A stretch of 52,925 nucleotides of DNA, from positions 1-52,925 of the forward strand of contig JAGQWX010000033.1 of the NCBI GenBank assembly GCA_020436935.1. The letters run 5' to 3'. The notes beneath the pieces are model-generated. The model was not told where the DNA came from. It saw nothing but the letters and a program-made list of their open reading frames with translations, and searched no databases. Of this stretch, positions 1 to 52,925 are shown piece after piece; the first letter of the stretch is position 1; every line of letters begins with the position of its first letter. A program made the translations under genes and the position numbers. Source of the DNA: Saprospiraceae bacterium (GTDB taxonomy: Bacteria > Bacteroidota > Bacteroidia > Chitinophagales > Saprospiraceae).

Positions 1-1
1 A

Positions 2-1867
<1,866 letters not shown>

Positions 1868-1914
1868 GCCTAAATAAATAGCCAGACAACTAAAGTATGG
1901 TCTGAAATACAAAA

Positions 1915-1945
1915 GGGCAGGAAGTGTGTAACTTTCTGCCCTATT
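1915..1945. terminator. Bidirectional hairpin terminator between convergent genes
   Basis: An 11-bp stem (GGGCAGGAAGT pairing with ACTTTCTGCCC, one G-T wobble) is preceded by AAAA and followed by TATTTT. It sits between the isocitrate dehydrogenase gene on + and the esterase gene on -, which converge here, so it can serve both. Confidence 0.7.
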
Positions 1946-1982
1946 TTGTATATTTCTTTATGTGATTGAGCGATTGACCTGA

Positions 1983-2936
1983 TTATTTCTTGCCAAAAAT
2001 CCATCGCAAACCCTCAGGCAGCACCATCCCCGGATGCTGATCGCTGTGTTTGCCGTCGGTCCAAACATGGGTAAAGGCATACCTTGGGCCTTCCATTTTT
2101 CTTTCATCAGCATTTCTATTCGCATACTCCATGGCTGAAACCATTTGTTGGTTGGCCAAAAACCAATTGCCCCATTCATTGCTGAGGTCATTGCTTCCAT
2201 CCTGATAGAAAATTTTCATCGGTCTGATTTTTTCCCTACGGATAAGGGCAGGGTAATCCTGACCACCAAGTTTGATGGGCGTTTCATTGGGTCTGAAGCC
2301 AATGGAGACATAGGATCCGATCGCGCTGTACACTTTTCTGAAAGCTTCCGGATGTCTCCATGCTACAGTAAAAGCACAAATTGCGCCTGAACTGGTGCCA
2401 CCAATGGCGTGCATTTCCGGGTCCTCGCTGATGTTGTATTCTTTCCTGAGCATGGGTATAAATTCTCCGATGATCATTTGACTGTAATCGTCATCGAGGT
2501 CGTCGTATTCTTCAGCCCTGTGATTCGGGTTGGACATGCCCAGATTGTCGGGATAGTGTTCAGAAGTATTTCCCGGAGTGATAAAAAGTCCGATCGTCAC
2601 AGGCATCTCTCCACTTGCCATCAAATTTTCCATGACCTGGGGCACCCGCAATGAACCTTCAGGATTCGTAGCTCTCTGCCCATCCTGAAATACAAGCAAT
2701 GCCGCCGGAGATGCAGCTTTATATTGTGCTGGCACGTAAATCCAATATCTTCTGACCGTGCCTGCAAATACCTTACTATGAAACTCAAATGGCCCTTTTA
2801 ATTCACCTTTGGGCACACCTTCTTTTGGATAGTGATCCGGAGTAAGAGAGAGGTTGGTGCGAATCTCGTTTTGTGCTATCAAAGCAATTTCAAAACCAAA
2901 TACCAAAAGGCAAAGGAGCAAAAAATGTCTTTTCAC
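1983..2936 (-). CDS. Secreted esterase of the enterochelin-esterase / Esterase (PF00756) family
   Basis: An alpha/beta-hydrolase-fold serine esterase, 317 residues. The N-terminus is a signal peptide (MKRHFLLLCLLVFGFEIALI, then AQ), so the enzyme is exported to the periplasm or beyond. The nucleophile elbow reads GGTSSGA (GxSxG), the acidic region is around YQDGSND, and the C-terminal catalytic histidine is probably in HSDQHPG. The family hydrolyses siderophore esters or acylated sugars, and the substrate here cannot be read from sequence. The start codon is GTG; it is kept because it gives a complete signal peptide. It converges with the isocitrate dehydrogenase gene and has no operon partner. 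Confidence 0.8.
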   Translation of the reverse strand: MKRHFLLLCLLVFGFEIALIAQNEIRTNLSLTPDHYPKEGVPKGELKGPFEFHSKVFAGTVRRYWIYVPAQYKAASPAALLVFQDGQRATNPEGSLRVPQVMENLMASGEMPVTIGLFITPGNTSEHYPDNLGMSNPNHRAEEYDDLDDDYSQMIIGEFIPMLRKEYNISEDPEMHAIGGTSSGAICAFTVAWRHPEAFRKVYSAIGSYVSIGFRPNETPIKLGGQDYPALIRREKIRPMKIFYQDGSNDLSNEWGNWFLANQQMVSAMEYANRNADERKMEGPRYAFTHVWTDGKHSDQHPGMVLPEGLRWIFGKK

Positions 2937-3043
2937 GAATTTGAATTTTTATCCTCCAAAGCTAAAAGAAAAAAGGGAAGACCGGAACAGGTGGCTTTAA
3001 GATTAACAAAAGCAGGCTCAAATCAAAAAACCTCATTTAGTTT

Positions 3044-3682
3044 TCATGGATTGTAAAGGAATAAAAAGTAAAACCATAGCAGGGTCAAAATGATATTCAA
3101 ATAAAAAGTGAGCTTGTTGATGCTGCGATATTTCTCATCTTTTGCGTCAGCATACCAGACCGCCTCATCCCCTTGCGTCCTTTGCCCAACAAGTCTGAAA
3201 AAAACACCGGCATACCAGGTATCAATCAAGGCATGTATTGAAATCAAAATGGCCAGATACAACCATCTGTTCCAGCGCTCTTCCTGCAAAATCCCACCGA
3301 CCTGATACCATACAAAAGCCACAAATAAAACATTAAAGGTCATACCGTAATAAGGTGTCCATTTTTTAAAAACAAACATCCACAAGCCTTGAAAAACCAT
3401 CCTGAAAAGCATCAGGCCAAGCATACCCCTGAAAAGCCATGTCAAAGAAACATTCCCATCGGCAGCATATGCAAGCACCAGCACAGGCACCGCATAGTAA
3501 GCATACAGACAAAAGAACAACCAATACACCTTCGGGCCTGAGATTTCACCTCCCAAGCGCCCGCCCCGGTTTTGGTACTTTTGGTAAAAGGCGCCCCCGA
3601 TAGCAAATAAAATGGCTGCAATCAAAAAAGGAATCATGCTCCTGACTAAAGTGTCTTGTAAAGAAAATGAAATTTTGACCAT
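3044..3682 (-). CDS. Integral membrane protein of unknown function
   Basis: About 212 residues with roughly five or six hydrophobic segments, for example IPFLIAAILFAIGGAFY, KVYWLFFCLYAYYAV and YLAILISIHALIDTWYAG. No family is recognised. I place the start at ATG 3682; an in-frame TTG at 3700 would add six residues. The last hydrophobic stretch (LNIILTLLWFYFLFLY) runs to the C-terminus. The upstream region is shared with the divergent thymidylate kinase gene and contains a 28-bp palindrome. Confidence 0.6.
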   Translation of the reverse strand: MVKISFSLQDTLVRSMIPFLIAAILFAIGGAFYQKYQNRGGRLGGEISGPKVYWLFFCLYAYYAVPVLVLAYAADGNVSLTWLFRGMLGLMLFRMVFQGLWMFVFKKWTPYYGMTFNVLFVAFVWYQVGGILQEERWNRWLYLAILISIHALIDTWYAGVFFRLVGQRTQGDEAVWYADAKDEKYRSINKLTFYLNIILTLLWFYFLFLYNP

Positions 3683-3770
3683 CAAGATTGACCATTCCAA
3701 TAAATTTTAGGAATAAGTATTTTTCCTTAGGCAGTGTCTCACTCAGTAGAAAAACGTATTAAATTTTCAC

Positions 3771-3798
3771 GAGTGGTCAGACGGTCGTCTGACCACTC
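3771..3798. repeat. 28-bp palindrome in a divergent intergenic region
   Basis: Two perfect 13-bp arms (GAGTGGTCAGACG and its reverse complement) are separated by two bases. It lies between the membrane protein gene (-) and thymidylate kinase (+). There is no T-run on either side, so it is not a standard intrinsic terminator. A dyad operator or a REP-like palindrome is more likely. Confidence 0.7.
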
Positions 3799-3980
3799 TA
3801 CTTATATACGTACTTTGACGATAAGTACAAATACTTAAAATCCATCCCCAACACAAAAAAACCGAAGCCTAACACCCCACTACCTCACCCAACAAAATCC
3901 CATCCTTTTCAATTACCAGCCCAAGTACCTTGCCCAAAACCAATAAAATCATAAGTTTGTGGAACAATCAGAATTTACAC

Positions 3981-4604
3981 ATGCAACGGGGGAAGTTTAT
4001 CGTATTTGAAGGCATCGACGGAAGTGGCAAAACCACGTTGTCAAAGATGCTTGCTCAGGAACTTGCCCAAAATGGCCCAAGGGTGCATTGGACATGTGAG
4101 CCCACACACAATGTCATTGGCAAAATGATCCGTTCTGTGCTGACCCACCAACTTGAGATGAATGAACAGTCCATTGCTGCGCTGTACCTGGCCGATCGCA
4201 TGGACCATATACAGCACCCTGATTATGGCATGTTGCACCAGTTGAACGCAGGTGACCACGTGATTTCTGACCGTTATTACCTCTCTTCCTATGCCTACCA
4301 CGTACCCCATGTAAGCCTGGATTGGGTGGTGGATGCCAATAGCATTGCAGCCAATGTGCTCAGGCCCGACGTCATTTTTTTCATTGATATCGACGTGCAG
4401 ACTTCCATGGATAGAATCGCCAGATTCCGTACCGGAGTGGACCTATTTGAAAACGAGGAGAGAATCACGCTCGTGCACGCCAATTATCAACGTGCCATTG
4501 AGAAAATCAGGCATGAGGAAAACATCGTCGTCATTGATGGGAGGAAAGCTTTGGATGAGGTGTATGCGGAGGTGAAGCGCGTGGCGGATGGGGTTTTTAA
4601 ATGA
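3981..4604 (+). CDS. tmk: Thymidylate kinase (dTMP kinase)
   Basis: Phosphorylates dTMP to dTDP using ATP, an essential cytoplasmic step of dTTP synthesis. The Walker A motif is FEGIDGSGKTT (residues 9-19), the DRY-type motif is ISDRYYLSSYAYH, and an arginine-containing lid region follows (ARFRTGVDLFENEER). Starting at ATG 3981 gives 207 residues, the usual length; an upstream in-frame extension to 3930 would add 17 residues with no family similarity. No Shine-Dalgarno sequence is visible, as is common in Bacteroidota. The gene is monocistronic and is followed directly by degenerate repeats. Confidence 0.92.
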   Translation: MQRGKFIVFEGIDGSGKTTLSKMLAQELAQNGPRVHWTCEPTHNVIGKMIRSVLTHQLEMNEQSIAALYLADRMDHIQHPDYGMLHQLNAGDHVISDRYYLSSYAYHVPHVSLDWVVDANSIAANVLRPDVIFFIDIDVQTSMDRIARFRTGVDLFENEERITLVHANYQRAIEKIRHEENIVVIDGRKALDEVYAEVKRVADGVFK

Positions 4605-4740
4605 TCTGATGATCTAAAGGTATAATGATCTAATGGTATAATGATCTGATGGTGCAATGATCTAATGATCTGGTTTTTAATGGCTTGGTCTTTTAATGGT
4701 CTAATTATCTAATGGTTTAATGATCAAATGGGCTGAATTT
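4602..4740. repeat. Degenerate AT-rich tandem repeat after tmk; rest of the 4605-4985 gap is empty
   Basis: Imperfect iterations of a roughly 15-bp unit resembling AATGATCTAATGGT start at the tmk stop codon and decay towards 4740. The remaining 245 bases up to the next gene are AT-rich, with no ORF, hairpin or RNA gene that I can see. Confidence 0.7.
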
Positions 4741-4985
4741 TTAGATTTTTTGATTTAATGAAATAATTACCTATTGTTCTGATTTTTTATTGATCTTAAT
4801 GTTCTAAATGTCAATTTTTTTTATTTCATTTTTGAATATTCCTTTTGTATGGCTTCAATTTTTTGTTGCTATGGTTTAATCACTGGGGTATTGTTAAATA
4901 AAATTTATGGGTAATTTAATTTGCTATTAAAGTCCCTGCCGGCATTTGTGATCTGTTGTTTTAATGTGTAGTTTTCTTTTGCTAA

Positions 4986-6197
4986 ATGTTGAAAGGAATG
5001 AAACATTTTTATCTTTTCCTGGCTTTGGGCGTATGGATGTCGTGTGCATCACCTGCCCCCCTCAATGAAAAGCATGCTACTAATAGGCTTGAAGTTTTGT
5101 TGAAAAAGGAAAACCCTTATGGGTTTAAGGATACAAAGAAGAGAGAGGAAGTGATCTTGCTGCATCAATTTCTGGTACAATCGGAATATAAAAATCTGGT
5201 GCTTTCCGATACAGCGTCTGTAGAAGATTTGGAAAAATCTGCGCTTTTGCTCGACCGGATGATTTCCAGGTCTGAAGAGATCCATGCAAAATTTCCATCC
5301 ATGGTCACCAGCGAAGATATAAGCGCTCAAAAAGCTTTGTTCCAAAAATTTTCTGTTTTGGCCAGTCAAAAACTTTGGCTTGAGATAGGGAATCATCTTT
5401 CGATTGCAAGCGGTGGAGAGAAATGGGCAGCACGAAGAGCGTACGATCAGATTGAAGCTTTATCCAAAATGCACCCCAATGAAGAGGAGGACATCTCAAA
5501 CCTTTTTTCAGAAGCTTTGAGTCTCGGAATAGAAAAAAACCTTATGATCTTTACCGATGCCGATCTGGAGGATTATTTCAGCAACTTTAAACTCCGCAGT
5601 GGGTGGAAAGACTTTTACACAGATCAAACAAGGTCGGGTCAAGCCGACATCATGATCACCATCAAGATAGACGATCTGCACATTTCTGCCGAAAATTATT
5701 CCAAATTTCGCGAATGCTACAGGGATGTGGTTCAGGATGGACTGGAATATTATGAAGAAACTGTGATGGTTCCACAGCCTTGCGTCAACCAAACCCGAAC
5801 CGTCACCAAGGGAGATTCCAGCTGGACAGTAACAGAATGTGTAGAACAGCCACCCAAGCAAGTAACTGAAACCAAAAGCAGACCACGATGGATCGAAGTG
5901 GAGGGCATAGCTGAAATTGAAGAAGTCTCAAAAAATGCTTATCTCATTGCTGAACTCGAATTTTACAACGTCCTTGAAAGGAGGATTTTTGCAAGAAAAT
6001 CTATAGAAGCCACCTTTGATTTTTTTGACAACAAGGTGGATTATAGCGGAGATTCAAGATTGTCACATGTTGCCCCGATGGGAAACTTCTGGCTGGACAA
6101 TGCACCCGATGACGACGCAATGTTTGCTGGCCTGTTGAAACACTTTCAAATCAAACTGGAAAAACTGTTGTCAAAGGATTATCCTGCGGTTTATTAA
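4986..6197 (+). CDS. Putative lipoprotein of unknown function
   Basis: A 403-residue exported protein. The N-terminus has a short basic region, a hydrophobic stretch and a cysteine at position 20 (GVWMSCAS), a loose lipobox compatible with an outer-membrane or periplasmic lipoprotein. The middle is acidic and helical. A C-terminal domain (about 200-400) looks beta-rich and contains two cysteines about 20 residues apart (PQPCVNQTRT and TVTECVEQ), possibly a disulfide. No family is recognised. The start may be ATG 4986 or ATG 4998; both keep the signal peptide. It stands alone and converges with the aromatic operon across the 75-bp repeat array. Confidence 0.6.
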   Translation: MLKGMKHFYLFLALGVWMSCASPAPLNEKHATNRLEVLLKKENPYGFKDTKKREEVILLHQFLVQSEYKNLVLSDTASVEDLEKSALLLDRMISRSEEIHAKFPSMVTSEDISAQKALFQKFSVLASQKLWLEIGNHLSIASGGEKWAARRAYDQIEALSKMHPNEEEDISNLFSEALSLGIEKNLMIFTDADLEDYFSNFKLRSGWKDFYTDQTRSGQADIMITIKIDDLHISAENYSKFRECYRDVVQDGLEYYEETVMVPQPCVNQTRTVTKGDSSWTVTECVEQPPKQVTETKSRPRWIEVEGIAEIEEVSKNAYLIAELEFYNVLERRIFARKSIEATFDFFDNKVDYSGDSRLSHVAPMGNFWLDNAPDDDAMFAGLLKHFQIKLEKLLSKDYPAVY

Positions 6198-6273
6198 GAG
6201 TGATATTTCTCTGGAAATGAGGATCATATAAGTTGGCACATTTGAAGCATTATCATCCGATGACTAATCTCTA

Positions 6274-6780
6274 TAACGTAGATGTGACATATACGTCACC
6301 ACATAGTTTAAACCAAGTGTGATACCTAAGTCCAATTTCTGACTACCATAACGTAGATGTGACATATACGTCACCACAAAGCTTAGACCATGTGGAGTAC
6401 GTGCATCCAATTTCTGACCACTATAACGTAAATGTGACATATACGTCATGGTCCCATTCTACGTGTTTGAGGCACAGGTGTCTAATTTTCACATAACGTA
6501 AATGTGACATATACGTCACCTCAAAGTTCAGAACACGTTTGGTACTTAAGTCCAATTACTGACCTTAATAACGTAAATGTGACATATACGTCACCTCAGA
6601 GTTCAGAACATGTCTTGTACTTAAGTCCAATTCCTGCCCACCGTAACGTAAATGTGACATATACGTCACCTCAAAGTTCAGAACATGTCTGGCACTTAAG
6701 TCCAATTCCCGACCACCGTAACGTAGATGTGACATATACGTCACACCCAAGTTTGAAACATGTGATGCATCTTGGCCCAA
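6274..6780. repeat. Array of seven 75-bp repeats with a palindromic 21-bp core
   Basis: Seven cores begin at 6276, 6351, 6426, 6496, 6571, 6646 and 6721. Spacing is exactly 75 bp except one 70-bp interval after the third core. Each core is half-site ACGTAnATGT facing its reverse complement across one base; only the unpaired sixth base varies (A or G). The approximately 50-bp segments between cores are also related to one another (they share elements such as TTAAGTCCAATT), so this is a long tandem repeat and not a CRISPR array. Because 75 is divisible by three, both strands stay open for long stretches, but the resulting peptides are only repeats of the array. It fills the gap between two convergent genes. 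Confidence 0.9.
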
Positions 6781-6816
6781 TCACCTTGAATACTCCAATA
6801 TGTAAGTAAAATCATA

Positions 6817-7617
6817 TTATATTTTGAAATTTTCCCCATTCAGAAAACCTTCAAATAACCTGTTGAAAGTCTTGCCATCCTCCATATTGGCCATGTGACC
6901 AACGCCATTCATGACTTCATAGCGCACATTTTTTAGCGTGGCAGCAAGGCTTTCTGCAACTTGTCTAAAATGGATGATGTCCTTTTCTCCAACGATGACC
7001 AGACAAGGACAATTGATTTCCTGAAGACATTGATATGCCAATTTTCCACTTGATTTTTCCTTTGAGCTCTCCCGCCAGAATACAGGGTCAAATTCTTCCA
7101 GCATGGTTCGGAACCTGGGACCGGCCGATGGATGCAACATCACGGGTGTAAAAATCTCCGAAGCCGACCAGACCTCTTTTGCTGCCCTGTCTCCACCCTC
7201 CAAACTCGCTTTTCTCAAGGCTTTTTTGAAGTGTTCATAGCCTTCATGGATGGGATGGCCATTGACATGGGCATCCACCAGGGTAAGGGATTGTACTCTT
7301 TCCGGAAATTGAACTACATAATAGGTCGCAACATTCCCCCCTTTTGAAAGCCCAACTACATGTACTTTTTCCATACCCAGCAAACTGAGCATCTGCTCCA
7401 GGTCTTCGGCAAGAGAATAGGCCTGGTCATCCAATGGAACCGATTTGCCAAAACCCCGCATATCGTAGCTGAGGCAGCAATAATTTTTTGAAAAATATGC
7501 TACCTGTTCCTGCCACATCCGATGGTCGAGCGCCATGCCATGGATAAAAACGATGACTTCACCCTCGCCTTGTATTTCGTAATAATGATTTATTCCGTTG
7601 CAGTTGATGTAAGGCAT
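6817..7617 (-). CDS. Alpha/beta hydrolase, last gene of the aromatic operon
   Basis: A 266-residue cytoplasmic alpha/beta hydrolase with oxyanion-hole motif VFIHGMALDHRMW, nucleophile elbow GLSKGG and C-terminal GVGHMANMED supplying the catalytic histidine; the acid is probably in VIVGEKDIIH. Overall layout is like 3-oxoadipate enol-lactonases (PcaD), but that substrate is not formed in 4,5-cleavage. It lies 33 bp after ligI in the same direction, so it is probably co-transcribed. Its job could be a lactonase, an ester hydrolase feeding aromatic acids, or a thioesterase; the sequence does not decide. Confidence 0.8.
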   Translation of the reverse strand: MPYINCNGINHYYEIQGEGEVIVFIHGMALDHRMWQEQVAYFSKNYCCLSYDMRGFGKSVPLDDQAYSLAEDLEQMLSLLGMEKVHVVGLSKGGNVATYYVVQFPERVQSLTLVDAHVNGHPIHEGYEHFKKALRKASLEGGDRAAKEVWSASEIFTPVMLHPSAGPRFRTMLEEFDPVFWRESSKEKSSGKLAYQCLQEINCPCLVIVGEKDIIHFRQVAESLAATLKNVRYEVMNGVGHMANMEDGKTFNRLFEGFLNGENFKI

Positions 7618-7650
7618 TTCAGTAGATTTTGCTCCTAAGAAAATATAAAA

Positions 7651-8529
7651 TCAGTCATTCCAATAGAGCCGGTTTGGATTGTCGACCAGGATTTTTTTCA
7701 ACAATGATTCATCGTTACAAAATAAGCCCAGCAAATCAACCAGGTGGCCGTCGTTGGGCATGTGCTCTTTGATGTTCGGATGCGGAAAATCGGTACCCCA
7801 CAATATCCTGTCCGGCGCAGTTTTGATCAGTTTTTGTGCGTAGGGAACCGCATCATAAAATGGAGGGCCGCCTGTTGAAATCCGTTCGGCACCGCTGATT
7901 TTCACCCACCAATTGTCGCGTTGCATAAAATCCAGTAAGATCTTGAAAGCTGGCTGGTCAACACCCAAATTGGTGGGCACCCTGCCCATGTGATCCACGA
8001 TGATGACCAGGTCTTTAAATGGCTTGAAGAAGTCTTCGTACTTGATGATGTCTTCGGCATTGACATGAATGACGAGGTGCCAGTTGAAGACTTTGACCTT
8101 TTCCAGCACCATTTTCATGCCTTCCAGATCGGGCGCACCGCCCAGGTGTTTTACAAAATTGAACCTAACTCCCCGAACTCCCCCCTCATGCAGGGCTTCA
8201 AAATCCTTCTCGGTAAAACTTTTGTTGGCAATACAAACACCTCTCCAGAACTGATCTCCCCTCCACTTGATGGCGTCCAGCATGGCCCTGTTATCGGGTC
8301 CGTGACAGCTGGCCTGGACGATGACTGCTCTGGAAAAACCAAGGAAGTCATGGAGTGCCTTCAATGTCATTTTTCCTGCATCCGGTGGTTCGTACGTACT
8401 ATTTTCATGGTATGGAAATTCTGCTTTGGGCCCAAAGACGTGGCAGTGGGCATCGCAAGCCATCTCAGGTAAACTCAATCCAGGCAACTTCGGATTTGGA
8501 TCAGGTTGCATGCAGGTCTTTTTCTCCAT
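7651..8529 (-). CDS. ligI: 2-pyrone-4,6-dicarboxylate (PDC) hydrolase
   Basis: Opens the lactone PDC to 4-oxalomesaconate in the protocatechuate 4,5-cleavage pathway. The 292-residue protein belongs to the amidohydrolase superfamily: CDAHCHVFGP (H28, H30), VIVQASCHGPDNRA, RGVRFNFVKHLGG, IIVDHMGR and LWGTDFPHPN are in LigI order, and the C-terminus ends NPNRLYW as in the family. LigI enzymes are notable in their superfamily for working without a metal. Spacing of 50 bp from the upstream gene places it in the operon. Length and motif order make the call strong. Confidence 0.92.
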   Translation of the reverse strand: MEKKTCMQPDPNPKLPGLSLPEMACDAHCHVFGPKAEFPYHENSTYEPPDAGKMTLKALHDFLGFSRAVIVQASCHGPDNRAMLDAIKWRGDQFWRGVCIANKSFTEKDFEALHEGGVRGVRFNFVKHLGGAPDLEGMKMVLEKVKVFNWHLVIHVNAEDIIKYEDFFKPFKDLVIIVDHMGRVPTNLGVDQPAFKILLDFMQRDNWWVKISGAERISTGGPPFYDAVPYAQKLIKTAPDRILWGTDFPHPNIKEHMPNDGHLVDLLGLFCNDESLLKKILVDNPNRLYWND

Positions 8530-8579
8530 TTATTTTTAATATTTAAATATCTGATTATAAACTACTTAAAATAACATTT

Positions 8580-9647
8580 TCACTCATTGGAATGAAAGTG
8601 CGCATTGAGCTGTGCATAGTCCAGGATCGTCTCCTTATTGAATTGAGTGCTAAGGGCGCTGTACTCATCCAGCTCCTCTTTGCTGCCAAATTTATAATAT
8701 GTCTCAAATGCCCTGGCCAATCTCTCTACATCCATCAGCCCAAGATTTAAAGAGGCAGAACCAAATCTCGGTACCTGGTGGGCAGCATCACCGGCGATGT
8801 ATAGCCGACCAAACTGCATGGCATGGGTATAAAATACCCTCATGTAGTCCAATCGTTTATCCAACATTGGCAAGTGCTGGAAGGAAGTTCTTAGGCGGCT
8901 TTCTACCATTTCCCACAATTCATTTTCTTCCGGTAAATCATCTATCTCCCATCCCCTTTTCACCTGCAGATAATACCTGGAACCGCCCTCGGAAGTGGCA
9001 GTGCACATGGCAAAGTGATCACTTCCCTTATGGATCAAACTTCCTTTACAAGCTTCCTCTGTCGTCCATTCCAGCCAGGCCAAAGGAAGTTCTTCGAGAT
9101 ATTCATTCCTCGATTCTGGAGGAATACACCTTCTCGAGATGCCGTTGTAGCCGTCACTTCCCACCACGTAACTGCAATAGACATGGCTCAGTTTTCCATG
9201 TTGGGAAAATACAATCTTGATTTCATCTGCTTCAAGCCCTTCATATCGCTGGGCTTTGGCTTCAAAAAGAATGGGGCAATCATCTGACTGAACATCATCC
9301 AGAAGAGCGTTGGCCAAAATATGTTGGTCCAGGATGTTGGCATAAAATGTAGATATTTCTGAAGTGGGATATGATTTTTTGCCTTCTTCACTGACTACGT
9401 CCATTGAATCCACCCGCAACACAAAGGCATCGAGACGGGGAGATTTCATTTCGTTTTTTACCATCGAAAGTACAGCGTCAGAAAGATATCCTCCTCTGCG
9501 AAGCCTCCTCAGATATTTTTCATTCCTGTTTTCAAACAACAAACACGATATGCCCCTGTTGAGCAACATTCTTGCAAGCAGCAAACCGGATGGACCTGCG
9601 CCAATGATGGCCACATCATATTTCTGATCCGTGAATGCTTTTTCCAT
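8580..9647 (-). CDS. FAD-dependent aromatic monooxygenase, PobA paralogue
   Basis: A 355-residue group A flavoprotein. The dinucleotide site is IIGAGPSGLLL (G16, G18, G21), the DG motif is GSDGYNG (D165), and the GD motif is RLYIAGDAAH (D287). It resembles the 4-hydroxybenzoate hydroxylase encoded in the same operon, but it is 40 residues shorter, lacks the C-terminal ENYVGL segment that carries a catalytic tyrosine in PobA, and has PRFGSASLN in place of PPTGGKGLN after the GD motif. It keeps SRYYLQV. It probably hydroxylates another aromatic acid, or has diverged in function. It sits between ligK and ligI with short gaps, so it is a true operon member. Confidence 0.78.
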   Translation of the reverse strand: MEKAFTDQKYDVAIIGAGPSGLLLARMLLNRGISCLLFENRNEKYLRRLRRGGYLSDAVLSMVKNEMKSPRLDAFVLRVDSMDVVSEEGKKSYPTSEISTFYANILDQHILANALLDDVQSDDCPILFEAKAQRYEGLEADEIKIVFSQHGKLSHVYCSYVVGSDGYNGISRRCIPPESRNEYLEELPLAWLEWTTEEACKGSLIHKGSDHFAMCTATSEGGSRYYLQVKRGWEIDDLPEENELWEMVESRLRTSFQHLPMLDKRLDYMRVFYTHAMQFGRLYIAGDAAHQVPRFGSASLNLGLMDVERLARAFETYYKFGSKEELDEYSALSTQFNKETILDYAQLNAHFHSNE

Positions 9648-9659
9648 GCAGTTTGTAAA

Positions 9660-10286
9660 TTAATATCCGAATTTCTTATCCCATTCATAGATTTGAAGGG
9701 AAGTTTCTCCGGCATTCAGACGAGCTCTGGTAGCTGCTTCCTTGGCCTCCCGGGCCCGTGATTTTTCAATGGCTTCGTCAATCCTGTCCTTTGGAACAAT
9801 CATTACCCCGTCTCTGTCTCCGATCACAATATCCCCCGGGTAGATGGTAGTATCCCCAATCGTTATGGGCTCATTCAGACTTCCTTCGGGGTCTTTTCCT
9901 GTGCCTTTGATGCAAAGTCCTCTTGAAAACACCGGAAAACCAAGGGCTTCTATCTCATCTGCATCACGTATGCAGCCGTCAATAGCAAGGCCTATGATGC
10001 CTTGTTTCATCGCACCGGCAGTCAGCAAATCTCCCCAATATCCTGCCTCATATCCACCGGAGCAATCTGCCACAATCACATCCCCAGGCTTGGCATATGC
10101 ATAAGCACGATGGAAGTTGATGTTCATCATGGCTTTGGCCTTTACGGTATAGGCCGGACCACACAATTTTACTTTTGGGTCAAGCGGCTTGATTGCTGAT
10201 GGCAGGTTGCCAATCTGCCCAAGGGCCTCATGAATGGTGGCTGTTCCAAATTGAGCCAGGGCATCGAGTTGAGCTTTTGTAGCCAT
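9660..10286 (-). CDS. ligK: 4-carboxy-4-hydroxy-2-oxoadipate (CHA) aldolase / oxaloacetate decarboxylase
   Basis: Last enzyme of the 4,5-cleavage pathway: cleaves CHA to pyruvate and oxaloacetate and can decarboxylate oxaloacetate. It is a 208-residue class II pyruvate aldolase of the RraA-like fold. Visible signatures are YWGDLLTAGA (84-92) and DGCIRDADE (103-111), where R107 and D108 correspond to the substrate- and metal-binding pair of the family. The enzyme normally needs a divalent metal such as Mg. It is 12 bp from the PobA paralogue and 17 bp from galB. RraA (an RNase E regulator) shares the fold, but the catalytic motif and operon context favour the aldolase. Confidence 0.9.
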   Translation of the reverse strand: MATKAQLDALAQFGTATIHEALGQIGNLPSAIKPLDPKVKLCGPAYTVKAKAMMNINFHRAYAYAKPGDVIVADCSGGYEAGYWGDLLTAGAMKQGIIGLAIDGCIRDADEIEALGFPVFSRGLCIKGTGKDPEGSLNEPITIGDTTIYPGDIVIGDRDGVMIVPKDRIDEAIEKSRAREAKEAATRARLNAGETSLQIYEWDKKFGY

Positions 10287-10303
10287 TCTGATTGATATTT
10301 TTT

Positions 10304-11038
10304 TTAAAAATGCATATCTGGAACAATAGTATCCAGAATAACCGGCACATTGCTCTTAAAACATTCCGCGTATTTGACCTGCTGCTTGCCGGATATCCTT
10401 CTTGCATGATTGCCACGTCTGGACCCCAATTCTGTGTAATAAGATTTGAGGTATTCCTGGGCCCTCATACACGCCATGGCCGCTATTTTTTTCTCAAAAA
10501 CAGAGGTAATATCGATAAAGGTGTCCGGCACAAAACCCGATAATTCTGGCTGGTGTGGCTCAAAGGAATACCATACCGGAGGATTGATTCGCGCAAATGC
10601 AGCTGCGACTCCGGCACCTGCCGACAACTGACGTGCCTTCTCCACCACCTGGTATGCAAGGGGATGGTCAGGATTGAAGGGGTCTTCCTTGGTGTGGGTA
10701 ATGATGACATTGGGTGCAAAGTCCCGAATGATGTCGGCGAGTTGTGCGACCCTTTCTTCAGTCACTATCATCGGATAATCTCCCCAATCGAGGCACTTGA
10801 ACTCACACCCCAGAATGGCCGAAGCTTCTTCCGACATTTCGTGTCTGAGTTTTTTTACTTCATCCACCGACCTGTTGGGATTTTCTTTCCACAATTCACC
10901 TGACTCGCCTCGTTCTCCATAGGATAGGGCCAGATTGAGCACCTGACCGCCCTGCTCGGCTACCTTGGCAATGGTTCCTCCTGCCCTCCATACATAGTCC
11001 GCAGAGTGTGCCCCGACCACCAGTAATTTTTTTGTCAT
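10304..11038 (-). CDS. galB: 4-oxalomesaconate hydratase, PIG-L family
   Basis: Hydrates the 4-oxalomesaconate tautomer to CHA. The 244-residue protein is of the PIG-L/LmbE type, as is GalB of Pseudomonas gallate degradation, and not of the amidohydrolase type (LigJ) found in sphingomonads. The metal site is AHSADYVWR (H11, D14) with a distal histidine in FNPDHPLAYQ (H125). The AHSAD variant, in place of AHPDD, is typical of GalB and helps separate it from sugar deacetylases. The start ATG is 12 bp from the end of ligC. The tautomerase it needs is encoded far away at 34.2-35.3 kb. Confidence 0.9.
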   Translation of the reverse strand: MTKKLLVVGAHSADYVWRAGGTIAKVAEQGGQVLNLALSYGERGESGELWKENPNRSVDEVKKLRHEMSEEASAILGCEFKCLDWGDYPMIVTEERVAQLADIIRDFAPNVIITHTKEDPFNPDHPLAYQVVEKARQLSAGAGVAAAFARINPPVWYSFEPHQPELSGFVPDTFIDITSVFEKKIAAMACMRAQEYLKSYYTELGSRRGNHARRISGKQQVKYAECFKSNVPVILDTIVPDMHF

Positions 11039-11050
11039 GATTCGAAATTT

Positions 11051-11995
11051 TTAATTGCGTGCTACGTATTCCAGTTTATGCAGGTTTTCCATCGTCAGAA
11101 AACAGTCGTGAACGTCGGCTTCGGGAGTTCTGCCCTCCATGATGGCTTCAAAAAACTCTCTATCCTGGAGTTCTATGCCATCGGTGGATACTCCCTGCCA
11201 GTCGTAATCCACAGCTTTATCAAATCCATCGGTCATATCGTTGTACCTCACTTTGAACGTGCCTTCTTCACAAATATATCTGAACCACGATCCAATGGGT
11301 CCTTCGTTGTTGAACGAAAGCGCCACTGTACACAACTTATTGCTTTGGGACTTGAGTCCGATGGTCATATCCAGCGGAACACCGATAATGGGAGATACCG
11401 GACCTTGCTGGGCCCATCTTTTGATGATGGGTTCTCCTGTTTGCCATGAAAATAGATCTACGCTGTGACAGGCGTGGTGCCACAAGAGGTGGTCGGCCCA
11501 GTCGCGCTCGACGCCAAGTGCGTTTTTATTGTTGCGTCTGTGAAAAAGTGTTTCAACCACAAGATGATGGAGGTGGAGTTCCCCGGACTTAAACTTTTCG
11601 TGGAGCCACTGGTGGGGTGGATTAAATCTCCTGGTGTGGGCCACCATGGCAACAAGTCCTGTCTCTGTCTGCGCATTGCAAACCCTTCGTGATTCCTCAA
11701 GGGAAGCTCCCATGGGTATTTCTACCAACACGTGTTTTCCGGCCTTCAATACCTCGATGGACTGATCTGCATGAAGGGGTGTAGGAGTACACAAAATGGC
11801 GCAATCAACACCCGGCAAAGCCAGCGCTTCTTCCATGCTGGTGGTCCAGTGGGTGATGCCATTGGCTTCAGCGATTTCCTTCGCTTCTGCAGGATCGGCG
11901 CTTACCAGTGAAACTACTTTGGCGTAATCTATATTTTTGATGGCTTTGAGATGTTGTCTTGCGATAGACCCTGCACCAACCATTATTATATTCAT
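11051..11995 (-). CDS. ligC: 4-carboxy-2-hydroxymuconate-6-semialdehyde (CHMS) dehydrogenase
   Basis: Oxidises the cyclic hemiacetal of CHMS, the ring-cleavage product, to PDC with NAD(P)+. It is a 314-residue Gfo/Idh/MocA oxidoreductase, close to the length known for LigC. The Rossmann motif is VGAGSIARQH (G7, G9), followed by CTPTPLHAD and VEIPMGAS in place of the usual EKP. The C-terminal domain contains HTRRFNPPHQW and WHHACHSVD, consistent with the substrate pocket of this subgroup. Its place between ligB and galB supports the specific assignment over a generic sugar dehydrogenase. Confidence 0.9.
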   Translation of the reverse strand: MNIIMVGAGSIARQHLKAIKNIDYAKVVSLVSADPAEAKEIAEANGITHWTTSMEEALALPGVDCAILCTPTPLHADQSIEVLKAGKHVLVEIPMGASLEESRRVCNAQTETGLVAMVAHTRRFNPPHQWLHEKFKSGELHLHHLVVETLFHRRNNKNALGVERDWADHLLWHHACHSVDLFSWQTGEPIIKRWAQQGPVSPIIGVPLDMTIGLKSQSNKLCTVALSFNNEGPIGSWFRYICEEGTFKVRYNDMTDGFDKAVDYDWQGVSTDGIELQDREFFEAIMEGRTPEADVHDCFLTMENLHKLEYVARN

Positions 11996-12028
11996 TTCTA
12001 CTTAATTTTATTTGAATTTTAAATCAGT

Positions 12029-12871
12029 TTAATTATCGTTTTCCAAACAAATGACCCCAAAAGCGGTGTTTGAAGAGGCCACATGGTACTTTCTAAAAGT
12101 CTCCTTTACCCGTTCATCCAATGCTCCGCGCATGACTTGCCACATGACCAGTTCTATGCCTTCGGTACCAGACTCGCGGATGTATTCAAGGTGTGGTTTT
12201 TTCATATTTTCAATGTTATTGCCGCTCAGGTTGTCCAGATATTTTATGTCAAATTCTGTATTGATAACTCCCGCACGCTCACCCTGCAATTGATGAGACA
12301 TGCCGCCTGTTCCAGCGATCATCACCCTCAAATCTTCGTCATATTCTTCTACTGCTCTCCTTATGGCTTGTCCGAGATGGAAACAACGCTCAGCCGTAGG
12401 AGGAGGATATTGTATGACGTTGACACAAATGGGAATGACCTTTACTGGCCATTTTTCCACTTCGCCAAACATTACTGTCATAGGTACAGAAAAACCATGG
12501 TCGAGGTCCAGCTCATTGACAATGGTCAGGTCGAAACCATCCAGGATACATGATTCTGCAATATGCCATGCCAGCTGATCATCACCTTCATAATGAGGAA
12601 TGGGCCGGGGGCCATATCCCTCATCTGCATTTTCATAATAAGGTGCCACACCAATAGCGAAAGTTGGGACCATCTTAAAGGATAGTGAAGTTGCATGGTC
12701 ATTAAACACCACGATCATCACATCCGGCTTCTGGTCAAGGATCCATTTCCTTGCTGGTGGAATGGCCTCAAAAAGAGGTGACCAATACCCATCAGTAGTT
12801 TGTCCTTTATCGCTTGCAATGCCGACCGGTGGAACATGCGAACATCCTATTCCGCCAACTATTTTTGCCAT
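12029..12871 (-). CDS. ligB: Protocatechuate 4,5-dioxygenase, beta (catalytic) subunit
   Basis: Extradiol (type II, LigB family) ring-cleaving dioxygenase: opens protocatechuate between C4 and C5 with Fe(II). The 280-residue protein has the metal and catalytic residues in register: H12 in GCSHVPP, H59 in FNDHATS, the catalytic H193 in GGMSHQLQGERAG, and a glutamate (E237 or E240) in GTEGIELVMW. It works as a heterotetramer with LigA, encoded just upstream. Gallate dioxygenase is related but is usually a single fused chain; separate subunits and the pobA neighbour point to protocatechuate. Confidence 0.94.
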   Translation of the reverse strand: MAKIVGGIGCSHVPPVGIASDKGQTTDGYWSPLFEAIPPARKWILDQKPDVMIVVFNDHATSLSFKMVPTFAIGVAPYYENADEGYGPRPIPHYEGDDQLAWHIAESCILDGFDLTIVNELDLDHGFSVPMTVMFGEVEKWPVKVIPICVNVIQYPPPTAERCFHLGQAIRRAVEEYDEDLRVMIAGTGGMSHQLQGERAGVINTEFDIKYLDNLSGNNIENMKKPHLEYIRESGTEGIELVMWQVMRGALDERVKETFRKYHVASSNTAFGVICLENDN

Positions 12872-12910
12872 TTGTCAAATTTATAATTATAAATAATGAT
12901 GAAATTGGGA

Positions 12911-13318
12911 TCAATAATCTGAAGTTTTACTCCTGTTGCCAATGATGGACCTGCCACCGCTGAGCATCATTTCCTTGAATTCTTCTTCTGTAATTCCGGA
13001 CATTTTACCACCAATGTACTGCATTGTTTTTCTGTCACAGGCGGCGATTTTCCAGACGTAGTAGATATTGCCTCCTAGATCCAGAAGTTTCAGCCATTCC
13101 CGGTTCAGTACGGCTTGCTTTTGTTCTTCCGTCATCGGAAATCGATCGAGGTACGCCCGTTCGTTCTCGCGGAAGGCTTGCCGGCCCTCTTCTTTGTTGA
13201 GGGTCATGCAGAAAATGTTGAGATGATAGCCCATTCTGCTTCTTTCCGGGGTAAAAACCCTGGTGCCGGGAATATCTTCAAATGCTTTGCGCAATTCTTG
13301 TTTTTCTTCTTTCGTCAT
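12911..13318 (-). CDS. ligA: Protocatechuate 4,5-dioxygenase, alpha subunit
   Basis: Small helical subunit that caps the LigB active site. About 135 residues from ATG 13318. The core IPGTRVFTPERSRMGYHLN matches the family hallmark, followed by the AYLD motif, GGNIYYVWKI and a C-terminal MMLSGGRS close to LigA. A TTG at 13336 would add six residues and overlap the end of pobA by 8 bp, so either start leaves the two genes nearly contiguous and probably translationally linked. Confidence 0.93.
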   Translation of the reverse strand: MTKEEKQELRKAFEDIPGTRVFTPERSRMGYHLNIFCMTLNKEEGRQAFRENERAYLDRFPMTEEQKQAVLNREWLKLLDLGGNIYYVWKIAACDRKTMQYIGGKMSGITEEEFKEMMLSGGRSIIGNRSKTSDY

Positions 13319-13328
13319 CTTTATTGAT

Positions 13329-14516
13329 TTAATCAATATGTTTTAATCCCACATAGTTTTCTGCAATGGTGGTCCGCATGGCCACAGAATTTTTGATGTA
13401 ATCAAACTGCGATTTTTGCAACTGATATTCAAAAGATCCAGATTCAAATTGCCGATGGAATTGTCGGGTCATAAAATTAGAAAAATGTTGTGCCCTCCAG
13501 ATACGTTTGAGCGCTTCATTTGAATATCCCTCCAACAATGCTGTATCACCATTGTCATAAAATCTTTCAAAAGCATCACTTAAAATGCGGATATCAGCGA
13601 CGGCCAGATTGAGGCCTTTCCCTCCGGTAGGTGGCACGATATGGGCAGCATCTCCCGCAATAAATAGTCTTCCTTCCTGCATTTTATCAATCATAAAACT
13701 CCGCATCGGTGTTATGCTTTTCTGGATGATTGGACCGGTATTGAGCTTCCAACCTGCACTGCCCAGTCTTTTTTCCAGAGCTTGCCAAATCCTGTCATCC
13801 GACCAATGGTCTATATGATCATCGTTGTCTACCTGGATGTACAGCCTGCTCAAGCTGGGGGATCGGTAGCTGAGCAAGGCAAATCCTTCTTCATGGAAGG
13901 CATAAATCAATTCGTCGGAAGATGGAGGAGTCTCGGCCAGAATGCCCAGCCAGCTGTACGGGTATTCGATTTCGTGGGTCCTGTAAGAATCCTTTTGCAA
14001 TGCTTGTCTGCCTATACCATGATATCCATCGCAGGCCACCACAAAATCGCACATCAGTTCCTTTTCTTCCTCATGTTCAATGAATACAATGGAAGGTTTT
14101 GCAGCATGAATATTTCGTATTTCCAGGGCACTGGCTTCAAACCTGATGTCTCTTTGTTCTTCGTCTACCAGTTTGGCTATAAAATCCCTAACGACGTATT
14201 CCTGGCCATAAATGGTAATGCGCCTGCCACCCGTAAGTTCTTCAAATGGAATATGGACGCGATCTCCGTTGAAACTGAGCATCACACCATGGTGAGCCAG
14301 TCCTTTGAGCTTTAAATTATGATCCACCCCCAGCTCGGCCATCATGTCGGTCGTGTTTTGCTCTAAAAGTCCTGCACGAAGTCGATTTTCTACATATGAC
14401 CTGCTTTTGTGCTCCAGGACAACATTGTCTATGCCGAGGAGATGTAGTTTCCTGGACAGGAACAATCCTGCGGGACCGGCACCAATGATGCCTACCTGTG
14501 TGCTCAACGAACTCAT
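13329..14516 (-). CDS. pobA: 4-hydroxybenzoate 3-monooxygenase
   Basis: NAD(P)H- and FAD-dependent hydroxylase that converts 4-hydroxybenzoate to protocatechuate; first gene of the operon. At 395 residues it is collinear with Pseudomonas PobA: GAGPAG (12-17), RAGLLEQ, CDGYHGIGRQ (D163), ELIYAF (Y205), SYRSPSLSR (S216, R218, R224), GDAAHIVPPTGGKGLN (from G288) and AENYVGL (Y388). The tyrosines, serine and arginines that bind and activate 4-hydroxybenzoate are all kept, so the substrate call is firm. Transcription starts in the 62-bp gap shared with the divergent AraC regulator. Confidence 0.96.
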   Translation of the reverse strand: MSSLSTQVGIIGAGPAGLFLSRKLHLLGIDNVVLEHKSRSYVENRLRAGLLEQNTTDMMAELGVDHNLKLKGLAHHGVMLSFNGDRVHIPFEELTGGRRITIYGQEYVVRDFIAKLVDEEQRDIRFEASALEIRNIHAAKPSIVFIEHEEEKELMCDFVVACDGYHGIGRQALQKDSYRTHEIEYPYSWLGILAETPPSSDELIYAFHEEGFALLSYRSPSLSRLYIQVDNDDHIDHWSDDRIWQALEKRLGSAGWKLNTGPIIQKSITPMRSFMIDKMQEGRLFIAGDAAHIVPPTGGKGLNLAVADIRILSDAFERFYDNGDTALLEGYSNEALKRIWRAQHFSNFMTRQFHRQFESGSFEYQLQKSQFDYIKNSVAMRTTIAENYVGLKHID

Positions 14517-14578
14517 ACAAAAATTTTAGCAATATTAACCGGATATGGCAATAGCGTCTGGTAAAAAAAAATATTAGT
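14517..14578. promoter_or_regulatory. Divergent promoter region pobA / AraC regulator
   Basis: This short AT-rich gap must hold the promoter of the nine-gene operon, and probably the promoter of the regulator, whose exact start is uncertain. A TATATTTA at 14583-14590 resembles the -7 element of Bacteroidota. I see no clear -33 partner or inverted repeat, so the operator of the AraC protein cannot be defined by eye. Confidence 0.45.
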
Positions 14579-15532
14579 TTGGTATATTTAGAACATTGTC
14601 CACTCAATTTTATAGCTTTCGGAATAAAATTACAATTTACCATTCCTGTGCCGTCAATAAAACACTTTCAGGGCATCTACGGGGAACATGATTTCCCATT
14701 CCGGGACATCGATGTACATGTCGAGCCGCTCAGACAAAGGAGTGAGGTCTATAATTTTGAAATAACAGAACATTTACATTCCCGCCTCATCCAGGTATTT
14801 TTTCTGGAACAGGGCGGTGGCATTTTGATTTCTGAAGGCAGGGAAATAACAATGACAGCTCCATGCCTGATTTTGATTCCAAGCGGTATTTTACACGGCT
14901 TTGTCTGGAAGGAAAACATTGCAGGGACAGTGATCACAGCGTCCAACGCCATGTACGACAGATATGTAGTGGATCATCAAAAAATCACGGGTATGTTTCA
15001 CGAACTGCAATATCTGGATTTTGAAAATGACCTGGTCAGATTTGAACAATTCAAAACCATCATCCGCGAAATCAGCACAGAACTCAAAAACGATATCGCG
15101 GGCAAGGAATATGCCTTGCACCTGCTGGTCCAGTTTTTATTCCTTCAGATCCACCGAAAACATTTGGTCAGCAGCCAGATCAGCATATCCTCCAAAGACA
15201 GGAGTCTGGTCCATTTCAATGCATTCCAAAAACTGCTCAGCAATGAACCCAGGAACATCAAATCCGTCAAAGAATATGCAAAAATGCTCAACATCACTTC
15301 TGTACATCTCAACAGGATATGCAATGCTTTGGTGCAAAAATCAGCACTGAAAATCATCCACGAGAGAATTGCATCCGAAGCCAGGAAGATGTTGTTGTAC
15401 ACTGAACTTTCCATCGGTCAAATTTCTTATGATCTGCACTTCAAAGACCCTTCACATTTCAGCAAATTCATGACGAAAACCATGGGAGAAAGCCCCAAAC
15501 ACATCAGAAAAGACATCCATAAAAACAAATAA
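14579..15532 (+). CDS. AraC-family transcriptional regulator (PobR/PobC-like)
   Basis: A 317-residue regulator: N-terminal cupin-type sensory domain (about 25-150) and C-terminal double helix-turn-helix (about 215-315), with KEYAKMLNITSVHLNRIC as the first HTH and FKDPSHFSKFMTKTMGESP as the conserved second. AraC proteins of this layout next to pobA activate it in response to 4-hydroxybenzoate, so it probably controls the divergent operon; this is inferred from position. The frame opens with TTG at 14579; no ATG occurs before residue 90, and a GTG near 14648 is an alternative start. The next gene follows after 28 bp. Confidence 0.85.
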   Translation: MVYLEHCPLNFIAFGIKLQFTIPVPSIKHFQGIYGEHDFPFRDIDVHVEPLRQRSEVYNFEITEHLHSRLIQVFFLEQGGGILISEGREITMTAPCLILIPSGILHGFVWKENIAGTVITASNAMYDRYVVDHQKITGMFHELQYLDFENDLVRFEQFKTIIREISTELKNDIAGKEYALHLLVQFLFLQIHRKHLVSSQISISSKDRSLVHFNAFQKLLSNEPRNIKSVKEYAKMLNITSVHLNRICNALVQKSALKIIHERIASEARKMLLYTELSIGQISYDLHFKDPSHFSKFMTKTMGESPKHIRKDIHKNK

Positions 15533-15560
15533 AACAGGTGACCAGCTACAAAAAAACAAT

Positions 15561-16328
15561 ATGAACATAAAAAATAAAACCATAGTTATTACAGGGGGAG
15601 CCTCAGGCTTGGGTGCTGCCTGCGCAGAGATGATTGTTGCCGAAGGAGGAAATGCCGTCATGCTCGACGTGAACGAGGAAAAGGGCAAAATGATGGAAAA
15701 CAAATTGGGAAGAAACTCACTTTTCTCACAAGCTGATGTTACAAATCCCGAAAGTGTTTCAGTGGCCCTTGGGAATGCCATCACCCGATTTGGCCAGATC
15801 AATGGTCTGGTGAATTGTGCGGGCATTGGTCCGGCTGCCAGGGTATTGGGGCGTGAAGGCATCCACGACCTCGGCTTATTTACCAAAACCATTGGCATCA
15901 ATCTCACCGGAAGCTTCAATATGATCCGGATGGTTGCAGAGGTAATGCAAAACAATCCGCCAAACGAAGAAGGAGAAAGGGGTGTCATCATCAACACAGC
16001 TTCCGTTGCCGCATTTGAAGGTCAGATCGGTCAGGCTGCATATGCGGCATCCAAGGGAGGTATCGTTTCCATGACATTGCCCATTGCCAGGGAATTTGCC
16101 AGGATTGGCATCAGGGTCATGACCATAACGCCCGGCATCTTCCACACTCCTATGATGGACAATATGTCTCCAGAAGTTCAGGCATCTCTTGGGGCTCAGG
16201 TTCCTTTTCCTTCGAGACTGGGTCAACCCTCTGAATACGCGCTTTTAGCAAAACAAATATTTGAAAATCCGATGCTCAACGGATCTGTTATCCGATTGGA
16301 CGGAGCGATCAGGATGACACCGAAGTGA
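15561..16328 (+). CDS. SDR 3-hydroxyacyl-CoA dehydrogenase (CouN-like, HSD17B10-like)
   Basis: A 255-residue classical short-chain dehydrogenase: TGGASGLG (11-18) for NAD(H), NCAG (85-88), catalytic S148, Y161 and K165 (YAASK). Its closest general type is the 3-hydroxyacyl-CoA dehydrogenase type-2 group, recognised by the IINTASVAAFEGQIGQAAY segment. In actinobacterial and Rhodopseudomonas hydroxycinnamate degradation such an SDR oxidises the aryl-3-hydroxypropionyl-CoA to the beta-keto thioester. With the CoA ligase and hydratase close by, that is the likely role here. It is probably co-transcribed with the AraC gene. Confidence 0.85.
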   Translation: MNIKNKTIVITGGASGLGAACAEMIVAEGGNAVMLDVNEEKGKMMENKLGRNSLFSQADVTNPESVSVALGNAITRFGQINGLVNCAGIGPAARVLGREGIHDLGLFTKTIGINLTGSFNMIRMVAEVMQNNPPNEEGERGVIINTASVAAFEGQIGQAAYAASKGGIVSMTLPIAREFARIGIRVMTITPGIFHTPMMDNMSPEVQASLGAQVPFPSRLGQPSEYALLAKQIFENPMLNGSVIRLDGAIRMTPK

Positions 16329-16363
16329 TGTAATGCAAGTGAATTTATATTAGTAATACACCC

Positions 16364-16389
16364 ATGATAGTATCATATGATACTATCAT
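16364..16389. repeat. 26-bp perfect palindrome after the SDR gene
   Basis: ATGATAGTATCAT followed at once by its reverse complement, 35 bp after the SDR stop codon. No T-run follows, so it is a weak terminator at best; it may be a protein-binding dyad or a hairpin protecting the transcript end. Confidence 0.7.
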
Positions 16390-16597
16390 TACACAAAAAC
16401 TTAATTAGTTAAGAGCGCAAATTGACGATGCTTTGGCATTTTGAGGTTTGATGTATAGGACTAATGGCCTGTTGGGTTTTGGGAAATTGTTGAGATATCT
16501 AGCTTAGTCTTTAATGTTGGCTTTGTCTTAGTATTTTGTCATGATTTTTGGTCAAAAATCTCGCCAAAATAAAATCATTTACTTTTGATTTTGGGCT

Positions 16598-16960
16598 ATA
16601 ATCATTACACCCCATTCGGGGTTTTGGTCTTTGTATCATCCTCCCCATATCCTCATATTTCTGCGCTTTTCTGTGAAAATTTCAGCGAAATCTGCGGGTA
16701 AATATGCTATTTTGGTCTTGTGTAAAGCCAAAAAAAAATCTGAAGCTATTGACTAAAAGTTACCCTATAGTGATATAAATTTTATACCCCATTCGGGGTT
16801 TTGGTCTTTGTTTCACCCTCCCTACATTTTGAAATTTCTGCGCATTTCTGCGCAACTTTCAGCGTTTTCTGCGGGCAAAAGAAGCCGAAGATGGTCTTTT
16901 ATAAACCCAAAAAATCTAAACCTATTGAAAAAAGTTAGCCTATGATTTAATATATCTTGT
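16598..16960. repeat. Two diverged copies of an approximately 177-bp noncoding repeat with terminator-like hairpins
   Basis: Copy one starts near 16598 and copy two near 16775. Both carry ACCCCATTCGGGGTTTTGG (hairpin CCCC-ATTC-GGGG plus T-run at 16610 and 16787), then GGTCTTTG, TTTCTGCGC and TCTGCGGG blocks, and an A-rich end. The two hairpin starts are 177 bp apart. No ORF is present anywhere in 16329-17142. The CTGCG phrases resemble intergenic repeats common in Bacteroidota. Confidence 0.75.
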
Positions 16961-17142
16961 TATAAATTATCAATTTTCAAAGCCACTCTACTCCATTTGT
17001 ATAATTTATTGCCGGACCTCTTATATTTGGTATCAGGTATATTAGAAGTGCAAAAATTACATTTGATTTACCTTGAAATTCGATTTTGTTCATTTCCGGA
17101 GATCATGGGTTATATAACTCAGTCTCCAAAAGCCACTTATTT

Positions 17143-17907
17143 ATGAAACACATCATCACAGAAGTCAGAGACAAAGTATTGTTGATTGGGATCAACCGCA
17201 TCGAAAAACGGAATGCCCTCAACAAAGAAATAATGCTTGAGCTGGAGTCTACTTTTTCGTCCATCCCTGATGGTATTGGCTGTATTGTGATCCATGGATT
17301 TGGAGACCACTTCAGTGCCGGACTCGACCTTTCTGAATTGAAAGAAATGGACGTTGAAGAAGGTCTGTACCACTCCATTGCCTGGCGTCCAATCCTCGAC
17401 AAAATGCAGTTTGGCAAGGTGCCGGTAATTGCGGCTTTGCATGGTGCATGCATTGGCGGAGGCCTCGAACTCGCCAGCGCAGCCCACATCAGGGTGGCCG
17501 ATGAATCGACTTACTATGCTTTGCCCGAAGGAATGCGGGGCATATTCGTAGGAGGTGGCGGATCGGTAAGGATTCCCAGACTTGTTGGCACCGCCGTCAT
17601 GATGGACATGATGCTCACAGGAAGAATACACAACGCTGAGGAAGGACATCGACTTGGTTTTTCACAATACATCACAGAAAAAGGAAAACATCTGGAAAAA
17701 AGCATTGAACTGGCCAGGCGAATATGCGACAATGCTCCGATGACCAATTTTGCATTGATCCAGGTTTTGCCTCGCATTGCAGATTCCACCCAGGACATTG
17801 GTATGATGATGGAATCACTCACCGCTGCCATCACACAAAGCGCACCGGAAGCTAAAAGAAGACTCAATGACTTTCTGGAAGGCAGGGCAAAAAAGGTGAA
17901 GGAATGA
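17143..17907 (+). CDS. Enoyl-CoA hydratase/isomerase family protein (CouM-like)
   Basis: A crotonase-fold enzyme of 254 residues from ATG 17143; an upstream in-frame extension adds 19 residues unlike the family. The oxyanion-hole region is HFSAGLDL and GACIGGGLELASAAH. Both hydratase glutamates are kept (E109 in GGGLE, E129 in LPEGMRG). It could hydrate feruloyl- or coumaroyl-CoA, either as a plain hydratase or as a hydratase-lyase of the Ech/HCHL type. Because an SDR and an aryl-beta-ketoacyl-CoA hydrolase candidate are also in the window, I favour the plain hydratase of a beta-oxidative route. It overlaps the CoA ligase by 4 bp. Confidence 0.83.
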   Translation: MKHIITEVRDKVLLIGINRIEKRNALNKEIMLELESTFSSIPDGIGCIVIHGFGDHFSAGLDLSELKEMDVEEGLYHSIAWRPILDKMQFGKVPVIAALHGACIGGGLELASAAHIRVADESTYYALPEGMRGIFVGGGGSVRIPRLVGTAVMMDMMLTGRIHNAEEGHRLGFSQYITEKGKHLEKSIELARRICDNAPMTNFALIQVLPRIADSTQDIGMMMESLTAAITQSAPEAKRRLNDFLEGRAKKVKE

Positions 17908-19790
17908 TGTTTGATCAACAGACAGGTCAGTCCAATCCCGACCTCAAATCATCACCTTTTTTAGAGATCAATCTTTTGCAGCCCCGGGTCAGCATGACGG
18001 AGGGGGAAGATGGAGCTTTGTATCTGGAATCCCTCGAAAGTCTAAATGCTTACCCACACCGATTAACGACCCGCCTGAAACAATGGGCAAAAGAAAAACC
18101 CGATGCCACCTTTATGGCGCAAAGAGATGAAAATGAAGAGTGGGTTCAACTTACTTATGGAGAAGCCCTCCAAAAAGCTTCCGCCGTTTCACAATTTCTT
18201 TTGGACCATGGGCTGACTCCTGAAAAACCATTGGCCATATTGTCGGGCAACAGCCTGGAACAGGCCATCATGATTTTGGGCGCCCTTCATGCAGGCATTC
18301 CGTTTTCACCTATCAGTGCAGCCTATTCAACCAAGTCAACAGACTTTGCCAAATTAAAACACTGTATTCAACTTTTGACTCCGGGCATCATATTCGTTCA
18401 GGACAGCAGGATGTATGCCAATGCACTGAGTGTCTTGCCGCCGGAAATACCGGTCGTTTCAGTCACAAATACGGCCGAACATCAATATGATTTTAATGAA
18501 GTTTTGTCTGCCACAGTGACCGAAGACGTAGAAAAAGCACATCAAAACATCAAGCCGGAGACCATCGCCAAAATACTATTTACCTCAGGATCAACAGGGG
18601 CACCCAAAGGTGTGATCAATACACACGGCAACATCACTGCCAATCACGAACAAAACATTCAAACCCTGCCATTTATTCTTGAGCATGGATTTCATATCAT
18701 CGATTGGCTGCCATGGAACCATACCTTTGGGGGCAACAGCAACTTTGGACTGACTTTATACACGGGAGGATCACTTTATATTGACGACGGAAATCCATCT
18801 CCTGCAGGCATGCAGAAGACCATTCGAAACCTTCGCGAAATAGCACCAACCATCTATTACAACGTCCCCAAGGGATTTGAAGAGTTGCTGCCTTACCTCA
18901 GGTCCGATAAGGAACTCTGCAGGTTTTTCTTCAGCAGGCTCAAAATGTTCTTTTACGCGGGAGCGAACATGTCACAAAAGCTATGGGATGCACTGGAACA
19001 CCTGAGTCTGGACACGATTGGCAAACGTTTGTTCATCGGCACCGGACTGGGTATGACAGAATCCAGTCCTTCGGCCATGTTCAACACCTTGTATGGCAGT
19101 GCTCCGGGAAGACTTGGATTACCTGTTCCGGGCTTAACGCTTAAACTGGCTCCAATAGATGGCAGGTATGAAGCACGATACAAAGGCCCCAACCTCACCC
19201 CCGGCTACTGGAGAAATCCGGAAGCTACAGCTGCAGCCTTTGACGAAGAAGGTTTTTTCAAAACAGGAGATGCCATAAAATTCTTTGACCCCAATGATGT
19301 CTCAAAAGGACTTCTTTTCGATGGTCGAATTGCCGAAAACTTTAAGCTGGAGTCCGGGACCTGGGTCAATGTAGGCAATCTCCGATCCCGGCTGGTCGCC
19401 GCATCGCACGGCCTTATTTCTGATGCCGTTATCACAGGTCATGACCAGGATTACGTAGGCGCAATATTGATACCTGACCTTCAACACTGCAGTCAACTGG
19501 CCAATCTTCCTCCCGATGCACCACTGGCTGAGATCGTTCATCACCCCAGGGTGGTTGCGGCATTAAAAGACATCATTGACGAACTTGGAAATAAAGGCAC
19601 AGGAAGCTCGACCTATGTCAAAAAAGCAGTTTTTGCTGATTTTAGCCTCAGTGCTGATATGGGCGAAATTACCGACAAGGGGTCGATCAACCAAAGAAAT
19701 ATCCTCACCAACAGGGCGCATATCGTAGCACAACTTTATTCACCGGACAGCGATCATCCCGGCATCGTTGAATTCAAATCAGAAAAATAA
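17904..19790 (+). CDS. fcs: Feruloyl-CoA / hydroxycinnamoyl-CoA synthetase
   Basis: ATP-dependent acyl-CoA synthetase of 628 residues, the length of the long feruloyl-CoA synthase type. Adenylation motifs are FTSGSTGAPKGV (A3), LPWNHTFGGNSNF (a marker of this subgroup), GTGLGMTESSP, GPNLTPGYWR and LLFDGRIAENFKLESGTWV; the C-terminal part has GEITDKGSINQR. It activates hydroxycinnamates for side-chain degradation. The 4-bp overlap with the hydratase gene implies coupled translation. Ferulate and p-coumarate cannot be told apart from sequence; no vanillin dehydrogenase or vanillate demethylase is seen nearby, which leans to p-coumarate as the fully served substrate. Confidence 0.9.
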   Translation: MMFDQQTGQSNPDLKSSPFLEINLLQPRVSMTEGEDGALYLESLESLNAYPHRLTTRLKQWAKEKPDATFMAQRDENEEWVQLTYGEALQKASAVSQFLLDHGLTPEKPLAILSGNSLEQAIMILGALHAGIPFSPISAAYSTKSTDFAKLKHCIQLLTPGIIFVQDSRMYANALSVLPPEIPVVSVTNTAEHQYDFNEVLSATVTEDVEKAHQNIKPETIAKILFTSGSTGAPKGVINTHGNITANHEQNIQTLPFILEHGFHIIDWLPWNHTFGGNSNFGLTLYTGGSLYIDDGNPSPAGMQKTIRNLREIAPTIYYNVPKGFEELLPYLRSDKELCRFFFSRLKMFFYAGANMSQKLWDALEHLSLDTIGKRLFIGTGLGMTESSPSAMFNTLYGSAPGRLGLPVPGLTLKLAPIDGRYEARYKGPNLTPGYWRNPEATAAAFDEEGFFKTGDAIKFFDPNDVSKGLLFDGRIAENFKLESGTWVNVGNLRSRLVAASHGLISDAVITGHDQDYVGAILIPDLQHCSQLANLPPDAPLAEIVHHPRVVAALKDIIDELGNKGTGSSTYVKKAVFADFSLSADMGEITDKGSINQRNILTNRAHIVAQLYSPDSDHPGIVEFKSEK

Positions 19791-19793
19791 TTT

Positions 19794-21077
19794 ATGGAAA
19801 GCATACTCGATTCAGGAAAAATAACCAGAACCCAATACGCCATCATCGCGGTTTGTTTTCTGATGAATGTACTCGACGGCGTGGATGTACTTGTCATTTC
19901 CTATTGTGCATCGGCCATAGCCAAAGACTGGGCGCTGAGTCCTGAAACCCTGGGTCTGATCTTCAGCGCAGGTCTTGTGGGCATGACCGTTGGTTCTTTG
20001 CTGCTGGCTCCACTGGCCGACAAAATCGGCAGGAAGAATATGATTTTGATCAGCGCAGTCATCATGGGAGGGAGCATGTATGCTTCAGCGTACACGACGA
20101 CAGCATATCAATTGATGTTTATGCGACTGGTGAGTGGCATCGGCATTGGCAGTATGTTGGCAAGTACGGCAGCCCTTGTGGCTGAATATACACCGGTGAA
20201 AAGTAAAAATTTTTGGATCAGTCTGGTCCTTGCGGGTTATCCAGTTGGTGCGGTCATGGCTGGTTTTGTGACTGCAAAAGTTTTGCCTGTAGGCGGATGG
20301 GAGCGCATGTTCCAGTTGTCAGGTCTTGCTTCATTCATCACCCTGCCCTTCATCTGGTTTTTCCTGGAAGAATCCATCGAGTTTTACCTCAAAAAACAAC
20401 CCGTTTCTGCATTACAAAAAGCAAATGTTTTAATGACAAAGGTCGGAAAACCTACCATGGAAGTTTTACCTTCAAAAGTAGTCAGGACGTCGGCTCCGGT
20501 TTGGGACATTCTCAGAGCACCTTACCTTTTACCTACGTTGCAGATTTGGATTTCCTTGTTTCTGGTCTTCGGTTCTCTCTACTTTTTGGTCAGCTGGATT
20601 CCCAAACTTTCTGAAATCGCAGGCCTTTCCCCGGAACTTGCCATCTATGCCGGCACTCTTTTTAATGTGGGAGCATTTTTTGGCATCGCCACTCAAGGTT
20701 ATTTTTCGACTCATTTTGGTTTGAAAAAAACGATAGGAATTTTTCTGGTACTCACCGGATTGCTCATGGGATCCTTCAGATTTTTCATAGGCTCTGACTG
20801 GCTATTGCCATTGTTCATCCTGCTTGGCTTTGGCATCCAGGGTGGTTTTGTGGGCATGTACGCCCTCGCAGCCAGGCTGTATCCTACTGAGGTAAGGACG
20901 ACGGGTGTAGGTTGGTCCATCGGCATCGGAAGGCTGGGCGGCATTGCAGGCCCATACATAGGCGGCATTCTTGTCGGCATGGGCTTTACCATTTCCAATA
21001 GCTTTTTAGTGTTTGCCATACCAACTTTAATTTCAGGCGTGCTCATTTATTTGCTGGCGACGGATAAGGTGAAGTAG
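19794..21077 (+). CDS. MFS transporter, aromatic acid:H+ symporter type (PcaK-like)
   Basis: A 427-residue major facilitator with 12 probable membrane segments. MNVLDGVDVLVISY in helix 1 has the DGxD motif of the aromatic acid:H+ symporter (AAHS) group, the loop 2-3 signature is PLADKIGRKN, and the late PTEVRTTGVGWSIGIGRLGG is typical of AAHS members. It starts 3 bp after the CoA synthetase gene, so it forms one unit with the hydratase and ligase, and probably imports hydroxycinnamate or 4-hydroxybenzoate across the inner membrane. Confidence 0.9.
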   Translation: MESILDSGKITRTQYAIIAVCFLMNVLDGVDVLVISYCASAIAKDWALSPETLGLIFSAGLVGMTVGSLLLAPLADKIGRKNMILISAVIMGGSMYASAYTTTAYQLMFMRLVSGIGIGSMLASTAALVAEYTPVKSKNFWISLVLAGYPVGAVMAGFVTAKVLPVGGWERMFQLSGLASFITLPFIWFFLEESIEFYLKKQPVSALQKANVLMTKVGKPTMEVLPSKVVRTSAPVWDILRAPYLLPTLQIWISLFLVFGSLYFLVSWIPKLSEIAGLSPELAIYAGTLFNVGAFFGIATQGYFSTHFGLKKTIGIFLVLTGLLMGSFRFFIGSDWLLPLFILLGFGIQGGFVGMYALAARLYPTEVRTTGVGWSIGIGRLGGIAGPYIGGILVGMGFTISNSFLVFAIPTLISGVLIYLLATDKVK

Positions 21078-21187
21078 AAGCCATTTATCCACGAGGAAAA
21101 TCTTTTGTCAGTAGGAATCATCATTTTGATTGTCTGCGCCTTACATCTTTATTGTTTTTATAATGAATAAAATAATTATGCAATTGT

Positions 21188-21218
21188 TTTGATCTAAATG
21201 ACTGAATACTTATTTTAG
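21188..21218 (+). promoter_or_regulatory. Predicted Bacteroidota-type promoter for the giant secreted protein
   Basis: TTTG at 21188-21191, a spacer of exactly 19 bases, then TATTTTAG at 21211-21218. This fits TTTG-N19-TAnnTTTG with a mismatch only at the end. It lies 45 bp upstream of the ATG at 21264. Confidence 0.5.
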
Positions 21219-21263
21219 GTGTACAAACAAGAAAGAATGTAAACCAAACCTACTTAACACCCA

Positions 21264-24200
21264 ATGAAAAATCGATGCCCTATTTACCTTTTGTTGCTCC
21301 TGGCCTTTTGTCTAAGCTCCATTTCAAACGCTCAATCCCTCTACCCGGTCACGGCTTCTCTGCGCATGTCCGGCCCCTCCAGTTCACGGTTTTTTACCTT
21401 TTCCCAACCTGGAATGATCGCCGGAAGGCCCAACCGCATTGCCCTCGATCTGCGCCTCAACGATCTCGACGAACCCTCCCTCGATGTTCGACTGAAGTGG
21501 GACATTTCCGGTAGTGACATCAGTTTTTCTTCCTCTGACATCAGTGCAACCAACATCGTTTCTTTGGTGTCCGGGCAGTTTGTTCGCCTCGACAATGCCG
21601 CATTGTCCTCGTATTTTCAACCCTCAGCTTTTGATGGACTCTCTGATGACTTCCTCCTTCGCAGCGATGGGCTCCTTCCGGAGGGCATGTACGAAATCTG
21701 CGTTACAGCATACGAACTCACCCAGGGTAAACAAGTTTCCAACACGTCCTGCCAGATCATTTTTCTTGAAGAACTCGAACCACCCCTTATTGTCACCCCA
21801 GTTGACGAAGTCCTGCCCACTTATCCGCAAAACGTCATCCTCAACTGGCAAGCCAATCACCTTGCTGTTTTCCCGGTACAATATACCATCGCCCTGTGGG
21901 AAGAAATCGAAGGACTCAGCCCCGATCAGATTACCTTTCAGACCCCGCCACTTTATACGGAAACTGTCCTGAACAGGACCGCCTTTGTATTTAATGCCTC
22001 TCATCCCTTGCTCACCCCCGGCAGGAATTACCTCGTCCAGGTCCGCGCCAGGGACAATGATGATGCCTATGTTTTTAAGAACAATGGTTTCAGCCCCGTC
22101 CACCGCTTCCATTATGGTGCTCAGGAAGATGAAGGCATATGTGAAGCACCCGGCGCCAGCGAATTTGGCTTCGGTTATGGTAACCTCCTGGTCCTTGCCT
22201 GGAATGGTGGTGATCTTGCATCAGCTCTGGCCAGTGCCGATGCAAAAGCCGAGGGTACAGCAAGTCCGTCAGCATCCGGACTTACCACAAGAGCCTCCAC
22301 CACTTCGGTACTTTCTTTATCAGACGAATTTGGAGAAACGACCAAAAAAGCTGGAGGCTTTTACAGGATCAGATACAGAATTCTAGGTACCGAGGAGTGG
22401 AGTTCTGTCGATACCGACCAACTTACGGCTGGAATCAAAGGACTGCGTGCCGGTAAAACCTACGAGGTCGAGATCAGCAAGGTATGTGCCTCTGGCATTG
22501 TTCCTTCCCCGATTTTTCAGGTTACCGTACCCAAATTACCCCGTCGTTTGCCACAGGAATGCGGCAGCGAGCCCTCAACAGAAGGGTTTGAGGAGACACC
22601 CATTGATGAACTCTTCGTCAATGACACCATCATAGCCGCCGGCGCTTACGTAAGGATTACCAATGTCGTTGGTGGGCCCGCAGGCTGGACAGGTGAAGGA
22701 GAGGTGGCCATGCCCTTCCTGCCCAAGTCGCGTGTGGCTGTGGAATTCAGCAATATTGTCGTCAATGTCAACTACGAACTCATCGCCGGCTACATAGAAA
22801 CGGTCTACGATGACAAGATGAGCAATGTGGTCAACCTCGACGCCATCAGTGGACTGTTTGACAATGGTCCCTCCATTGAACAAGTCAACTATGCCATCCC
22901 CATCGATACCATCATGCAGGGGCCGGGGGGCATCATCATTGTGGTCAGGTCTGATGGAGGCATCGATAGCTTCAAGGCACCCATCATCGTCATTGCACCG
23001 GGTCTCGAAGCCGTGCTCGTCAATGGCTACCAGTTTGAGGTTTTTGACCTCGACAACATGGTGGACAGTATCGCCCCCGAGCAGTTTACCTTTATGGCGC
23101 ACCCCGAGCAGAAGTATGGCTTTGACGGCGTCAAAAAAGAACTCTTCACAGAATACAAAGAAGAAGCCGGCTTTGTCATGCCCTACAAGAGCGTAGCCTT
23201 CGGCGAAGCAGACAAGATAAAGGCGGTACTTACAGGCGATCCCCCCAACGACGCTGATGTCCATTTTGTAGAATTGTCGACAGCTGCCGACCTCACTTTT
23301 ACAAGAACTGGCAATGAATATGACATCGTCACCGGTGGTTTGAAATCGGGGCTCAGTCAGGTGATAGCCCTTGGTCCGAATGGCATCATGGGCATGTTTC
23401 AGGTCATGGGCACCGCCAAAGAATTCGTCACTGTACACCTTGTCCCTCTGAATGGATATGGAAAAAATACAGATGCCCAGTCCATTGAGAAAGCTGCCAC
23501 GGACATACTGCGGCAAGCAGGTTTTTCTGTTCGGGTGGACGTGCTCGATGTCGGGCTCCAATATGATGGTGCAAAAATCAGCCTGGAAAACCACTTTGCC
23601 TCGGCCTACAGCCCTGATATGAAACAAATCATCAGCCAGCTCGGCAGCAAGGTGAACAAAGAAGCCCACGACGTCTACATGATCCTGACCGACAAGATGG
23701 AGGGAAACACAGCCGGATTCATGCCTAAGGGCATGGGCATCGGTTTCATGGAGCTCGGAGGTGGCGGCCAGACCCTGGCCCACGAGTTGTGCCACGGCTT
23801 ATTCAACATGCCCCACATTTTCGAAGGCTTTTACGAGGGCAAAACAAAAGGCAGCCTTCCTGACAACCTGATGGATTATAATGATGGCACTGCTTTGTAT
23901 TACAGGCAGTGGGCGAGGATGCAGAGTCCAGGAGTGCATTTGGCGTGGTTTGATGATGAGAGGGAAGGGAAACAGCTGAGTGCGGGGAATTTGGATTATC
24001 AATGCCTAAATGGGAATGCACTTTCGAAACTTATGCAATCGGGATTAAGCTTTATGGATTTTGGCGGAAATGCTGTTCAATTAAAATCAGATGAACAACC
24101 ATACGCATTTGTTAGTCCATCTGAGGGTGCTATCTATGAAGGTAGAATAGGAATTATTAGAAAAGGAACTCAAATTTATGGTCCGGGTATTAACTTTATT

Positions 24201-26867
24201 GATGGGGGTGGTAAAAAAACTCCTGAATGGACAGGAATTTACTCCAATTTTAATTTCAGCAAAGACACTATTAGACTTGATAAGAGTACAACCGGGGCGA
24301 CCAAAGTAATAATTGATAAATATGGAAATCTTTCAGCTGGAGAGTTAATCCTCTACGAAGCCACTGAGAAATGTCCCATCGTAGCCGCAGACAGCTCTAA
24401 GATCCTAACCGATGTTGCCCTAATAAATGATCTAGATGTATTTATTATCCTAACTAATGGTCAGAAGGTACCAGAAAATGAAGAAAAAGACATTTATCAA
24501 TTCATTGCATATGTCAAGAGCCTACTAAGTGGGCAAACAGCTTTTTTTGTTGAGTACAATTTTGAAGAAAGACGTTATGCAGAACATCCTCAGGACCGGG
24601 CATTTTGGGAATATTTAAGAGACAAAAATCTTGCGACTCAGGAGTCTTTTGACAAGGTATTCAGGAGTTACACCAGGCCAGGCAAAGACTTTGAATCAAT
24701 TGTTTCAAATGTTGATTTATGGGCAGACGTACCAGATGAATATAATGCAAATTCATTTGACTACACATCTTACAACTTCGAACAACCCGAAGATACTGAC
24801 CAATGGGTTGACTTTTTTACAAATTGTAAAAACTTAGCAGAAGAAAATGAAATCGAACTCACTTATGGAGAACAAATCAAGAGGTTTTTGGATAACCCTA
24901 ATGACAGTGATTTAAATAAACTATTAAATCTAAGAGAACAAGGGGTTGTGACACTTGCCAACTTGGGTGGGTACGACCTATTTAAATATACTATAAAGGA
25001 TCTGATTTACCGTAAATACCATCTTTCAAACAAAATGTTAGTCTATGTGAAGGAAATGGAAGCGAATGGTCAAGCAGTGCCCATTACCGAATCAGGAAAT
25101 TATGAACAGCAATTGTCTAAATGGGCTACCGATAAACCTTTGGAGTTGGTGGTATCATACTTTATGGAAGCATTCATATTCGCCGGACCGGGATCCTTGG
25201 TTCGCTTACCTGTTCGAAACATAAGAATCTCGCGCTTCAAATCCTTTGAATACAAATTACGAATGGCAATAAACAGGGCTAAAAAGTCAAAAGTTTTTGC
25301 CGAGGTAGAAGAATATTCTGAAGACCTACTAACTGAAGAAGGCCTTAAAATATCACTTAAGAACAGTGTAGAAAACGGAGGTCATGCGATCATCAAAATG
25401 GAAAATGGAGAATTCAACGACATTCATTTTGATGGCCCGACAACAATACCAGGAAAATACCAAGGAGATTTGGACGCGGAATTAGCTATTGCACAGGCAC
25501 CGGAAATGGTAGACAAAATGGCTGCTTTGAAAATGCTGAAAGAAGAAAAGATTTATGTGGCACAACCTGGACCAACACCAACTTACGAAAATGTCAAAGA
25601 TTTAAAATATAGTCTTAGTTCAACAGTTTCATACTCCCTTAACGGAAAAAGCAATCCTGAATTAATATTATTAAAACTACCCCAAGGGCAAAGAGAACTC
25701 ATTTATTGTTCACAAGGTGTTTTGGAAGAACTTATAAAGGAGAAATCAAAAGAATCCAATTGCGAAATTTGTCCAGATCGTAAGCCAACCAGAAGTGAAG
25801 TTGTTTGCAAAGAGTTACAACAACTTTTAAAGAGTACAGGAAATAAAAGTGCAGTAGAAAAATTGTGCAAATCGAAATTAAATGATATAGATTTATCAGG
25901 CATAATTCAAAAATTGAATTCTATCCCCGCAAGAAGGACACAGTTTTTAATTGATTTAGAGAAAAGTTGCTCTTCAATATATTCAATATGTTATAATATA
26001 GATAAGTTAAGTATTGGATTAATTGAAGCTTGGTCATTGACATTCGATGCACGAGGAACAAATAATTACAAGCTTGATATAGCCTTATTGGACCAAATAG
26101 TATCGATGAAATCTTTGGGAAACTCACAGATGTACAATACACTTGGAGGTGATGCGGTTTTGATAGACATTATGGCGAAAAACAAAAAAGCACCATGTAA
26201 TACATGTCAGAATAATGAGCCTGCTAAAAAGCTCATGCATCAATATCTTAAGGATGTTGAAAAATTTGTTAAAACATACGGGAAAAATATAGGAGGAAAT
26301 AATAGTGCTGCTGTTTTTTCGTCTGGCATAACATCTGGAAATCAAGCGCACGTTTATGGTGCAGTATTTATGTTAAGTGCCATGCAGAATGATTTTACCA
26401 AATTTGAAGATAAATTGTTCTGTGGTGCTGAAGCAGATGCTAGATCGAATACAAAAATTGTCGAATATAAAAGTTGGGCAGCAGGAATAAGCGATGAATC
26501 CGAAGAAGATGATGAACAGAAATACGATCGAACCAAATCATCATTCTGGAATTTTGAGCGAGGCTACCAAGGTTATGGCCAATTTTTATGTTATTTGCAA
26601 GCTATAAACAGTTTTGAAGAGCTTGAATATATTTTTGATGGAGAAAAAGCGAGTTACAAAGATGCAGTTGATGCATTCCAGGGGCTTTATCGCAATAAAA
26701 GTGAAGAGATTTTTGATGTCATTTGGGGAAATGAAGTTTTGCAGAATTCAATTTATCCGAGAAATGAATTCCCAAATTCCTTACCTAAATCTATAGCATT
26801 TCAGTTGTTTAATACCTGGATTCAAGACAAAAACAGCAAATTGTATAATCATATAGAATTAAGATAA
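21264..26867 (+). CDS. Giant secreted protein: FnIII-like, zincin-like and C-terminal nuclease-like domains (putative polymorphic toxin)
   Basis: 1867 residues with a signal peptide ending at about NAQS (24). Residues 25-170 form a conserved beta-rich Bacteroidota module; fibronectin-III-like regions follow (about 180-290 and 295-425). A zincin-like site HELCHGLFNMPH starts at H840, with NLMDY after it as a possible Met-turn. Around residue 910 (base 24,000) composition changes from balanced to clearly AT-rich and stays so to the end. Near the C-terminus GAEADARSNTKIVEYKSW (E1723, D1725, E1734, K1736) has the form of a PD-(D/E)XK nuclease core. There is no T9SS tail. I infer a modular toxin with a replaceable tip; the toxin role is not shown directly. 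A peptidase-type secreted enzyme is the alternative. Confidence 0.7.
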   Translation: MKNRCPIYLLLLLAFCLSSISNAQSLYPVTASLRMSGPSSSRFFTFSQPGMIAGRPNRIALDLRLNDLDEPSLDVRLKWDISGSDISFSSSDISATNIVSLVSGQFVRLDNAALSSYFQPSAFDGLSDDFLLRSDGLLPEGMYEICVTAYELTQGKQVSNTSCQIIFLEELEPPLIVTPVDEVLPTYPQNVILNWQANHLAVFPVQYTIALWEEIEGLSPDQITFQTPPLYTETVLNRTAFVFNASHPLLTPGRNYLVQVRARDNDDAYVFKNNGFSPVHRFHYGAQEDEGICEAPGASEFGFGYGNLLVLAWNGGDLASALASADAKAEGTASPSASGLTTRASTTSVLSLSDEFGETTKKAGGFYRIRYRILGTEEWSSVDTDQLTAGIKGLRAGKTYEVEISKVCASGIVPSPIFQVTVPKLPRRLPQECGSEPSTEGFEETPIDELFVNDTIIAAGAYVRITNVVGGPAGWTGEGEVAMPFLPKSRVAVEFSNIVVNVNYELIAGYIETVYDDKMSNVVNLDAISGLFDNGPSIEQVNYAIPIDTIMQGPGGIIIVVRSDGGIDSFKAPIIVIAPGLEAVLVNGYQFEVFDLDNMVDSIAPEQFTFMAHPEQKYGFDGVKKELFTEYKEEAGFVMPYKSVAFGEADKIKAVLTGDPPNDADVHFVELSTAADLTFTRTGNEYDIVTGGLKSGLSQVIALGPNGIMGMFQVMGTAKEFVTVHLVPLNGYGKNTDAQSIEKAATDILRQAGFSVRVDVLDVGLQYDGAKISLENHFASAYSPDMKQIISQLGSKVNKEAHDVYMILTDKMEGNTAGFMPKGMGIGFMELGGGGQTLAHELCHGLFNMPHIFEGFYEGKTKGSLPDNLMDYNDGTALYYRQWARMQSPGVHLAWFDDEREGKQLSAGNLDYQCLNGNALSKLMQSGLSFMDFGGNAVQLKSDEQPYAFVSPSEGAIYEGRIGIIRKGTQIYGPGINFIDGGGKKTPEWTGIYSNFNFSKDTIRLDKSTTGATKVIIDKYGNLSAGELILYEATEKCPIVAADSSKILTDVALINDLDVFIILTNGQKVPENEEKDIYQFIAYVKSLLSGQTAFFVEYNFEERRYAEHPQDRAFWEYLRDKNLATQESFDKVFRSYTRPGKDFESIVSNVDLWADVPDEYNANSFDYTSYNFEQPEDTDQWVDFFTNCKNLAEENEIELTYGEQIKRFLDNPNDSDLNKLLNLREQGVVTLANLGGYDLFKYTIKDLIYRKYHLSNKMLVYVKEMEANGQAVPITESGNYEQQLSKWATDKPLELVVSYFMEAFIFAGPGSLVRLPVRNIRISRFKSFEYKLRMAINRAKKSKVFAEVEEYSEDLLTEEGLKISLKNSVENGGHAIIKMENGEFNDIHFDGPTTIPGKYQGDLDAELAIAQAPEMVDKMAALKMLKEEKIYVAQPGPTPTYENVKDLKYSLSSTVSYSLNGKSNPELILLKLPQGQRELIYCSQGVLEELIKEKSKESNCEICPDRKPTRSEVVCKELQQLLKSTGNKSAVEKLCKSKLNDIDLSGIIQKLNSIPARRTQFLIDLEKSCSSIYSICYNIDKLSIGLIEAWSLTFDARGTNNYKLDIALLDQIVSMKSLGNSQMYNTLGGDAVLIDIMAKNKKAPCNTCQNNEPAKKLMHQYLKDVEKFVKTYGKNIGGNNSAAVFSSGITSGNQAHVYGAVFMLSAMQNDFTKFEDKLFCGAEADARSNTKIVEYKSWAAGISDESEEDDEQKYDRTKSSFWNFERGYQGYGQFLCYLQAINSFEELEYIFDGEKASYKDAVDAFQGLYRNKSEEIFDVIWGNEVLQNSIYPRNEFPNSLPKSIAFQLFNTWIQDKNSKLYNHIELR

Positions 26868-26875
26868 AAATTAAT

Positions 26876-27913
26876 ATGAAGTTAAATAATATTATATCAA
26901 AAGTTAAATCTATTAAAATAAAAAACGATTTCGTTTTTTCTGTAAAAAATGATAATTCTTTGGTTTTAAATGAAATAGTTCTAGATGTACATGTAGAAGC
27001 ACAATCATTAAATTTAATTCATTCCTTTTATCTAATTTATCGAAATTTAAATGAACTAAGTTTTATCTATGATATTAATAAGAATTCCATTATCGACTTT
27101 AATAAAAATCACCCTATATTATATTTAATTTTAAAGAACACTTGGCTAACAACCTTTGATTTTAAATATACAAATGAATTGAGCTGGAAAGTTGGATTGT
27201 TTAATCCTTTAATTCAGAAGAATCCTGTCGAAATCATGGAATTACAAAACAAAAGTGTGAATTATTTATCTGAAGAATTACTTTTTGCATCTGACAAAAA
27301 TTCAATTAGTTGTTATAATTTAATCGATTGTAAAATTGATTGGCTAGTAGAAAATAAATTTAATATAGAATATAGAATAATTGGAATATTTAAAAGTCAA
27401 ATAATAATCATATTGGGGACAAAATATATCTACTCATTAGATAAAAATTCAGGTAAAATTCTATGGGAGTTACCGGACTGGGAAAAAGACTTCATATTCT
27501 TCAACGAAAAACACAAGTGGTACAATGCAACACACAATATGTTTATCGAAGATGGTAAGATATACAATATGAGTGGAGCACTGTATTATTCCATAGATCT
27601 GGAAACGAGAGCAGTAGAAATTCTTTGGCACGATGAGAGGCCCGTTGATCATTACTTCATAAAATATTTCACTTACGACAGGGACTATATTTATTTTGCA
27701 GGAGGCATCAATATCAGCATTCAGGCCAACAAAATTGGTATTTTCAACAGAAAAACTTTGCAAGTTGAGTGCATTTCGGATGATGATCTTGGAATTGATC
27801 CTCTGCATGGATATGCTGCTTCATACAACCAGGCCCCACAATACGGAGGAGGGAAATTGTATGGTCTCGATACAGCAGGAAATTTAAGAATTTACCAGGT
27901 GGATTTGTCTTGA
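26876..27913 (+). CDS. Beta-propeller-like protein, candidate immunity protein
   Basis: 345 residues, no signal peptide, so cytoplasmic. The C-terminal two thirds show PQQ/kelch-like blades: KYIYSLDKNSGKILWELP, GKIYNMSGALYYSIDLE, DYIYFAGGINISI and GKLYGLDTAGNLRIYQ. The gene starts 8 bp after the giant protein, in the same direction, the usual place of an immunity gene. The first 600 bases are extremely AT-rich and the last 450 are not, so it looks mosaic. I do not recognise a named immunity family; function is inferred from position and architecture. Confidence 0.6.
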   Translation: MKLNNIISKVKSIKIKNDFVFSVKNDNSLVLNEIVLDVHVEAQSLNLIHSFYLIYRNLNELSFIYDINKNSIIDFNKNHPILYLILKNTWLTTFDFKYTNELSWKVGLFNPLIQKNPVEIMELQNKSVNYLSEELLFASDKNSISCYNLIDCKIDWLVENKFNIEYRIIGIFKSQIIIILGTKYIYSLDKNSGKILWELPDWEKDFIFFNEKHKWYNATHNMFIEDGKIYNMSGALYYSIDLETRAVEILWHDERPVDHYFIKYFTYDRDYIYFAGGINISIQANKIGIFNRKTLQVECISDDDLGIDPLHGYAASYNQAPQYGGGKLYGLDTAGNLRIYQVDLS

Positions 27914-27967
27914 TGACATAAATGTGCTCACTTCAGAAGGAAATAATCATCTCATAGCTAGAAAAAA

Positions 27968-28000
27968 AAATCACAAGCCGCATTCCACGACTTGTGATTT
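27968..28000 (-). terminator. Intrinsic terminator of the YceI gene
   Basis: A 10-bp perfect stem (AAATCACAAG with CTTGTGATTT) and a 13-base loop. Read on the minus strand it is followed by a run of nine or more T residues, which fits termination of the YceI gene 67 bp upstream. Confidence 0.8.
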
Positions 28001-28066
28001 CTACTCAAAATGAATCTACCTTCCTGAACAAGTTTTACCCCATTCCGACGGGTATAATTCCTTTTC

Positions 28067-28633
28067 TTATTGCTTTACGAATTCTGCACTTGCAACCAAT
28101 TCTACATCTTCACCAACAACTACCGATGGCATAGTACCTACGCCAAAGTCAGTTCTTTTTACAGTACCTGTTACTTTAAAACCAGCCATTGGTTTTTTTG
28201 ATCTTTGGTTTTCACCTGTTCCAATAAGTGTAAGGTCAAGCGTTACCGGCTTGGTCACTCCTTTCATGGTAAGGTCTCCCATCAATTTGAATTTTTTGTC
28301 ACTTACTTTTTTCAAAGATGTGCTTTTGAAAGTAAGTTTTGGATGATTGGCAGTGTCAAACATGTCTTCTTTCTGAAGGTGACCGTCTCTCATTTCATTG
28401 TTGGTAGAAACAGTAGTAAGGTCAGCTGTAGCTTCAAAAACTGCATCAGAAAAGTCATCTTTTGAAGCAGTGATTTTAAAATCAAAGTTTTTAAATACAC
28501 CATCAACTTCTGACATGGCAAGGTGGGTCACAGTAAAAGTCATTTTTGAATGCGCTTTGTCCATGGTCCATACGCTTTGTGCTTTTGCGTTTACGAATGC
28601 AAGCACTGCAAGAATTACGAGTAATTTTTTCAT
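28067..28633 (-). CDS. YceI-family periplasmic lipid-binding-like protein
   Basis: A 188-residue protein starting at ATG 28633 with a clear signal peptide (MKKLLVILAVLAFVNAKAQS). The lipocalin-like YceI domain fills the rest: WTMDKAHSKMTFTVTHLAMSEV at the front, FKSTSLKKVSDKKFKLMGDL, MKGVTKPVTLDL and FKVTGTVKRTDFGVG near the end. Members bind polyisoprenoids or other amphiphiles in the periplasm; the ligand here is unknown. An in-frame extension upstream to 28678 adds 15 residues that would spoil the signal peptide. It is monocistronic with its own terminator. Confidence 0.9.
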   Translation of the reverse strand: MKKLLVILAVLAFVNAKAQSVWTMDKAHSKMTFTVTHLAMSEVDGVFKNFDFKITASKDDFSDAVFEATADLTTVSTNNEMRDGHLQKEDMFDTANHPKLTFKSTSLKKVSDKKFKLMGDLTMKGVTKPVTLDLTLIGTGENQRSKKPMAGFKVTGTVKRTDFGVGTMPSVVVGEDVELVASAEFVKQ

Positions 28634-28777
28634 TAAAAAACGATTTGCAAATTTGTTACATAATATTTGTTGAAACAAAAATATGCAATCTACTACAATG
28701 TGCTCCTTGGCATATTGTTAATAAAGAAATAAAGTTTTCTAATACTTGAACCTGGAGTTAAGTTTCTGAAGTGGTCT

Positions 28778-31708
28778 TTACTCAACTATAACTGGTTTGA
28801 CTTCAGTCAATCCTGAACCATAAATTATACGAAGCCAATAAATTCCGGGCGTCCAATTATTTTGCAGTTCAAGGGTATGTTCCAATTCGTTGTACAATGG
28901 CCAACTGGATACCAAACTCCCTGTAGCATTGAATAATTCTGCACTTAAAGCAGTATTCTTTGAACATCGAATGGTAAATGCCTGACCAGTCTTTACCGGA
29001 TTGGGGAAAAGCTCAACTTTCAGACCATCAAATTTCTTCGACAAGTAAACTACCCTGGAAATGCTACTTACTTCATTAATGTCAATTTGCCTAATCCTGT
29101 AGTAGCAAGCCTCTTTAAAATCATAATCTGTGTATTTGTAATGTTGCGCCAATTCGCTGGTTCTGCTGACTTTTACACTACCTATTTTATAAAAATCACT
29201 TCCATTGTGTGATTTTTCAATGATAAATTCTTTATTGTTCTCTTCGGTAAAAGTACCCCAAAGGATTTGTGCGTTTTTCCCATATTCTTCAGCGCGGACA
29301 TATGCCCATTCGACTGGCAACATATTTACCAATGAATCTTTGCCGTCACAATCTTCATCAATGCCATTGTCTGGTATGTCTAAAGCTCCAGGATGAACAC
29401 TGGCCAGTGTATCATTACAATCCGCGAAACTAAAATGGTTGTCTCCATCCTGGTCCTTACTTAAGTAAACAAATATGTCTTTTCCTTTGCCTTTGGTTTT
29501 CACTTCTTCATAAAGAAAACTGATTCCTCTCTGGTGTTTATATATTTGCTGAACAACCCTGGTTGAAGCTTGTGGAAAATCGTAATTTTCTACATAATGG
29601 TATGAACTGGTATCAATGGTATTTTGAAGAGGTCCATTAGAAGTCTTTTGCCAAAGCCGAATATCAGACTCCTGTGGATACATACTTAACATTTTGCCTT
29701 TTGCTTCAATAAAAAATTCTTCAGATAGGCTGTTGTCTGAATTGAGTTTTCGGACAACAAACGGTTCATTCAGGTTTTTCAAGCCCTGAGATTTTAATTT
29801 GGATCTGAATATCATCCATGTACCTTTTGAGGCGTCAGTGCTCAGACTATAGTCAGCAACCAATGCTCCGGAGCCATGGATCTTATTCAAGCCCTTTGGC
29901 TTAGAAATCAAAGTAAGTTCAGGGCTCAATATGGTATATATTATGTTGTTTACCGAATAAGATGGAGTATATTGGTTGAGGATGATAAAATCACCGTTCT
30001 CCCGCTGAATCCATTTATAACCAACACCAAGTGAATCGGTAGTTATTGTTTTTTTTGCTCCAATACTCTGACCGTTTAAATCGCTTGTCCAAACTTTCAG
30101 TCCATTCCCATTTGTCGAAAAATCTCTTTGCCAAAACAAGTAATTGTTTTTCACCTTGTTGTATTCCACGCCTTTTGTTCTGTCAAGTTCGACTGTTCCT
30201 CCCTCTGTACCTGTGGTAATTTCTCTGATCTTTAAACCTTGCTTATTGTAAAATGCGGCTTTATAGGTCGTCATGGCAGTACTATTATTTCCTTGAAATA
30301 TGGTATAAAATACTCCGAAACCACCGTCAGGGCTAATGGCAAACGAGGTCGGTCCACTCAAACCAACGTCAGTGATCAATATAGGAGATCCTAAAACTTC
30401 GTTTTGGGGACTTATTCTTTGGACATAATTCCCCTCTTTTCCGCCAACTACTTGCTTAAACATGACCAGTCCGTATCCTTCTTCATTGTATTCGGAAGTT
30501 ATTATATAATCTGAAAAGCTGTAGGCATCTGTTGAAATCTTTTTTTCTGAATTATTCATGATAAATAGTGAATGACCACCAGTAAAGCCGTTGTATATTG
30601 GTTTTCGATAAAATGCGCCAACCTTCCCATTTGCGTTAAATGACTGAAAGAGCTCCCCTGGAAACGTTATATGCTTTTTTATCCTGAGGTTATAGTCAAA
30701 AACGCTTACTCTATCACGGTAAATAGCACTACTTACCATTATTTCGTTGTTATTGGCAAATATTTTTGGACTGAAGTTTCTAATATAAATAAGGGTAAGG
30801 TCCCAATTCATGCTTATACTTCCGCCAATCAATTGTCCATCAGAATTACAAAGTTGAGCCTGAAATTTAGTACTGTATCCTGAAGGAGAATCCAGCCAAC
30901 CAATTGCAAAATTTCCATTTGAAAGAGCTGTACATGTGGGGTAAAATCCATCTCCGGACTTCGGATTAATTTTTCTATTGATATGGAGCACTTCAAGTGA
31001 CTGGGAAAGAATTATCATTTCAATATCTTTATCGCTGTTGGAAATTCCTCGTTCAGCACTTATCAATATATTTCCGGTTCCATTTACACAGATGTCGATG
31101 TTCGAAAAATTATAACCGTTTTCCATTGAATCAATGACCATAGGCTCTGATAATGGATTGCCGGAACCGTCAACTGGTAAAAGACAAAGGAATGAATTGC
31201 TATATGTGTCTGGTGCAAAAGCCAGAAGGAATGAATCCTGACCGAAGGCACAAATGGAGGGATAGTTTACTCTAAATGACCTCGGATAATCCTTCATGGC
31301 AGTTATTGGTACGACTGTCTCTCCAATGGAGTCAATGACGGTAAAAAATATTTTTTCATTACTTACTTTTTTTGATGCCCAGGACAATGCAAAATTGCCA
31401 TTATTGAGAGGAGCTATATCCAATTGATCTTTTAAAAAAACCTGGTCAGTTATCGGGTATCTATTTTCGCCAATGAGATTTCCATAAGGATCAATGAGCT
31501 GATAGAATAGTTCATTGCTGCCATTTCTTGTATCCAACCAGGCGGTGAGTATGGTCCCGCCTTTGTTTACCACGACCAGACCATTGCTCTTGTCAGAAAG
31601 ACTTTCACTTAAATCTGTTTTTATCAATAATGAATTATCTATATCGTCCTGTGCAATCAGATGTAGACCACACAGAGTGAAAAGAAGAATGAATATTTTG
31701 GAAATCAT
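28778..31708 (-). CDS. Large T9SS-secreted protein with MopE-type metal-binding motif
   Basis: 976 residues with signal peptide (MISKIFILLFTLCGLHLIAQ). The long central part (about 25-740) is a beta-rich, propeller-like repeat region with recurring phrases such as NGNFALSW, NGNFAIGW and NGDFIIL. A MopE-type motif follows (about 753-795): DQDGDNHFSFADCND, then HPGALDIPDNGIDEDCDG. The C-terminal 80 residues are a type IX sorting domain: VELFPNPVKTGQ, then ELFNATGSLV, and GIYWLRI near the end. The protein should be exported through T9SS and anchored or released at the surface. Its function is unknown. Confidence 0.85.
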   Translation of the reverse strand: MISKIFILLFTLCGLHLIAQDDIDNSLLIKTDLSESLSDKSNGLVVVNKGGTILTAWLDTRNGSNELFYQLIDPYGNLIGENRYPITDQVFLKDQLDIAPLNNGNFALSWASKKVSNEKIFFTVIDSIGETVVPITAMKDYPRSFRVNYPSICAFGQDSFLLAFAPDTYSNSFLCLLPVDGSGNPLSEPMVIDSMENGYNFSNIDICVNGTGNILISAERGISNSDKDIEMIILSQSLEVLHINRKINPKSGDGFYPTCTALSNGNFAIGWLDSPSGYSTKFQAQLCNSDGQLIGGSISMNWDLTLIYIRNFSPKIFANNNEIMVSSAIYRDRVSVFDYNLRIKKHITFPGELFQSFNANGKVGAFYRKPIYNGFTGGHSLFIMNNSEKKISTDAYSFSDYIITSEYNEEGYGLVMFKQVVGGKEGNYVQRISPQNEVLGSPILITDVGLSGPTSFAISPDGGFGVFYTIFQGNNSTAMTTYKAAFYNKQGLKIREITTGTEGGTVELDRTKGVEYNKVKNNYLFWQRDFSTNGNGLKVWTSDLNGQSIGAKKTITTDSLGVGYKWIQRENGDFIILNQYTPSYSVNNIIYTILSPELTLISKPKGLNKIHGSGALVADYSLSTDASKGTWMIFRSKLKSQGLKNLNEPFVVRKLNSDNSLSEEFFIEAKGKMLSMYPQESDIRLWQKTSNGPLQNTIDTSSYHYVENYDFPQASTRVVQQIYKHQRGISFLYEEVKTKGKGKDIFVYLSKDQDGDNHFSFADCNDTLASVHPGALDIPDNGIDEDCDGKDSLVNMLPVEWAYVRAEEYGKNAQILWGTFTEENNKEFIIEKSHNGSDFYKIGSVKVSRTSELAQHYKYTDYDFKEACYYRIRQIDINEVSSISRVVYLSKKFDGLKVELFPNPVKTGQAFTIRCSKNTALSAELFNATGSLVSSWPLYNELEHTLELQNNWTPGIYWLRIIYGSGLTEVKPVIVE

Positions 31709-31896
31709 GACAAGAGATTGCTGGTACTTACTTACATAGAAAGGATATCCAAAAAGTCATCGTTTTCAAGCCATTTTTTCAATAAAAAATTTTTAGATGT
31801 ATTTTGAATGATCTAAGGCTATACATTGATGATCGAAAAAATAATAAGAATTTAAAACCTCATCATTTATTTATAAGTGCAAAAGAGACGTTGTGT

Positions 31897-31904
31897 TATA
31901 TTTG
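31897..31904 (+). promoter_or_regulatory. Possible promoter -7 element for the MetE-like gene
   Basis: TATATTTG fits the Bacteroidota -7 consensus TAnnTTTG perfectly and lies 37 bp before the ATG. The expected TTTG 19 bases upstream is not present (TAAG there; a TTTA lies four bases further up), so the assignment is tentative. Confidence 0.35.
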
Positions 31905-31941
31905 CCAGCACACTTGCAAAATTCAAAATCATTAAAGCACA

Positions 31942-33036
31942 ATGACAAAATATCCATTCCGCGCCGATCATGTAGGCAGTTTGCTACGCACCGAAAAAGT
32001 TAAAACCAATCGCCAGCTTTGGAAAGAAGGCAAAGTAACTGCTGAAGAATTGAGGGCCATCGAAAATGAAGCCATTATAGAAACTGTCAAAAAATTGGAG
32101 TCCGTCGGGGTAAAATCGATCACAGACGGTGAGTTCCGAAGAGACTATTTTCACCTCGACTTTTTGAAGGAATTGAGTGGAGTTGATATTATTGACGGCG
32201 TAGGTTCTAAAAATGGTGATTTGTCTAAGCCACCAGTGCTGGGCGTGGTTGGTAAACTCAGACATCAGAAAGACATCCAGGTGGCTGACTTCCAGTTTCT
32301 TGCTTCCGTCACTTCACAAACGCCAAAAGTGACCATTCCATCGCCTACCATGATCCATTTTAGGGGCGGCCGAAAAGCCATAGACATCGATTCTTATCCT
32401 GACATGGATGAATTTTTTGACGATCTGGCCAAGGCCTATCGTCAGGAAATCGACCACCTCTATCAGGCGGGCTGCAGATACATCCAACTCGACGATACCA
32501 ACCTTGCCTATTTGTGCGATCCAAAAATGAGGGCTGGAGCACAGGAGAGGGGCGAAGACCCCAATCAGCTGCCCAAAACATATGCAGCACTCATTAATGC
32601 AGTCATTGACAACAGGCCTGCCGACCTCACCATGGGCATCCACCTGTGCAGGGGCAATTACCAGAGTTCATGGTTTGCCGAGGGAGGTTATGAGCCAGTT
32701 GCAGAAGTACTTTTCAATGAGATCAATGTCGATGGTTATTTCCTGGAATACGACGACGAAAGGTCCGGTGATTTTGCGCCTCTGCGTTTTGTACCCGACA
32801 ACAAAAAAGTGGTACTGGGCATCATATCCTCCAAAAAAGCTGAGCTGGAAAACATGGACGACATGTGCAAACGCATCGATGAAGCAGCGGCCTATATTCC
32901 ACTTGAAAACTTGTGCGTAAGTCCGCAGTGCGGCTTTTCTTCTACTCACCACGGCAATCATTTGACACATGACGACCAGTGGAGAAAAATGGAACTTGTG
33001 GTTGATATTGCGCAAAAAGTCTGGGGAGAGTCTTAG
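31942..33036 (+). CDS. MetE C-terminal-domain-like methyltransferase
   Basis: A 364-residue TIM-barrel protein equivalent to the catalytic half of cobalamin-independent methionine synthase. FRADHVGSLLR at the start, DGEFRRDYF, YIQLDDTNLAYL, and the zinc ligands in IHLCRGN (His, Cys) and SPQCGFSST (Cys) are in family order; the glutamate ligand is probably in FLEYDD. Stand-alone proteins of this kind (YxjG-like) lack the N-terminal half needed for polyglutamyl methyl-THF and often use other methyl donors. It precedes the amidohydrolase gene and lies in the aromatic locus, so it may handle methyl groups from methoxylated aromatics, but that is speculation. Confidence 0.85.
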   Translation: MTKYPFRADHVGSLLRTEKVKTNRQLWKEGKVTAEELRAIENEAIIETVKKLESVGVKSITDGEFRRDYFHLDFLKELSGVDIIDGVGSKNGDLSKPPVLGVVGKLRHQKDIQVADFQFLASVTSQTPKVTIPSPTMIHFRGGRKAIDIDSYPDMDEFFDDLAKAYRQEIDHLYQAGCRYIQLDDTNLAYLCDPKMRAGAQERGEDPNQLPKTYAALINAVIDNRPADLTMGIHLCRGNYQSSWFAEGGYEPVAEVLFNEINVDGYFLEYDDERSGDFAPLRFVPDNKKVVLGIISSKKAELENMDDMCKRIDEAAAYIPLENLCVSPQCGFSSTHHGNHLTHDDQWRKMELVVDIAQKVWGES

Positions 33037-33083
33037 ATTTCACTTTTAACCAGGAGAATGTCAAGTTATGTTTTGGGTTTAGG

Positions 33084-33147
33084 GGTTACTTGGTTATTTG
33101 GTTATTTGGTTATTTGGTTATTTGGTTATTTGGTTATTTGGTTAATT
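33084..33147. repeat. Octanucleotide tandem repeat (GGTTATTT)n
   Basis: Eight consecutive 8-bp units begin at 33084; the middle six are perfect GGTTATTT and the first and last differ by one base. A poly-T tract follows. It lies between the MetE-like gene and the amidohydrolase gene. A frame through it (33090-33368) encodes only a low-complexity peptide and I do not call it a gene. Confidence 0.9.
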
Positions 33148-33214
33148 TTTTTTTAGCAAATCATTCATATAGGGAAATGCACTGCTTAAACTTTAATACA
33201 ATTTATAAAATTAG

Positions 33215-33336
33215 TTTTCAGCCAATTTTACCCCAGACAAAGGTTGACACCGAAAAGCAATTGTGCAATTCAAGCAGTTCTGCAGTTCAAGCAATTTTCG
33301 ACGCTTTCCCCGGCCTAAAGGGAAATTGGCTGAAAA
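33215..33336. repeat. Element bounded by 14-bp inverted repeats upstream of the amidohydrolase gene
   Basis: TTTTCAGCCAATTT at 33215-33228 is matched by its exact reverse complement at 33323-33336. The approximately 94 bases between contain short direct repeats (AGTTCAAGCA and ATTCAAGCA). It could be a structured leader or the remnant of a small mobile element. The right arm ends 32 bp before the ATG. Confidence 0.6.
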
Positions 33337-33368
33337 TTTTAACATTCCACTTTAATCCTATTTTGTAA

Positions 33369-34241
33369 ATGATCGATTTTGATAAAATAATTGCCATTGA
33401 TGTACACACCCATGCTGAAGTGAGTTGCACCCAGCCTCACGACGATTTCCGTTCGGAGCTGGATGAGGCTTTTGCCCGCTATTTCAAATCAGATAAGAGG
33501 CCAACCATGCAGGAAACTGCAGACTTCTACAGAGATCAGCAATTGGCATTGGTCATGTTTACCATCGATTCAGAACATGAGGTCGGCAAAAAAAGGATTC
33601 CAAATATTGAGGTGGCGGAGTGCGCTCTGAAAAATGATGATGTGATGATTGCTTTTGCCAGCATTGATCCCCACAAAGGCCGCATGGGGGCGAGAGAGGC
33701 CAGAGAGCTGATAGAAAATTACGGGGTAAAAGGCTTCAAATTCCATCCCACTGTCCAGGGTTTTTACCCTCTCGATAAGATGGCTTACCACTTGTATGAA
33801 GTCATAGCCGAGTATAAGCTGCCCATGTTGTTTCACTCGGGTCACTCTGGTTTTGGTTCCGGGGCCAGAGGTGGAGGTGGACTCAGGCTGGAATACTCCA
33901 ATCCCATGCACCTCGATGACGTTGCCATAGATTTTCCGGATTGCCCCATCATCATAGCGCATCCCAGCTGGCCTTGGCAGGACGAAGCCCTTTCGGTCGC
34001 CATGCACAAACCCAATGTGTACATAGACCTCAGCGGCTGGTCGCCAAAATATTTCCCCAAACAACTCGTGCAATATGCCAATACCCTGCTCAAAGACAAG
34101 GTCCTGTTTGGCACTGACTTTCCCCTCATCACGCCCGAGCGATGGATGAAAGACTTTGAGGAGGCTGGTTTCAAGGAGGAAGTTAAACCTCTGATTTTAA
34201 AAGAGAATGCAGGGAGATTGCTGGGCTTGAAAAATCAATAA
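33369..34241 (+). CDS. Amidohydrolase-2 family protein, candidate aryl-beta-ketoacyl-CoA hydrolase (CouO-like)
   Basis: 290 residues of the amidohydrolase superfamily with the HxH motif in DVHTHAE, a histidine in FHSGHSGFG, another in IIAHPSWPW and the final aspartate in LFGTDFPL. Proteins of this subgroup hydrolyse 4-hydroxyphenyl-beta-ketopropionyl-CoA to 4-hydroxybenzoate and acetyl-CoA in coumarate degradation by Rhodopseudomonas and Rhodococcus (CouO). The SDR, hydratase and ligase for the earlier steps are in this window, and PobA takes up the product. The specific reaction is inferred from family resemblance plus context; gamma-resorcylate-type decarboxylases share the fold. Its end overlaps the convergent galD gene by 7 bp. 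Confidence 0.75.
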   Translation: MIDFDKIIAIDVHTHAEVSCTQPHDDFRSELDEAFARYFKSDKRPTMQETADFYRDQQLALVMFTIDSEHEVGKKRIPNIEVAECALKNDDVMIAFASIDPHKGRMGAREARELIENYGVKGFKFHPTVQGFYPLDKMAYHLYEVIAEYKLPMLFHSGHSGFGSGARGGGGLRLEYSNPMHLDDVAIDFPDCPIIIAHPSWPWQDEALSVAMHKPNVYIDLSGWSPKYFPKQLVQYANTLLKDKVLFGTDFPLITPERWMKDFEEAGFKEEVKPLILKENAGRLLGLKNQ

Positions 34242-35320
34242 TTTTCCGGCAGAAACACCGTTCCGGAAGCAATCGGTCTTGCGGTGCGAATGACCCCACT
34301 TTGCAGGATTTTTATGCCGTCCACACCATGTTCCAATGTCATTGAAACGGTCATTTCACCTGAGGGGTGTTCAATCTGAAGTGCATCAAACGAATTGTCC
34401 AGATTTTGAAGTCCATCGGCAACCGTACCCGGGATGAGGCAGGCAGCAGCTACTGAGACGGCGCCAAGAACGCCAATCGAGCTGTGGCAGGTATGCGGTA
34501 TAAAAGTACGGGTATGAATAAATCCTCCGTTGATAGGTGGCGCGAGGAGACACATTTTCGGAACGGTTTTGTGGGTCACATCCCCCAAATTCATGACTTT
34601 CCCGGCCTGAAGCCGTATGGATTCCAGCCTGGCTTTGAGTTTATCATTGGCATCCAGCTCCTCCTTACTTTCATACGCCCTTATGCCAAAATCCTCTGCG
34701 CGCAGGATAACGCAAGGCATGCCATTGTCAATACAACTCACGCGGATGCCATCAAAAACATCGGTCAAATTTCCAGTCGGTAAGAGTGCGCCACAATTGG
34801 ATCCGGCAACGTCGAGGTGATTACAAACAATGGCAGCACCGGTTCCAGGCACACCGTCCACCTTTGCATCACCGGCATAAGTAATAATGCCATTAGGAGA
34901 TTGCACCGTCACTTCACACAAGCTACCGGTATTGACCATATGCACTGTTGCAGTTGTCGTCCTTTCTCCTGCCTGAACCCAGCCCTTTTCCATCGCATAA
35001 GGAAGCACACCTGCCAATATATTGCCACATTCCTGAGCCGTCGTCGCCATGCCTTTACCAATGACAATCTGCACAAACAAATAATCAAGATCTGCATCAG
35101 TCCTCGAAGATGGACCCACTATCGCCACCTTAGAAGTCAGCGAATCTCCACCTCCAAGCCCATCTACCTGTCGCTTATCACCCTGACCAACGCCTTCCAT
35201 AATGGCCAGCAGCAATCGATCCCGCTCACTTATATCAGTAGGAATATCAGAGGCATCCAAAAAAACACCTTTGGAGCTGCCGCCCCTGATGAGCATAAAT
35301 GGTATGGATGGTTGCGGCAT
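34235..35320 (-). CDS. galD: 4-oxalomesaconate tautomerase, PrpF family
   Basis: Converts the keto form of 4-oxalomesaconate, made by LigI, to the enol form that GalB hydrates. The 361-residue protein has the size of GalD of Pseudomonas. Family signatures are MLIRGGSSKGVF at the start, GLGGGDSLTSKVAIV, TAQECGNILAGVLPY with the conserved cysteine, MPCVILRAEDFG, and THKTVPKMCLLAPP towards the C-terminus. PrpF (methylaconitate isomerase) is the main alternative, but no methylcitrate genes are present and the pathway needs a tautomerase. It is transcribed alone and towards the amidohydrolase gene. Confidence 0.88.
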   Translation of the reverse strand: MPQPSIPFMLIRGGSSKGVFLDASDIPTDISERDRLLLAIMEGVGQGDKRQVDGLGGGDSLTSKVAIVGPSSRTDADLDYLFVQIVIGKGMATTAQECGNILAGVLPYAMEKGWVQAGERTTTATVHMVNTGSLCEVTVQSPNGIITYAGDAKVDGVPGTGAAIVCNHLDVAGSNCGALLPTGNLTDVFDGIRVSCIDNGMPCVILRAEDFGIRAYESKEELDANDKLKARLESIRLQAGKVMNLGDVTHKTVPKMCLLAPPINGGFIHTRTFIPHTCHSSIGVLGAVSVAAACLIPGTVADGLQNLDNSFDALQIEHPSGEMTVSMTLEHGVDGIKILQSGVIRTARPIASGTVFLPENY

Positions 35321-35456
35321 AAAATGGTTTAGCGTTTAGCGGATGGTGGTGAAGATTTTTTATGGGAATAAAAGTAAGACAAAAGTAATGAATGCTTTTG
35401 CTACAATTCAATTGATACAGATAGAAGAAAAGGTGTCATATGATGACTAAATAAAT

Positions 35457-35488
35457 AGAGGCCGCTCAAGGATATTGAGTCGGCCTCT
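35457..35488 (-). terminator. Hairpin terminator of the S74 surface protein gene
   Basis: Arms AGAGGCCGCTCAA and TTGAGTCGGCCTCT pair with a single bulged base. On the minus strand the hairpin is followed by TATTTATTTAG, a moderate T-rich tail, 52 bp after the stop codon of the upstream gene. Confidence 0.55.
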
Positions 35489-35540
35489 GATGCTGCTGAT
35501 AAATGGGGTTATGCCAATTGAGTGGGATTATGGTAATTTT

Positions 35541-38489
35541 TTAAAATTTTTTACCTTTTTCTAATTCATCTAACCGAAGCAAAATAATGTCTAGAGATTT
35601 CTTGAGTTTTTCATTTTCCAGCTTCAATTCATTATTCTGTTCGTCAAGTTCCTGAACAGCTTTAACTAAAGGGACAACAAAAGTAGAATATGAAAGTCTA
35701 TATAAGCCATCTCTTTCTTTTGGCTTATGAACAGCTTGAAATTTTACACCCAAATCATTTGCAGCTTGCTCAACTTCTTGAGCAATGAAACCATACTCTA
35801 CTCCTAAAGATTTTTGATTTCTGGAATCAAGAAGTGATCTATCAGTAGCTGAAATATCAGAATCTTCATTTAATAAGGAAGAGATTTTTTGATAGTCGAT
35901 ATTATAACTTACCGGTCTAAGTTTTTTGATAAACGGCAAACCACTAACATTCTCTAATACATTGTTTTTAATCCTTATATCAGAACAGACAGAAAAATCT
36001 ACATAGCCACAAATTTCCTGAGTTGAAGTATTTCCAATTATAACTTGATTACTTGATGTTGGTCTTGCTGTATGTCCAATTGCAATTGAATTTGAAATAT
36101 TACTAAATGAAGAAGTTGCACCTGCATCAAACCCGATAGCTACATTATAGTCTCCAGATTGCATTTGATATCCTGCATTCCTACCAACAAAGGTATTTCC
36201 GCCTCCTGTAGTTTGGTTTATACCACACTGGTCCCCCAAATATGTGTTGCTACTTCCAGTACTAAGGTTACCTGCTGCTCTTCCGAGCCCAACATTAAAT
36301 ACACCATTGTTATTTGCTAAACATCCATTTCCAATACCAACACTCCTCCATACCGAGGTTGAATTTCCAAAAACCCCTACTCCAATACCTAAATTCTCAC
36401 TATTATTAACGTTTTGTCCAGCATTTTGTCCGATGAAAGTATTGTTAGATGAATTCGAAACTAAATTTCCAGCATTTTTTCCAATAAAAGTAGAATTAAC
36501 TGAAGTAGATAATAGATTCAGGCCAGCATTTCCGCCAAAAATTGTATTAGAAGAATTTTTAATATCAAAAATTACATTGTTATTTTGTCTCCTTATTTCT
36601 AAGCCCAGCATCCCGGACAACCCAACATTGATTTTATCCAAATCTGGTGTGCTCTCAACATTTATATAGGTATCTTGATCAGAGTCTTCAATCAAATTAC
36701 TTAAGCCTAATGGTAATAATATTGTATTTGAACCTGACAAAGTAAGATTAGAACCTAAAATTGAAAGACTTTGTATTTCATTTAAGGGGTCTGAATCTGC
36801 ATCATTAATCGAAAGTGCATCCACATACGCTTTGTTCACGGCATCAGAGGCATTAATAGGTGCAGGCAGATTAATAATTTTGTTACCATTCAAATCTAAA
36901 TTTTGATTTGCAAAATGGTTACCTAGATCATCTCCACCGGCAGGTAAGATAACCGTTCCTCCATTTTCTGAAAGTGACAGCTCTAACCCATTTAAAGATA
37001 TCAATTGTAATTCATTTAATGGATCTGAATCAGCGTCATCAACATTTAATGATGACACCGGAATACTACTTACTAACCCATCAGAATTATGCGTTAATAT
37101 TGAATAATTGCCTATTGCCGGAACTGTATTAGTTATTTTCACCTTTCCTATCATTTCTATACATGGGATTTCAGAAATACTGTCATTGTTACAGAACCCT
37201 GAACCATCTGATGTAGTAGCAAAAACCTCAGCACCATAGTTTTCTACAAATAATGCTATAAAATAAATTTCATTGTTATAATAAGTTAGATTAGACAATG
37301 TGTTTTCAAAACCCACAAGACAAGTAATAGTATCTATTGAAGTACCGTCACATGCAAATAATTGAAAAAATCCTGTTGAGTTATCCAAACCAACATAATG
37401 AATTTTTCCATTTCTTAGTATAGCATTTCTTTCAAAATAGGGTAACGTAAAACAGCTACTATTGTCAATAGAATAAGGAGCAGGACCATTTATTCTTTGA
37501 TTTTCAAAATATAATACATTAGAAATAATTTTTAATGGGTCATCATATGAGCCACCAAAACTTCCACTTATAGGAGAATTTATTACCTCGTGAATGGATC
37601 CATTTGAATCAAAAAAATGCAAAGTTGCATTGTATGGATTTGAAACCCCAGCAATGAAGAATATTTTATTATCGTAATTAATAAAGTGCCTTGGAAAAGA
37701 AAACGTGCTATTTGTGTTTAAACTATTTATATTATATGTTGGAGAAACAGAAGAGAAATCAACTATAACCAATTCATTAGGAATAGAATAACTATTTGAG
37801 GAAGAATATAATACATAATTGTCGAGAACACCAAGGTTATAATCCACGCCGCCCAAATCAGATGGAACTGGACATACCAAGGTTATAGAATTATTCTGAA
37901 TACTATAACTGTATAAACCATCAAATCCATGAAAGACCAAATTATTGTTAACGACTCTTATAGATTTCTCAGAATAAGGCTGTTCCACATTACCTATATT
38001 TCTATTAATAAATCCATTTGGTAATGTAGCAAGGTTGACGACACTACTTATCCCATCATAACTATACAAAGTATTTCCGCCAACAAAGTAAATATACCCG
38101 TTGTATTCTATGAACTCGACAGGATCATAAGCTAGGTTCCCTACCATGACTGGTGTTGAAGAATTAGGAGAAAGCTCATATAAATATCTTCCAGAGCTCG
38201 TCTCTCCAGAGAAATAAAGTTTTCCGTTTAAAATAGTAAGCTCCCTAGGATCAAAATTTCCAGTAGGGACGCTTAATTCATTCGTTTGATTATTTAAAGA
38301 ATTATATTCATAAATTGATCTCTCTGAATTCTCAGCTGCTGTAAAAAATAGTCTATTATCAAATACTAATAACTCCTGGGGGTCTGAATTAGAAGCTCCA
38401 GGATTTAAATCATCCGATATTGATATCTGACTATTACCGATAAATGGCAAAACAATGACCATTAATGACAAAACCCATTTTACTTTCAT
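35541..38489 (-). CDS. Surface protein with YadA-like head repeats and S74 intramolecular chaperone domain
   Basis: 982 residues with a signal peptide (MKVKWVLSLMVIVLPFIGNS). Residues 25-430 form a beta-rich, propeller-like region of ELWxxDGT-type phrases (for example LYSYDGIS, LFACDGTS). A collagen-free linker follows, then YadA-like head repeats (about 630-815: NNTFIGQNAG, NTFVGRNAG, YNVAIGFDAG). The C-terminal S74 domain (about 830-982) starts with CSDIRIKNN, the self-cleavage site with its Ser-Asp pair, and ends in a coiled coil. S74 domains assemble trimeric fibres and then cut themselves off. It is probably an adhesin or fibre; there are no phage genes around it. Confidence 0.83.
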   Translation of the reverse strand: MKVKWVLSLMVIVLPFIGNSQISISDDLNPGASNSDPQELLVFDNRLFFTAAENSERSIYEYNSLNNQTNELSVPTGNFDPRELTILNGKLYFSGETSSGRYLYELSPNSSTPVMVGNLAYDPVEFIEYNGYIYFVGGNTLYSYDGISSVVNLATLPNGFINRNIGNVEQPYSEKSIRVVNNNLVFHGFDGLYSYSIQNNSITLVCPVPSDLGGVDYNLGVLDNYVLYSSSNSYSIPNELVIVDFSSVSPTYNINSLNTNSTFSFPRHFINYDNKIFFIAGVSNPYNATLHFFDSNGSIHEVINSPISGSFGGSYDDPLKIISNVLYFENQRINGPAPYSIDNSSCFTLPYFERNAILRNGKIHYVGLDNSTGFFQLFACDGTSIDTITCLVGFENTLSNLTYYNNEIYFIALFVENYGAEVFATTSDGSGFCNNDSISEIPCIEMIGKVKITNTVPAIGNYSILTHNSDGLVSSIPVSSLNVDDADSDPLNELQLISLNGLELSLSENGGTVILPAGGDDLGNHFANQNLDLNGNKIINLPAPINASDAVNKAYVDALSINDADSDPLNEIQSLSILGSNLTLSGSNTILLPLGLSNLIEDSDQDTYINVESTPDLDKINVGLSGMLGLEIRRQNNNVIFDIKNSSNTIFGGNAGLNLLSTSVNSTFIGKNAGNLVSNSSNNTFIGQNAGQNVNNSENLGIGVGVFGNSTSVWRSVGIGNGCLANNNGVFNVGLGRAAGNLSTGSSNTYLGDQCGINQTTGGGNTFVGRNAGYQMQSGDYNVAIGFDAGATSSFSNISNSIAIGHTARPTSSNQVIIGNTSTQEICGYVDFSVCSDIRIKNNVLENVSGLPFIKKLRPVSYNIDYQKISSLLNEDSDISATDRSLLDSRNQKSLGVEYGFIAQEVEQAANDLGVKFQAVHKPKERDGLYRLSYSTFVVPLVKAVQELDEQNNELKLENEKLKKSLDIILLRLDELEKGKKF

Positions 38490-39065
38490 TTTTATTCTTT
38501 TAGAATGATATAAATTTTTTAGTCAACACTTTTATAAATATTTCAACATAAAACCGCATGGGTTAAACCATAATTGATTTAATATTTTCGTTAGTTCAAA
38601 TTTCATAAATAAATTATCGAAGAAATAGAAAGCTTAAAAACTGGTAGAATGGATTTGATAATCGGTTGATTTATTCAGTATTTGGTTTTTGTGTTGAGTG
38701 TGGTGCTGAATGTTTAGGGAATAGAATGATATAGCTTTATTACCTATCTCAAATTCGTGTAATAGCTTATTTTCTTATAATTATACACAAGTCTAATTCA
38801 ACGAAGAATTAAAAGAGATCACTACACAATTAAGCTATGAATTAAAATGGAGGATCATGATAAAAAGATGGAAATCTAACCTTGTGGATCAGCATTCAAT
38901 CAAAACTGAAATTCTTGAGTTGTAAATAAAAGCTTTTAGAAAAATTCGAAATTTAAAAATCGTTATTACGTCCTATCACCAACAATCCTTTAAATTTGCG
39001 TAATGCATTTTTTTAAAGCCAGCGTTTAAAAATAGTGTTAAACTAATACACTTTTGATTTTGAAC
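38490..39065. other. AT-rich intergenic region without recognisable content
   Basis: These 576 bases separate two minus-strand genes. I find no ORF above 60 codons, no RNA gene, no repeat array and no convincing hairpin terminator. It must contain the promoter of the S74 protein gene, which I cannot pinpoint. Confidence 0.6.
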
Positions 39066-41930
39066 CTACCTCGGTATAGTCACCGTCACAGTAGTTCCAT
39101 TTTGATTGCTATCGATAGCAATGTCGTATTGGTGGCCCGCTCCCTGGTAAATGTGCGCAAGCCTGTTTTGGGTAATGCTGACGCCCAATGAACGGTGGGC
39201 TTTATTGATTTTGTCAGGCAGGATGCCCCCTCCATTGTCTTTGATACTGATCAGGATATTTTCAGCATTGGCATCAAAGTTTATATTGATTTTACCTCCT
39301 GCGTTTTTTCGGCCCTTCATGCCGTGAATGATGGCATTTTCCACAAAAGGTTGAATGAGCATGGGTGGAATGTGGCTTTTAAGCAGGTCATGGTCAGAAG
39401 AAGCAGTAACTGCGTATTCAAATTTACCATCGAAGCGCAATGATTCCAGTTCGCAATAGGCTTCCAGCATTGCCATTTCATTTTCAATGGTGATGGTATC
39501 TTCGGTAGAAGCCAGCAAGTATTGTCTGATCAGTTTTGCGAATTTGCTCAGGTATTCCATGGCTGCCTCCTTTTGATTTTTCATGATGAAGCCCTGAATT
39601 GAATTCAAACAATTGAAAATAAAATGGGGATTCATTTGAGCTTGCAAGGCAGATTTCTGGAGTCGGTTGATTTCATTTTCGATTTCATGGGCTTTTTTCA
39701 ATCGGCTTATCCTACTGCGATAAATCAAATAAGCGGATGAAATGAAAAGCAAGGCCAGTAAAGCTTTAAACCAAATGGTGTCGTACCAGGGAGGATTGAT
39801 TTTAAATTGGATGGTTTTAATGGCTGTTAAATCTCCCGAAGGTTTAATGCCTTGTATGGAAAGGATGTACTTGTCAGGAAGCAATGAAAAAGGATACTCT
39901 ATTTCTTTGCCATTTTCTACCAATTCCCATTCCGTCATGATGGGATCAATTTTGTATTTTACTTTTCCCAATTCAGCCCGATCCCAGTGGTTTACGTAGG
40001 CCCTCCATTTTATGGTATTCTGATCGTGATTCAATTGAATATTCTTGTTTTCTTCCGAATCAAGTTTCCATTTAATTCCCTTGACCATGAAATAGTCTAT
40101 GACCAAATCATGAGAAGTGTCCGCAGAGAATGCATCACTTATGGAATAACTAGATAAATAATCTGTTGCTATAAAAATGCTGTCATTATCGATGGTAAAT
40201 GCTGGGCGGGATTCAAATGTTTTTTTAGTAAAAAACCGGATTTTACCGTTGGTTTTATCATATGAGCCGAGCCTGTTTTCGGTATTGAAATATACGTGGT
40301 TTTTGTCCTGCTCCAGATGGTAAACACTTTGACCGGATATTAGCTCATTACTTTTGGAAAGATTAATTATTTGATACAAACTATCAACCTTGACCAGTCC
40401 ATCATTGGTAGCCGCAAAATGTTGCTTCTTTTTCTCATCATAAATAGCAGCATTTACAAAGGAACCAAGATCAATGGATGTGTCTTTTGATTGTTGAATT
40501 ATCAATAATTTAGATGAAGACGCACTGAATGTTTTGACGTCAGAGCTCAGATGGCCAATGAATTGGAAATCATAATAGCCTATTTTGGAATTGGGTAAAG
40601 ATGCAAAAGTTTTTTTATCATAAGCCAACAATTGAAAATCAGAATTTATAAACAAATGGTCACCCATAAACTTAAAACTATGAATTTGACCAATTGAGAG
40701 TAACTCTTGAGTTTTTACACTGTTATTTTTAACGTTAAATAAATAACAGTGATATCTCCCACAGAAAAACACCCGATTGCTATCTAAAATTTCAGCATTA
40801 ATGATTATGTCTTCGAGTAAAAATTTACTAGGAAAACGAATGGATTTTACTACATTATCTTTTATAATTTTGATTTCGTTGTCTCTATCAAGCAAAATGA
40901 CAATGTTGGTCCCTTTTTTAACTACATTCCATCTATTTTTTGAACTTATGGTTTTGTAATCTCCAATATATTTTCCAAAATCAATTTTTTGAATTCCTTT
41001 ACCATGAATGGAAATAATTGCCTCTTGATTTTGAGAAATGAAAACATCGTATGCCTTTTCACTATTTAAATCAATGGAGTTGGTAAATCTTCTCAATCGT
41101 GTATCAAAAATCTTTACACCATTTTGATCCCCATAAAGGAATATAAACTGTTTAAAGTTTGATGAATAATAATTTGTTATTTTACTATGAACTCCCCAAG
41201 GAAATAAAAGTATAGGACATGAGTTTTTGACATCAAAAAGTGCCAATCCAAAGTTTGTAATCAACCACAATTCTTCTTCGATTTCGAAAGCATTGAATAC
41301 TCTTACATTTTCATCAGACAAAGTACATTCTTTTAAATTGAAATATTTATTTGTACAAATGCCGTTTGTTGATTTTGACCAGATCTCGAATCCAGGAGCA
41401 TTAGACCAAGGAGAAGCTACAATTTTATCCTTGAAATTAAGAAAGTAATTCCCTTTTGTAACACCATGATTTTTTATGATCTTTTGCTTTTCAACATCAA
41501 AGGAAAGCAGTAAACTGTCAGCCCTCAACCAAATGGTTTTTCCATCTGCATCGATATGGAAAACGCGGTATTCTTTTTTGAGAATCTTATCTTCTAAGCT
41601 TAACTTGAAGCAGTTGAATCGATCATCTTTTTTGTCATAATAACAGAGATATTCATAGGTTGAAGTCCAATACCTTTCTAAATTATCTTCAAAAAGTGGG
41701 CTTTGTATAGCAGTCCCTTTTAAACCGGACGTAGAATCATTAAGAGCGTAGTATTTGATATTTTTTCCATTGTACCGGTTAAACCCATTGGTGACGGATG
41801 CGATCCATAACTCATTATTTATTTCGGTGAATAAGGTATTGTATTCCTTTGATAGTAAATTGAGTCCATCTTGTGCTTTAAGACACAATTGAATCATCAG
41901 GAATATTGAAAATAAAATTATTTTGTACAA
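39066..41930 (-). CDS. LytS-type sensor histidine kinase with Reg_prop/Y_Y_Y sensor
   Basis: 954 residues. A signal peptide (start codon TTG) leads into a periplasmic two-component-regulator propeller (about 25-610) and a Y_Y_Y domain (about 630-715). One membrane helix (about 718-742, LLALLFISSAYLIY) joins it to the cytoplasmic kinase: the phospho-accepting histidine is in QAQMNPHFIFNCLNSIQ (about 768), the ATP-binding N box is FVENAIIHG and the G box is DNGGGI. It phosphorylates the LytTR regulator encoded two genes upstream in the same operon. The gene starts 6 bp after the CxxC lipoprotein gene. The ligand is unknown. Confidence 0.9.
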   Translation of the reverse strand: MYKIILFSIFLMIQLCLKAQDGLNLLSKEYNTLFTEINNELWIASVTNGFNRYNGKNIKYYALNDSTSGLKGTAIQSPLFEDNLERYWTSTYEYLCYYDKKDDRFNCFKLSLEDKILKKEYRVFHIDADGKTIWLRADSLLLSFDVEKQKIIKNHGVTKGNYFLNFKDKIVASPWSNAPGFEIWSKSTNGICTNKYFNLKECTLSDENVRVFNAFEIEEELWLITNFGLALFDVKNSCPILLFPWGVHSKITNYYSSNFKQFIFLYGDQNGVKIFDTRLRRFTNSIDLNSEKAYDVFISQNQEAIISIHGKGIQKIDFGKYIGDYKTISSKNRWNVVKKGTNIVILLDRDNEIKIIKDNVVKSIRFPSKFLLEDIIINAEILDSNRVFFCGRYHCYLFNVKNNSVKTQELLSIGQIHSFKFMGDHLFINSDFQLLAYDKKTFASLPNSKIGYYDFQFIGHLSSDVKTFSASSSKLLIIQQSKDTSIDLGSFVNAAIYDEKKKQHFAATNDGLVKVDSLYQIINLSKSNELISGQSVYHLEQDKNHVYFNTENRLGSYDKTNGKIRFFTKKTFESRPAFTIDNDSIFIATDYLSSYSISDAFSADTSHDLVIDYFMVKGIKWKLDSEENKNIQLNHDQNTIKWRAYVNHWDRAELGKVKYKIDPIMTEWELVENGKEIEYPFSLLPDKYILSIQGIKPSGDLTAIKTIQFKINPPWYDTIWFKALLALLFISSAYLIYRSRISRLKKAHEIENEINRLQKSALQAQMNPHFIFNCLNSIQGFIMKNQKEAAMEYLSKFAKLIRQYLLASTEDTITIENEMAMLEAYCELESLRFDGKFEYAVTASSDHDLLKSHIPPMLIQPFVENAIIHGMKGRKNAGGKININFDANAENILISIKDNGGGILPDKINKAHRSLGVSITQNRLAHIYQGAGHQYDIAIDSNQNGTTVTVTIPR

Positions 41931-41936
41931 AGCGGG

Positions 41937-42827
41937 TTAATCTGGCATATTCCACATAGGTGGACATGGGTTAGCAATAGCTCCGGTGGGGTAAGCTGGG
42001 TTATAATCTTGTTGTCTAAGTAGGCGTCTGTGAGTAGACCTCCTGGAACCTGTGTTGGACTCAATGTAGTCATTGTATCCTACGAATTTATAAGAGAAAT
42101 ATTCTTTGCTACAACTTTTATATATCTTATCTCGACTTTCTTCGGTCTTGGCTTCCAAATTGTTGGTAACAATTAAAGCCCCACCTATCCCAACATAATC
42201 AGAGCTTTTTGCGATGAGTAATAATTCATGCCTTGAAATAAATGCTTTTTTGAATGTATCACGAATAGCTATATTATTAAACATAAATTCATTGTGATTA
42301 AAACCATCTGAGCGCAAGACCATTACGTCCTTGAAATTATGATCTCCTGGTGGTAAAGAGTCAGATGTTATTGACATGAAGGAACCGCCTAAAATAATAG
42401 GACTACCAACCAATTCCCTAGTGCTTGAATCATTTTCAATTAACCATACTGGATAAAACTCAAACCTGTTTCCTGGAGTATCTAAATTCGCAATTTGTGG
42501 TTGAATATAATAGCCAGATAAAATTACTCTTAGGCTGATAATAGAATCCAAATTGCAGCTATCATTAAATTCAGAATTGGTTTCAATTATTATTTCCGGA
42601 TTATATTGTATATACAATAGGTTAGAGCAAATGGTATCTTTCGAAAAGAAAACAGTTGTGGATGATTCCTCACATCTTTTATTATGGCAAAGTTCACAAT
42701 TATCACATTCATCACACTTCTTACAATTAACACAATTGTCGCAATTATTAAATTTCTCGCAAAATTCTTTTAAGATTCCACAACTAGTAAAAAACAATGT
42801 CAACACAAATAAATAAACCAGTTTCAT
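41937..42827 (-). CDS. Lipoprotein with a ladder of CxxC motifs, in a two-component operon
   Basis: 296 residues; the lipobox is FFTSCG with the lipid cysteine at 16. Directly after it, residues 23-52 hold nine closely spaced cysteines, mostly as C-x2-C (for example NCDNCVNCKKC, then CDNCELC). Such a ladder could bind metal ions or form redox-active disulfides. The remainder is beta-rich without a recognised family. It is encoded between the LytTR regulator and its sensor kinase, with 6 bp to the kinase gene, so it may present the signal to the propeller sensor. No related named protein is known to me. Confidence 0.68.
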   Translation of the reverse strand: MKLVYLFVLTLFFTSCGILKEFCEKFNNCDNCVNCKKCDECDNCELCHNKRCEESSTTVFFSKDTICSNLLYIQYNPEIIIETNSEFNDSCNLDSIISLRVILSGYYIQPQIANLDTPGNRFEFYPVWLIENDSSTRELVGSPIILGGSFMSITSDSLPPGDHNFKDVMVLRSDGFNHNEFMFNNIAIRDTFKKAFISRHELLLIAKSSDYVGIGGALIVTNNLEAKTEESRDKIYKSCSKEYFSYKFVGYNDYIESNTGSRRSTHRRLLRQQDYNPAYPTGAIANPCPPMWNMPD

Positions 42828-42909
42828 ATTTTTTCTTATAAAAGTATTCCACTAAATAATTGACAATTGTCGTCATGATTATTCGGAAAAACCTGACTTA
42901 TATCCGGTA

Positions 42910-43659
42910 TCATCCACTTATTTTTAGGCGGTCCAGAAACTCCTGCTTTTTCCTTCTGCTGATGGGAATTTGTTTGCCATTCTCCATCAACAGTACACCT
43001 CCATCGTCTCTAAGATACTTTTTTACCCGGTTGATGTTGACCAGGTGGCTGGCATGAACGCGGATGAAGTCTTCAGGATCGAGCATGCTTTCGATATCTC
43101 CTAAAGTCTTGCTCACCATGACGTAACTCTGGTCTTTAAGAAATATAGTACAATAAGCTCCGTCGGCTGTGCAGTAGATGATGTCTGCCGGGTGAACGAG
43201 ACTGATGCCTTCTGATGTTGAAAGACTGATTCTTGACCCACCGGTATCGTGTTTGTCCAACAGCAATTTTTTAAGCGCTGCAACTGAGAGTTTTTCCTGT
43301 CGACTCATCACCTTGTGAACAGCCTGTATGACGTCTTTGGGGCTGTAGGGCTTGAGCAGGTAGTCGACTGCCTCCACCTTAAATGCCTGCATGGCATAGG
43401 AATCGTATGCCGTTGTGAATACAATGTAAAAGTTGCGCTCCGGAAGTATGTTCAATAATTCAAAAGCATTGCCATCTTCAAGTTCGATGTCCAGAAATAT
43501 GAGTTCGACATCATTATTTTGCAGAAAATCGTATGCAGATTTGACGGAATCGGCCATTCCGATCAATCTGATTTGCGGGCAATATTCATGAATGATGGAA
43601 GACAATAAGTCCTGAGAATGGACTTCGTCCTCTATCAGCAGGCAGGAGATTGAGTGCAT
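42910..43659 (-). CDS. LytTR-family response regulator
   Basis: 249 residues from ATG 43659; an upstream frame to 43701 adds 14 residues outside the receiver fold. The receiver domain (1-115) has the acidic pocket LLIEDE, phospho-acceptor aspartate in LIFLDIELEDG and the lysine in YLLKPYSP. The LytTR DNA-binding domain (about 145-245) shows FIRVHASHLVNINRVKKY and ISRRKKQEFLDRL. It is the partner of the LytS-type kinase in the same operon. Its targets are not visible. Confidence 0.92.
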   Translation of the reverse strand: MHSISCLLIEDEVHSQDLLSSIIHEYCPQIRLIGMADSVKSAYDFLQNNDVELIFLDIELEDGNAFELLNILPERNFYIVFTTAYDSYAMQAFKVEAVDYLLKPYSPKDVIQAVHKVMSRQEKLSVAALKKLLLDKHDTGGSRISLSTSEGISLVHPADIIYCTADGAYCTIFLKDQSYVMVSKTLGDIESMLDPEDFIRVHASHLVNINRVKKYLRDDGGVLLMENGKQIPISRRKKQEFLDRLKISG

Positions 43660-43764
43660 TGGTATTATTCCGTTTTGAAGAACAAATGAAATATACACCA
43701 ATATTTTATATACCTTGATAAAGAATGGACAAAAATTTTACTACTTCTAAGATTTCAAAAACTT

Positions 43765-44862
43765 TTATATTCTCGCCGCATCCACGACCACATATGGCCC
43801 CCGAAAATCCTGAGGCAGCTCCGGGCTGAAATTAACCAGATAGACAAACCCTTTTTTCTGTATGGCCCAAGGTTTTGCTTTCAGAATTGAATGTAAAGGG
43901 TCTCTTTCGTCTAGGGTGCATAGTAAGTTGGCCGGGTAATTTTGTGTCTTGCAAATGTGGCTGAGCAAGGCACTGAATAAGGGCTCTGACCTGTCTTTGA
44001 TGACAATGTCGTGGAGATAAAGCGTCTTCAATAAACCCCCTCCTTTTGGAAGAATGGGGAGCGGAAGAAACGATAGCAACGGCAAAATGGCTTTTAAGGC
44101 TTTGAGGTAAAATGGATACCTGATGATTCTGGTAGTTTTGATGGCCGATGTATCCCAAAGTGCCATGAATCCCAATATTGTTGAAGGGTCGGACTTTTCA
44201 CTTATGATGAGGTAATTTTGAACACTCAAGCCTTGATTATACGATTGATCATTGGCCGACATAGATTCAAAAGGTGCATATGCCAAATGTTTTTGTTCCT
44301 GCTCTCGCAGATGGTCCATGGCCTCAAGGTCAGACGATTCCGCTCTCCTAATCAAATAATCAGGAGGACTTTTGAATGTGTTTTTGGAAGAAAAAAGAAA
44401 GCTGGTGATGGTAGCTACCTGGTGGTAGAGAGGCAAACCTGTTATATTTTTCTTTGCTTGCTTTTGGATCATTTCAACCATCAGTTGGTTGTCTGCAAAA
44501 ACTACGGTCATTGCTGCGAGGACATTCCAGTTAAGGTTTAAGCTGGCAACAAAGCGCAAGATTCTCAGAAAGAGGCTGCCATTTTGGAAATCGGGATGGA
44601 TGCGGAGATCACAGAGGTAGTGGACATCGGCCATTTTCTCGTTTACAAATGCTGGTCTTGTGCCGATATTGAAAACGCCAACAGCCCCTATTTTTTCATC
44701 TTCACAGACATAGACTTGAGGTTTGCGGGTCTGGATTTTACTACCCGCAATATAGGATGGACTGCGTTCCAGGGCGAGCACAAGGTCTCCTGAAACCGGG
44801 ATGTTGCAGAGTTTGATAAGGGCAGCGTCATCTGTGGTCTGGTATGGGCGGATAGTTATCAA
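43765..44862 (-). CDS. GNAT-type acyltransferase-like protein with tandem domains
   Basis: 365 residues. The N-terminal half (MITIRPYQTTDDAALIKLC, GAVGVFNIG, LCDLRIHPDFQNGSLFLRIL) follows the GNAT order, with the acetyl-CoA loop reduced to FQNGSL. A second, more diverged GNAT-like half starts near residue 168 (YLIRRAESSDLEAMDHL). The start is a TTG that overlaps the stop of the GH3 gene as TTGA, so translation is probably coupled. Last gene of the UnbU/UnbV operon. It may acylate the operon product or be a regulator of it; the substrate is unknown. Confidence 0.75.
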   Translation of the reverse strand: MITIRPYQTTDDAALIKLCNIPVSGDLVLALERSPSYIAGSKIQTRKPQVYVCEDEKIGAVGVFNIGTRPAFVNEKMADVHYLCDLRIHPDFQNGSLFLRILRFVASLNLNWNVLAAMTVVFADNQLMVEMIQKQAKKNITGLPLYHQVATITSFLFSSKNTFKSPPDYLIRRAESSDLEAMDHLREQEQKHLAYAPFESMSANDQSYNQGLSVQNYLIISEKSDPSTILGFMALWDTSAIKTTRIIRYPFYLKALKAILPLLSFLPLPILPKGGGLLKTLYLHDIVIKDRSEPLFSALLSHICKTQNYPANLLCTLDERDPLHSILKAKPWAIQKKGFVYLVNFSPELPQDFRGPYVVVDAARI

Positions 44863-46412
44863 AAGTCGTCAAGAAAATCTACAGGAAAGATAAGAGGCAG
44901 TTTGGCATCGCCTTCCTTCAAAACCATTTTTTGACAATAATATTGAAAAAGCCGTAGGTCGCCACCCTCGCCTAAATGAAACAATTGCAGGTTTTGCAAC
45001 TGGCCCAATTTGATGGCTTGCGCATAATATGGATTTGTGGATAAAATGGCCTCGGCCATTTGTTGTAGAGACGGAATGCATTCCGTCTCTACAACCACCA
45101 ATAATTGATATCCCAACCCATTTTCAGAACGAACCGGCACCAATCCCATGGCCTTCACGCCTGTTTTATCCTTTAAAATCTGAATCATTTCCATCACATG
45201 TTTTGATGTCAATTTTTCACCTACCAAATCCGATGTCTGGTTCTTACGTCCTTCAAAAATAAAACAAGGCACCTTTCCAAGGAATCCACTGACTGTCACC
45301 AAATCAGACGTAGCGTACCTGTAAAGACCTCCTCCGGTGGTCAGGATGACCTCATATGTTTTGCCTCTTTCCAGTTGATGGGCCAAAAACACTTCACCAC
45401 CCGGTTGGTGTCTGAACTCATAAAAGTGCGAATGATATGACAAAGCTTTCATGCCTGAGGCCATCGGTACAGTCACAATGCCTTCTGTAGAGAGCAAGCC
45501 CTTGCCTTCTATGGGTACATTCCCAAGCAATGCTTTCAAATCGTTTTGCCATAGAGCAGCCTGGGCGTCGGTCCAGCAGCTGACCAATTGCAGATTTGGA
45601 AAAACTACTGACCAGTTTCCTTCCTCAAATCCACGTTTGATCATGGTTTTCCTACTATTACCGCATTGGAGCTGCGACAAGATTTCTGATAAATGTTCCC
45701 GGATGAATGATTGTATTTTCAGCATATAGGTAGGACTCCAAATCGAAATAAAACTCAGGTCTTCTTTTGCCAGCAAAGCCACGCTCAAATGGAAAAAAAA
45801 TTCATCAGCTTCACTGATTTGCGAAATGGACGGAGGTATGGCCATTACCTTTCCCATCATCCACGCTTCCAACCTACCAAGATACTCCAAGTCGTTTTGA
45901 ATTCCAATGCGAAGACCTCCGCTTGTCACTTCTCGATCCTTTACGGCAGGAGAAATGGACCAATATTGGTGTCCGGAAAATATTGCCGGATTTTTTTTGT
46001 ATAACTCGTGCATCCATACACTCAGCCCTGCCTGAAATTCACCTTTGAGCCTGGAGGTATAGGGAATCCATTTGGCCTTTCCTGATGAGCCCGATGTGGT
46101 CTCAAAAAACACAATTTCTTCTTTGGTCAACACATTTTTCTCGCCTGCCGCAATCTTATCAATATATGGCCTCAATTGTTCAAATTCTTCTATGATGGGG
46201 ACTTTGGACGCATAAGCTAAATGACCTTTTATGCCAGCAAAGTCAAAAGTTGCTCCATAAGTAGTATTTGAATTTGTATTAAGATAGTGGGATAATTTCT
46301 CTGCCTGAACGTCTTCCAATTTTTTGCAAAAGTGCATGAACCTCCCATGAGCCGGCTGCATAGAGCGTAGCCAAAGCCTGGAAATGATATTGGGGAGGTT
46401 GAATTTTTGCAT
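44859..46412 (-). CDS. GH3-family adenylating ligase (acyl-amido synthetase-like)
   Basis: 517 residues of the GH3 family, enzymes that adenylate carboxylic acids and couple them to amines, best known from plant hormone conjugation. The ATP motifs are ETTSGSSGKAKWIPYT (104-119), LLSTEGIVTVPM and YRYATSDLVTVSGF. Bacterial members are found in biosynthetic settings but their substrates are mostly unknown. The C-terminal domain contains a 34-bp palindromic DNA element translated as about residues 440-451 (VVETECIPSL). The gene lies 2 bp after the RAYT gene and overlaps the GNAT gene by 4 bp. Confidence 0.85.
   Translation of the reverse strand: MQKFNLPNIISRLWLRSMQPAHGRFMHFCKKLEDVQAEKLSHYLNTNSNTTYGATFDFAGIKGHLAYASKVPIIEEFEQLRPYIDKIAAGEKNVLTKEEIVFFETTSGSSGKAKWIPYTSRLKGEFQAGLSVWMHELYKKNPAIFSGHQYWSISPAVKDREVTSGGLRIGIQNDLEYLGRLEAWMMGKVMAIPPSISQISEADEFFFHLSVALLAKEDLSFISIWSPTYMLKIQSFIREHLSEILSQLQCGNSRKTMIKRGFEEGNWSVVFPNLQLVSCWTDAQAALWQNDLKALLGNVPIEGKGLLSTEGIVTVPMASGMKALSYHSHFYEFRHQPGGEVFLAHQLERGKTYEVILTTGGGLYRYATSDLVTVSGFLGKVPCFIFEGRKNQTSDLVGEKLTSKHVMEMIQILKDKTGVKAMGLVPVRSENGLGYQLLVVVETECIPSLQQMAEAILSTNPYYAQAIKLGQLQNLQLFHLGEGGDLRLFQYYCQKMVLKEGDAKLPLIFPVDFLDDF
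45062..45095. repeat. 34-bp perfect palindrome inside the GH3 gene
   Basis: GTTGTAGAGACGGAATG followed by its exact reverse complement. It shares TAGAGACG with the second 34-bp palindrome at 46678 and is read in frame as part of the protein. Confidence 0.9.
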
Positions 46413-46414
46413 GT

Positions 46415-46999
46415 TTACGGGTATTCATCAGTATGGTCCTTTTCCCAATTCCTTGGGTTGTTGGCTATATAATTAGAAATGCGTTGAAATTCTTCATCAT
46501 TTCTAATGATGTGGTCATGATAGCGCGGTTGCCATTGAAATGTGGAATTTATCAAACGGGCATTTTTTGTTACCCCAATTTTATATCCACGAATAATGGA
46601 TGCCAAATTTTGGGATTGTGGACCAAAATGGTTCATGGGCGTTTTGCCATCCCAATCGTGGTATTGTAATGGCGTTTGTGATAGAGACGCAAAATTTTGC
46701 GTCTCTATCACCGTTCCAATCGCATCATTTTTTTGAATGATAATAATTCCGTGTACATGGTCAGGCATGACGACAAATTCACCCAAAATAACAAATGGAA
46801 AATGTTGTGGTATTTCATGCCAACAATTCCATGCATGCACACCTATTTCTGATAAAACCATAATTCCATCGCTGATTCTACCAAAAAAATGATCCCTGTT
46901 TTTGGTACAAATGGTGACAAAATAGGCGGCATTCCATCCGTAATTCCACCATTGTGCTCTGGCGCTTTCGTTCCTATATTTATTTTGAAATTTTCCCAT
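46415..46999 (-). CDS. RAYT: REP-associated tyrosine transposase (IS200-like, Y1)
   Basis: 194 residues of the Y1/HUH superfamily. The HUH motif is VVMPDHVHGI; the catalytic tyrosine is in RISNYIANNPRNW near the C-terminus. WNYGWNAAYFVTICTKNRDHFFG is the usual start of the Bacteroidota RAYT group (start and end shown here only as a short motif: AAYFVTICTKNR). All expected parts are present, so it looks intact. It lies between an operon gene ending 1 bp before it and the GH3 gene starting 2 bp after it, without IS ends. A 34-bp palindrome lies within the gene at about residues 97-108. Confidence 0.9.
   Translation of the reverse strand: MGKFQNKYRNESARAQWWNYGWNAAYFVTICTKNRDHFFGRISDGIMVLSEIGVHAWNCWHEIPQHFPFVILGEFVVMPDHVHGIIIIQKNDAIGTVIETQNFASLSQTPLQYHDWDGKTPMNHFGPQSQNLASIIRGYKIGVTKNARLINSTFQWQPRYHDHIIRNDEEFQRISNYIANNPRNWEKDHTDEYP
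46678..46711. repeat. 34-bp perfect palindrome inside the RAYT gene
   Basis: GTGATAGAGACGCAAAA followed by its exact reverse complement. Like the copy at 45062 it is 34 bp, contains TAGAGACG arms, and is translated in frame (VIETQNFASL). Palindromes of this type are plausible substrates of the RAYT enzyme. Confidence 0.9.
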
Positions 47000-47000
47000 T

Positions 47001-47777
47001 TCAATCTATCGCTTCATACCCCCTCAAAAAATAATTCTTCACCGACCTTCTGAAATTATCTGCACTGATTTCAGTAATACACACCAATTCATCGCCTTTT
47101 TCAAATCCGGGGTTTTTCTCCAGAAAAAAAGAAATGTTAGGGCTCTTGGATTTTTTGAAAGAATCGTCAGACAATTCCTTTTTGAGGGATCCCTGGTTGT
47201 CGGGAAATTCAATAATGCCCTTTCCAGGTTTCCAATATTCGCCATATAAAAGGGTAGAAACTTCATGGGCGATAGACTTGAATAAATATTCTTCCAGACC
47301 TGGCTCTGGAGCTGGGTAATATGATTCAAAAAATAAAGGAAGATAAAGGTAAGTGCGGTGACCTTTTGACATCAGGTACCAATACCACTTTTTGGATTGA
47401 TCAGATTTGCTGATCCAGCCTACACTCATCGTCCAGCCTTTGACAATAATCTGCGTGCCCCAATGCGCCGGATCGATGATCGTATCCCCAGAAAAAATAA
47501 TGTTATAATTTTCTGTTCCACTGCCCTTGGGGTTTACGGCATAGGTAGTAAATCCAACGAGCTCGTCATCTTCACTGGCTATCATGCCCACATATTGCTT
47601 TACAGCAAGGTCTTTTTCAAAGGACAAGCGGGACATGTGGTCGTAATTTTTGACCATAAGCACAAACATAAGGTCAATGATTTCCGGGCTTAAGTTCTTA
47701 CGAGGTACCAGGTAGTAAAACAGCCCCCCATCTTCAATAAAGGCATTGTTGCCAACAGCGATTTGTGACCAGTTCAT
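47001..47777 (-). CDS. Protein of unknown function, possibly GNAT-like fold
   Basis: 258 residues from ATG 47777, whose ATGA overlaps the stop of the Rieske gene; a TTG at 47783 would add two residues. No signal peptide or membrane segment. A stretch in the first half (VGMIASEDDELVGFTTYAV, then IDPAHWGTQIIVKGW) recalls the central strands and cofactor region of GNAT folds, but the pyrophosphate loop is not clear. Tryptophan and tyrosine are frequent (KKWYWYLM). It is coupled to the Rieske gene and so probably acts in the same pathway. Confidence 0.6.
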   Translation of the reverse strand: MNWSQIAVGNNAFIEDGGLFYYLVPRKNLSPEIIDLMFVLMVKNYDHMSRLSFEKDLAVKQYVGMIASEDDELVGFTTYAVNPKGSGTENYNIIFSGDTIIDPAHWGTQIIVKGWTMSVGWISKSDQSKKWYWYLMSKGHRTYLYLPLFFESYYPAPEPGLEEYLFKSIAHEVSTLLYGEYWKPGKGIIEFPDNQGSLKKELSDDSFKKSKSPNISFFLEKNPGFEKGDELVCITEISADNFRRSVKNYFLRGYEAID

Positions 47778-48817
47778 ACCCAAAATTCAATTTCTTTTTT
47801 CAATGGAGGTGGAGGTGATTTTTGTTCTTCACTGGCCTTCCGCAGGTTTTCAATGTAAAGGTGCATCGTATCTGCCTGTGTGGACCTGTAGTCCTGGTAG
47901 CCAAATTCCCTGACATTGTCTCCATGTTTTTTCATGATCCATACGTCCTGGCTGATGACTTTGCGCGTATAACTGTTGAGCCCAAGTTTTGCTATCGGGG
48001 TCAGCCAGCCAAATTTATACGTGATCAAAGTGTAAACCATCGTCGAAAACGGAGCAACCGGTGTGCAGGTTGACGTAATGATAAAGCCGCGTTCTTCGGC
48101 TCCGTAAATGTAGTCTACCCTCGTATTGTTGGGCATGTAAAAGTTGTCGGTGTGTTTCATTGGGAGATTCTTCGGGTTGATCAGCCAGCTTGAAAATCCA
48201 ATGGCATCATTGCTTTGGTCATAGGTGACGAGCACACTGTCGGACGTGCGTTCTACGTCGGCTGTAATGCGGATTTGTTTCCTGTCGCGAAACCAGCCTT
48301 TGTGCACAAAAATGGTGTGGGGTACATCCATGAAGTTTTCGACAAGGTCGGTGACATTGTTTTCAAAATGGGTCACCATGTAATAATGGTTCCACTTCTT
48401 TTCTGCCATGACCGGCATAGGAAAGGGATCCTTAAATGGTGGCGTGCTCCTGCCCATCCAAATCCACACCAATCCATACCTTTCTTTCACTGGAAAACCC
48501 TCCACTTTTTTGGTCGGAATGCGTTCGACGTGTGGGCCTTCTGAGGGAATTTGTACACATTGGCCTTCTCCATTGTACACCCAGCCATGGTAGGGACAGA
48601 CGATGCACTGATCCACAATTTGGCCATCACTCAGAGGTACGTTGCGGTGGTTGCACCGATCAAGAATGGCTGCGATGCTGCCATCATTTTTTCTCCAGCA
48701 TACGATCGGCACTTCAAAAATCCTCACCTTCACCGGCTTACCCTCCTTAAAACCGGAAGAGAGTCCTGCCGCATACCAACTGTTGACCAGATTCCCTGAC
48801 GTTTCGTACATGCTCAT
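47774..48817 (-). CDS. Rieske non-heme iron oxygenase
   Basis: 347 residues. The Rieske [2Fe-2S] ligands are CNH (C55, H57) and CPYH (C74, H77); the mononuclear iron site is ENFMDVPHTIFVH (H167, H172). This layout matches single-component terminal oxygenases of the VanA / pheophorbide-oxygenase group, which demethylate, hydroxylate or desaturate and need an external reductase; none is encoded in the window. It overlaps the desaturase gene by 4 bp (ATGA). Because of this operon it more likely modifies a lipid or secondary metabolite than vanillate. Confidence 0.87.
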   Translation of the reverse strand: MSMYETSGNLVNSWYAAGLSSGFKEGKPVKVRIFEVPIVCWRKNDGSIAAILDRCNHRNVPLSDGQIVDQCIVCPYHGWVYNGEGQCVQIPSEGPHVERIPTKKVEGFPVKERYGLVWIWMGRSTPPFKDPFPMPVMAEKKWNHYYMVTHFENNVTDLVENFMDVPHTIFVHKGWFRDRKQIRITADVERTSDSVLVTYDQSNDAIGFSSWLINPKNLPMKHTDNFYMPNNTRVDYIYGAEERGFIITSTCTPVAPFSTMVYTLITYKFGWLTPIAKLGLNSYTRKVISQDVWIMKKHGDNVREFGYQDYRSTQADTMHLYIENLRKASEEQKSPPPPLKKEIEFWV

Positions 48818-49818
48818 AACTTTACTCCGGTGTGTTTGGTGGATCTAAAAATCAAGAGATGTCCAGGCATGGACTTTGCGATGCGCAACCACTCCAGCCA
48901 TGATATTCTGTTTTCCTCAGGATTTTCCATCTTTCCCAACTGGTAAGTCGGTATCCATGGAAATTGGTGGTGCAAGCCATGGCGGTTGCTGAAATACAAA
49001 AGATATTTTTCCATCCATAAAGGATAAACGATACTGCGTGAGAAAAAGGACTGGTCAATGTGCCTTACTGGTTTGACATCCTCGATTTCTATATCGTGGT
49101 AGTCCAGATGAGTATGCTGGCTGAGCAGCATGGGATCTGAAATGGTCAGATATAAAATGAAAGCCAAGAGCCAAAGCTGAATATACAGGATAGGGCCAAG
49201 CAAAATGAGCATGGACAAATGCGCAAGTGCTATAAAATAGATGCTGCGACTCATCTTCTGATCATTTCTCTTACCTGGAAAAAGCAGTCGTAGCCTCGAA
49301 AGCTTATAGAAAGTCTGAATGGTATATGAAAATGCAAAAATGGGGATCCAATACTTCCAGCAAAAGTCTACCAAGCTGATCTGTCCTGGTGTCAATTCCT
49401 CAAATTTTCGTTCCGGGATCGTAGGATCAAATTCACGCCAACCCGTCCATTTGTGGTGGGCATGGTGCACCAACTTCCATGGATAATAGGGAAGCAATGA
49501 AAAAACCGAAGCCAGCAAGCCAAAAACATCATTGAGTTTTTTTGATTTGAAATAACTTCCGTGACCAAAATCGTGCAGGAGGAAAAACCATTGTACCATA
49601 ACAATACTCAATGCCATCTGACCCAGCAGCCACCAGTACCACTGGCCCTGGAGCGACAGCAAGATGGCCAGTCCTGTGATGGAAAGTTGCCAAATGATGC
49701 CAATAAGCGCTTTGAGGCTTTGCTGCCTGAGCGAAGCAGCAAGCCTGATTCTGCTCTTTTCTTCGTCAGATACGGCAGGTTTTTCCGAAAGCGGATTATT
49801 GAGGGTCACCACTTCCAT
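48814..49818 (-). CDS. Membrane fatty acid desaturase family protein
   Basis: 334 residues with the three histidine boxes of the family: HDFGH (82-86), HHAHH (118-122) and HGLHH in the last quarter, between pairs of hydrophobic segments. These bind the di-iron centre at the cytoplasmic face of the inner membrane. Members desaturate or hydroxylate acyl chains, carotenoids or alkanes. The start overlaps the end of the UnbU/UnbV gene by 23 bp and the end overlaps the Rieske gene by 4 bp, so it is embedded in the operon. The substrate is unknown. Confidence 0.88.
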   Translation of the reverse strand: MEVVTLNNPLSEKPAVSDEEKSRIRLAASLRQQSLKALIGIIWQLSITGLAILLSLQGQWYWWLLGQMALSIVMVQWFFLLHDFGHGSYFKSKKLNDVFGLLASVFSLLPYYPWKLVHHAHHKWTGWREFDPTIPERKFEELTPGQISLVDFCWKYWIPIFAFSYTIQTFYKLSRLRLLFPGKRNDQKMSRSIYFIALAHLSMLILLGPILYIQLWLLAFILYLTISDPMLLSQHTHLDYHDIEIEDVKPVRHIDQSFFSRSIVYPLWMEKYLLYFSNRHGLHHQFPWIPTYQLGKMENPEENRISWLEWLRIAKSMPGHLLIFRSTKHTGVKL

Positions 49819-52591
49819 TCTGGCTTATTTTGATGTATTGATTGATAGACGACGTATGGTAGGTCAAGGTTTGACCATTGTGCCATTTTATATCCAACCT
49901 AAGATCTGTGATTTTGCCTTGGCCAAGTCCAAACAATATCCTTCCGTCACCCTGGGCAGAAAATCCATTGGCCAGGTGTTTTTCGCGCATCTGTTTCCGG
50001 TTTATGCCCTCTTCTTTATAAGTAATGGTGATCTGTGTCCCCACTGCATTTCTGTTGGTCGTAATGCCGTTGCCTTCCAGAGTCAGCCCAAGCCATTGCT
50101 GACCTTCATTCACCTTTGTTTCATATAAAAATGGATGGCCAAACTGATGTGTCACCAGTAAATCGACATCGCCGTCATTGTCAAAATCAGCCGCACAAAC
50201 ACCCCTGGTATTGGCTTTGTGCACAAAACCTAGCGCTTCTGTAGCATCGGAAAATGACTTGCCACCCTGATTGAGAGAAATCCTATCGAGCTCATTGGGG
50301 TAAATGTAGCAACCTCTGATATCTGCCCACTTGTCGGCATAAGAATGGATCTCCGGTCCAGTGCGGGCGATCTGTGCCTGGTAGTACCAAAAGTCCTGGG
50401 CTTCATCCCATTGTTTGTCCCAGGCATCATCGACCATGCCATTGGCCTGGATCACATCGAGCCAGCCGTCGAGATTGAGGTCGGCCATTGCAGCCCCCCA
50501 GCCAAATCTGTTGGTATTGAGCAAGTTGAATTTTTGGGCTGATTCTTTGAATTTATATTCCTTACCTTTTCCTTCATTCATCCAAAGCAAAGATCCCTCA
50601 GCCTGCATGGCGTGGTGCACGTTGCTGATGTAAATGTCTTCTTTACCATTGCCATCGAGATCTCCCACGCTTGCATTCATTCCCTTGTAAGTATCCAGCC
50701 CAACATCTCCATAAAAGACGCCCTGGATTCTTTCGAAACGCTGATCGCCTTTGTTGATGTACCAATCGTCTCTTCCAAAATCATTGGCGATAAAGAGGTC
50801 TGTGAGACCATCTTCATTCATATCTAGCGTCCCAACTGCGAGGCTCCAACGCGTTTCTTTCAGCCCACTCTGCGCCATTGATATCGGTTCAAAAATACCT
50901 GTTCCGCCCTTGTTGTGCAGCAGGTAATTGAGTCCACCGTTGTCTGCATTGTGCCAGGACTCGTGTAGAAAATGAAACATTCTTCGGTCTCCTTCATATT
51001 CGGCTTTGGGCAGGTCGAATAAATTGAGGGCTACCTTTTTATTTCCATAATCGGGCAAATATTGGTGAAGTGTATTTGTAAGGAGGAGATCGAGGCGGCC
51101 GTCGTTGTCGAAATCTGCGGCATTGGCAGCGAGACAGACGGTATTTTCAGCCAGAAATGCAATGTCAACTTCTTTAAAATCAGCCCGTCCATCGGGTATC
51201 ATTTTATTTTCGAAATAATGCGATCTGCCAAAGCCAAAACCTAAAAAGAGGTCGTCGTCGCCGTCGTTGTCATGGTCCATGAATAAGGCAAAACCGGGAA
51301 TTCCATGAACCTTTGGATCGTCTAAATATCTCTCCAGGTCCGGAATTGCCACTTTTTCAAACTTAAAGCCACCTTTGTTGATGTACAATTTGGCCATGTC
51401 CTCCTTGCTTTTGAGGGGTTGGGTCAAAAACAGATCTGGCAGTCCATCCAGATTGATGTCGGCACTGGCTGCTGCGTCCCCGACAGACAATACCCATTTT
51501 GCCACATGAGCTACTCTGGGATCCACAGATTCTATGGTACTTCCTCTTCTCCCGATCAAACCTGAAAACTCAGGATCGATCAATTCAAGTTGCATCTCGC
51601 TGCCATCGCTCTTTTTTTCGCCATTTCCAATCCCTGAAAGCAGCCACGCGGGCAAAAATGCGATGCCCAACACAGAATATTTCCAGCCCAAACCGGGAAG
51701 CGCTCTCCTTTCAAGAAAAGCACCACCTTGAGCATCCATCAGGGCTTTGATGTGGAAATAAATGAACCTACTTGCCGCCACCGTAAAGCCGGCAAAAAAG
51801 AAGGTATAGTAAGACAATTTGAGGTGGTAAATCAAGTCGAGTAAGCCAATGGCAACGCCCACCAGTATTTGCGACTTTTTATCAGGAGGACTTGTAGCCG
51901 GATCTGTGATCATGTAAAATGAAAACAGATAAAAGGCCGGAGATGTCAATGACCCAACAATCAGGGTCTCATAGGGGATAATATGCTTCATGATGACAGC
52001 CCTCACAATGGTTTGCACAGTAAAGGTGATGAGCCACGCGAGAATCAAATACGTCCTGTTGATCTTAAAAACAAATAACAATAGAGCTCCTGTGATCACA
52101 AAAAATGTCATCATCCAGGCTGTAGCTGCGCTGCCATACCACTGGTAAGATGGCGCCAGGGTAATGGCCTCATTGCCGAGCAAAATGCACGCAACAATGG
52201 CAAACAGGGACGGATTGAAAAAGTGTTTCCCTTTGAAAGTGAGCACATATTTGGACAAAATGCAAATGAAGACGGGCAGAAACAAGTTGTGCAAGTCAAA
52301 GGACCAATTGAGCAGAATGGCGAGAGAAGAGCAAGAAATCATGGCCGACAATGGAAACTTCTTCTGACCCTGGAGTATGCCAGCGAGCAACATATCGAGC
52401 AAAGCCCCGGCTGTTATGACCAGCACTATTTGCATCGGCTTGCGGCTAAAACCCAGGAAGAACATGCCCATACCCAGATAAAACCACAACAACAAAAGTG
52501 CCCGCCACCTGACGTCGCTGATCTTTGGAGCAGCAAAACTACCTGTCCATTTACCCGGGTTTAATAATATCTTGTATTCGGCTATACTCAT
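49796..52591 (-). CDS. UnbU-UnbV fusion: RnfD-like membrane domain plus FG-GAP/VCBS repeats and ASPIC domain
   Basis: 931 residues. The first 315 form about ten membrane segments related to RnfD/NqrB and to UnbU of enediyne clusters (FNPSLFAIV, then YMITDPATSP). From about 350 to 800 there are seven Ca-binding FG-GAP/VCBS repeats (DINLDGLPDLF, DHDNDGDDDLF, DFDNDGRLDLL, DMNEDGLTDLF, DLDGNGKEDIY, DLNLDGWLDVI, DFDNDGDVDLL). The C-terminus is an ASPIC/UnbV domain (NAVGTQITI, KHLANGFSAQGD, LFGLG). In enediyne loci UnbU and UnbV are separate adjacent genes; here they are one chain. The repeat part should face the periplasm. First gene of the operon. Its biochemical role is not established. Confidence 0.85.
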   Translation of the reverse strand: MSIAEYKILLNPGKWTGSFAAPKISDVRWRALLLLWFYLGMGMFFLGFSRKPMQIVLVITAGALLDMLLAGILQGQKKFPLSAMISCSSLAILLNWSFDLHNLFLPVFICILSKYVLTFKGKHFFNPSLFAIVACILLGNEAITLAPSYQWYGSAATAWMMTFFVITGALLLFVFKINRTYLILAWLITFTVQTIVRAVIMKHIIPYETLIVGSLTSPAFYLFSFYMITDPATSPPDKKSQILVGVAIGLLDLIYHLKLSYYTFFFAGFTVAASRFIYFHIKALMDAQGGAFLERRALPGLGWKYSVLGIAFLPAWLLSGIGNGEKKSDGSEMQLELIDPEFSGLIGRRGSTIESVDPRVAHVAKWVLSVGDAAASADINLDGLPDLFLTQPLKSKEDMAKLYINKGGFKFEKVAIPDLERYLDDPKVHGIPGFALFMDHDNDGDDDLFLGFGFGRSHYFENKMIPDGRADFKEVDIAFLAENTVCLAANAADFDNDGRLDLLLTNTLHQYLPDYGNKKVALNLFDLPKAEYEGDRRMFHFLHESWHNADNGGLNYLLHNKGGTGIFEPISMAQSGLKETRWSLAVGTLDMNEDGLTDLFIANDFGRDDWYINKGDQRFERIQGVFYGDVGLDTYKGMNASVGDLDGNGKEDIYISNVHHAMQAEGSLLWMNEGKGKEYKFKESAQKFNLLNTNRFGWGAAMADLNLDGWLDVIQANGMVDDAWDKQWDEAQDFWYYQAQIARTGPEIHSYADKWADIRGCYIYPNELDRISLNQGGKSFSDATEALGFVHKANTRGVCAADFDNDGDVDLLVTHQFGHPFLYETKVNEGQQWLGLTLEGNGITTNRNAVGTQITITYKEEGINRKQMREKHLANGFSAQGDGRILFGLGQGKITDLRLDIKWHNGQTLTYHTSSINQYIKISQNGSGDPQ

Positions 52592-52629
52592 GATTCAAGG
52601 GCTTAAATTTAGTATATTCCTGCAATATA

Positions 52630-52925
52630 GTGCATAGATGGCATGGATCGCATGGATGGCATAGGTTGCATGGATGGCATAGGTGGCATAGAGGGCATGT
52701 ATCGCATAGATGGCATGGATGGCATAGGTGGCATAGAGGCATGGATTGCATAGAGGCATAGTCCCAATCGACCATTCATCATCCCTTTAAGGACTGAGGG
52801 GCAGAAGGCAAAGATGGCATAGAGGCATGGATGGCATAGGCATAGTCCCAATCGACCATTCATCTTCCCTTCAAAGACCGATGGTCAGAAGGCAAAGATG
52901 GCATAGAGGCATGGATGGCATAGTC
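52630..52925. repeat. GGCATAGAT-type minisatellite and longer repeats at the right edge
   Basis: From about 52630 to 52755 there are degenerate 9-10-bp units (ATGGCATGG, GGCATAGAT). Then a longer unit beginning GGCATAGTCCC starts at 52755 and 52839 and begins again at 52917, giving periods of 84 and 78 bp; each holds CCAATCGACCATTCAT. The array runs out of the window. Frames through it encode only MPSMP-type repeats, so I call no gene. No promoter for the UnbU-UnbV gene can be recognised. Confidence 0.85.

Follow-up and report, generated by a model that had tools for sequence, protein, structure and literature searches.

A seven-gene operon in the genome of a Saprospiraceae bacterium is a copy of a gene set conserved across phyla that we judge, at a probability of roughly 0.5, to make a lipid-like, oxidised N-acyl amide. 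The operon lies on contig JAGQWX010000033.1, of which a stretch of 52,925 nucleotides was analyzed (hereafter the window). As we propose it, the core set would comprise a UnbU-CRTAC1(UnbV) fusion protein, a Rieske oxygenase, a GH3-type ligase and two acyltransferase-like proteins (GNAT-A and GNAT-B), often accompanied by one or two membrane desaturases and by s, a small membrane protein. What the analysis established directly is this gene set and how far it is conserved, the folds predicted for the fusion and GNAT-A, and the conservation of catalytic motifs. A search of open-licence PMC papers, covering titles and abstract openings, found no description of this gene set or combination, and it is apparently undescribed so far.

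A sequence-only reading of the window had described seven tightly packed minus-strand genes, and our ORF check located all seven where that reading had placed them. Counted from the first possible start codons, four junctions overlap (by 23, 4, 10 and 4 bp) and two are separated by gaps of 1 and 2 bp. The gene identities it proposed stood in part: Pfam upheld the desaturase, the Rieske oxygenase and the GH3 protein, while GNAT-A was recognized by fold only and GNAT-B gave just weak GNAT matches. Only 334 bp of contig lie upstream of the fusion, which truncates the context on that side. Downstream, 63 bp beyond the operon, a LytTR regulator and a histidine kinase occupy positions 39066-43701. 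The operon may be co-transcribed with these genes across the 63-bp spacing; we rejected them as pathway members, since three family relatives have no homologue of them beside the fusion. An Rfam scan of the window returned no matches.

The first gene of the operon (49796..52591, minus strand) encodes a 931-aa protein that, on its domain matches and predicted structure, is a genuine UnbU-CRTAC1(UnbV) fusion. Pfam assigned residues 22-253 to NQR2_RnfD_RnfE (44.5 bits; cut-off 27.7) and residues 848-919 to UnbV_ASPIC (43.2 bits; cut-off 23.4), and it also matched FG-GAP repeats. The protein thus joins a UnbU-like membrane domain of 10 helices plus one to an FG-GAP propeller and an ASPIC/UnbV tail; its AlphaFold model has pLDDT 89.6 and pTM 0.90, and the PDB matches include CRTAC1 (E 3e-21) and RnfD (E 9e-6). 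The 50 VIA-align matches listed for the fusion all fall on the propeller part, so the membrane half is uncovered by them. The fusion differs from CRTAC1/ASPIC proteins in its joined membrane domain and its link to a biosynthetic operon.

Scanning 84,980 species genomes identified 147 relatives of the fusion. Recovery relied on two exact peptide patterns, which makes 147 a minimum, and the best 80 of the 147 were used, a sample tilted to close relatives. Fusion-set records include the titles Myxococcus, Corallococcus, Massilia, Marivirga and Planktothricoides, and the 80 loci cover ten phyla in a tree of the family. Going by titles, gliding or predatory bacteria may be enriched among the carriers. 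Titles of MAG records can mislead – locus L073, titled Comamonas, sits within Myxococcus in the tree. Profiles placed both halves in one ORF in 77 of the 80 loci; two of the others are cut by a contig end and the third, L089, has masked bases and was omitted from the profile step, with its neighbours kept. The one-polypeptide form is thus usual for the family over ten phyla and no peculiarity of this operon, a correction to the sequence-only reading.

To survey the neighbours we counted homologues within 10 kb of these best 80 of the 147 fusions. The Rieske oxygenase was found at 66 of the 80 loci, the GH3 protein at 59, GNAT-A at 58 and GNAT-B at 51; the Rieske counts take in remote matches of about 25% identity. 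The Rieske oxygenase, GH3 protein and GNAT-A occur jointly in 52/80 loci. Desaturases are present at 47 loci (37 with one, 10 with two) and missing from the other 33. The profiles used for neighbours were built from the very loci counted, adjacency was scored from stop-to-stop frames, which understates gaps, and 40 of the 80 loci, being under 22 kb long, are cut by contig ends. Thinning to 60 loci below 80% identity keeps the shares steady: Rieske oxygenase 49, GH3 protein 43, GNAT-A 41, GNAT-B 41, desaturase 37 and s 36, with the Rieske–GH3–GNAT-A combination in 37.

These counts bear on whether the fusion might be an ordinary CRTAC1-type protein that sits beside unrelated genes by chance. 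At least one of the Rieske oxygenase, GH3 protein, GNAT-A and GNAT-B lies near the fusion in 72 of the 80 loci (54 of the 60 after thinning) across ten phyla, whereas ten profiles searched against 20 stretches of 20 kb (400 kb), drawn from the bacterium's own genome only, gave no hits. Against this stand eight loci with none of the four in reach, of which seven belong to genomes that encode GNAT-A elsewhere; Neisseria elongata has its GH3, Rieske and GNAT-A genes grouped on a contig other than the fusion's. Because 72/80 loci contrast with zero in the control, we regard a chance neighbourhood as refuted and scarcely credible. Fusions standing alone among unrelated neighbours were likewise not the pattern seen, since partner homologues are conserved and the 400-kb control is empty, and the proposal of a coherent biosynthetic system was borne out. 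When 150 family genomes were searched for GNAT-A, the four that carry a fusion gave the four highest-scoring matches (252-274 bits); examination at genome level covered these 150 and 16 further genomes. Distances of the fusion and its partners are correlated (r 0.81-0.93; none of 500 permutations as high), a correlation also expected from shared descent alone. Other recurring neighbours, for each of which one representative was scanned, are PAP2-like proteins (8/80 loci) and a family that resembles MMPL weakly (E 0.088, below cut-off; 14/80 loci).

The set does not extend to all seven genes, a correction to the sequence-only reading, which made no mention of a transposase. The 194-aa ORF at 46415..46999 (minus strand) matches the NCBIfam model for REP-associated tyrosine transposases at 56 bits (below the cut-off of 80) and Pfam Y1_Tnp at 24.8 bits (cut-off 23), and has remote relatives elsewhere in its own genome. 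We rejected it as a pathway member, with homologues in none of the 80 related loci; it is a guest inside the operon and stands outside the pathway. The small membrane protein s (3044..3700, minus strand) is encoded 40 kb from the operon on the same contig. It matches its family profile at 145.7 bits, the sole match of that profile in the genome, and has no Pfam family. Homologues at 48 of the 80 fusion loci indicate that s belongs to the same system as the fusion operon.

Two genes encode putative oxidative enzymes. The desaturase (48814..49818, minus strand; 334 aa) matches FA_desaturase at 83.4 bits, over the Pfam cut-off, and has the three histidine boxes HDFGH, HHAHH and HGLHH; H[DEN]xxH and HxxHH each occur at least once in all 56 desaturase rows. 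The Rieske non-haem iron oxygenase (47774..48817, minus strand; 347 aa) contains a Rieske domain (85.7 bits) and VanA_C by Pfam, and its PDB sequence matches are SxtT, DdmC, SxtDIOX and a 3-ketosteroid hydroxylase. The columns of the Rieske cluster (CxH...CxxH) and of the iron site (N..D..H....H) are invariant in 61/61 aligned rows, with the usual motif spacing in 58 of them. Its top NCBIfam match is the 4beta-methylsterol monooxygenase SdmA, at 120 bits far below the curated cut-off of 600.

The remaining three proteins have predicted amide- or acyl-forming functions. The protein encoded at 44859..46412 (minus strand; 517 aa) matches Pfam GH3 at 146.6 bits, with GH3_M also over its cut-off, and plant GH3 structures are its nearest solved relatives (E down to 1e-16). 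Simple sequence patterns for the GH3 nucleotide-binding motifs match just 3 to 18 of 56 rows, and the aligned columns show that the core residues are kept: K-G-L..T-E, R and D are invariant, and the glycine of the first motif is present in 55/56. By its domains and motifs, this protein would be a GH3-type acyl-amide ligase, predicted to form an amide. GNAT-A (47001..47783, minus strand; 260 aa) is a GNAT by predicted fold: its Pfam GNAT match is below cut-off (13.6 bits) and its profile has no matches among PDB sequences, and its AlphaFold model (pLDDT 94) has AAC(2')-Ia and NatD as top Foldseek PDB matches (E about 1e-5, TM 0.4-0.55). Its family comprises 57 rows, the window included. GNAT-B (43765..44862, minus strand; 365 aa) has no Pfam family and belongs to a conserved family of 52 rows, window included. 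Its first half has a weak GNAT match (PDB sequence, E 0.0028) and the second half of a relative matches GNAT in Pfam at E 0.0013, below cut-off, so GNAT-B is a probable tandem GNAT acyltransferase.

For the fusion the sequence-only reading had suggested electron transfer or export at the membrane, and we considered whether it could supply electrons, with a flavin-bearing RnfD-like domain feeding the Rieske oxygenase and the desaturase. The N half shares its fold with RnfD and NqrB of the Rnf and Na+-NQR complexes, matching Pfam NQR2_RnfD_RnfE and, in structure, 8rbq_D (E 9e-6, TM 0.63 by target length, rmsd 6.3); a TDP motif is present in 75 of 76 fusions. The seven operon genes include, by Pfam, no acyl-carrier protein, ferredoxin or reductase, and the missing reductase would leave room for such a role. 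However, SGAT, which we take to be the covalent-FMN motif of RnfD and NqrB and which is present in the bacterium's own copies of both, is not conserved in the fusions: even the looser S[GAS]AT occurs in only 3/76, and the window's copy (SAAT) lies in a stretch missing from 56 of 68 aligned rows. Moreover, a count of 11 helices, if correct, would put the propeller outside the cytoplasm, and the Rieske and desaturase active sites are presumably sited away from it. We therefore consider an electron-transfer module unlikely. An Rnf/Nqr complex proper was rejected: the FMN motif is unconserved, Pfam finds no further Rnf/Nqr subunits among the seven operon genes, the genome's own RnfD and NqrB are encoded on contigs other than the operon's, and they score low against the fusion N-half profile (28.5 and 9.8 bits, filters off).

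The same N-half profile gave 103-112 bits with the proteins in the UnbU position of four enediyne-type cassettes, which are annotated as UnbU, as 'enediyne biosynthesis protein', as RnfD-type and not at all. The RnfD/UnbU similarity of the N-terminal part is thus present, and by these scores the N half groups with UnbU rather than RnfD. The C half is less specific. Cassette UnbV proteins reach 162-219 bits against its profile, but ordinary CRTAC1 proteins score equally high (149-206 bits in the bacterium's own genome and 155-268 bits in family genomes, as picked best matches), so these scores do not mark the C half as specifically UnbV. The proposed UnbU-UnbV fusion holds for a UnbU-type N half and an ASPIC/UnbV-type C half.

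Enediyne cassettes (E3/E4/E5 with E and E10) likewise have UnbU (E5) and UnbV (E4) side by side, as seen in Streptomyces plasmids. There the order is V then U, whereas the fusion runs U then V in a single polypeptide, and the fusion operon has desaturase, Rieske, GH3 and GNAT genes in place of the synthase, thioesterase and DUF1702. As the sequence-only reading had stated, an enediyne-type polyketide synthase (PKS) is absent: phmmer queries with the enediyne PKS, the E10 thioesterase and DUF1702 (E3) gave no hits at E 1e-3 among 6648 ORFs from the 80 loci and the end of the window, nor among the window's own ORFs, and with filters off the best E was 0.013, at chance level. The same queries recovered PKS, thioesterase and DUF1702 in the positive controls L117-L120. 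DUF1702 also gave no match in the bacterium's own genome, in a search whose controls were likewise silent.

What UnbU and UnbV do in enediyne biosynthesis is, to our knowledge, not settled. The UnbU-CRTAC1 pair could catalyse the E5/E4 reaction with a desaturated fatty acyl amide as its substrate in place of a polyketide, and an alkyne- or enediyne-like group would then arise with no PKS involved. The affinity of the N half for UnbU over RnfD and NqrB points that way, as do the neighbouring UnbV and UnbU genes in enediyne-type cassettes of Streptomyces, which match both halves, and the one or two membrane desaturases at 47/80 loci. We nonetheless find this improbable: the 80 loci and the window lack any DUF1702, synthase or thioesterase hit, the C half is no nearer UnbV than ordinary CRTAC1 proteins, the gene order is reversed and 33/80 loci have no desaturase. 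A bolder extension, in which UnbU/UnbV would not have originated as enediyne proteins but would represent a single recruitment from an ancient pair of membrane enzymes, and the fused pair would build an enediyne-like or alkyne N-acyl amide without a PKS, using desaturases, Rieske oxygenase and GH3 ligase, is a long shot.

Three genomes of the same family lack the fusion and keep a GH3–GNAT-A–GNAT-B block, which adjoins one to three B12-type radical-SAM-like enzymes, not the Rieske oxygenase, desaturase or fusion. This arrangement suggests two modules, one for the amide/acyl core and one for oxidation.

Alternatively, the substrate could contain rings and resemble a sterol, quinone, carotenoid or tetrapyrrole; GH3 would then link it to an amino acid, in the way that plant GH3 enzymes conjugate auxin and jasmonate. 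The nearest solved relatives of the Rieske protein act on rings, which counts against a lipid amide; SxtT, KshA and SdmA are among its ring-acting relatives. A second desaturase family, present in relatives and absent from the window, resembles the beta-carotene hydroxylase CrtR (40 bits; cut-off 475), and together these similarities would also suit a non-lipid ring substrate. The radical-SAM proteins scanned, which came from two of the three clusters without a fusion and from one fusion locus, show similarity to BchE, HpnJ and PhpK at scores well below the cut-offs, and the nearest solved GH3 proteins are plant structures. Yet neither the conserved set nor the scanned neighbour representatives include a ring-forming enzyme, and the window desaturase matches the fatty-acid desaturase family. 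We consider a ring substrate rather unlikely, and the product is probably a modified lipid; 'lipid-derived amide', as first suggested from the sequence, is our best inference.

In the lipid-amide pathway that we propose, the desaturase and Rieske oxygenase would, judging by their families, oxidise a hydrophobic chain or head group. GH3 would activate a free carboxylic acid with ATP and couple an amine to form the amide, and the GNATs would attach one or two acyl groups. The UnbU part would anchor the fusion in the membrane and, if the helix count holds, leave the CRTAC1 propeller on the outside; together with s, the fusion would act late in the pathway, at the inner membrane's outer face.

A precedent for part of this scheme is OlsH, a bacterial GH3 enzyme that joins fatty acids to ornithine (PMC12493201). 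In the OlsH/OlsI pathway of Singulisphaera, a bacterial GH3 enzyme provides the amide-forming first step of an amino lipid, but as far as the excerpted source describes it that pathway has no oxidative enzymes or fusion (PMC12493201). The window's GH3 protein scores 27.5 bits against the OlsH model NF052613 (NCBIfam; cut-off 620), and Pfam finds no OlsI-like alpha/beta-hydrolase among the seven operon genes. An esterase-family gene does, however, adjoin s, at 1983-2936.

The functions of bacterial GH3 enzymes outside planctomycetes are called open in PMC12493201, and this gene set suggests that they help to make a natural product or membrane lipid of wide distribution. The system, free of a polyketide pathway and with the UnbU/UnbV pair fused, is present in records titled as strains of the genera named above and could help to reveal the pair's function.

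Seven ORFs, all on the minus strand, lie at positions 43765-52591, and the close packing described in the sequence-only reading was confirmed: four junctions overlap (by 23, 4, 10 and 4 bp) and two leave short gaps (1 and 2 bp). As transcribed, they encode a 931-aa UnbU-CRTAC1 (UnbV) fusion, a fatty-acid desaturase, a Rieske oxygenase, GNAT-A, a REP-associated tyrosine transposase, a GH3 ligase and GNAT-B. The transposase ORF (46415-46999) occupies the 588 bp that separate GNAT-A from GH3, leaving gaps of 1 and 2 bp. None of the 80 related loci has a homologue of it, and its remote relatives are found on other contigs of the same genome. GNAT-A and GH3 abut or overlap in three near relatives (L037, L038, L039); some other relatives have a gap between them or a different order. 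The transposase is thus a guest, and the operon is apparently unbroken by it.

We built a profile of the N-terminal half from the fusions. It matched the proteins at the UnbU position on three Streptomyces plasmids and a Sinorhizobium plasmid with 103-112 bits; with filters off, it scored 28.5 bits for the RnfD of this genome and 9.8 bits for its NqrB. The RnfD/UnbU similarity that the sequence-only reading had proposed is therefore present, and sequence comparison identifies this half as UnbU rather than RnfD. SGAT, the motif for covalent FMN, occurs in both the RnfD and the NqrB encoded by this genome. It is not conserved among the fusions, and none was seen in the four UnbU sequences. The window's fusion has SAAT at this place, and most relatives lack the stretch. 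The C-terminal half is less telling, as ordinary CRTAC1 proteins from the same genome and family reach scores as high as those of cassette UnbV. The proposed UnbU-UnbV fusion thus holds for its UnbU half, while its C-terminal half is not specifically UnbV.

Within the family, the fusion is encoded by 4 of 150 genomes, including the window's own; 24 of the 150 matched at E 1e-20, 20 of these in the C-terminal half only. Scanning genome contigs with the four fusions gave 147 relatives, of which the best 80 were retained. By profile, both halves lie in one ORF at 77 of the 80 loci; two fusions (L047, L058) are cut by a contig end and one (L089) has masked bases. By record titles, the tree spans ten phyla (Bacteroidota, Spirochaetota, Pseudomonadota, Myxococcota, Bdellovibrionota, Planctomycetota, Gemmatimonadota, Verrucomicrobiota, Cyanobacteriota and Elusimicrobiota), and one further fusion comes from a MAG titled Omnitrophota. 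Most of the fusions nearest to the window's come from Saprospiraceae, and Marivirga is also represented; a member of Saprospiraceae is therefore the most likely host. The four UnbU proteins form a single branch; the fusions may be of single origin, with the open basal placement of one row (L114) accounting for their two label changes. A record titled Comamonas sp. KCTC 72670 (L073) may be misnamed, since its fusion is nested within Myxococcus.

Consistent with the proposal of a coherent system, the same partners, rather than unrelated neighbours, recur beside homologous fusions in the best 80 of 147 loci: Rieske in 66, GH3 in 59, GNAT-A in 58, GNAT-B in 51, a small membrane protein in 48 and the desaturase in 47. 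Rieske, GH3 and GNAT-A occur jointly at 52 of the 80, a same-strand component lies within 150 bp of the fusion at 57 (stop-to-stop frames), and B12-type radical SAM proteins were found at 10. Thinning at 80% identity left 60 loci with similar neighbours (Rieske 49, GH3 43, GNAT-A 41, GNAT-B 41, desaturase 37, small protein 36), and ten profiles had no match in twenty 20-kb control segments of the window's genome. Gene order and strand differ between loci, which argues that the set is held together by function and not merely inherited as a block. At eight of the 80 loci all four main partners are missing from the neighbourhood; seven of these eight genomes carry GNAT-A elsewhere (13 of 16 over all genomes searched for it). 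Neisseria elongata has GH3, Rieske and GNAT-A grouped apart from the fusion.

The cassette genes of enediyne clusters are named E10/E/E5/E4/E3 in passages of a published account (PMC5181780). On the Streptomyces plasmids they run DUF1702-UnbV-UnbU-PKS, followed in two of three by an acyl-CoA thioesterase and in the third by a hypothetical protein weakly matched in the search for cassette members. Queries for DUF1702, the synthase and the thioesterase recovered these plasmid cassettes, and neither the 80 loci nor the window gave a match at E 1e-3 (best E 0.013, filters off). By membership, then, the system is no enediyne cluster, and the claim that it has no polyketide synthase stands for the enediyne synthase query. 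Separately, Sinorhizobium meliloti T073 plasmid psymA (L119) has homologues of DUF1702, UnbV, UnbU, enediyne synthase and thioesterase at 10751-20876, a stretch in which the record lists no genes; the symbiosis plasmid thus carries an enediyne-like cassette.

Among family genomes, the strongest GNAT-A matches belong to the four that encode the fusion (252-274 bits), followed by three that lack it (198-217 bits); twelve more genomes have remote matches (25-109 bits). In those three fusion-less genomes (L169, L170, L171), GNAT-A lies with GH3, GNAT-B and one to three matches to the B12-type radical-SAM profile, and the 11-20 kb examined around it had no match to fusion, Rieske or desaturase. Four of the radical-SAM proteins, from two of the genomes, resemble BchE, HpnJ, PhpK and the TIGR04013 family, all far under cut-offs. 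Three remote GNAT-A paralogues examined had no GH3 alongside. Judging from the three fusion-less genomes, GH3, GNAT-A and GNAT-B form one unit, and the oxygen-dependent set of fusion, Rieske and desaturase appears exchangeable for radical-SAM enzymes.

The window is a complete contig (C108) of a 5.8-Mb genome in 181 contigs, ending 334 bp upstream of the fusion gene inside a tandem repeat. Repeat arrays lie at 6273-6744 (75-bp units) and at 52632-52923 (9/84-bp units), the latter beside the fusion gene and reaching the contig end. The small membrane protein precedes the fusion in three family relatives and is absent beside it here; the genome's single copy (145.7 bits) is at 3044-3700, adjoining an esterase-family gene (1983-2936). 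Sixty-three bp after the operon, on the same strand, 39066-43701 encodes a LytTR regulator, a 296-aa ORF without a Pfam family and a histidine kinase; no homologues of these lie next to the fusion in any of the three family relatives. Genes at 6817-21077 (LigB dioxygenase, GFO/IDH, PIG-L, RraA-like, amidohydrolase, two FAD monooxygenases, SDR, enoyl-CoA hydratase, AMP-binding enzyme and MFS carrier) apparently form an aromatic breakdown pathway, presumably of the protocatechuate meta-cleavage type; PrpF and a second amidohydrolase are at 33369-35320. Tandem ORFs of 1867 and 345 aa at 21264-27913 matched no Pfam family at E 1e-5.

GH3 domains convert acids to amides with ATP, and bacterial OlsH converts free fatty acids to N-acyl ornithine (PMC12493201). 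The window's GH3 protein is not OlsH, scoring 27.5 bits against that model (cut-off 620). Core catalytic residues are conserved among relatives, although simple GH3 motif patterns matched only 3-18 of 56 rows before alignment. We infer all reaction steps: GH3, desaturase, Rieske and the two acyltransferase families would yield, as the simplest product, an oxidised N-acyl-amide lipid, with the fusion taking part late, on the outer side of the membrane. PAP2-like proteins (8 of 80 loci) and a family weakly resembling MMPL (14 of 80; E 0.088, under cut-off) would suit a lipid product. A search of the open-licence literature, which is not proof of absence, found no paper on the fusion/Rieske/GH3/GNAT/desaturase set; the system is a widely conserved, apparently new combination of known families.
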